30,732 nt of DNA from a virus: positions 1-30,732 of IMG/VR virus record IMGVR_UViG_3300046817_000472, one strand, 5' to 3'. The notes under the pieces are model-generated. The model was given only the letters and a program-made list of their open reading frames with translations, made no database searches and had not been told where the DNA came from. Both the position numbers and the translations under genes were made by a program. Below, one piece after another: positions 1-30,732 of the stretch (its first letter is position 1; every line of letters begins with the position of its first letter).

Positions 1-74
1 TCCAGCTCAGAGTCCACCTCCCAGTCCGCTACCAACCGCAAGGGGAGATACATAACCCGACTTCACATCGGTAT

Positions 75-336
75 CTACAAATGGACTAACAAAAGTACAA
101 ACAAACAAGTCCAATTCGAGTTCGATCTTGAACATACAAGTCGAATTGGAGTTTGACTTAGTACCTGCGCCGGAACTTGAGTCGGGAACAAATAGGCATA
201 CATGGAAGGGTCTTCAACGTATGCACAAAACTACAAACCAGGGGCCTGAACTACAAGTCCGTTAGCTACAAACCTCGAGCGCGACTACAAACTCGAGGTA
301 CAATTCCGAGTCGGAAGGGAATAACTACAAGTCGGG
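75..336 (+). repeat. Array of CTACAARY-like short repeats
   Basis: Related words with the core TACAA followed by a purine-pyrimidine pair start at about 75, 95, 134, 231, 251, 266, 285, 298 and 325. Five are exactly CTACAA followed by a(t/c) or gtc (75, 231, 251, 266, 325), and another reads ctacaaactcgagg (285). Several continue into a C/G-rich tail containing tcgag, ccgag or tcggg. Spacing is often 13-20 bases, close to one or two helical turns, and all copies point the same way. The array overlaps no plausible gene. It could be a binding array for a regulator or for small terminase; nothing in the sequence decides which. Confidence 0.6.
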
Positions 337-456
337 AGGCAGAAAAAATCGCTTGGATTCGATCAAAAAGGCTTCGCCGGGGCTTGCGCTTTCTGGCTGG
401 AAATGCCATATTTCACTTGCGGTTGGTTTACGGGGCTTCGGCCCGCGCCGCTCCCG

Positions 457-477
457 GTGAGGGATAGCTTCCCTCGC
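457..477 (+). other. Stem-loop, 8-bp stem
   Basis: gtgaggga (457-464) pairs with tccctcgc (470-477), with one G-U pair and a five-base loop. No T-run follows, so it is not a typical intrinsic terminator. It lies 13 bases downstream of a small GGGC-ttcg-GCCC hairpin (433-444) and about 200 bases upstream of the first confident start codon, so it may shape the leader of that transcript. Confidence 0.4.
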
Positions 478-673
478 TCATAGGTTCCCGGGAATGGTAG
501 GCATCTTGCATGTGCAATCTCTGCCTACTGGGCCGCAAGTAGCCATTGCCGCCCTCCCGCAAGCGCCGCAAGGCGTGAATAAGCGGGGCTTCAAAATCTG
601 TTCTGTTAAGACCGCGCTGCAACGGACTTGCAGCATTCTCGGCCAAGACGGCCAAACTCAAGGACTCTATCAC

Positions 674-1240
674 ATGGCACAAGGCAATAACAATTCCGCG
701 ACGCTTTGGAGTGAGTCGGCTTCGCGGTGCAAGTATGCAGTTCATGGCGGCGCGCCAATGATCGGCGTTAGCGGCGATACTGGCGACGGCTTCATCGTCC
801 CGGTTCCGGCGCCAGCGTGGTTCGCGGCAATCGAAGACGAAGGCACGCGCGATAACGTGTTTCGGGCACTCAGTTCCCATGCACTTCGCGTTGGGCAGGC
901 GAAGCTCAAGGCGGCCGATACGCCGACTCGCGAGATTGCGGTTGCGGGCGTAGCTTCTGCCCTCAACGGCGGTTACAAGCCTGGCCGCGAGACGGTGAAC
1001 GACATCGTCGAAAGCGAGACGGCAACCCGGTTCGCGACTCACGTTCGCGGGCTGGTGCTCAAGGCGAAACCGGATGCGAGCGAGAAGGCGATTGTCGATA
1101 CCATCGGTAAACAGGCCGCGAGCGAAAAGGGCAAAACCCTACTCGCCAAGATTCGCGGTGAGGTGTTGGCTTCGATGACTTACACCGTTTCGCGCAAGGG
1201 CAAGGGCGCCGACACCGGCGTGGTTGAGATTGAACTGTAA
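674..1240 (+). CDS. Hypothetical phage protein, 188 aa
   Basis: I do not recognise this family. The frame is open from 494, but I chose the ATG at 674 because AAGGA at 659-663 gives a Shine-Dalgarno at normal distance and because the product upstream of it looks unstructured. The protein is soluble, with no signal peptide or membrane segment. The N-terminal half is rich in Gly, Val and Pro (a GDTGDGFIVPVPAP stretch). The C-terminal half is helical and charged and ends in a short beta-like tail (TGVVEIEL). It is the first gene of the window, followed by a hairpin (1264-1283) and two smaller genes. It could be a nucleic-acid-associated accessory protein, but this is not shown. The alternative is the longer 248-residue form starting at 494. 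Confidence 0.65.
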   Translation: MAQGNNNSATLWSESASRCKYAVHGGAPMIGVSGDTGDGFIVPVPAPAWFAAIEDEGTRDNVFRALSSHALRVGQAKLKAADTPTREIAVAGVASALNGGYKPGRETVNDIVESETATRFATHVRGLVLKAKPDASEKAIVDTIGKQAASEKGKTLLAKIRGEVLASMTYTVSRKGKGADTGVVEIEL

Positions 1241-1263
1241 CCCTCAACACTGACTCAGGGAAC

Positions 1264-1283
1264 GGGCCGCAGCAATGCGGCCC
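1264..1283 (+). promoter_or_regulatory. GC-rich hairpin after the first gene
   Basis: gggccgc (1264-1270) and gcggccc (1277-1283) form a perfect 7-bp stem of G-C pairs only, with a six-base loop (agcaat). It sits 24 bases after the stop of the preceding gene. There is no T-run, so intrinsic termination would be weak at best. The loop contains the ATG at 1275, one of two candidate starts for the next small gene, so the hairpin could also control translation. Confidence 0.5.
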
Positions 1284-1292
1284 GTATCTGCA

Positions 1293-1481
1293 ATGAACGA
1301 CTCCAAGATGTTAGACACAATCCGCGAAATTCTGGCGAGTGATTACGGACTGCGCAACTTGCCGCCAGATTGGTTAGATCACGTGGTCTGGAAATACGCT
1401 AAGCGTTGGCCGAATGCTCGGATTGCGTTCCTGATCGCGAATGATTGGCAACGCGGGTTGACGACTCTACCCGACGCCTAA
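1293..1481 (+). CDS. Small hypothetical protein, 62 aa
   Basis: A compact acidic-then-aromatic protein with several Trp residues (DWLDHVVWKYAKRWP, then ANDWQRG). No homologue is recognised. Two in-frame ATGs are possible. The one at 1275 lies in the loop of the GC-rich hairpin, with only a distant AGGGA (1257-1261). The one at 1293 lies just beyond the hairpin but has no clear Shine-Dalgarno. I prefer 1293 because the six residues before it look accidental. The gene ends 18 bases before the next small gene, which has a strong ribosome-binding site. A small helical regulator is possible but unproven. Confidence 0.5.
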   Translation: MNDSKMLDTIREILASDYGLRNLPPDWLDHVVWKYAKRWPNARIAFLIANDWQRGLTTLPDA

Positions 1482-1499
1482 TCCTGTTCGGAGGCTATA

Positions 1500-1652
1500 A
1501 TGGACTCACTACCTTACGTTGAAGTTCTCCGCCGACTCTGCGCCGAATGGCGAACCCACAAACCCGCGCCGCGGTATCGGACTCGGGGTTATTTACCCAA
1601 CGGAACGGCACGCGCAACGCTGTACCTCGGCAGCTATGCGTTGCGGGTCTGA
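1500..1652 (+). CDS. Very small hypothetical protein, 50 aa
   Basis: ATG at 1500 is preceded by GGAGG (1490-1494) at five bases' distance, one of the best ribosome-binding sites in the window. The frame runs to TGA at 1650-1652. The product begins MDSLPYVEVLRRL and is basic in the middle (RTHKPAPRYRTRG), with a short beta-like end (ATLYLGSYALRV). There is no signal peptide or membrane helix. It follows the 62-residue gene by 18 bases, probably in the same transcript. Function is unknown; the basic centre would allow nucleic-acid binding. Confidence 0.6.
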   Translation: MDSLPYVEVLRRLCAEWRTHKPAPRYRTRGYLPNGTARATLYLGSYALRV

Positions 1653-1855
1653 ACAGAAAGGAATCTATGCGGCATACCAATCGCGCATAGCAGGTTCTCG
1701 GACTCGGGGGTTGACAAAGGCCCCCGACTCCACCCTCCCCCGGCACTGAGGTCTCCACCAAGTCCTCGGCAAGTAAAACCCGTACCCATGACTCCCAGGT
1801 AAAAGTCAAATTTTGAGTGAGCATACGTTAGGTTTCCAAATCAAGGTGAGTCACC
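1653..1855 (+). other. Intergenic region before small terminase
   Basis: About 200 bases without a convincing gene. It holds a 7-bp stem, tcggggg (1704-1710) with cccccga (1721-1727), around a ten-base loop and with no T-run. A TTGACA word (1711-1716) sits in that loop, but I see no -10 box at the right distance, so I do not call a promoter. A seven-codon reading frame at 1667-1690 has an AAAGG upstream and is probably incidental. Confidence 0.4.
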
Positions 1856-2473
1856 ATGCTACCAAAACGCGGAAGGCCGGGGGCGGCCATTTTGATGACT
1901 GTGGAAAGAGAATTAGTAGCGAGCGATATTTTCCGACTCGCAATGGGTCAAGGACCAAACGGAGACCCCGCGCCCCGGAAGGCGCCCCCGATGCTTCAGC
2001 GACTCAAGGCCAGTCACCACACCGCGGCCCGACTTCTCGCTGCGGGGCTCACGGTCAAGGAAGTTGCGGCGCGAGTAGGCAGAACCCCCCAACGAATTGG
2101 CGACATGGAACGGACTGATCCGGCGTTTCAGAACCTAATCGGTTACTACCGGGCGATGATTACCGAGACCGAAGTTGAAGACGCTCGCGAAATGCAAGGC
2201 ATGTTCCGCGGTATCGGACTCGACGCGCTGGATGAAATCCGAGAGAGACTCGACGATCCGGTGAAACGAGCTGAAATTCCGATTGGCGAACTTCGCCAGC
2301 TCGCTTCAACAGCCGCCGACCGTACCGACGCACCGAACAAAGTAGCGCAACAGGGAATTGTTACCCCGGCAAAGATCACCATCAAGCTCGGACCTAGAGA
2401 TCTTCGTCCGAAAGAACCTGATCTTAAACTTATCGACCAGGAGGGAAACCAATTGGTTGAAACCGAGGAGTAA
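1856..2473 (+). CDS. terS: Small terminase subunit (putative)
   Basis: Predicted DNA-recognition subunit of the packaging terminase, which marks viral DNA and hands it to the large subunit. The 205-residue protein has a helix-turn-helix at about residues 55-86 (HTAARLLAAGLTVKEVAARV followed by GRTPQRIGDM), a helical middle containing a LDALDEIRERLDD segment, and a charged, probably flexible C-terminal tail. This order (HTH, helical oligomerisation region, acidic tail) and the length fit small terminases. The ATG at 1856 has AAGGTGAG just upstream; another in-frame ATG at 1895 is possible. The large terminase lies about 1.4 kb downstream with three genes between. It could instead be a phage HTH regulator, but the position favours packaging. 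Confidence 0.75.
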   Translation: MLPKRGRPGAAILMTVERELVASDIFRLAMGQGPNGDPAPRKAPPMLQRLKASHHTAARLLAAGLTVKEVAARVGRTPQRIGDMERTDPAFQNLIGYYRAMITETEVEDAREMQGMFRGIGLDALDEIRERLDDPVKRAEIPIGELRQLASTAADRTDAPNKVAQQGIVTPAKITIKLGPRDLRPKEPDLKLIDQEGNQLVETEE

Positions 2474-2478
2474 GTGTC

Positions 2479-2703
2479 GTGTTTACGAAAACTGTGACTT
2501 CGAACCGGATGGCATTTCGCCGCCCGTTGGTCTGGACCACTCCCGAGCCCCCAGCGGCCCAAAATGTCTGGTCGGTAGTGCGGTTGGAGCGGAAGTCGGT
2601 AGTTACCACTTCCAACCAGAACCACTCCCGCGAGACCGTCTCCCAAGCAGGGACAGACAAAGCCTCTGTCCCTGTTTATGGCACCTTGAGGCTGGCAGCA
2701 TGA
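2479..2703 (+). CDS. Possible small coupled ORF, 74 aa
   Basis: GTG at 2479 lies eight bases after GAGGAG (2465-2470), and its TGA overlaps the ATG of the next gene in an ATGA arrangement at 2700-2703. Both features are typical of translationally coupled phage genes and are why I keep it. The product is basic and rich in Thr, Ser and Val, with no recognisable domain, signal peptide or membrane segment. A perfect 10-bp inverted repeat lies inside its 3' end. Against it: codon use is not distinctive, and the stretch could simply be a leader for the nuclease gene. Confidence 0.45.
   Translation: MFTKTVTSNRMAFRRPLVWTTPEPPAAQNVWSVVRLERKSVVTTSNQNHSRETVSQAGTDKASVPVYGTLRLAA
2648..2674 (+). terminator. 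Strong hairpin, terminator-like
   Basis: cagggacaga (2648-2657) and tctgtccctg (2665-2674) are perfect complements, giving a 10-bp stem with a seven-base loop, followed by tttatgg. The T-tract is short, so it may act as a weak terminator, an attenuator or an RNA-processing site. It ends 25 bases before the start of the nuclease-like gene and lies within the end of the preceding possible ORF. Confidence 0.5.
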
Positions 2704-3161
2704 TTCTCGCAGCTAACCGGACTACAAGCCGCAACCTCCCCAAACCTAAGACTGCTGTTGCTCGATCCGGACTCAGCTTTGAGAAGAATTTGTTTGAGTC
2801 GATCTCGAAGTCCGCGCCTGCGAAGGTTTCCGTCGAACGAAACCCATGGTTCGTTTATCGCGACTCCAGAAGCTCCGATGCACTCCAATGCCAACTGGAC
2901 ATTCTGATCCACGACCATGAGTTTGAGTTCTATGTCGTTGTAGAAGTTAAAAGAACCTGGACTCCCCTCGCAATGCAGAAGCTGAAAACAGTTTATTGTC
3001 CGGTAGTGGCTCGCGCCCTCGGCGAGCCAGCGAAACCGCTGGTAATTTGTCAGAACCTGACTCCATCTTCCCCCATGCCAAAGTCAACAGTTCCGTTTGC
3101 ACTTTTGTCCGACGAGCCCCTCATGCAATGGTTGGGAAGAGGAAGCATAAGATGGGAATAG
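2700..3161 (+). CDS. PD-(D/E)XK nuclease-like protein
   Basis: A 153-residue protein with the core pattern of the PD-(D/E)XK nuclease fold: an N-terminal helix with acidic residues (E28, E33), then CQLDILI with D67 on one strand, then VVVEVKR with E82 and K84 on the next. The 15-residue spacing from D to E-x-K is typical. These residues bind metal and cut DNA in the family; activity here is inferred. The ATG at 2700 has GAGG (2688-2691) at eight bases and overlaps the previous stop (ATGA). It overlaps the next gene by ten bases. Between small and large terminase, it may trim or resolve packaging DNA, as accessory nucleases do in other phages. A structural use of the fold without cutting is possible. 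Confidence 0.65.
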   Translation: MILAANRTTSRNLPKPKTAVARSGLSFEKNLFESISKSAPAKVSVERNPWFVYRDSRSSDALQCQLDILIHDHEFEFYVVVEVKRTWTPLAMQKLKTVYCPVVARALGEPAKPLVICQNLTPSSPMPKSTVPFALLSDEPLMQWLGRGSIRWE

Positions 3162-3661
3162 GGACGAAGCTTCCGAGTCCAATCATCAACTCCTGGCTCG
3201 AATGGGCAGGAGCCAGACTCATCGCGCTCCCAGGCCATAGGACCGGCCCTGCGGACATCCGAGTAATCTGGCCCGAATACGATCAGGAGAAGTTCCAAGT
3301 CCTAGAATTTAGACGCGGCCTTGTTGCTCGGTCTCTCGGACCCACCAATGCCGAAATGCCCTTTGTAGAAGAAATCCTCAGACTGCCGAACCTTTGTTCC
3401 GACGTAAACGTTCGCCGAGTCCTACACAAACGGGCGCTGATTCATCCGACTCGGGGAACCCACATCTATCGTTGGGATAGAATAGCAAAAGATCTTGGTG
3501 ACGTTAAGCTCTACACCGTCAAACGCTGGCACAAGATGGGCCTGATCGAGGTCGGAGAGAAGATAAATCTCGACCTAACTAATAGACTTATGAATTTCTT
3601 TGATGAGCTGGGAGCAACTGGGTATGCCCAAATGCGGGCTTTAGAACTCTCCCGCCAATAA
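3152..3661 (+). CDS. DUF6362-like helix-turn-helix protein
   Basis: A 169-residue protein resembling phage DUF6362 proteins. The N-terminal part has a WLEWAGARLIALPGHRTGPA segment leading into a Trp-Pro pair (W40-P41). A helical region follows, then a C-terminal helix-turn-helix at about 107-130 (RWDRIAKDLGDVKLYTVKRW). It is probably a DNA-binding protein; a role in transcription or packaging is inference. The ATG at 3152 has a GAGG-containing site (3139-3142) and overlaps the nuclease stop by ten bases, so the two are likely translated together. A longer frame reaching back to 2996 overlaps the nuclease gene and is rejected. A gap with a strong terminator follows. Confidence 0.6.
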   Translation: MGIGTKLPSPIINSWLEWAGARLIALPGHRTGPADIRVIWPEYDQEKFQVLEFRRGLVARSLGPTNAEMPFVEEILRLPNLCSDVNVRRVLHKRALIHPTRGTHIYRWDRIAKDLGDVKLYTVKRWHKMGLIEVGEKINLDLTNRLMNFFDELGATGYAQMRALELSRQ

Positions 3662-3788
3662 CCGCTTGCACTTCCCAAGGATTTAGCCCACCTTCATTGT
3701 ACGGTTTCGCGCGCTCGTTCGCTGCGGTCCGTACCAGATCGGTGGTATTGGAGTCCCGCTGGTCTGTCGATGGTCGAGGGAGAACTAA
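3662..3788 (+). other. Intergenic region with 6-bp inverted repeat
   Basis: No gene is seen. gtacgg (3699-3704) pairs with ccgtac (3729-3734) around a GC-rich interior that may fold further. I found no -35/-10 pair at acceptable spacing. The strong terminator at 3789-3829 follows directly. Confidence 0.4.
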
Positions 3789-3829
3789 AGGGCGGGCAGG
3801 GTTTTCGGACCTTTCCCGCCCTCTTTTTT
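3789..3829 (+). terminator. Rho-independent terminator
   Basis: agggcggg (3789-3796) pairs perfectly with cccgccct (3815-3822), followed after one base by six Ts (3824-3829). The loop contains a smaller agg/cct pairing. This is the clearest intrinsic terminator in the window. Only 11 bases separate its T-tract from the TTG start of the large terminase, leaving no room for a promoter between them. Confidence 0.9.
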
Positions 3830-3840
3830 AGGGACGGGCG

Positions 3841-5298
3841 TTGATAGAATATACCCGGCCATATCTGTATCCGAAACAAGAACAAGCCATCTTCACAGGG
3901 AAACGCTGGGCGCTCGTCGAAGCCAGCACGAAGTCAGGAAAGACCGTCGGAGCTGAAGCCTGGATTCTCGAAGGGGCGTTTGGTGACTCCTACGGGGACA
4001 ATTCCTGGTGGGTAGCGCCTGTTTCTGACCAAGCCCGGATCGCTTTCACCCGAATTAAGCAGAATCTGACTCCAGGCTCCTTCCAGCCCAAAGAGACTCC
4101 AGTACCGCTTGTACAACTTGTCAATGGTGCAATCATCTCGTTCCGTTCCGCTGATAAGCCCGACTCACTCTATGGCGAAGATGTCAAGCGGGTTGTTGTC
4201 GACGAAGCCTCGCGCGCTCGGGCAGATGCTTGGGTTGCGGTGCGGTCAACTCTGACTGCCACCCGCGGTGCGGCCCTGATTATCGGAAACGTCAAAGGCA
4301 AAAGAAACTGGTTCTGGGAATTTGCGCGGAGAGTCGAAGCGGGGAAAGAACCGAACGGACATTTCGCCAAGATTACCTGGCGAGACGCAGTTGCAGCTGG
4401 AGTCCTCGACGAAGACGAAATCGACGACGCGAGGAGAAATCTTCCGGCGAATGCGTTCAAGGAACTCTACGAAGCTGAGGCTTCCGACGACGCCGGCAAT
4501 CCGTTTGGAGAAAGTCACATTCTTGCGTGCGTTCTCGATGGGTTGGCTCCAGGCCCAGCAGTTGCGTTCGGAATTGACCTTGCAAAACGACGGGACTATC
4601 TCGTTGTCACCGGACTCAACGAAGCCGGGAACGTCTGTGAATTTCACCGTTGGACCGGAGTGCCCTGGAGAGAGTCGATTCGTCGAATACATGACATCGT
4701 GGGCGAAGACATCCCGGCGCTTGTCGACTCGACCGGCGTGGGCGACCCAGTTTTAGAAGAACTCCAAGTCGATCACGGGAACTTTCGGGGATATACTTTC
4801 TCCGCCATGAGTAAACAAAGACTCATGGAAGGTCTCGCGGTCTCGATCCAGGGTCACGAAATCGGCTATCCCGACGGCCCGATCAAACAAGAACTTCTCA
4901 TCTTCGAATACGTTTTGACCCGAACGGGAGTCAGTTACTCCGCGCCCGAAGGGTATAATGACGACTGTGTCTGTAGCCTCGCCCTTGCGCGCCAACAGCT
5001 GACTGAGACCCAACCCGGCGCCTCGCTGATGGCCTTCTACAACATGCAGGTCCAGCAGGCTCGGAAGCAAGAAGAAAAAGAAGACGAAGGAATCGGAACA
5101 GCGTTTTTACGCAACCTTCGAAAACAGGTGAGTCCGGAAGTTCTCGACAACGAGCTAACCGAACTCTATCTCGCCACACTGAAAGAACACGAACCCGAAG
5201 GACTCCTTTGCTTCCGCTGTGGAACGAAAGTCCTGGGCCCGAGTCGTGTGACTGATGGCACGTTCGTTTGGCATCCCGGCTGTGCAGGGCGAGGCTAG
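3841..5298 (+). CDS. terL: Terminase large subunit with zinc-finger-like tail
   Basis: The packaging motor: an N-terminal ATPase drives DNA into the capsid and a C-terminal nuclease cuts the concatemer. In the 485-residue product, Walker A is EASTKSGKTV (28-37, Lys34), Walker B is VVVDE (118-122), and the coupling motif is IIGN (147-150). The RNase H-like nuclease acids are D246 (GIDLAKRRD), D296 (VDSTG) and D374/D375 (YNDD). The last 30 residues carry C457-x2-C460 and H478-x2-C481, a zinc-finger-like addition not normally part of this protein. The start is TTG at 3841 with AGGGA (3830-3834) six bases upstream; no in-frame ATG exists near the N-terminus. It lies immediately behind a strong terminator and three bases before the portal gene. 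Confidence 0.93.
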   Translation: MIEYTRPYLYPKQEQAIFTGKRWALVEASTKSGKTVGAEAWILEGAFGDSYGDNSWWVAPVSDQARIAFTRIKQNLTPGSFQPKETPVPLVQLVNGAIISFRSADKPDSLYGEDVKRVVVDEASRARADAWVAVRSTLTATRGAALIIGNVKGKRNWFWEFARRVEAGKEPNGHFAKITWRDAVAAGVLDEDEIDDARRNLPANAFKELYEAEASDDAGNPFGESHILACVLDGLAPGPAVAFGIDLAKRRDYLVVTGLNEAGNVCEFHRWTGVPWRESIRRIHDIVGEDIPALVDSTGVGDPVLEELQVDHGNFRGYTFSAMSKQRLMEGLAVSIQGHEIGYPDGPIKQELLIFEYVLTRTGVSYSAPEGYNDDCVCSLALARQQLTETQPGASLMAFYNMQVQQARKQEEKEDEGIGTAFLRNLRKQVSPEVLDNELTELYLATLKEHEPEGLLCFRCGTKVLGPSRVTDGTFVWHPGCAGRG

Positions 5299-5301
5299 AA
5301 T

Positions 5302-7716
5302 TTGACCGACTCTCGCGCCCAAGCGTTTGAAGAGTGGCGTCAGGAAAAGCTGGCCCAGTCCCGTATGGACAAGGGCGGCTTCATCAATGAGCTTTTCAAA
5401 GCGCCAGCCAGGGGCGGATTCCAGAGTCCAATCAGTCCAGCATTTACATCTTCCAGAGCCCCAACAGGACCAAGTTATCGAAATTCCGGGAACCAGGGAA
5501 TCGGATATACCGGAACGGGCGAGTCGAAATATCTCTACGAACGCCAAGACCAGCCGCCCCCGTACATTTCCGACGTGGACATGGCGAGTACGTGGTGGAG
5601 TCCAATGGAGCCAGTTTGGCCCTATGGACCGCCGAACGTCACCAGACCCCGGGAATGGAACTATCCGGTTGGGTACAACTTAAATTACATTCCCCAACGC
5701 TCCAGCATGATGTATATGCTTCGCGCGATGCGGGCGAACTGGGGCGTGCTTGCGACCATCATCGAAACCAGAAAAGACCAGCTTCTTCGGATTCCTTGGA
5801 ACATCCAAGTCAAAGGCAAGCCAAAAGGCGACTCAGCGTCTATTGACCTGATGAAGAAGTTCTTCCGTCGGCCAGATGGAAAGCTGAGTTACGGTCAGTG
5901 GAGTCGGAAGATTCTAGACGATTTGTTTGTTCTGGATGCGCCGACGATTTACTTCTCTCGGGACCGGAAGGGAAGACCCCTTACCGCGGAAGCGTTGGAC
6001 GGAGCCACCATCTTCCCACTCATCGACGATGCTGGTCGTCGGCCCGAGTCGATCGTTGAACTTGGCGACGATGGAATAGAGTACCTTCGTCGACAGCCTG
6101 CGTTTCAGCAGATCATCTACGGTCTGCCGATGATCGACCTCGACGAGTCGGAACTCATGTATGTTCCGATGAGACCGAGGCCGGATCTTCCGGTGTTTGG
6201 CTTCCCACCGACCGAGCAAATTCTCCAAGAAGCAATCGAGGCGATTCTCAAGACCAACTACCAACGGAACTTCTGGCAGGAAGGAACTCTTCCCGATCTA
6301 GTGGTGACCGTTCCCGACGCATGGTCGCCCCGGCAGATCGCCATGTTCCAGGCACACTTTGATGCGCTTTTGTCAGGGAACTTGAAGCTCAAGTCCCATG
6401 TGAGATTTCTCCCCGGCGGGATGAAGCCCTTCGACATCAAGAATTCCTCGGGCGAAAGTCTCTGGAGTCAAAGAGACGAGACTCTGATTCGCCTCGCCTG
6501 TTACGCGTACTCGGTCTCGCCAACTCCGTTTGTGAAGGCAACCAACCGAGGCACAGCGTCAACGGTTCAAGAGGTCGCAGAACAAGAGGGTCTTTATCCC
6601 TTGATGTCGTGGTGGAAAGACGACATCATCGACCCAATCATTGAAAAGTTCGGTTTCGACGACGTCGAGTTCGTATTTCTGCCTCAGCCCGAAACAGATC
6701 AAGAAAAAGCGGCGAAGATATACGACCTACAGCTTCGTTCTGGAACCAAAACAATCAACGAAATCCGCGAAGAGCGGGGCGAAGAACCTGACCCAGACGG
6801 CAACGTTCTCCTGGTCTACACCGCCAACGGCGCGGTGCCGTTGAAGGACGTTGTTCAAGGCAAACTTATTCCGCCAACCTCAGCAGGGACTGAAGCAGGA
6901 TCGGACTCGGAGTCAAGTGCGCCTGGCTCGAAGCCGAAACCCGACTCTACTTCGTCTCCTGCTGGGGCCAGGCCAATTAGGGGGCCAAATCGACCTCCCA
7001 ATTCGAGTCCAGTTCCGACGGCGAAATTGGACAAAGCCACCAAGGCAGAATTACAAGCCGCCGCAGACCAAGCCAAAGGGCATCTGGATGATTTGAGTCC
7101 GAGTCAGGCGTCTGCGGGTAACTATCCCAAGGGGCACATCTGGATTCAGGGACTCAACATCTCAATCGAAAATAACAAAGGTTCCCTTCGAGGGGAGAAA
7201 GACACAAGTGGGAAGAAGTGGCAAGTCAGAATGCCGGCCCCATATGGTTACATTCGCGGAACCGTGGGAGCGGACGGTGATTCGGTCGACGTCTACCTGG
7301 GCAAAAATCCCAATTCTGAAACAGTTTGGGTAATCGACCAAAGACGGGTTTCCAAAAAAGGCAAGCCTAAGAAGTTCGACGAGCACAAGGTCTTCATCGG
7401 GTACAAGAAGCTCAAGACCGCGATGAAGGACTGGCTCAAGTCGCATTTCGACGACCACGGGCATGATCGAATTTCAGCGATTACTGAACTCTCGATGGAC
7501 GAACTCAAGGCTTGGTTAAAGACCGGCGATTTGAAAGAACCTCTTTCTGACCAGAACGTTGGGACTCCGGTAGATCTTCCCGACAGTTTGAAAAAGCTCG
7601 ACACGGTTTCAACCGCGACCAATTTAATCTCAACTGGAAACAGACTCCCAAAGAAACGGAAGAAAAAGAAGAAGCCTTCCCCTGGTGCGCGTTGGCTCGA
7701 ACTCGGAGCAATATAA
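5302..7716 (+). CDS. Portal fused to pyrophosphatase-like domain
   Basis: The portal forms the ring through which DNA enters the head. Residues about 95-500 look like a portal: a helical N-terminal clip region, YVPMRPRPDLPVFGFPPTEQ, then RDETLIRLACYAYSVSPTPF. A Ser/Pro-rich linker (about 524-606) leads to a second domain (about 605-740) with MPAPYGYIRGT, GADGDSVDVYLG and FDEHKVFIGY. The DGDxxDV pattern (D658, D660, D663) is the metal-binding signature of soluble inorganic pyrophosphatases, and the whole resembles the InPase domain of phage polyvalent proteins. The protein ends in a Lys-rich tail (RLPKKRKKKKK). At 804 residues it is far longer than a usual portal. The start is TTG at 5302 with GAGG (5291-5294), three bases after the large terminase stop. 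Enzyme activity is inferred. Confidence 0.88.
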   Translation: MTDSRAQAFEEWRQEKLAQSRMDKGGFINELFKAPARGGFQSPISPAFTSSRAPTGPSYRNSGNQGIGYTGTGESKYLYERQDQPPPYISDVDMASTWWSPMEPVWPYGPPNVTRPREWNYPVGYNLNYIPQRSSMMYMLRAMRANWGVLATIIETRKDQLLRIPWNIQVKGKPKGDSASIDLMKKFFRRPDGKLSYGQWSRKILDDLFVLDAPTIYFSRDRKGRPLTAEALDGATIFPLIDDAGRRPESIVELGDDGIEYLRRQPAFQQIIYGLPMIDLDESELMYVPMRPRPDLPVFGFPPTEQILQEAIEAILKTNYQRNFWQEGTLPDLVVTVPDAWSPRQIAMFQAHFDALLSGNLKLKSHVRFLPGGMKPFDIKNSSGESLWSQRDETLIRLACYAYSVSPTPFVKATNRGTASTVQEVAEQEGLYPLMSWWKDDIIDPIIEKFGFDDVEFVFLPQPETDQEKAAKIYDLQLRSGTKTINEIREERGEEPDPDGNVLLVYTANGAVPLKDVVQGKLIPPTSAGTEAGSDSESSAPGSKPKPDSTSSPAGARPIRGPNRPPNSSPVPTAKLDKATKAELQAAADQAKGHLDDLSPSQASAGNYPKGHIWIQGLNISIENNKGSLRGEKDTSGKKWQVRMPAPYGYIRGTVGADGDSVDVYLGKNPNSETVWVIDQRRVSKKGKPKKFDEHKVFIGYKKLKTAMKDWLKSHFDDHGHDRISAITELSMDELKAWLKTGDLKEPLSDQNVGTPVDLPDSLKKLDTVSTATNLISTGNRLPKKRKKKKKPSPGARWLELGAI

Positions 7717-8352
7717 ATGGCCGTAGTCCCAGACGGAAGTTGGTATCGGACTCCTCAAGGCGGTACAGTCCCGGCGAGTGCCCTCTTGGCGCCAACCGGA
7801 AATCTCGACTCCAACGGGCTACCCATCTATGGCCCGGTATCGTCTACAAATCCGGCGAACGTAACTGGACAAGTCGGCGGCTTCGTTGCTCGGGTCTCGG
7901 CGAGCTTTACCCGACCCAACAATTCGACTCCCTATGTTGTTGGCCAATTAGTTGCCAACAACACAGCAGCCGGCTCGGTCGTTCCAATGAGCTTTGCTAT
8001 TTCCCGTCTCGCGGGAAAGGGCGGAATGATCCGACGAGTGCGGCTCCGAAAGAATGGAACTGGAATTACCAACGCAAGTTTCCGGCTGCATTTATATTCT
8101 GTGGCGCCGACTCCTTCCAACGGTGATGGCGGAGCTTGGCTGACTGATCAAGCTGGAGCCTACGTTGGCTCGATGGATGTGACCTGTGATCGGGCCTTCA
8201 CTGACGGGGCGTCAGGAAATGGTGTTCCCAACACTGGAAGCGAAATCATCTTCACAGCGGATATCTATTACGGACTCCTGGAAGCCCGAGGCGCCTACAC
8301 CCCAACGGCCCAGGAAATTCTGACTCTCTTGCTCGAAGTCGTGCAAAACTAA
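7717..8352 (+). CDS. Putative virion structural protein, 211 aa
   Basis: Beta-rich, Ser/Thr/Gly/Asn-rich protein without signal peptide or membrane helix. It resembles a set of phage structural proteins of unknown role, with conserved-looking stretches VSASFTRPNNSTPYVVGQLV, GGMIRRVRLRKNGT and YYGLLEARGAYTPTAQE. The length and composition suit a decoration or fibre-associated protein with a jelly-roll-like fold, but that is inference. The ATG directly follows the portal stop (TAAATG) and has GGAG at 7705-7708. Its own stop overlaps the start of the adhesin gene (TAATG), so portal, this gene and the adhesin are probably translated in sequence. Confidence 0.65.
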   Translation: MAVVPDGSWYRTPQGGTVPASALLAPTGNLDSNGLPIYGPVSSTNPANVTGQVGGFVARVSASFTRPNNSTPYVVGQLVANNTAAGSVVPMSFAISRLAGKGGMIRRVRLRKNGTGITNASFRLHLYSVAPTPSNGDGGAWLTDQAGAYVGSMDVTCDRAFTDGASGNGVPNTGSEIIFTADIYYGLLEARGAYTPTAQEILTLLLEVVQN

Positions 8353-9650
8353 TGCTTGCTACGGCTCCACAAGACCTGTCTCTGCTAACAGGGTATCCAG
8401 CACCTTTGCTCGACTTCGATTTCGTCAACGGCGTCTATCGGCAAGACGGGGTTGGCGCAAACTCTGCAATCAGCAACTTCATCACCACTAGCCGAGCATC
8501 GGTTGGCTATGCCGACGATCAGTTGGGAAATTGGACAAGTTTCTCGGCGAACACAGCGCGAGCAGTTACTCCCGGTGGCAAGGGGCTTCTGGTCGAAGAA
8601 GCGCGTACCAACAGCATCCGCAACAATTCGATGCAGGGTGCAGTTGTTGGGACTCCAGGAACTGCACCCCTAAACTGGCAAATAAACGCGGGTACAGGAC
8701 TGACTTCATCTGTCACCCAACTTGGAACTGTTAACGGAATTGAGTTTATTGCCATTAGACTGGCGGGAACATCTGGCAGTACTTTTTCGTCTATCTACAC
8801 AGAAGCAACTACTCAAATCGCTGCGAGTAACGGACAGACATGGACAGAAAGTTTGTTCATGGGGGTGGCGGCGGGCGCTACCAACGTAAATACTGTTTTC
8901 CCTGTGATCCAGCAGTATGCCGGCGGGGGTGGCTTTCTTTCAGCTTTGAACGGTCTTAATTTTCTGCCCTCTTTAGGACCGACTGCCACAACTAGGATCG
9001 TCAACACACAGACGACAAACAACGCCTCGACAGCCTTCGTCCGCGCGGGCATTCAGATCAATTACAATTCTGGCGTTGCCGTTGACATTACCTTGCTGAT
9101 TGGCTGGCCCCAGCTTGAACTTGGCGCATTCGCTACGAGTCCAATCCGCACTACCAATGCAGCAGCTACGAGAGCGGCCGATAAAGCGACACTAACCAAC
9201 CCGTCAACAGTGACTAACGTACAAACGCTTGGTGCCCAATTCGTCAGCTTAACCAACAACGGTACTCCTGCAATTTTAGATGTTAGTGACGGTACAGCAA
9301 ATAACCGAAACACATTATTGGTCAATAGTGCCTCTGGGCAGAATGCTTCGGGAGCCAGCGTTATATCTGCGGGGGCACAAAATCCCCGCCTAGACGGTAG
9401 TGGCCCCTATATAGTAAATACTCTTGTAAAGGCTGCATATGCGTCGCAGCCAGGACAACGTGCATTTGCGTCAAACGGGGGCGTAGTTAGTTCCTCCATT
9501 AACATGGGAACTCTTACTGGACTTACAACCATAAGTATTGGCACTTTTGGAGCCGGAGTGGCGGGATTCGCAAATGCATATATTCGTCGAATTATGCTGT
9601 GGCCAACTACGTACTTGTCGAATATATCTTTACAAAGACTGACTCTGTAA
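8352..9650 (+). CDS. Putative tail fibre / adhesin-like virion protein
   Basis: A 432-residue, beta-rich protein probably exposed on the virion. The N-terminal part has LLDFDFVNGVYRQDGVG, then FITTSRASVGYAD, then GKGLLVEEARTN, a pattern common in phage adhesins with lectin-like sandwich domains. A central WPQLELGAFATSPIRT motif marks the end of a carbohydrate-binding-like module. The C-terminal third is Ser/Asn/Ala-rich and ends with a YIRRIMLWPTTYLS segment. A sugar- or receptor-binding role is inferred. The ATG overlaps the previous stop by one base, and its own TAA overlaps the next ATG. Bases 9240-9650 look more AT-rich than the neighbours, suggesting exchange. Confidence 0.65.
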   Translation: MLATAPQDLSLLTGYPAPLLDFDFVNGVYRQDGVGANSAISNFITTSRASVGYADDQLGNWTSFSANTARAVTPGGKGLLVEEARTNSIRNNSMQGAVVGTPGTAPLNWQINAGTGLTSSVTQLGTVNGIEFIAIRLAGTSGSTFSSIYTEATTQIAASNGQTWTESLFMGVAAGATNVNTVFPVIQQYAGGGGFLSALNGLNFLPSLGPTATTRIVNTQTTNNASTAFVRAGIQINYNSGVAVDITLLIGWPQLELGAFATSPIRTTNAAATRAADKATLTNPSTVTNVQTLGAQFVSLTNNGTPAILDVSDGTANNRNTLLVNSASGQNASGASVISAGAQNPRLDGSGPYIVNTLVKAAYASQPGQRAFASNGGVVSSSINMGTLTGLTTISIGTFGAGVAGFANAYIRRIMLWPTTYLSNISLQRLTL

Positions 9651-10069
9651 TGTCTCAGATCGACGCCATGTTCAAATTCGCCTCGCTGGCCGCCGCCAAG
9701 GCCGATCCTGTCGTGCAGCATTACATGGCGTTGGACGACTCCCAGCAAGCGCAGTTCCAACTGAGCGTCATCATTCCAGGCGTTCAGGTTTGGAGAGCAA
9801 GTCAGGATGTCGCTGGCACCGATGGAGATGGAAACCCAACGGTGACTCATACCTTCCTGCCGGGCTACTTTATCTTCGTCTCAGCCGACCATGTAATCCC
9901 CGAGCTTCGCGACCATCCGGCCTTACAAGTCGCAGTTGACAGGGACAAGATGAACGCTCGGCAGGCAGGCATGGTGCTCAAGAGCACCATTACCAACAGT
10001 CTGCTGCAAGACCTCCGGTTTCAGCCAATCTACGCGGGAATGGACCCGCCATGGGGGAATTGGAGATGA
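9650..10069 (+). CDS. Hypothetical protein linked to adhesin, 139 aa
   Basis: Soluble protein without a recognised domain. The N-terminal helix (MSQIDAMFKFASLAAAKADP) is followed by beta-like sequence around IPGVQVWRAS and FLPGYFIFVSAD and a helical C-terminus. I start it at ATG 9650, which overlaps the adhesin stop (TAATG); the open frame extends to 9599, but that part overlaps the adhesin. The last bases overlap the lipoprotein start (ATGA). Similar small proteins often accompany phage fibre genes, so a chaperone or minor virion role is possible but not shown. Confidence 0.6.
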   Translation: MSQIDAMFKFASLAAAKADPVVQHYMALDDSQQAQFQLSVIIPGVQVWRASQDVAGTDGDGNPTVTHTFLPGYFIFVSADHVIPELRDHPALQVAVDRDKMNARQAGMVLKSTITNSLLQDLRFQPIYAGMDPPWGNWR

Positions 10070-10791
10070 GAATCTTTGCTGGGGCATTGTTGCTGCTGTT
10101 TCTTAGTGCTTGCGGGCAAGGCGGAATTGGAACAGGTCCAGTAACAATCTCCGACCCAATGGCGTATCTGGCACAGTCGAAGAAGCCAGACGGAAATGTT
10201 TCGACTCCACTCTCAGGAACCGACGGAATGGTTTATCGTAGGTTCGACTTTGGACATGTCCAGGCCGAGGACAGCTTTCTAACCGGGCCAACAACGGCGA
10301 TCACGGCCTGGAGCTATTCTCCCTGGGGTGAATTTGTCGACTCCAACGGTGACGGTGGGGAAGTCTATTCCCTCCAAGGAAACATAGTCCATATCACCAG
10401 CACCAAGCATCTGGGAGTACCGACAACACCGATCTCTTGGGTAGCGTTGAGGACCGACACGATTGACTGTTCTCAAGGATGGACATCTTATTCGGTCCTG
10501 GAACGAGGTTGTAAGGCGACGGTTTCTTATCCCAACATCGGACCGATAGACACTATCATCAGCGAACACCTGAATCCGGTTGAACGGTTTGTCGAACGCA
10601 TCTTCCTTGGCCGTGGTTGGGGACGTTTAGCCTGGCAAACGTTCCGGGCAACGGGCGCCCCAGCTCCCGACCGTTGTCCTTCGTTCGGCTGGAACGAATA
10701 TCAGAACTGGATACTGACCGACTGTCGCTATGTTGTGAACATCGAACCGGCAAACGGAACATTGTCTGGTTCGATGCTCTGGCATCCATAA
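10066..10791 (+). CDS. Predicted phage lipoprotein
   Basis: The 241-residue product opens with a lipoprotein signal: basic start (MR), hydrophobic core (AGALLLLFL), lipobox L-S-A-C with the modified Cys at residue 16, then GQGG. In Gram-negative hosts such proteins are lipid-anchored in the envelope. The mature part contains four other Cys, enough for two disulphides, plus Trp and Gly, and looks like a secreted beta-rich domain; no family is recognised. The ATG at 10066 overlaps the previous stop (ATGA), with GGGGGA (10052-10057) upstream. Lipoproteins in late phage operons can block superinfection by binding receptor or help lysis; either is inference. It is the only obviously exported protein in the window. 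Confidence 0.7.
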   Translation: MRIFAGALLLLFLSACGQGGIGTGPVTISDPMAYLAQSKKPDGNVSTPLSGTDGMVYRRFDFGHVQAEDSFLTGPTTAITAWSYSPWGEFVDSNGDGGEVYSLQGNIVHITSTKHLGVPTTPISWVALRTDTIDCSQGWTSYSVLERGCKATVSYPNIGPIDTIISEHLNPVERFVERIFLGRGWGRLAWQTFRATGAPAPDRCPSFGWNEYQNWILTDCRYVVNIEPANGTLSGSMLWHP

Positions 10792-10826
10792 ACATGGCAA
10801 ATACTCAAACCTAAAGGAGAAGGTAA

Positions 10827-11510
10827 ATGTCGACAGTGCAGTTGAATGCCGCCGCGATCGGCGGACTGATTCAAACCGGGTTTTCGGGAAATGTGCAAGT
10901 CCCGGCAGACGGCCTCATTACCGTCGACACCCGGGACGCGGCAAATTTGCTCGCGGCAGGATGCAGCTACGTTCGAGCAACGACTCGGCAACAGACCATC
11001 ACCACTCCCGCTGCCGGCGCGGTCGGGCAGTTGGTTGCGTCAACGGCGTTTTCTAACGGCACCAAGACGATCGCCAACCAGCCGGATGTGGCCAGGTTAG
11101 CTTCCGTTCGAATTGACCCCGGGACCTCTGCCATCACGGCGGGAAATGTCGCAGTTTCCTACATTGCGCTCGATGGAACCACCACGGTCGACAATCTTTC
11201 GGCCGTGACTGCGGCGAGCACGGTTCTGAGTCAGAACATCTCCAAGGGCATCGTGAAGCTGAATTCGCTTGTGGTTACTGCGGTCGCCGGCGGCGCCAGC
11301 CCAGGAATCCAGATGGACACGCTGAACCAGCTGGGCGTCATGGCCGACCCAGGCTATGTCGATTTCTCGGTCCTGGATCTGAAGGTCGATGGCGTGGACT
11401 CGGGCGTTGCGAGCGTCGCAACTGCTGCAGCTTGCTTCACTCCGTCGACGGCGCCCAACGGCACCCACACCTACAACGTCATCGCGAACTTCAATTCGCC
11501 GGTGACCTGA
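10827..11510 (+). CDS. Putative virion structural / decoration protein
   Basis: A 227-residue protein rich in Ala, Thr, Val and Gly, with no signal peptide. The N-terminal part (VQVPADGLITVDTRDAANLL) resembles small phage head proteins; the rest is repetitive beta-strand-like sequence ending in a probable Ig-like or jelly-roll region (VDFSVLDLKVDGVDSG). It has one of the strongest Shine-Dalgarno sequences of the window (AAAGGAGAAGG, 10813-10823), which suggests a high-copy protein such as capsid decoration. It lies between the lipoprotein and the glycosyltransferase cassette. A fibre-associated role is the main alternative. Confidence 0.55.
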   Translation: MSTVQLNAAAIGGLIQTGFSGNVQVPADGLITVDTRDAANLLAAGCSYVRATTRQQTITTPAAGAVGQLVASTAFSNGTKTIANQPDVARLASVRIDPGTSAITAGNVAVSYIALDGTTTVDNLSAVTAASTVLSQNISKGIVKLNSLVVTAVAGGASPGIQMDTLNQLGVMADPGYVDFSVLDLKVDGVDSGVASVATAAACFTPSTAPNGTHTYNVIANFNSPVT

Positions 11511-11525
11511 AGGGAGTCTGATCCG

Positions 11526-12896
11526 TTGCCCACCGCTGCTGCGCTAGTACAGACGGGAATCGAGTTTCAGAGTCAAGGAGATCTTGAGGCTGCTCGGCTT
11601 CATTATCTCGCAGCTCTGAAACTGGATTCGAACTGTGTCCAAGCCATCGCGAACCTGTGCGTCGTGTTGGCCGAGACTAACCGACTTGAAGGTGCAGCAG
11701 CATTAGCCTGGAAGCTCGTCGACCTGGTTCCTTTCAATGGAAACTTCTGGGAACTGTTGGGGAACTTTCTAACAAGGCTGGAGCGGTTGGACCTGGCCGA
11801 ATATGCCTTCGATCAGGCGATAGGACTGAGTCCAGAGTCTCCGAGCATCCACCATAATCTGGCGTTGTGTCTGTTGAGGCAGAGAAAATATCAACAGTCG
11901 ATCGCAGCGTTCGAGCGCGCAGAGAAGCTCGGATCAAGGGGTCACGGAATCAAGAACGACAAAGCCCATGCCTTTATGGCCCTGGGAAACCTGAAACAAG
12001 GTTGGGAATTGTATGAGTCCCGGTGGGATACCTTGGTTCACCTTCCACCGTGGGATTATCACATTCCCGAGTGGAAGGGAGAAAATCTGACAGCAACCCG
12101 AATCCTTATTCATGGCGAACAAGGTCTTGGCGACACGATCATGTGTTCAAGATTCTTTCGTGACCTCGCCGACTGGGATTGGGCAGATGTGACTCTGGGA
12201 GTTCCCAGAACCCTTCAGAACTTGTTTTCTGCCCAGGATTGGAACCTGAACATCTTGCCGATTGAGGACATGAACGAAGAAAACATGAAGGGCTTTGATT
12301 ATCAGAGTCCAATGTATTCGGCAATGAGATATTTGGAAATTGACTCGCCAAAGGACGTTTCATCAAAGGCTTATTTGAAGGTCCCGGAACCGAGAAAGTT
12401 CGAGTCTGATTTTAACATCGGACTCTGTTGGGCTTCTGGCCGCCGTGGAACCGAGATGGACGCTCGGCGAAGAGAAGCTGACTTGAAGCTGTTTCTCCCC
12501 CTGATCGAGAATCCGAAATTCAAAATCTGGTCACTTCAGAAAGGGACCAACGAAGAAGACATTTCAAACCTGGGTCTTGAAGGTCTTGTTTCCGACGAAA
12601 CCGGAATGTTCTCAGATTTCTACGAAACGGCGAAATTCATTTCAGGCTTGGATCTGGTTTTGACAGTTGACACTGCGGTCGCCCATCTCTCGGGGGCGCT
12701 GGGCATACCGACTTTCATGCTAGCCCAATTCTCCAACTGCTGGAGATGGTGGAACATTGAGAATGGATCGGGCGAGCCCTGGTACTCGGGAATGAGAATC
12801 TTCAGACAATCAGTTCCGGGCGATTGGAAAGGCCCAGTCACAGCGGCAATTAACCAGATCAATCTGGGTCTGGTCCAGAGGAAGATTGCAGCGTGA
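11526..12896 (+). CDS. TPR-glycosyltransferase (GT9/GT41-like)
   Basis: Residues 1-135 contain about three to four tetratricopeptide repeats (for example LEAARLHYLAALKLDSNCVQ and LAEYAFDQAIGLSPES). From about 187 a GT-B glycosyltransferase-like region follows: ILIHGEQGLGDTIMCSRFF, later NIGLCWASGRR, then LVLTVDTAVAHLSGALGIP with a W-rich end (CWRWWN). These match TPR-linked GT9/GT41-like proteins, which transfer sugars to protein or lipid-linked glycans. Substrate cannot be read from the sequence. The start is TTG at 11526 with AGGGAG (11511-11516). Its stop overlaps the next start (GTGA), beginning a tightly coupled four-gene unit. Confidence 0.8.
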   Translation: MPTAAALVQTGIEFQSQGDLEAARLHYLAALKLDSNCVQAIANLCVVLAETNRLEGAAALAWKLVDLVPFNGNFWELLGNFLTRLERLDLAEYAFDQAIGLSPESPSIHHNLALCLLRQRKYQQSIAAFERAEKLGSRGHGIKNDKAHAFMALGNLKQGWELYESRWDTLVHLPPWDYHIPEWKGENLTATRILIHGEQGLGDTIMCSRFFRDLADWDWADVTLGVPRTLQNLFSAQDWNLNILPIEDMNEENMKGFDYQSPMYSAMRYLEIDSPKDVSSKAYLKVPEPRKFESDFNIGLCWASGRRGTEMDARRREADLKLFLPLIENPKFKIWSLQKGTNEEDISNLGLEGLVSDETGMFSDFYETAKFISGLDLVLTVDTAVAHLSGALGIPTFMLAQFSNCWRWWNIENGSGEPWYSGMRIFRQSVPGDWKGPVTAAINQINLGLVQRKIAA

Positions 12897-13549
12897 TTTA
12901 TACCATTTACCACCAAGCGCGCCCGCACGAGTCCACAGACGCTTGTCAGGCTATCTTTGTCGGCCGGCCAATCGGAAACAACATCGCGCATCTTGAAACC
13001 TTAGCTGAGATGCGGGCACACTTCTGGATCTGGAAGAACAAAAATCCTATGTTCTGGGTCGGCTTCCAGCATTATCGGAGATACTTGGACCTGAGAAACA
13101 CTGACTCCAGGGCGAAGATTGAAGTCACAGAGCCCCAACCGCAGGAAGAAATTCCCGCTTGGGTTGAGGACTTCGACGTGATCGTCCCCAGGGCTTGGCA
13201 AATGAATCGGAATCTGACGGTCGGGGAACAATTCTGCGAGGCTCATGGAAACGAAGCCTGGAACCAGATGTTGGCGCTTGTTCCTGACTTTGAAAGATAT
13301 TCCAAACGAAACTCCTATCATGTTTGTAACATCTTTCTGACTCGGTGGGAGATTTTCGCCCGGTATATGGAATTTTGGTGGGATCTTTCCCAGAGCCTCC
13401 TGAGAACAGTTTCTGTGCCTGAGAACTCCTACCAACATCGGATTCTGGGCTTTCTGTCCGAACGAATCTGGAGCTTCTGGTTAGATCGAGAACAAGAACG
13501 AACCGGAATCAAAATTTTCGAGGTCCCGCTGATGTTGGTGACTCCATGA
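12893..13549 (+). CDS. DUF4422-type glycosyltransferase-like protein
   Basis: The 218-residue product shows the DUF4422 pattern found in capsule and O-antigen loci: NIAHLETLAEMRAHFWIWKN, then VGFQHYRRYLDL, the VIVPRAW strand, the YHVCNIFLTRWEIFARYMEF block, and a C-terminal GFLSERIWSFWLDRE motif. Members are regarded as GT-A-like sugar transferases; the exact reaction is unknown. It starts with GTG, overlapping the TPR-glycosyltransferase stop by four bases, and ends overlapping the next start (ATGA). No signal peptide or membrane helix, so it acts in the cytoplasm. Confidence 0.75.
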   Translation: MIYTIYHQARPHESTDACQAIFVGRPIGNNIAHLETLAEMRAHFWIWKNKNPMFWVGFQHYRRYLDLRNTDSRAKIEVTEPQPQEEIPAWVEDFDVIVPRAWQMNRNLTVGEQFCEAHGNEAWNQMLALVPDFERYSKRNSYHVCNIFLTRWEIFARYMEFWWDLSQSLLRTVSVPENSYQHRILGFLSERIWSFWLDREQERTGIKIFEVPLMLVTP

Positions 13550-14241
13550 AGATCTCCCTTCCAGATGTGACGGTTGTGGTCATTGACACGGTTTGTCACA
13601 GCTTGGCCCTCGAAGCAATCAAGGACACAGTTCGTGAGATCGAGCCGGCGGAGATTCTGGTTTGGAGCGATCGGAAACAGTTTCCCTTCTGTGATGTGAT
13701 TCCCACAGGGGCGAAATCTTTCGAAGAAGTTGGAAAAATCCTCTGGTACGATGTGCCGAAAACAGTCAAGACCAGTCATTTCCTCGTCGTTCAATGGGAC
13801 GGTTGGGTACTTGACGCAGGGAATTGGAACCCGAATTGGCTGGATCGAGATTACATCGGCGCTCCGTGGTGGCATCGGGACGGGCTCAACGTCGGAAACG
13901 GTGGATTTAGCCTTCGATCAACCGACTTGGCGAAATTCATTGCTAAGAACCAACAAATTTTTCCACTGGCGAACCCCGAAGACGTGGCGATTTGCCGGCA
14001 CTATCGAAAGACCCTGGAACTCTTGGGCTTTAGCTTCGGCTTAGAGTCAGAAGCAAGAAAATTCTCTTTCGAACGAACCGAACGGGTTTCAAGTTTCGGG
14101 TTTCATGGGATTTTCAACTGGGGAAAAGTCCTCTCCCCGGACAAACTTCTCTCCCGACTCGAACTGGTGAACGACTATGTTCGTTCCAGGCCCGAGTGGG
14201 CGGAGTTCTGGACTCAGGCAAGGACTCTTATCAGTGCATGA
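13546..14241 (+). CDS. DUF5672-type glycosyltransferase-like protein
   Basis: The 231-residue product matches the DUF5672 pattern: VTVVVIDTVCHSLALEAI at the N-terminus, FLVVQWDGWVLDAGNW, DYIGAPWWH, VGNGGFSLRS, PEDVAICRHYRKTLE, and FGFHGIFNW near the end. The family is linked to GT-A-like sugar transfer; QWDGW takes the place of the usual metal/nucleotide-sugar acidic motif. Donor and acceptor are unknown. It overlaps the DUF4422 gene by four bases and the methyltransferase by eight, so the proteins are likely made in fixed ratio and used together. Confidence 0.75.
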   Translation: MKISLPDVTVVVIDTVCHSLALEAIKDTVREIEPAEILVWSDRKQFPFCDVIPTGAKSFEEVGKILWYDVPKTVKTSHFLVVQWDGWVLDAGNWNPNWLDRDYIGAPWWHRDGLNVGNGGFSLRSTDLAKFIAKNQQIFPLANPEDVAICRHYRKTLELLGFSFGLESEARKFSFERTERVSSFGFHGIFNWGKVLSPDKLLSRLELVNDYVRSRPEWAEFWTQARTLISA

Positions 14242-14806
14242 TACAGCCAGAGAGACGGGGAAGGCATTCTTCGAAACCTATGGGCCGGGGAAGAAGTCTG
14301 TCCTCGACGTGGGCTCGTTCGATGTCAATGGAACGTTAAAAGATTATGTTCCTGACGATATGAACTACTGCGGAACTGACATTTCTTCCGGCCCGAACGT
14401 GAACGTGGTTCTTGACGATCCGCATCGGTTTCCATTTGTTTGTGAGGAATTTGACCTCATCGTTTCGACTTCCTGTTTCGAACACGACGATATGTTTTGG
14501 CTCACCTTTTCCGAAATGTGTCGGATCGTAGCGCCCGGAGGATTTATTTACATTTCAGCTCCTGTTGCAGGAGCAGTCCATAATCATCCTATCGACGCCT
14601 GGAGGTTCTATCCCGACGCAGGGATAGCTCTCGCCCGTTGGGGTGAGAGAAATCTGGAGCCAATTTCACTCATTGAGTCGTTTATTCGTCCACCTGGCTC
14701 AGAAGGCTGGTCGGACTTCGTTGCGGTTTTTGCCAAAAGACCGTTCGGAAGGCCAGTGAATCTTTTAGTTAGTCAGTTTCCAAACGCAATGCACGTAAGG
14801 ACTTGA
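14234..14806 (+). CDS. SAM-dependent methyltransferase (class I)
   Basis: The 190-residue product has the class I methyltransferase layout: motif I SVLDVGSFDVNGTLKD, a second strand ending in YCGTDIS, the VVLDDPHRFPFVCEEFDLIV segment, SCFEHDDMFW, then IVAPGGFIYISAP. The type-11-like fold uses S-adenosylmethionine; the acceptor is not readable, but within a sugar-transfer cassette a sugar or glycan O-methyl cap is likely. I chose GTG at 14234 because it is in frame, overlaps the previous stop by eight bases, and has AAGGA (14219-14223) upstream; the open frame reaching back to 14177 would lie inside the DUF5672 gene. It is the last gene of the coupled cassette. Confidence 0.8.
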   Translation: MHDTARETGKAFFETYGPGKKSVLDVGSFDVNGTLKDYVPDDMNYCGTDISSGPNVNVVLDDPHRFPFVCEEFDLIVSTSCFEHDDMFWLTFSEMCRIVAPGGFIYISAPVAGAVHNHPIDAWRFYPDAGIALARWGERNLEPISLIESFIRPPGSEGWSDFVAVFAKRPFGRPVNLLVSQFPNAMHVRT

Positions 14807-14838
14807 ATCGAGCCTAACCTTCAACAAAGGAGAGTATG

Positions 14839-15069
14839 ATGGCGACGGTAACGAAAGTGACTTCGGGAAGCACCACGACCTACACTGTCACAGACGCCCA
14901 GGGCAACGCGGCGACCTTGGCGGTTCTGGTCAATCCCGTGACCGGGAACGTGATTACTTACGGCGGTGCAGCCGTCCACAATGACGCGACGGCGATGATC
15001 AGTCAGCTATTGCTTCAGTTGCGAACGGGACTCCTGCCCGGCGCCGGCGCCCAGAATCTTCAGCCTTAG
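14839..15069 (+). CDS. Small phage protein, 76 aa
   Basis: A Thr/Val/Gly-rich protein with an N-terminal beta-like half (VTSGSTTTYTVTDAQGN) and a helical end (ATAMISQLLLQLRTGLLPG). The family is not recognised. Two adjacent ATGs exist (14836 and 14839). AAAGGAG (14826-14832) is better spaced for the second. The strong ribosome-binding site suggests good expression, as for virion components. It lies just after the glycan cassette and 38 bases before a small membrane protein. Confidence 0.6.
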   Translation: MATVTKVTSGSTTTYTVTDAQGNAATLAVLVNPVTGNVITYGGAAVHNDATAMISQLLLQLRTGLLPGAGAQNLQP

Positions 15070-15107
15070 GGCGAACCAGCCAACTCGGAGAGAAAAGGGG
15101 GCCAAGA

Positions 15108-15272
15108 ATGATTATCGAGATCCTTTTTGTCGTGACCATGTTCCTCTGGTTCTTGGCCCTTCTGCCTTTCCAGCCGGTTGAACCCTACCGGCCCTATGCG
15201 ACTACCTGGCTCGCGTTCGTGGCGATCCTGTTGCTGGGAGTCCATGTTTTCGCCGGATACCTGGTGAGATAA
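15108..15272 (+). CDS. Small two-helix membrane protein, 54 aa
   Basis: A 54-codon gene starting at ATG 15108, with AAAAGGGG (15093-15100) upstream, ending in TAA at 15270-15272. It encodes two hydrophobic helices: residues about 2-19 (rich in Ile, Leu, Phe, Val, Trp) and about 34-50 (TTWLAFVAILLLGVHVF), joined by a polar, Pro-rich loop (QPVEPYRPY). Two short transmembrane helices in under 60 residues fit small phage membrane proteins, including some holins, but the position among head genes gives no lysis partner. Function is therefore open. A roughly 490-base stretch without a confident gene follows. Confidence 0.6.
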   Translation: MIIEILFVVTMFLWFLALLPFQPVEPYRPYATTWLAFVAILLLGVHVFAGYLVR

Positions 15273-15765
15273 GGTTTCGGTCGTTGAAATTTGCGCTTCA
15301 GATACGCAGCGGTCTAGTGGGCCAAGTTTGCCGACTGAAAGAGGCGGCGGGCTGCGGCGATTTTTCGCCGGCTCAGGGACTCGATTGCGTTGACGGAACG
15401 GCCAGCCCGAGGTGGCGCGACTGGGCACGTGACGTAATCGCTTACGTGTCGGCCGAGGCTGCCCACCGACTCTGTCGACGGGTGCCGCTGGTGACAGCAT
15501 ACAGCCTAGCTGACTGGAGCCTTTCGCGGACTGGGTGGCCCAGACTAGACTCAAAGTCTTTTTTGGGCCAACACCCAGAATTTGTACCTTGAACAAAATT
15601 GGTCAAGACGCCGCTCGGTATGTTTCAAGATCTTCGACGTCGGAACATTGTTCGCTTTGTTCTATGTTTCGAGGTCCAAGCTCTTGCACCCTCGTTCAGG
15701 GGATTACTTCGCCGAACGGTTGGTGTCGATACTTCGATCGAAAACCTCTTGGGAAGGTAAGCGAA
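15273..15765 (+). other. Structured intergenic region before the protease gene
   Basis: About 490 bases without a confident gene but rich in inverted repeats. cggcga (15355-15360) pairs with tcgccg (15365-15370). acgtaa (15432-15437) pairs with ttacgt (15442-15447). ctggg (15531-15535) can pair either with cccag at 15539-15543 or, with tggccca (15536-15542), against tgggcca (15564-15570) and cccag (15574-15578). Inside the longer form is a 5-bp hairpin, agact (15547-15551) with agtct (15555-15559), followed by a T-run. Exclusive alternative pairings plus a T-run look like a regulatory leader or terminator switch. I cannot match it to a known RNA class. Confidence 0.45.
15284..15592 (+). CDS. 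Doubtful ORF, 102 aa
   Basis: An open frame from TTG 15284 with AAGG (15271-15274) nine bases upstream. The product is Arg/Trp/Cys-rich, with no recognisable domain. It fills most of the hairpin-rich stretch. Because the same bases form several good stems and the protein looks unremarkable, I think a non-coding structured RNA is at least as likely. Listed so a reader can weigh it. Confidence 0.2.
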   Translation: MKFALQIRSGLVGQVCRLKEAAGCGDFSPAQGLDCVDGTASPRWRDWARDVIAYVSAEAAHRLCRRVPLVTAYSLADWSLSRTGWPRLDSKSFLGQHPEFVP

Positions 15766-17799
15766 ATGCCGGATGATTTCAAACTCTTCCTTCCGATTTC
15801 GAAGGTTGAGAAGCAGAACGACGGGTCGGTGACGATTTCGGGCTATGCGTCAACGCCGGCGTTGGATCTCGATGGCGAAATTGTCAGCCTTGATGCTGTC
15901 AAAAAAGCCCTTCCGGGTTATATGGCTTGGCGGAACATTCGCGAAATGCACCAGCCGCGAGCGGTCGGAGTCGCGAAAGAAGCCAACGTCGACGAAAAGG
16001 GACTGTTCCTTACTTCCAAGATCGTCGACAAGGCCGCGGTGGAGAAGGTTCTCGAAGGCGTTTACAAGGGCTATTCGATCGGTGGGCGGAAGCTCGCCAA
16101 AACCGGGAACACGATTACCGAGATCGACCTGGTCGAGATTTCGATTGTCGACCGGCCAGCGAACCCGGAATGTCCGTTTTCAATTGCCAAGTCGGCGAAA
16201 GCCTTTACCGACTCGACTGTTGGTTATCTCGTCAAGACCGCTTCTCCGCCCCGGGACCCCAAAGCGCGTGCTCTCGGCCAGATGGCGAAAGCAGTTCGGA
16301 CTCTCGCGAAGGCCCCACCGGCGGCTCACGATGGACTGTCACTTCCTGCTCCGATGAAATGCGCTGCACATGGGCTTCTCGACTGCAAGAAGTGCATGAA
16401 AGCCGCGAAGAAGGCGGAAAAAATCAAGAAACGTGAGGTTTCGGAACAGGAACGTTCTCGACTCGCTGGGACTGGGGCTGCCCTTCCCGACGGTTCCTTT
16501 CCGATTGCCAACCGGTCTGATCTTGCCAATGCCCGGCAAGCTGTGGGTCGGGCGAAAGACCCTTCCAAGGCTCGGGCGCATATCAAAGCGCGGGCGGAAG
16601 CTCTCGGAGTCACACTTCCCGACAACTGGAAAAAGAAAGAAGCTTCGGCGTTGATCCAGTCCGCCGAAGACTCGCTTCTGAAACTTGACCCAAGTCCTGC
16701 GTCCGAGCTGTCCTTTCTGACCCTGGACGCCGGAGAGAAGCCTCGCCGCGATGGGGCTTCTTTGGGTAAGCGTCGATCTGGCCATGAGTCGATGCTTGAG
16801 GTCGACCTCGACCTTCAGAAAGGCGGCAATGGCGCGGACGAGGATTTTTTGGACTTGAAATTTGTGCAACCTTCTGAGGACAGAACGATGACAGTACAGG
16901 GTGACGCGTTGACGAAGTGGCTGATCGAGAACGGGATGGCGGATGTCGTCCAGAAGGCTCGGCAGGGTTCTCCGATGACTCGGGCGGCTCGCATGGCCGA
17001 CGCCAGGGGGAACTTGAAGAAGGTCAAGAAGGCTCGCGGTGGCGCGGCTGCGGCGATCGAGGACGCCCACAAGGTCTTGAAGGCGGCCTACTTGTCGAAA
17101 CAAGCTCTCATCAAGGCCGGCAAGAAGCCGCCGATGGATGACGACGGCGACTTCGACATGGGCAAGGTCATGGGATCGCTTCAGAAAGCCTTCGGCGAGC
17201 TGACGACCATGAAGACCTTCATCAAGGCTGCCGATGGTCAGCTGAAGAAGGCTGCTTCTCGCGCCGGCCAGCGGGGCCAGGAAACCACCGACGGGAACGA
17301 GTTCTACCAGGTTCCTGCGGGAGTGAAGGATCTGAATCAGAGCGATCTTACGTCTGCCGGTCCGGGTTCGGGGCGTGGTTCGGAACCTCCGATGTATCCG
17401 GTCGACGGTGGCGTCTATCCCGGCAAGTCGGCAAAGAGCAAAGGCATGATTTCGGTCGACCACGCTGAAGCGATCGCCAAGGCTGCTGCTGCCGAAGCCA
17501 AGGTCGAATTGCTGGAACGGGCGCCGATTGGTCCTTCCGGTCGCCGGCCCTATTCGTTCGATGTGACGAAAGCCTTCTCCGGCAACGGAAAGAATGCTGC
17601 GTCAAACAACGAGGCGACGAAAACGCTGTTCGACGGCGTCGATCCTGCTGCCTTGATGTCCGGCGACGAGCACGCCCACACGGCTGCAACCGCGCGGGTG
17701 ATCGGCAACATGCTGACTCATCCTTCCACCTTCGGCAAGAGCGTGCTGTTCGACCCCAACTTCAAGGGAGGGGCCGGCTTCAAGGCACAAAATTCCTAA
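15766..17799 (+). CDS. Prohead protease-scaffold fusion (XkdF-like)
   Basis: A 677-residue protein. Residues 1-140 resemble XkdF-like prohead serine proteases: SVTISGYASTPALDLDGEIV, MHQPRAVGVA (candidate catalytic His62), GVYKGYSIGGRK (Ser104), and EIDLVEISIVDRPANPEC, which carries acidic candidates. A C199/H202/C207/C210 cluster follows. Residues about 230-290 look like DUF6582 (LPDGSFPIANRSDLANARQA, then KARAHIKARAEALG). The rest is Ala/Lys-rich and helical, as expected of a scaffold. Such proteases trim scaffold and coat protein during head maturation. The start is ATG at 15766 with GGGAAGG (15751-15757). The open frame reaches back to 15535, but that part is not convincing. The major capsid gene begins 46 bases downstream. 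Confidence 0.85.
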   Translation: MPDDFKLFLPISKVEKQNDGSVTISGYASTPALDLDGEIVSLDAVKKALPGYMAWRNIREMHQPRAVGVAKEANVDEKGLFLTSKIVDKAAVEKVLEGVYKGYSIGGRKLAKTGNTITEIDLVEISIVDRPANPECPFSIAKSAKAFTDSTVGYLVKTASPPRDPKARALGQMAKAVRTLAKAPPAAHDGLSLPAPMKCAAHGLLDCKKCMKAAKKAEKIKKREVSEQERSRLAGTGAALPDGSFPIANRSDLANARQAVGRAKDPSKARAHIKARAEALGVTLPDNWKKKEASALIQSAEDSLLKLDPSPASELSFLTLDAGEKPRRDGASLGKRRSGHESMLEVDLDLQKGGNGADEDFLDLKFVQPSEDRTMTVQGDALTKWLIENGMADVVQKARQGSPMTRAARMADARGNLKKVKKARGGAAAAIEDAHKVLKAAYLSKQALIKAGKKPPMDDDGDFDMGKVMGSLQKAFGELTTMKTFIKAADGQLKKAASRAGQRGQETTDGNEFYQVPAGVKDLNQSDLTSAGPGSGRGSEPPMYPVDGGVYPGKSAKSKGMISVDHAEAIAKAAAAEAKVELLERAPIGPSGRRPYSFDVTKAFSGNGKNAASNNEATKTLFDGVDPAALMSGDEHAHTAATARVIGNMLTHPSTFGKSVLFDPNFKGGAGFKAQNS

Positions 17800-17845
17800 G
17801 TCGGGCACGTTCGCCCACGTTTAACCCAATCCAAGGAGACTTTGA

Positions 17846-19501
17846 ATGCCCGACGGTAACATGATGCAGGTTCCCTTCACGGGACCGAATGGTATCGGCA
17901 ACGAATTTGTCGCCTCGTTGTTCGAGAATGAGAACTTCCAGGCGATGATCGACAAACGCTTTGGCGGGTTGGCTAAAGCCGATACGATCGCGCAAGCAAC
18001 GAACCTTCTTTGGTACGACCTGCGCCCGGTCGTCCAGATGCTCTATCCCTATCGGGAATTGATTCCGCGGATTTCACGGCTTCCGCGAGTCAGTGCCGAT
18101 GGCGGCACCGCGTTCAACTGGAAGCGGATCACTGGAGTCAACGTCAACGGCGCGTCGAGCGGCGTGTCGGAAGGCAACCGCGGCGCCCGGATCGCGATTT
18201 CCGAACAGGACATGCTGTCGGCATTCCGAACCCTGGGTTTCGAAAGCTCGGTCACATTCGAAGCGCGGCTCGCGGGAAGGAATCTCTCCCCGGATACGTT
18301 GGGGCTTTCGGTCCAAAGTTCCCTACGATCCCTGATGATCGACGAGGAGAAAATCCTCATCAATGGCAACGCAGGGCTTCCGCTGGGCACGACACCGACT
18401 CCGGCTCTCGTTGCTGGTGCGGTTTCGGGCGTTACCGGAACCATCAACGGGACGATTTACGTCGCGTGTGTTGCTCTCACCGGCATGGGGCAGTTGGGTT
18501 ATTCGACCTACAACTCCACGACCGGTTTGGGTGGTGTGCTCGGGCAGGTCACCAAGACCAACGCCGACGGTTCAACCGACACCTATGGCGGTGGCTCGGC
18601 GAAACCTTCGGCCGTTGCGTCGGCAGCTCCGACCGGCACCCAGGCCGTCACGGCGGCGGTTGCGGCAGTCACGGGCGCCTCTGCCTACGCTTGGTTCGCG
18701 GGAACCGCGGCGAATGCGCTCTACTATGCTGGACTTACTCCCAGCAACCAGGCGATCCTGTCGAAGTATCCGTCGACTTCCGGCCAGCCGATGACCAATC
18801 TTCAGGTCGCCGGGAACTATCAGGACAATTCGACCGATATCCTGATCCCGGACGGGGTTTTGACCCAGATCGTTGGCTCGATCACTGGCGCGGCGCCCGG
18901 AACGGCGATGGCGACCAATCCCATTCTGCCTTCGGGGATTACGTTGTCGGCCAGCGGCTCGATTATCTACACGATGGGTTCGGGCAACACTGGGGTCACG
19001 ATCTCGGGGACGAATATCCTCGAATTCGATGCGATCTTGCGCGCCGCTTACGACCAGTACAAGCTCGGCTACGATCGGATCTTGGTGTCGTCGGTTGAGA
19101 CCGCGGACATCTGGGGTGCGTTCCTGGCCCAAAGCGCCAACGCGTCGAGCTTCCGCATCTTGTTCGACGCCGACCAGGAAACCGGACGGATCGTTGCAGG
19201 TCGGAGAATCACCTCCTACCACAACAAATTCTTCGGCAACACGCTCGATGTCGAAGTGCATCCGTACGTTCCGCCCGGGACCGTGATCTTCTGGTCGGAC
19301 AGGTCGCCCTACGAACTCTCGGGTGTGGCCAACTTGATCGAGGCGAAGGTTCGGCAGGACTACTATCAGATCCAGTGGCCTTGGTCGACTCGGCGGTATG
19401 AATACGGCGTGTACGTCGACGAGACGTTCCCGATCTACTTCACGCCGAGCTTTGCGCTGCTGACGAACAAGAACCCGAGCAGCGGCACGATGGTGTTCTA
19501 G
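17846..19501 (+). CDS. Major capsid protein with large insertion
   Basis: A 551-residue coat protein, expected to have the HK97 fold and form the head shell. The N-terminal 175 residues include an arm and helix region (FGGLAKADTIAQATNLLWYD), RITGVNVNGASSGVSEGNRG and LMIDEEKILING. The C-terminal part (from about 390) includes FDAILRAAYDQYKLGYDRIL, SFRILFDADQETGRIVAGRR and a final beta-rich section ending SGTMVF. Between them, about 178-388 is a Gly/Ala/Thr-rich, beta-like insertion with an FN3- or Ig-like feel (GTIYVACVALTGMGQLGYS, then AVTGASAYAWFAGTAANALY), probably displayed outside. AAGGAG (17833-17838) precedes the ATG at 7 bases, as suits an abundant protein. Confidence 0.88.
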   Translation: MPDGNMMQVPFTGPNGIGNEFVASLFENENFQAMIDKRFGGLAKADTIAQATNLLWYDLRPVVQMLYPYRELIPRISRLPRVSADGGTAFNWKRITGVNVNGASSGVSEGNRGARIAISEQDMLSAFRTLGFESSVTFEARLAGRNLSPDTLGLSVQSSLRSLMIDEEKILINGNAGLPLGTTPTPALVAGAVSGVTGTINGTIYVACVALTGMGQLGYSTYNSTTGLGGVLGQVTKTNADGSTDTYGGGSAKPSAVASAAPTGTQAVTAAVAAVTGASAYAWFAGTAANALYYAGLTPSNQAILSKYPSTSGQPMTNLQVAGNYQDNSTDILIPDGVLTQIVGSITGAAPGTAMATNPILPSGITLSASGSIIYTMGSGNTGVTISGTNILEFDAILRAAYDQYKLGYDRILVSSVETADIWGAFLAQSANASSFRILFDADQETGRIVAGRRITSYHNKFFGNTLDVEVHPYVPPGTVIFWSDRSPYELSGVANLIEAKVRQDYYQIQWPWSTRRYEYGVYVDETFPIYFTPSFALLTNKNPSSGTMVF

Positions 19502-19570
19502 ACTGGTTTCGCGGCTGGTCTTTCTAGGTCCTACTTCTCTTTCTGTTAATCATGGCCAAGGAGATTTTCG

Positions 19571-20011
19571 ATGTGGATGATGTTCCCAGAAGGTGTCACG
19601 GAAGTATCCGTTGAGCAGATGAACTTCGTTGCGGAGGTCCACGACGAAGAGAAGCACGGATATTTTCGGGCACCGGACCATCTGGTTCCGAGTCTGATCG
19701 ACTTGACGAAATGTGTTGTTCGGGTTCCTCCGGTCGATCATCCGGATGATTTGCCGCCGACGGCTCTGACCACAGCAACGTCCGATCTCGCGATTGCGAA
19801 CGAGAACTTGCGGAATGAAAATTCCGACCTGCGAGGAAGCATTGCGGAGCTGAACGTGAGGGTTTCTGACCTGATGCTTCAGCTTCATGAAGCCAAGACG
19901 GAGCTGAACAACTTCAAGTTCGAGCAGGAGCAGAAGGGAACGGAAACATCGGAAGCCTCTTCCGAAACTCCCATGATCGGTGTTGAGACTTCTTCCCGCA
20001 AGAAAGGCTAA
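19571..20011 (+). CDS. Coiled-coil protein after capsid, 146 aa
   Basis: Residues 1-60 are compact and mixed (EGVTEVSVEQMNFVAEVHDE, GYFRAPDHLVPSL). Residues about 66-115 form a clear heptad-type coiled coil (LAIANENLRNENSDLRGSIA onward), and the last 30 residues are Ser/Thr/Glu-rich with a Lys tail. No family name is certain. The position directly after the major capsid protein, with a good AAGGAG (19558-19563), suggests a minor head or head-tail protein; a head fibre is another possibility. It is followed six bases later by the connector gene. Confidence 0.6.
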   Translation: MWMMFPEGVTEVSVEQMNFVAEVHDEEKHGYFRAPDHLVPSLIDLTKCVVRVPPVDHPDDLPPTALTTATSDLAIANENLRNENSDLRGSIAELNVRVSDLMLQLHEAKTELNNFKFEQEQKGTETSEASSETPMIGVETSSRKKG

Positions 20012-20017
20012 GTTTCC

Positions 20018-20881
20018 ATGACTCTGGCAAGCGGCGATTTGACAACTCTCTCAGCAGCGAGGCTTTGGGTTGACCCACTTCCGAGTGATGCTGTCTTAGC
20101 GCCGCTTATTACTCGGGCTTCGATGTCGATTCGGTCGATCTTGAACCGGACGAGCCTTTTACCCCGAGCTTATTCCGAACAGTTCGACGGAACCGGAACG
20201 GCGCAACTCGTTCTTCCAAATTATCCGGTTCTGGGCCTACCGACTTTGTCTGTCTCTGGCCAGTCTATTTCTCAGGCGGCTCAGGAGGGAGACGGACCTG
20301 GCTTCTGTTTTGGCTTTCGCTATCAACCTTGGAATGGAATACCTCCTGGAAATCCGGCGGTTTTGGAATTGGTCGGAACAAGGTATTGGGGCGGAAGGCA
20401 GAACGTAGTTGTCAATTACTCTGCCGGGTATCAAATCACTGATGAACCTGGAACGGTTGATGCGACAACGTATCAAATCACGCCTTTAATTCCTCAGGGA
20501 AATTGGGCGAGCGATCAGGGAGTCGTTTATGCCGATACCGGGGTGGCGTTGGTTCCAGTGGCGGACTCGCCGACTGTTGGCCAATATGTTCCACCGAACC
20601 CGGAAGGGTTGATGCCGATTTTGTATTATCAATTTTCTGTTGACGATGCGAGCCAGAATCTACTTCTTTCCTACGGATTTATCCCATACGACATCGAACA
20701 GGTTGCATTGGAAGTAATTGCAGACCGGGCAAGCTATCGGACTCGTGCCGGTGTCCGATCTAAGAGTCTTGCTGGACAGGAGACGATCGCCTATACCGAC
20801 ACCGCGCTGAATGACTATGTGAACAGAAGTCTCGGCGCGTATATTTCTGTTCTTCCTCCAGCAATAGGAGCGGCGGTGTAG
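20018..20881 (+). CDS. Head-tail connector (gp6-like, adaptor)
   Basis: Connector ring protein that joins portal to neck. The N-terminal helical part (LTTLSAARLWVDPLPSDAVL, then LITRASMSIRSILNRTSLLP) is the usual gp6/DnaPack-like start. The C-terminal helical part (YDIEQVALEVIADRASYRTR, GVRSKSLAGQETIAYTD) is also typical. Between them lies an enlarged beta-rich insertion (about 55-215), making this 287-residue protein longer than classical connectors near 100-200. Weak AAAGG (20001-20005) precedes the ATG. The neighbours are neck and tail-completion genes. Confidence 0.75.
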   Translation: MTLASGDLTTLSAARLWVDPLPSDAVLAPLITRASMSIRSILNRTSLLPRAYSEQFDGTGTAQLVLPNYPVLGLPTLSVSGQSISQAAQEGDGPGFCFGFRYQPWNGIPPGNPAVLELVGTRYWGGRQNVVVNYSAGYQITDEPGTVDATTYQITPLIPQGNWASDQGVVYADTGVALVPVADSPTVGQYVPPNPEGLMPILYYQFSVDDASQNLLLSYGFIPYDIEQVALEVIADRASYRTRAGVRSKSLAGQETIAYTDTALNDYVNRSLGAYISVLPPAIGAAV

Positions 20882-20883
20882 TC

Positions 20884-21201
20884 ATGGCCAATGACACTAG
20901 CCCGGAACCTGTTCAGCTTCCTGGGAATATAGGAAAACTCATTCTCGATCCTCTTGAGCATTCGATCGCGGCGGGGGCGAGAGAGGCGCTGAAGGTTGGA
21001 GTTCCAACCCACAACGTGGTCGAGATGTTTCTGAACCATCTCGCTTCTGTGGTCGCAATGATCGAGCCCGCTGGGGCAAGGGCAGCCACGGTCGAAGGAC
21101 TCGTGAACAGCTTCGGAACTATGGTCCATAAACATGTTGAGGCCCAAAGAACCACAAAAAGCGGCCTTCTGGTTCCTCGGCCGGAATTAGTCAATGGCTG
21201 A
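20884..21201 (+). CDS. Hypothetical neck-region protein, 105 aa
   Basis: A small helical soluble protein (LILDPLEHSIAAGAREALKV, then NVVEMFLNHLASVVAMIE) with a short polar tail. No family recognised. It starts two bases after the connector stop and overlaps the cysteine-cluster gene by eight bases. Its location between connector and tail terminator suggests a minor structural or assembly role. Confidence 0.6.
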   Translation: MANDTSPEPVQLPGNIGKLILDPLEHSIAAGAREALKVGVPTHNVVEMFLNHLASVVAMIEPAGARAATVEGLVNSFGTMVHKHVEAQRTTKSGLLVPRPELVNG

Positions 21202-21679
21202 TTGCGGCGCGTGCAATCTCTGCTGCAAACTTCTCGCTGTCCCTGACATCGGCAAACCTGCTCGGATGCTGTGTTGGCACACGGGACTCCACGGCGGCTG
21301 TGCGGTTCATAGGGAAAAAGAAACCGACCCGAAACTCACCGCCTGCCATCAATGGAAGTGCGTTTGGCTCGCGTCTCAGGGACTTGAGGATGAAACCAAA
21401 CGTGGCAGTCGGATGCTTCGGCCCGATATGTGCCATGTGGTTCTTGGGCCGTTTGATCGGGACGATCCGCATTTGCTTTATGTCCAGGTCGATCCAGCAT
21501 ACCCTGCGGCGTGGAAAAACTCCCACGTTCAGGCGTACCTCTCCGAAGTCATTTCCAAAGGCGCCAGGATTGAAGTCATCATTGATGAAGTGAGGTTTCG
21601 TTGGGATGGGGAAAGGTGTATGCCTGTTGAAGAGGCTTCCGAGTATGCCCAAGCCCATGCCGAGCGAGAGATCGCCTGA
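21194..21679 (+). CDS. YkgJ-like cysteine-cluster protein
   Basis: The 161-residue protein has C4-x2-C7-x2-C10-C11 at its N-terminus, then C27, C36, C51 and C56, the CxxCxxCC pattern of YkgJ-family zinc/iron-chelating domains. The second half has no further Cys cluster and is mixed alpha/beta (LLYVQVDPAYPAAWKNSHVQ, EVIIDEVRFRWDG). Metal binding is a family-based inference; the role is unknown even in bacteria. It overlaps the gene before by eight bases and the gene after by one (TGATG), so it belongs to the neck operon. Confidence 0.75.
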   Translation: MADCGACNLCCKLLAVPDIGKPARMLCWHTGLHGGCAVHREKETDPKLTACHQWKCVWLASQGLEDETKRGSRMLRPDMCHVVLGPFDRDDPHLLYVQVDPAYPAAWKNSHVQAYLSEVISKGARIEVIIDEVRFRWDGERCMPVEEASEYAQAHAEREIA

Positions 21680-22170
21680 TGCCCGGACTTCCAGTCGATC
21701 GGGCCGCCATAAAGAGCGCCTTGTTTACCCGACTCCAATCGGCTACGTTTTCGGTTCCGATCAACGGCTTTACGACTTGGGCGCAAACTTCGCGCCGGTT
21801 GAAGCTGTTTAACAATATTGATCCGAGCAACCAGCCGGCGATGTTTCTGGTTCAGCATCATGAGACTTATGAACAGTATGGAACGGGACGTTTGACCCGT
21901 CGATTTCTGAACATGGGTGTTTGGTGCTATGCGCCGACCGGAGAGGAATCTATTGTTGGCGATGACCTTCTCGACTTGATGGAAACCGCCATTGAAACGG
22001 TTCTTCAACCTGACGATCCGTTTCGGAACGAGCTTACCTTGGGAGGTTTGTTGACTCCCAATAACGGTTGGTGTCGCATCGACCGTAGAGATGGCATGTT
22101 CATTAGAGATCCTGGAGACATTGACAACCAGGCGCTTTTGATCATGCCGATTAGGATTCTACTTCCATAA
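21679..22170 (+). CDS. Putative tail terminator / tail completion protein
   Basis: A 163-residue alpha/beta protein with the feel of tail-terminator (gpU-like) proteins: an N-terminal helix (DRAAIKSALFTRLQSATF), strands around PAMFLVQHHETYEQ and RRFLNMGVWCYAP, a helix DLLDLMETAIETVLQ, and a final strand (QALLIMPIRILLP). Terminators cap the tail tube and join it to the head. The start overlaps the YkgJ-like stop (TGATG). The tail tube gene is two genes downstream, as expected for this role. Assignment is by order and shape, not by a clear signature. Confidence 0.65.
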   Translation: MPGLPVDRAAIKSALFTRLQSATFSVPINGFTTWAQTSRRLKLFNNIDPSNQPAMFLVQHHETYEQYGTGRLTRRFLNMGVWCYAPTGEESIVGDDLLDLMETAIETVLQPDDPFRNELTLGGLLTPNNGWCRIDRRDGMFIRDPGDIDNQALLIMPIRILLP

Positions 22171-22181
22171 AGGAGAATGAG

Positions 22182-22496
22182 ATGTCGGACGGAACAAACC
22201 CCGAGACTCGGATCATTCCAGACGATGGCACAACGCCGGGGCCGGGGCCAACGGATGTGACTCAGACAGAAACCACGACGGGATATGGCGAGGATGCGGC
22301 GCCGACAGAATCAGCCCCGGCGGCGCCGTCGGCACCTGACACGAATTCCGCCATCGAGGAGGCAATCAGAAAGTGGACCAGCGGCCACTTGTATAATTCT
22401 CCGTTGGCCCAGGCGACTGAAGCCTGGAACCACGTCATGGGCTCGCTCAATGCCCTGCGGACGTATCTGAAGGAGGAACTGGGCAAGGTTCAGTAA
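22182..22496 (+). CDS. Small tail-region protein with disordered N-terminus
   Basis: A 104-residue protein. The first 55 residues are a low-complexity Pro/Thr/Ala/Glu stretch (ESAPAAPSAPDTNS) and probably disordered; the rest is helical (AIEEAIRKWTSGHLYN, WNHVMGSLNALRTYLKEELG). AAAGGAG (22169-22175) directly overlaps the preceding stop and is a strong Shine-Dalgarno. It lies between tail terminator and tail tube. Function is unknown. Confidence 0.6.
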   Translation: MSDGTNPETRIIPDDGTTPGPGPTDVTQTETTTGYGEDAAPTESAPAAPSAPDTNSAIEEAIRKWTSGHLYNSPLAQATEAWNHVMGSLNALRTYLKEELGKVQ

Positions 22497-22539
22497 CAGA
22501 CACGGTTTCAATTTCGCAACCCCAACTTGGGAGACGACG

Positions 22540-23277
22540 ATGGAGTTCGGATTTGGTTCAGGCATCTTGACGGGGTCGCGAAATGACATCGCGAATCAGA
22601 CCCCGGTTCGATTCGGTGCCCTTCAGAATATCGACTTGGAATTTGCCGGCGATATTAAGGAACTGTTCGCGACGCAGCAGTTCCCGATCGACGTCGCGCG
22701 CGGCAAGACCAAGATCACGGGCAAGGCGAAGGTCGCCGAAATCAAGGGCTCGATGTATAACGAGATCTTTTTCGGTCAGACCCTCGCCACTGGGGCGCTG
22801 AAATACGCCTACAACGAGTCGGTCGCGGCGGGAACCTCGGGCTTCTCCTACACCGTGGCGAACTCGGGCTCGACACCACTCGTCGACCAGGGAGCATTCT
22901 ACCTCTCGGGCGGAAACCAGTTGAATTACGTTACCGGGGCGCCCGGCAGCGGACAATACAACTGGAATCCTTCCACCGGGGTCTATGTCTTCGCCACCGC
23001 GGATGCTGGGTCTGCCTTCTGCGTGAACTACACATATCACGTTTCATCCGGGTTCAACATCGCGATCGGCAATCCGTTCATGGGGACAACTCCCCAGTTC
23101 GCTGCGACCTTGTTCCAGCAGTTCGAGGGGAATCAGGTCGTGTTGGTCCTGAACAAATGCGTTTCGAGCCGGCTCACGTTCCCGACTCGGATCGACGACT
23201 ACGTGCTTCAGGACATCGACTTCTCGGCATTCGCAGACGCGAGCGGCAACGTCGGCACCTGGAACACCAGCAACTAA
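22540..23277 (+). CDS. Major tail tube protein
   Basis: The 245-residue product fits a siphovirus tail tube subunit: N-terminal loop with FGFGSGILTGSRND, core strands (DIKELFATQQFPIDVARGKT, then KITGKAKVAEIKG), and a C-terminal stretch ending in RIDDYVLQDIDFSAFADASG. A beta-rich insertion around 95-160 (TVANSGSTPLVDQGAFYLSG) may be exposed. Subunits stack into the tube through which DNA passes. GGGAG (22529-22533) is six bases before the ATG. It is followed by the tail assembly chaperones, the classical order. Confidence 0.82.
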   Translation: MEFGFGSGILTGSRNDIANQTPVRFGALQNIDLEFAGDIKELFATQQFPIDVARGKTKITGKAKVAEIKGSMYNEIFFGQTLATGALKYAYNESVAAGTSGFSYTVANSGSTPLVDQGAFYLSGGNQLNYVTGAPGSGQYNWNPSTGVYVFATADAGSAFCVNYTYHVSSGFNIAIGNPFMGTTPQFAATLFQQFEGNQVVLVLNKCVSSRLTFPTRIDDYVLQDIDFSAFADASGNVGTWNTSN

Positions 23278-23311
23278 GTCTGAATCTGAAACCTTAACCG
23301 GAGCTTCTATC

Positions 23312-23785
23312 ATGGCCGATGGAAACGGAAACGGACACGACGATGGACAAACCGGCGCCACTCTTGGCGTTGGGGAATATGTTCCGTTCACGATTGGGGG
23401 CAGGGAAATTCGCGTTCCCGCCCTCAGTCTGTGGGACTTGGAACAATCGAGGGAAGATATTCGAGCCCTCAATTCCGATATGTATTGGACCGAATATGCC
23501 TCGACGGTCCTGAGAATCATAGCCCGGAAGATGGGGAATGTTGACAACTACCTTCCCATGTCCGAAGCATGGATGAAGTCCTGTACGGTCAAGGAAGCAA
23601 ATGGAATTACGCCGGCATTTAACCAACTGCTGGCCCTCAGCGGGTTTGAGAACGCTGCTGCTACCGACCCTTTAGCATCGGAGGAAGCCGGGGCGAGCCC
23701 TGGGACTGGGACATCGGACGAATCGCCGCCGAACTCGCCGTCGCTTTCCGAATTCCAGACCTCCGATACCTCAAGCGAACCGTAA
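23312..23785 (+). CDS. Tail assembly chaperone (gpG-like), unshifted product
   Basis: The 157-residue 0-frame chaperone, which coats the tape measure during tail assembly. It starts MADGNGNGHDDGQ, has a beta/alpha core (EYVPFTIGGREIRVPALSLW, SREDIRALNSDMYW), and ends in a Ser/Pro/Glu-rich tail. The tail is what the 0-frame reads after the slippery site at 23668-23674. The gene lies just before the gp10-like and tape measure genes, as in lambda-like tails. GGAG (23301-23304) precedes the start. Confidence 0.82.
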   Translation: MADGNGNGHDDGQTGATLGVGEYVPFTIGGREIRVPALSLWDLEQSREDIRALNSDMYWTEYASTVLRIIARKMGNVDNYLPMSEAWMKSCTVKEANGITPAFNQLLALSGFENAAATDPLASEEAGASPGTGTSDESPPNSPSLSEFQTSDTSSEP

Positions 23786-23964
23786 CGCTGAAGGACTACC
23801 AGCTTTTTCATAAGGCTTGGACAGATAATCCTCCAGGAGACTGGCTTCTTGCCGCACAGTTGGGGTATAAAGCTCCTGAAGCCAAGCATAAGGCTGCAGT
23901 CGAGAACACAAAAATGATGTTCGACATTATCAAAGGGTTTGAGGAAGCGGCGAAAAAGAAATGA
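23312..23964 (+). CDS. Tail assembly chaperone frameshift fusion (gpGT-like)
   Basis: A 217-residue fusion made by a -1 ribosomal shift at C CCT TTA (23668-23674). The -1 frame is open from a stop at 23647-23649 to TGA 23962-23964. After the shift it reads SIGGSRGEPWDWDIGRIAAE, then VAFRIPDLRYLKRTVTLKDY and onward to FEEAAKKK. Phrases such as PWDWDIGRIAAELAV and RIPDLRYLKRT look typical of gpT-like chaperone extensions, while the 0-frame tail over the same bases is low-complexity. In lambda the ratio of gpG to gpGT controls tail assembly. The stop overlaps the next ATG (ATGA). Coordinates span the shift; reading stays in the 0 frame to 23674 and resumes at base 23674 in the -1 frame. Confidence 0.85.
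23668..23674 (+). other. Slippery site for -1 frameshift, C CCU UUA
   Basis: The heptamer has the canonical X XXY YYZ form with 0-frame codons CCU UUA. Both tRNAs can re-pair in the -1 frame on CCC UUU. It lies within the only segment (23650-23785) where both frames are open. A GC-rich stretch follows about 16 bases later (23688-23710) and might fold, but I found no strong stem. Confidence 0.85.
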
Positions 23965-24377
23965 TAACCGTTCGGGTCATTGCGGAAGAAGCTATTTTTC
24001 ACCTGGACAAACTCCCAGCAGCTATTCGAAACGCACTCAAGAAAAAGTACGAGGATATTTTCGACCAGCTTCGAGCAGGGATGAAGGATCAGGTTCCGCT
24101 GAAGTTCCTTGATCCGAAACTGGTAACGTCTGGGGTGGAAGAAATCGGATCGACAGTTGTCGGTTTCATCGAAGCTGAAGACAAGCCTGGCGTTTATGCC
24201 ATCTTTCCAACAAAAGCTAAAGTGCTTCGGTTTCTTTCCAAGTCCGGAGAGATTGTCTTCGCCCCGAAGGTGCTTAATCATCCTTTCCCCAAGGCCGCCC
24301 AGCATTTGAATCAGTATCTTCTTGACTCCAAGCCCTGGATCGTTGAGCAGTTGACCAACGCTGTGAAGGACGCCTGA
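23961..24377 (+). CDS. HK97 gp10-like tail completion protein
   Basis: A 138-residue alpha/beta protein with the gp10-like outline: an N-terminal strand (MITVRVIAEEAIFHLDKL), helices, and YAIFPTKAKVLRFLSKSGEI followed by HPFPKAAQHLNQYL. gp10-like proteins act at the head-tail joint; here the gene lies after the tail chaperones rather than before the terminator, a less common order. The ATG at 23961 overlaps the stop of the chaperone fusion (ATGA), so it may be translated by coupling to the frameshifted ribosomes. Confidence 0.65.
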   Translation: MITVRVIAEEAIFHLDKLPAAIRNALKKKYEDIFDQLRAGMKDQVPLKFLDPKLVTSGVEEIGSTVVGFIEAEDKPGVYAIFPTKAKVLRFLSKSGEIVFAPKVLNHPFPKAAQHLNQYLLDSKPWIVEQLTNAVKDA

Positions 24378-24379
24378 TC

Positions 24380-27300
24380 GTGCCTGATAACGTGAGAATT
24401 GAACTTAGTGCCCAGGACGATGCGTCAAGTGTTGTTAGAAATTTATCGAATGAACTTCGAAAATTTCAAGTGCAGCACGACTCCATTATTCGCAAGTATG
24501 GCGAACATGCAGGAGAGGTTTATTACCAACGGCAAACTACTGCAATTAGAGAACAGATTCGTGCAACGACTGAACTCGCGGCGGCGCAGGAACGCGTTCA
24601 GCGATATATGCAGGCACAGTCCAGTCTTTCTGCAAGTCGGGTAGAGGATCTTCTATTTCCAAAAAACGCTGCTGAAAACATCCACGGTTATGAAAGGAGT
24701 TTTAAGGAGTTAGTAGAAAATGTCGACCATGGCTCAAATCGTATGGGCCAAGGTATGCGGCATGTTATTGCGCTGTTCGACGAGTTCCAGCGTGGCCAAC
24801 GCGGGGCTATGACTGCGTCGGCAACGGCCTTCTTGCGAGACACAGGGCTGTTGCAGCAAGGCATCAATGCTCTGATGACTCCGTGGGGCGCGGTTGCTGT
24901 TGCAGGTGTGGCAGCATTGGGTGCAATCGCCTATGCTGCTGAACAAGCCCATCAGCGCATAGCTTCAATTCGCGACACCGCTGCTGAGTTGGCCTTAAAA
25001 GGACTCGGCGCTGGTCCGCAAGTTCGAAGCGATATTGCAAAAGAGTTTGACGCAGCAAAGGCAGCAGGTAACGAATACGCCGGAACTATTAAAGACCTTC
25101 AGGTCGAACTTGCTACGAAACTCCCCGCTGCGACTCAGGAAACCCGGACAGAGATAATTTCCCTTGCACAGTCCTTAGCTGGACTGAAAAACGTTTCTGC
25201 TGAGAAAGCAATTGAGCCGTTTTTGAAGGCGTTAGAGCACGGTCCCGAAGCGGCGGCCAAGTTTGTTGAAGGCCAACGCGGACTAGAAGGCGTTATCCGT
25301 TCGAATGGAATGACGCTTTCTGAGACTGTTCGAACGATTACGAACGTGGCTCAGGCTTACCGACTTGTTGTCTCCGAATTTGGCAAGGGCCAAATTATGG
25401 AGGCAGGAAGAGAGACGAATCTACTTAAAAATAGTTTTGTTGAGTTGTCCGGCGCGTTTATGGACGGCGGTACGGGGCTTGGTGGGACGTTTAATCCTGC
25501 CATGAATACCACCGCGGAAATGATTGCGAAGGCTCACGACGCAACGAAAGATCTGAACGAATCTACTCGCCAGAACATCGGCGAGATGATGGCACAAGCG
25601 GACGCAATCAAGACGGGAAATAGAAGTCTTGACGATCGTGTAACGGCGCTGAATCGAATTAAGGACGCTCAGGCGGGGGTGTCTCGGCTTGCTGGCGAAG
25701 TTGGAGAGTATGGTGATCCGACTGCAGCGCAGCGGGCGGCCAATGCGGTAAAGAACTTAGAAGCCGACCAGAGGAAGCAGACTCAATCTGGTGAGGAGAA
25801 CGAACATCAGCTCCGAATGAATCGGATCAATGCTGAGGCACAGGCGCAACATGCTAACCTAGCCATTCAAACCCAGGCAGCACAGAAACGGCTCGACGAA
25901 GCAAGGCGGATGTCGGAAATTCGCCTTCCTGGTGGCGATCCGAGTCAAGATCCAAGTGTTCAACAGGCAAAGGCTGCGCTTCAAGAAGCGGAACGGAAAC
26001 AGTCGGATGAGACTCGGCGGATAAAGATTGATAATGCACACGCGGTAGCGGCAGAAGAAGCCCGTGGGACACAAGCACGGATCAAGGCGGAAGAAGATGC
26101 GCTTGCAGAAATTAAAGCGGGCGTTGCTGCGGGTAGAACTGCTAAAGAGGAAATAGGTCGGCAAGAAATCAAACTGGCCAACCTGAGACGGGAACTCAAC
26201 AATAAGAATTTCCAAGAAGCCAGGGACAATGCACGAGCGGAAGTAGAGTTAGCAAAAGGAAATGTAGATCAAATTCTCGCAGCGTATGCGAGGTTGAGTC
26301 AAGCCGCTGTTCGCACCGGACAGGCTCCGGCCGTTAATGCTCAGATTGAGCGCGAAAAGGTTCGTGACTTAGAATCGGCCCAGTCCCAGGCGTTTACGAG
26401 AGTTACTGAGTTTAATTCCTCGATGGAGCGTCAGGACAACCTGCGCATCCAGGCAAACCATGCGGCGCTAGAGATTCAAGTTGCCCAGCACGCCATGTCG
26501 AAAGACCAGATGGCGGCGAAAGAGGCTGAATTTACCCAAACCGTCATGGCGGAAGAGGAGCGTCGGGTCGAGGCGGAGTTAAAAACAAACGGACTCACAG
26601 AAGCTCAAAAGGTCCGGCTCTACGATCACCTGGCGGAACTCTATCAGAAAGATGCTGAGAAACAGCTTCAGGCACAAGAGAAACTGACTCAAGCCATCGA
26701 AGCCGAAAATACGAAGAAGCTCAAGTCGTTCCAGACGATGTTTGATTCCGTTGGAACGGCGATGGAAAGACTCCTCGATGCAGGGATCACAAGGTCTCAG
26801 ACTCGACAGCAAGCGTTCCAGGAATTTGGAAAAAGCATCGTCAAGTCGATAACAACGGAACTTGGCCATTTAGGATCACAGTACGCTGGGAAGGGACTTG
26901 CGAGTGTTCTTGGTGTCAAAACCGAGGGCATGACCGACACGGGCATCGGTGCGGTTCTGAGTCGGGCGATTGGCGACAAGCTCGGGTTGACGAAAGAGTC
27001 GACAGGTACGGAGGCGCTGAAAGGCGTTTCCGACAAGATGCAAAAGGCCGTCGACGCCCAGTCGAAAGCGTCGGAACTGTTTAAGAACTCTGTTCAGGAA
27101 TTTGCCAAAGCCAGTTCGGCGTTGGTTGGGCTGGCAGATAAGCGGGGAGTTCCAGGCGGGTTTAGTCGAGGAGCAAGCAACGATAATCAACTGGGTTTAG
27201 ATTCTCCAAGTTCCCAAGCCTCTGCGGCGGTCAGCGAAGCTCTGACTCATACGGGCGAGAAGCTCAAGAACTATTGTGCGATTTTAGTCAATCAAGCGTT

Positions 27301-28510
27301 GGAGAAGGCTGGAGTCCAAGGTTCCGGTTCAGGACTTGCTTCGAGCTTCAAGAATTACGGATCTCCGGTTTCTCCGGATGATGTCAGAAAAGGGGATGTT
27401 TTCTATGCTCCGCCGAGTGGCTGGGGCGATACAGGTCACGTAGGGTTCGCCACTGGCCCAGTTTCTGGCGGGCGGGTTCCGGTTATGTCCTCCCACATGC
27501 AGGGAGCAGCAAGTAACCCTGCCGGGGAAGAGACTCGGGACATTTCCAACCTCACGTTCCGGCGGCCGAACTATACGGACACGGTTAAGGTCGATCCGAG
27601 TTCGGTGGCCCAAGGAGTTGAGCAAGGAAACAAGGAAGCGTACTCTGTCGGCCAGGTCGCCATTCAAGAAGGTGTCACTCAAGGAAATTCGGACGTAGTT
27701 TCTACCAATCAGCAACTTAGCGATAAGGTTGCAACGCTTCAGCAGACCTCCGACCAGCAGAAACAAGCTATTACTCAGAATACGCAAGCCCTCAGTCAGA
27801 ACACCCAGAAACAAGGCTCAGGGACAGGAACGGCTTCTACTACGTCTTCCATGACGAGTAATTTAGGGCTCTTGACTCAAGGTCTCGGCATCGCCGCCTC
27901 GGCGGCTTCGATCTTTGGTCGGCAACTTTCGCCAACTGCTCGGGCGGCTCTGGGAGCAGTTGGAGTTATTACCCAGCTTACGAGCTTTGTCAGAACCGCA
28001 GGATCTTCGCTCGGCCTGTTTGGCGATGCGGCGAAAGCAACGTCGAGCGTGACAACGTTGTTGCAAGGGGCAAATACCGCGAACACGGTTGCAACGACTC
28101 TGAATACAACTGCCACCACAGCGAACTCAACCGCGCAATCGTCTGCTGCGGTGGGAAGTGGGATTGGAGGAATTTTCAAATCTATTCCGCTGATTGGAAT
28201 GTTGTTTGAACAGGGCGGAATTGTACCTTCCGCTGCTGGTGGGATGATTTCGGGTGGTGGACTCTCGATCCTTCATCCAAAGGAAATGGTACTTCCGGCG
28301 CACTTGTCGACTGGGCTTCAGAACATGATTAGCCGGCAGCAGTATACGAATAATAACCAACCTGGTGCGGTGCTGAACTACAACGCTAACGTGACGGGGT
28401 ATCATCCTTACGCATCCCGAAGCGCATTTGATGCCCTGCTTCGCCAGCATGGGAATGCCCTGATGGGCCACGTTGAGAATGCAGTCCGTAATGGTTGGCG
28501 GGCGGCGTAA
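24380..28510 (+). CDS. Tape measure protein with embedded cell-wall peptidase
   Basis: This 1376-residue protein sets tail length and is ejected into the cell on infection. The start is GTG at 24380 with AAGGA (24366-24370). It opens with a helical region, has a hydrophobic helix at about 168-186 (GAVAVAGVAALGAIAY), then long helical/coiled segments (about 430-770). About 945-1062 looks like an NlpC/P60- or CHAP-like peptidase: NYCAILVNQALEKAG with candidate Cys966, RKGDVFYAPPSG, and GHVGFATG with candidate His1020. It would cut peptidoglycan to pass the wall. The C-terminal region has a second Gln/Ser/Thr-rich helical stretch and the motif GGIVPSAAGGMISGG with PKEMVLPAHL, common in tape measures. 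Tail-tip genes follow. Confidence 0.85.
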   Translation: MPDNVRIELSAQDDASSVVRNLSNELRKFQVQHDSIIRKYGEHAGEVYYQRQTTAIREQIRATTELAAAQERVQRYMQAQSSLSASRVEDLLFPKNAAENIHGYERSFKELVENVDHGSNRMGQGMRHVIALFDEFQRGQRGAMTASATAFLRDTGLLQQGINALMTPWGAVAVAGVAALGAIAYAAEQAHQRIASIRDTAAELALKGLGAGPQVRSDIAKEFDAAKAAGNEYAGTIKDLQVELATKLPAATQETRTEIISLAQSLAGLKNVSAEKAIEPFLKALEHGPEAAAKFVEGQRGLEGVIRSNGMTLSETVRTITNVAQAYRLVVSEFGKGQIMEAGRETNLLKNSFVELSGAFMDGGTGLGGTFNPAMNTTAEMIAKAHDATKDLNESTRQNIGEMMAQADAIKTGNRSLDDRVTALNRIKDAQAGVSRLAGEVGEYGDPTAAQRAANAVKNLEADQRKQTQSGEENEHQLRMNRINAEAQAQHANLAIQTQAAQKRLDEARRMSEIRLPGGDPSQDPSVQQAKAALQEAERKQSDETRRIKIDNAHAVAAEEARGTQARIKAEEDALAEIKAGVAAGRTAKEEIGRQEIKLANLRRELNNKNFQEARDNARAEVELAKGNVDQILAAYARLSQAAVRTGQAPAVNAQIEREKVRDLESAQSQAFTRVTEFNSSMERQDNLRIQANHAALEIQVAQHAMSKDQMAAKEAEFTQTVMAEEERRVEAELKTNGLTEAQKVRLYDHLAELYQKDAEKQLQAQEKLTQAIEAENTKKLKSFQTMFDSVGTAMERLLDAGITRSQTRQQAFQEFGKSIVKSITTELGHLGSQYAGKGLASVLGVKTEGMTDTGIGAVLSRAIGDKLGLTKESTGTEALKGVSDKMQKAVDAQSKASELFKNSVQEFAKASSALVGLADKRGVPGGFSRGASNDNQLGLDSPSSQASAAVSEALTHTGEKLKNYCAILVNQALEKAGVQGSGSGLASSFKNYGSPVSPDDVRKGDVFYAPPSGWGDTGHVGFATGPVSGGRVPVMSSHMQGAASNPAGEETRDISNLTFRRPNYTDTVKVDPSSVAQGVEQGNKEAYSVGQVAIQEGVTQGNSDVVSTNQQLSDKVATLQQTSDQQKQAITQNTQALSQNTQKQGSGTGTASTTSSMTSNLGLLTQGLGIAASAASIFGRQLSPTARAALGAVGVITQLTSFVRTAGSSLGLFGDAAKATSSVTTLLQGANTANTVATTLNTTATTANSTAQSSAAVGSGIGGIFKSIPLIGMLFEQGGIVPSAAGGMISGGGLSILHPKEMVLPAHLSTGLQNMISRQQYTNNNQPGAVLNYNANVTGYHPYASRSAFDALLRQHGNALMGHVENAVRNGWRAA

Positions 28511-28513
28511 AAG

Positions 28514-29965
28514 ATGACCTTTCCGGTCATGCCAGCGTTGAACGGATTTTCAATCCATAAGCGGCCAACGTTTGCGACTACAGTACAAACCCCCAAATCT
28601 GGGCGAGAAGTAACGAACTTTCAACAGTATCTTCCCGTTTGGGAGTTTGAACTGGTTTATGAGATTCTTCGGGATCAGACCCAGAACACGATTCCCTTCA
28701 GCTATTTCTCTGGAAAGACCGACGTTCAACAACTCATGGGGCTTTTTGCGGCCTGTTCAGGGGAGTATGGGTTCTTTTACTTTACTGATACAAGTGATGC
28801 AAGTCGGACGAAACAGCCCCTGGGCCTAGGCGATGGGTCGACGCAGAACTTTCGGCTTCTTCGAACCATTACGCTTAACTCTCTTACATATACCGAACCA
28901 GTTGGGGGAATTAACCTTGGAGAGTCTGTAACGGTTTTCGTCAACGATGTGGCGGTTCCTGAGTCTGGAAACTGGACCATCAGTGCCGATTTAACCACGT
29001 TAGAGTTTACAACCCCACCGGCAAATGGAGCGACAGTCACAATTTCGTTTTCCTATTACTACCTCTGTCGGTTCATTACGAACGACGCAGAGTTTGAAGA
29101 ATTTATGTATGGTCGCTGGCTTCAACAGGGACTCAGATTCCGCTCGATACTTCTCCATGCTGCCGGTCAGGGATCGCTTCCGCCTTGGACTAATCCTCTT
29201 GATCCGCCGATTCCAGTGACTCCACCGGGAGTTCTGCCTCCTGGGAAGTATTACTGGGAGATGACGGTCGATACTGCTGGTCGGGACGGTACGGCGGGAT
29301 ATGGAGTTCTGTGCGGGGTTTGTTTGGCCTCGACTCCGCTCACTGGAACCGTGGCAACAGCGATCAACATTGCTCAGGGGCCAGGCGGAGCGTTTATAAC
29401 TGCTCGGGCTGGAGACTCAACGGAAACCTGTCCGGGTTGGGGAAGTCCTACTCGAATGGGTGGCATTCCTCAAGGCTGCCCGGCAGCGGTAGGGGAGGTT
29501 TTCGGCTTTGCATTAGATACGATCAATCATAAACTTTGGGTTCGAAATGTGACTCGAACCGTTCCCGCCCCTGGCTGGGCAGGGGATATTGCAGGAAACT
29601 TAAACGGAAACCCGGTTACAAACGCCTTCGGAGCCGATTTGGCAGTAATGGGACTGGTGGGAAACTTGTTCATGATCTGTGGGGCGTCTCATGGAGCTGG
29701 GATGAGTGCTGGAGTCGGAACGGTAAACCTCGGCCAAAGTGCTTTTGTTAATCCGAGTTTAACCGGGTTTGTTTCGATCTATTCCGCCTACAATGCTGCG
29801 GCGTTAAACGCTGGGGACAACAGTAACCTTGTCCTTACCAATGCGGGAAAGACATTCAACGGAACAAATGTCCCGGTTACTTTCGCCCCGCCGATTGCAG
29901 GGTTTTCAACTAACGTTGGCTATAGTAACGCTGTTAGAAGCAACTTCTCGATCCAGCAGATGTAA
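28514..29965 (+). CDS. Distal tail protein (DUF2460-like) with SPRY-like domain
   Basis: Residues 1-215 are a DUF2460/Dit-like tail-tip protein: MPALNGFSIHKRPTFATTVQ, SGREVTNFQQYLPVWEFELV, GEYGFFYFTDTSD, and a Dit-type C-terminal YYYLCRFITNDAEFEEFMYG. Then a Pro-rich hinge (about 221-242) leads to an added domain (about 243-425) resembling SPRY/concanavalin modules: GKYYWEMTVDTAG, VGEVFGFALDTINHKLWVRN, NPVTNAFGADLA, and a VGTVNLGQSAFVNPSLTGFV end. About 55 further residues follow. Dit forms the baseplate hub ring; the added module could bind host glycans, which is inference. It starts four bases after the tape measure stop. The next gene is a paralogue without the extra domain. Confidence 0.82.
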   Translation: MTFPVMPALNGFSIHKRPTFATTVQTPKSGREVTNFQQYLPVWEFELVYEILRDQTQNTIPFSYFSGKTDVQQLMGLFAACSGEYGFFYFTDTSDASRTKQPLGLGDGSTQNFRLLRTITLNSLTYTEPVGGINLGESVTVFVNDVAVPESGNWTISADLTTLEFTTPPANGATVTISFSYYYLCRFITNDAEFEEFMYGRWLQQGLRFRSILLHAAGQGSLPPWTNPLDPPIPVTPPGVLPPGKYYWEMTVDTAGRDGTAGYGVLCGVCLASTPLTGTVATAINIAQGPGGAFITARAGDSTETCPGWGSPTRMGGIPQGCPAAVGEVFGFALDTINHKLWVRNVTRTVPAPGWAGDIAGNLNGNPVTNAFGADLAVMGLVGNLFMICGASHGAGMSAGVGTVNLGQSAFVNPSLTGFVSIYSAYNAAALNAGDNSNLVLTNAGKTFNGTNVPVTFAPPIAGFSTNVGYSNAVRSNFSIQQM

Positions 29966-29970
29966 CTCCA

Positions 29971-30651
29971 ATGCCAATGTTCCTTGCCACAGTTCCAGTC
30001 CTTCCGACCCTGAATGGGTTTTCGGTTAGGAAAAAGCCTACGTTCGGAGCAGCAGTTGCGCAGTCAGTAAGTGGACGGGAGATTACTTCGGTTAAGCAGG
30101 CATTTCCGCTTTGGGAATTTGAGTTGACGTACGAGGCGTTGTTGACCCAGACGGAGAATCAGGTCATTTACAATCAACATAAAGATTATCTACAATTGGA
30201 AGAGATTCAGACCGTTTTTCTAGCCTGTTCTGGGCAATACAGCCGGTTCTATTACGACGATCCAACAGACAATTCCCGCACGGCGCAAGTAATTGCGACT
30301 GCGGATGGAGTCAGTCCTACGTTTCAGATCATTCGAACTCTTGGGGGTGGGTCATCGAGCTTGTCCGAACCTGTTGGCGGGCTTAATGCGACGAAACCAT
30401 ATCAATTCTATGTCAATGGCTCGCCCACCGCTGTTACTCTTGCCAACTTCAATCGAACGATTACGTTTGCGTCAGCTCCAACGGCGGGAGCCTTAATCAC
30501 TGGGGATTTCTACTTCTTCTATCTCTGTCGGTTCCTGACCGATATGAATGATTTTGAGCAGTTCTTAACCAATCTTTGGACTTTACGATCATTGAAATTC
30601 CGGTCGGTTAAGGATTTCGATGGTGGAATTGCGGGGATGCCGCCAACATGA
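29971..30651 (+). CDS. Second distal tail protein paralogue (DUF2460-like)
   Basis: The 226-residue product aligns end to end with residues 1-215 of the preceding protein: PTLNGFSVRKKPTFGAAVAQ against PALNGFSIHKRPTFATTVQ, SGREITSVKQAFPLWEFEL against SGREVTNFQQYLPVWEFEL, FYFFYLCRFLTDMNDFEQFL against SYYYLCRFITNDAEFEEFM. It lacks the SPRY-like extension. Two ATGs (29971, 29977) are possible. The ribosome-binding site is weak, so coupling to the gene five bases upstream is likely. Its stop overlaps the next start (ATGA). Confidence 0.8.
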   Translation: MPMFLATVPVLPTLNGFSVRKKPTFGAAVAQSVSGREITSVKQAFPLWEFELTYEALLTQTENQVIYNQHKDYLQLEEIQTVFLACSGQYSRFYYDDPTDNSRTAQVIATADGVSPTFQIIRTLGGGSSSLSEPVGGLNATKPYQFYVNGSPTAVTLANFNRTITFASAPTAGALITGDFYFFYLCRFLTDMNDFEQFLTNLWTLRSLKFRSVKDFDGGIAGMPPT

Positions 30652-30732
30652 AGCCAGTTTCTTCGACGTTTGTGAGCTTCATCGCCTCGTCCCAACAGAT
30701 GCCATTTTGTGAGCTTTATACGTTCGAGTTTG
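30648..30732 (+). CDS. Start of baseplate hub protein (partial, DUF2163-like)
   Basis: Only the first 28 codons are inside the window. ATG at 30648 overlaps the stop of the preceding distal-tail gene. The product begins MKPVSSTFVSFIASS and continues with QMPFCELYTFEF, the usual way baseplate hub (DUF2163-like) proteins start. Together with gene order (tape measure, distal tail, hub) this supports the call, but the protein is too short here to be certain. Confidence 0.5.
   Translation, partial: MKPVSSTFVSFIASSQQMPFCELYTFEF

Follow-up and report, generated by a model that had tools for sequence, protein, structure and literature searches.

The window analysed here is the whole 30,732-nucleotide stretch of IMG/VR virus record IMGVR_UViG_3300046817_000472, from an uncultured soil phage, and within its late structural genes, in the head gene region, lie four intact genes at 11526-14806 that share one strand and are coupled translationally, as judged from a check of their open reading frames (Table 1). 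The neighbouring genes encode a portal protein (phrog_2662), an S78-type prohead protease and a major-capsid-like protein, in agreement with a preliminary description of this DNA, which had placed the four genes in the head cluster. The TPR-glycosyltransferase (TPR-GT) and DUF4422 genes overlap by 4 bp (GTGA), as do the DUF4422 and DUF5672 genes (ATGA), and the methyltransferase gene overlaps the DUF5672 gene by 65 bp when read from ATG 14177 and by 8 bp from GTG 14234. The GTG is the probable start, giving a protein of 190 aa, because relatives begin at the matching residue. The gene for a 227-aa protein, here called dec, ends 15 bp ahead of the TPR-GT gene (TGA 11510 to TTG 11526), with an AAGGGAG ribosome-binding site, and the TTG start is backed by homologues beginning MPxAxEL. 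Since dec precedes the TPR-GT so closely, the translational unit comprises five genes; the coupling described earlier holds, but not its extent of four. No membrane segment was apparent in the four proteins, whose highest 19-residue Kyte-Doolittle mean is at most 1.46, in line with the earlier remark that a membrane anchor is missing. A promoter and terminator scan over positions 3500-20000 returned sites more rarely than in shuffled sequences.

Table 1. Features of the dec and glycosyltransferase region and its context in the window.
Feature	Position	Strand	Basis
dec, 227-aa all-beta protein, proposed acceptor, probable capsid-surface (decoration/spike) protein	10827..11510	+	family, AlphaFold, gene linkage
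TPR-GT, proposed initiating protein O-glycosyltransferase	11526..12896	+	Pfam, AlphaFold, Foldseek
DUF4422/GT111-type glycosyltransferase, proposed second-sugar transferase	12893..13549	+	PF14393, phmmer to WbbM
DUF5672 protein, proposed to transfer a sugar or tailor the glycan	13546..14241	+	PF18922
Class-I SAM methyltransferase, proposed glycan O-methylase	14234..14806 (longest ORF from ATG 14177)	+	PF08241, phrog_32762
77-aa conserved small protein, ends module in many relatives	14836..15069	+	homologues
Head spike fibre-domain protein, context gene	8352..9650	+	NF048003, phrog_5939

To classify the TPR-GT, its domains were compared by profile and by structure. The protein consists of an N-terminal TPR domain (residues ∼1-150) and a C-terminal GT-B glycosyltransferase domain (∼185-435). 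Pfam detected the TPR repeats (E 2e-13) and, weakly, Glyco_transf_9 (E 0.0024), the catalytic domain being only weakly GT9 by profile. An AlphaFold model of the protein reached a pLDDT of 91, and for it Foldseek placed SPINDLY and OGT at the top of the PDB matches (E 1e-13 to 1e-11), with TM-scores of ∼0.35 over the query and 12-16% identity in the structural alignments. Among 17 TPR-GT homologues an EQGxGD motif is invariant, and a VD(T/S)AxAH-type motif is found in most. The protein thus shares with OGT, SPINDLY (both GT41) and FlmG an N-terminal TPR domain joined to a GT-B domain of the OGT/SPINDLY fold. Unlike in fold, the likeness to OGT and SPINDLY in sequence lies within the TPR part, which alone was covered by the top profile matches; no GT41 sequence similarity was found in the catalytic domain, and the catalytic part of the homologue from relative L024 matched no PDB sequence. 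We therefore regard the TPR-GT as working like a GT41 enzyme, and do not file it in that family. From the model, we propose that it transfers a sugar to Ser or Thr of a TPR-bound protein, and a protein acceptor is supported because SPINDLY and OGT, its top fold matches, modify proteins in solution.

The dec family has 15 members with a mean column identity of 52%, and an AlphaFold model based on these 15 sequences reached a pLDDT of 91. No PDB structure matched this fold at E<=0.001, generic beta-sandwich matches being disregarded, and the top BFVD matches are uncharacterized phage proteins. Ser and Thr make up 20% of dec and on average 22% of its family, compared with 15% of the structural-block proteins of the window. 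From its gene position we infer that dec is part of the virion, where it is probably displayed on the capsid surface. INPHARED contained no dec homologue and four weak homologues of the TPR-GT, and accordingly a cultured model phage was not found; a search of bacterial genomes also failed to find the dec family, hence no prophage host was identified.

The preliminary description had called for a comparative test of joint movement of the cassette and the adhesin or decoration genes, and related contigs gave a positive answer: the TPR-GT lies directly downstream of dec in 25 of the 27 evaluable dec-bearing contigs, often 4-50 bp away. In L102 the portal gene separates the two, and in L048, L049, L052 and L096 the intact pair lies upstream of the portal, on its other side, indicating that it moved as a pair. 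Both genes are missing from L032, L036 and phage Polewnik, in all of which the record spans this region. Exceptions to the linkage are L074, with dec and no detectable TPR-GT, and L100, with a TPR-GT and no dec. The distances of dec and the TPR-GT are correlated (r 0.70; partial correlation 0.63, p 0.0005) more strongly than those of dec with the portal (0.42) or the capsid protein (0.41), with a bootstrap interval for the difference from the portal of -0.03 to 0.66, which includes zero. The conserved unit in this uncultured phage lineage is dec plus the TPR-GT, and not the four-gene cassette put forward earlier.

In some relatives the partner has been exchanged. The TPR-GTs of L013, L014, L015 and L082 form one clade nested among the dec-linked enzymes, and a collagen-like gene replaces dec, immediately preceding the TPR-GT in L015 and L082 but with one gene in between in L013; the L014 record does not cover the region upstream of its TPR-GT, and the swap is counted for the other three. 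The swap clade has a TPR/catalytic divergence ratio of 1.32, the highest among the clades with more than one member outside itself, and L050, a dec-linked singleton, is equally extreme (1.33). This divergence signal represents one swap event. In more distant phages (L103-L154) a small Ser/Thr-rich protein is often encoded next to the TPR-GT; none of those tested received a name from PHROGs or INPHARED, and we therefore limit the claim of generality to the dec lineage.

The genes that follow the pair are less constant, with DUF5672 proteins, methyltransferases and an epimerase present variably behind it across the lineage. The DUF4422 protein (PF14393, E 1e-28) aligned by phmmer to residues 64-281 of WbbM (6u4b, E 1e-13), which assigns it to GT111 by homology. 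Its gene was found in two viral contigs only, identical across the gene, and in 0/30 other records of relatives, a search in which the control genomes gave no match either. In WbbM, a bifunctional O-antigen polymerase of Klebsiella, DUF4422 is the N-terminal GT111 domain, a UDP-Galf transferase (PMC12269835); UDP-Galf transfer is a candidate activity of the phage protein, which has this domain alone. The DUF5672 protein (PF18922, E 4e-15) has no meaningful match in the PDB and is present in 11/30 of the relatives' records, and in L049 a single ORF of 1068 aa combines the TPR-GT, DUF5672 and a second GT9-like region. In L027, L028 and L046 the TPR-GT is followed by a homologue of the methyltransferase (PF08241, Methyltransf_11, E 9e-7; phrog_32762, E 4e-15) that shares 50-64% identity with it. 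Other sugar-tailoring types directly behind the TPR-GT are FkbM methyltransferases (L019, L023, L024), a TylF-like enzyme (L027) and an epimerase (L096). The 77-aa protein has homologues after the glycosyltransferase block in L008, L013, L015, L019, L023, L024, L043, L044 and L046.

Taken together, we consider it probable that a soluble, cytoplasmic, TPR-guided O-glycosyltransferase modifies dec, and that its glycan is lengthened and methylated by the enzymes that vary across the lineage. In late infection dec, a Ser/Thr-rich, all-beta protein probably placed on the capsid, would be made first and right after it the OGT/SPINDLY-type TPR-GT, whose TPR domain would grip newly made dec while the GT-B domain puts the first sugar on its Ser or Thr residues. 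The GT111-like DUF4422 and the DUF5672 enzymes may then lengthen or modify this glycan, with the methyltransferase perhaps capping it, so that the particle would carry a coat of methylated sugars specific to the phage. Since the TPR-GT sits among head genes and nearly always beside dec, the particle is probably coated with methylated sugars. Counting against dec as the acceptor are its lack of a characterised homologue and a link to the TPR-GT that is not absolute.

Another virion protein might instead be the target, either a capsid or tail protein or the nearby head spike fibre, with dec linked to the TPR-GT through a shared recombining slot. The fibre gene matches NF048003 (GTA_spike_fiber; E 9e-15, 55.6 bits with a cut-off of 36) and the tail protein family phrog_5939 (E 8e-18), TPR-GTs without dec exist (L013, L015, L082, L100), and linked neighbours are co-inherited, so that linkage alone is no proof of an enzyme-substrate pairing. 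We nevertheless think this unlikely: a fibre homologue was found in one other relative only (L023), where it lies beyond the capsid gene, while dec stays beside the TPR-GT across the lineage, the pair is intact even when the portal switches side, and dec covaries with the TPR-GT beyond its covariation with the portal and capsid genes. As context, the fibre gene indicates that this slot holds head-surface fibres. RcGTA has a head spike fibre too, which binds the host capsule, and the cited part of that account describes no glycosyltransferase partner for it (PMC10218006), unlike the arrangement here, where the spike-fibre-domain gene lies in the same slot.

Modification of the phage particle was also weighed against alteration of the host surface polysaccharide during infection, which could serve superinfection exclusion or avoid adsorption to debris, much as in serotype conversion. 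Surface glycans are possible targets of methyltransferases, which are able to act on them, and the O-antigen enzyme WbbM resembles the DUF4422 protein. The sole characterised DUF4422 relative acts on O-antigen, an observation that counts against modification of dec. The genes lie in a head operon, however, and encode no membrane segment; the hallmarks of gtrABC-type conversion were not found, with GtrA in 0/9 and GtrB-type GT2 in 0/9 of the long records of the lineage and an integrase absent from 28/30 records and, in the remaining 2/30, at least 6 kb from the TPR-GT. Together with the TPR-OGT fold, which suggests protein acceptors, and with dec as the conserved partner, this makes a host target quite improbable. 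The earlier preference for a virion protein over host antigen as the thing glycosylated and methyl-capped is thus favoured by the dec linkage, the fold and the missing GtrA and GT2, and is partly supported overall.

Glycosyltransferases directed at DNA occur in some phages, such as T4, and in L096 the TPR-GT is followed by a gene resembling those for nucleoside deoxyribosyltransferases. Glucosylation or other hypermodification of the phage's own DNA bases is nonetheless extremely improbable given the TPR domain, the SPINDLY/OGT fold and the late structural setting, and we rejected it because nine relatives' records contained no member of the thymidylate synthase/dCMP hydroxymethylase family.

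To our knowledge, glycosylation of phage virions has been demonstrated in few phages only, mainly mycobacteriophages. The preliminary description had thought virion glycosylation possibly undescribed, but Che8, Corndog and Myrna are already reported, in the cited parts of later accounts, to glycosylate their own virions with phage-encoded enzymes (Freeman et al., 2023, Cell Host Microbe, via PMC12363180 and PMC12691614). A phage-encoded glycosyltransferase is likewise present here; going by those descriptions, the modified proteins there are the capsid and tail tube proteins, whereas dec is a presumed acceptor, and neither a TPR-OGT architecture nor a dedicated neighbouring acceptor is described in them. 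The same layout is known from FlmG of Caulobacter crescentus, a cytoplasmic enzyme in which an N-terminal TPR domain binds flagellin, a surface-structure subunit, for modification by a C-terminal GT-B domain (PMC7591256). FlmG differs in being cellular and in using flagellin as substrate and pseudaminic acid as donor (PMC7591256), and a flagellin gene was near the cellular relatives of the TPR-GT at 1/79 loci, so the comparison concerns architecture and not genomic context.

A few phages are therefore known to glycosylate themselves, and FlmG is a precedent for glycosylation guided by a TPR domain; what is new is this pair of enzyme and partner. More tentatively, and with somewhat less than even confidence, we suggest a modular form of capsid glycosylation, in which a TPR-O-glycosyltransferase is locked to one exchangeable acceptor (dec or a collagen-like fibre), its TPR reader adapts, and fast-changing tailoring enzymes make the particle glycan differ from phage to phage. 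Such a system could be widespread, since a search of viral contigs turned up more than 500 stretches with relatives of the TPR-GT. If our reading is true, the linked acceptor and TPR-OGT-like enzyme would offer a simple two-gene system for TPR substrate choice, and would suggest that sugar coats on phage particles are common, with a bearing on adsorption, stability and the recognition of phages.

Relatives of the window's capsid protein are encoded at 52 viral-contig loci, and when the window's proteins were mapped onto these loci, a 227-residue beta-protein (dec) and a glycosyltransferase with TPR and GT-B domains (TPR-GT) were found to co-occur. Profile searches of all fetched loci (L-numbers below) placed dec on 28 distinct contigs, counting the window and near-identical contigs as one; L061, which ends shortly after dec, was set aside. 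TPR-GT is the next substantial gene after dec in 25 of the remaining 27 contigs, the portal gene separates the two in L102, and profile searches of L074 found dec and no TPR-GT. Most of these contigs have the order portal-dec-GT-protease-capsid, and dec-GT-portal-capsid is seen in L048, L049, L052 and L096; both keep dec next to the glycosyltransferase, so the two genes moved together. Neither gene is present in L032, L036 or Brevundimonas phage Polewnik, whose records span the region.

The window comes from an uncultured virus and is 30,732 bases long; on its + strand lies a block of terminase, portal, prohead protease, capsid, connector, tape-measure and tail genes. Four genes recognised here in a preliminary description all proved intact, and their families agree with those given there: the first has TPR repeats and matches Glyco_transf_9 weakly, and the others are a DUF4422 protein, a DUF5672 protein and a class-I methyltransferase. 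Stop-start overlaps of 4 bp each, at 12893 and 13546, couple the first three, and the methyltransferase probably starts at GTG 14234 with an 8-bp overlap, since its homologues in L046 and L027 start at or near the equivalent residue. Because TPR-GT starts 15 bp past the end of dec, dec is part of the same unit.

Positions of features in the window and in relatives or other phages
Record	Position	Feature	Observation
Window	5302-7716	Portal	C-terminal inorganic-pyrophosphatase-like domain fused to portal domain (PF18823 InPase, residues 601-740, E 1e-42)
Window	8352-9650	Head spike fibre-domain protein	Near dec; score above curated cut-off
Window	10051-10791	Possible lipoprotein moron, e.g. superinfection exclusion	Inside head operon; signal at the N-terminus with a lipobox-like stretch (LLLLFLSAC); unmatched in NCBIfam, Pfam and PHROG
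Window	10827-11510	dec
Window	11526-12896	TPR-GT
Window	12893-13549	DUF4422
Window	13546-14241	DUF5672
Window	14234-14806	Methyltransferase
Window	21194-21679	Small Cys-rich protein (CGACNLCC...), possibly metal-binding	Tail-connector genes either side; kept in relatives; no PHROG match
L023	3840-4343	Second short protein	Shares N-terminal ~55 residues of dec
L052	2222-4132	Terminase-like ORF	Weak match at C-terminus
L057, unrelated podovirus (MW202512, Manatee Spring)	11542-18085	Parallel cassette	TPR-GT, FkbM methyltransferase, galT-like gene and putative acyltransferase just after capsid gene

The best matches of the AlphaFold model of TPR-GT (pLDDT 91) were SPINDLY and OGT (E 1e-13 to 1e-11), with low TM-scores of ~0.35 over the query. 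No PDB homologue of the catalytic sequence was detectable, so we describe the enzyme as OGT-like in predicted architecture and fold, and not as a demonstrated GT41 member. In Caulobacter FlmG, the TPR domain binds flagellin, and both TPR and GT-B are required for cytoplasmic modification (PMC7591256), which illustrates how a comparable layout works. In WbbM, DUF4422 is the GT111 domain, a UDP-Galf transferase (PMC12269835). We favor a reading in which TPR-GT would O-glycosylate dec and the other enzymes would extend or methylate the glycan. Modification of a host antigen is disfavored, because GtrA and GT2 were absent from nine long records each, tyrosine integrases were present in only 2 of 30 (these records may be incomplete, and absences are not proof), and the four proteins have no membrane segments. 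Modification of phage DNA is likewise disfavored by the fold of TPR-GT and by the lack of thymidylate synthase/hydroxymethylase family members in nine possibly incomplete records.

The preliminary description treated the four genes as one system, which did not hold up, as the other three vary among relatives with dec and TPR-GT. Several relatives (e.g., L006, L008, L039, L044, L050, L052) have no further recognised sugar gene behind the pair. Where extra genes follow TPR-GT they are of sugar-tailoring types: L019, L023 and L024 have FkbM methyltransferases, L027 a TylF-like O-methyltransferase, L085 a methyltransferase and L096 an epimerase, and L027, L028 and L046 carry genes homologous to the window's methyltransferase (50-64% identity). 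Of 30 records, 11 have DUF5672, in some cases 10-20 kb away, and DUF4422 was found in none, control genomes giving no DUF4422 match either. In L049 a single 1068-residue ORF combines TPR-GT and DUF5672 with another GT9-like region, supporting a shared pathway.

The confident model of dec is all-beta, and no named structural relative was found. Ser plus Thr average 22% in the dec family, compared with 15% across all of the window's structural-block proteins, and conservation is seen at several Ser/Thr columns. The portal-protease slot seems to hold head-surface proteins, because it includes the spike fibre-domain protein and the RcGTA head spike fibre binds host capsule (PMC10218006); dec is a putative capsid-surface protein. 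The partial matches in L023 and L052 hint at a small attachment domain. In more distant phages (L103-L154), TPR-GT often lies divergently beside a Ser/Thr-rich protein of ~230-280 residues starting MGRSTFEGP or MGRALKIQK, with no family assigned.

The main alternative is that the acceptor of TPR-GT is a virion protein other than dec. Pairwise distances of dec correlated at 0.70 with those of TPR-GT, compared with 0.42 for portal and 0.41 for capsid, and the partial correlation given portal was 0.63 (p 0.0005). For the gap between the TPR-GT and portal correlations, bootstrapping gave an interval of -0.03 to 0.66, and the covariation therefore supports dec as acceptor without deciding the matter. 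TPR-GT occurs without dec in L013, L015 and L082. A collagen-like gene precedes it directly in L015 and L082; in L013 the collagen-like gene lies one gene further upstream. Together with the L014 enzyme, these three TPR-GTs make up one clade that nests among dec-linked enzymes. For the catalytic domains, the distance of this clade from dec-linked enzymes is no greater than the distances within the dec-linked set (0.553 vs 0.548), but for the TPR domains it is (0.72 vs 0.64). The TPR/catalytic ratio of this clade is the highest among multi-member clades, its own sub-clade aside, and is equalled by the dec-linked singleton L050. This pattern, from a single apparent swap of acceptor, fits the prediction that the TPR domain reads the acceptor.

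Searches of open-licence papers turned up no conserved unit of two genes that pairs TPR-GT with a capsid-type protein in environmental phages. TPR-guided O-glycosylation is established for FlmG (PMC7591256), and the suggestion of an undescribed system has to be narrowed, since glycosylation of capsid and tail proteins by phage-encoded enzymes is already established in mycobacteriophages, according to PMC12363180 and PMC12691614, which cite Freeman et al. 2023.
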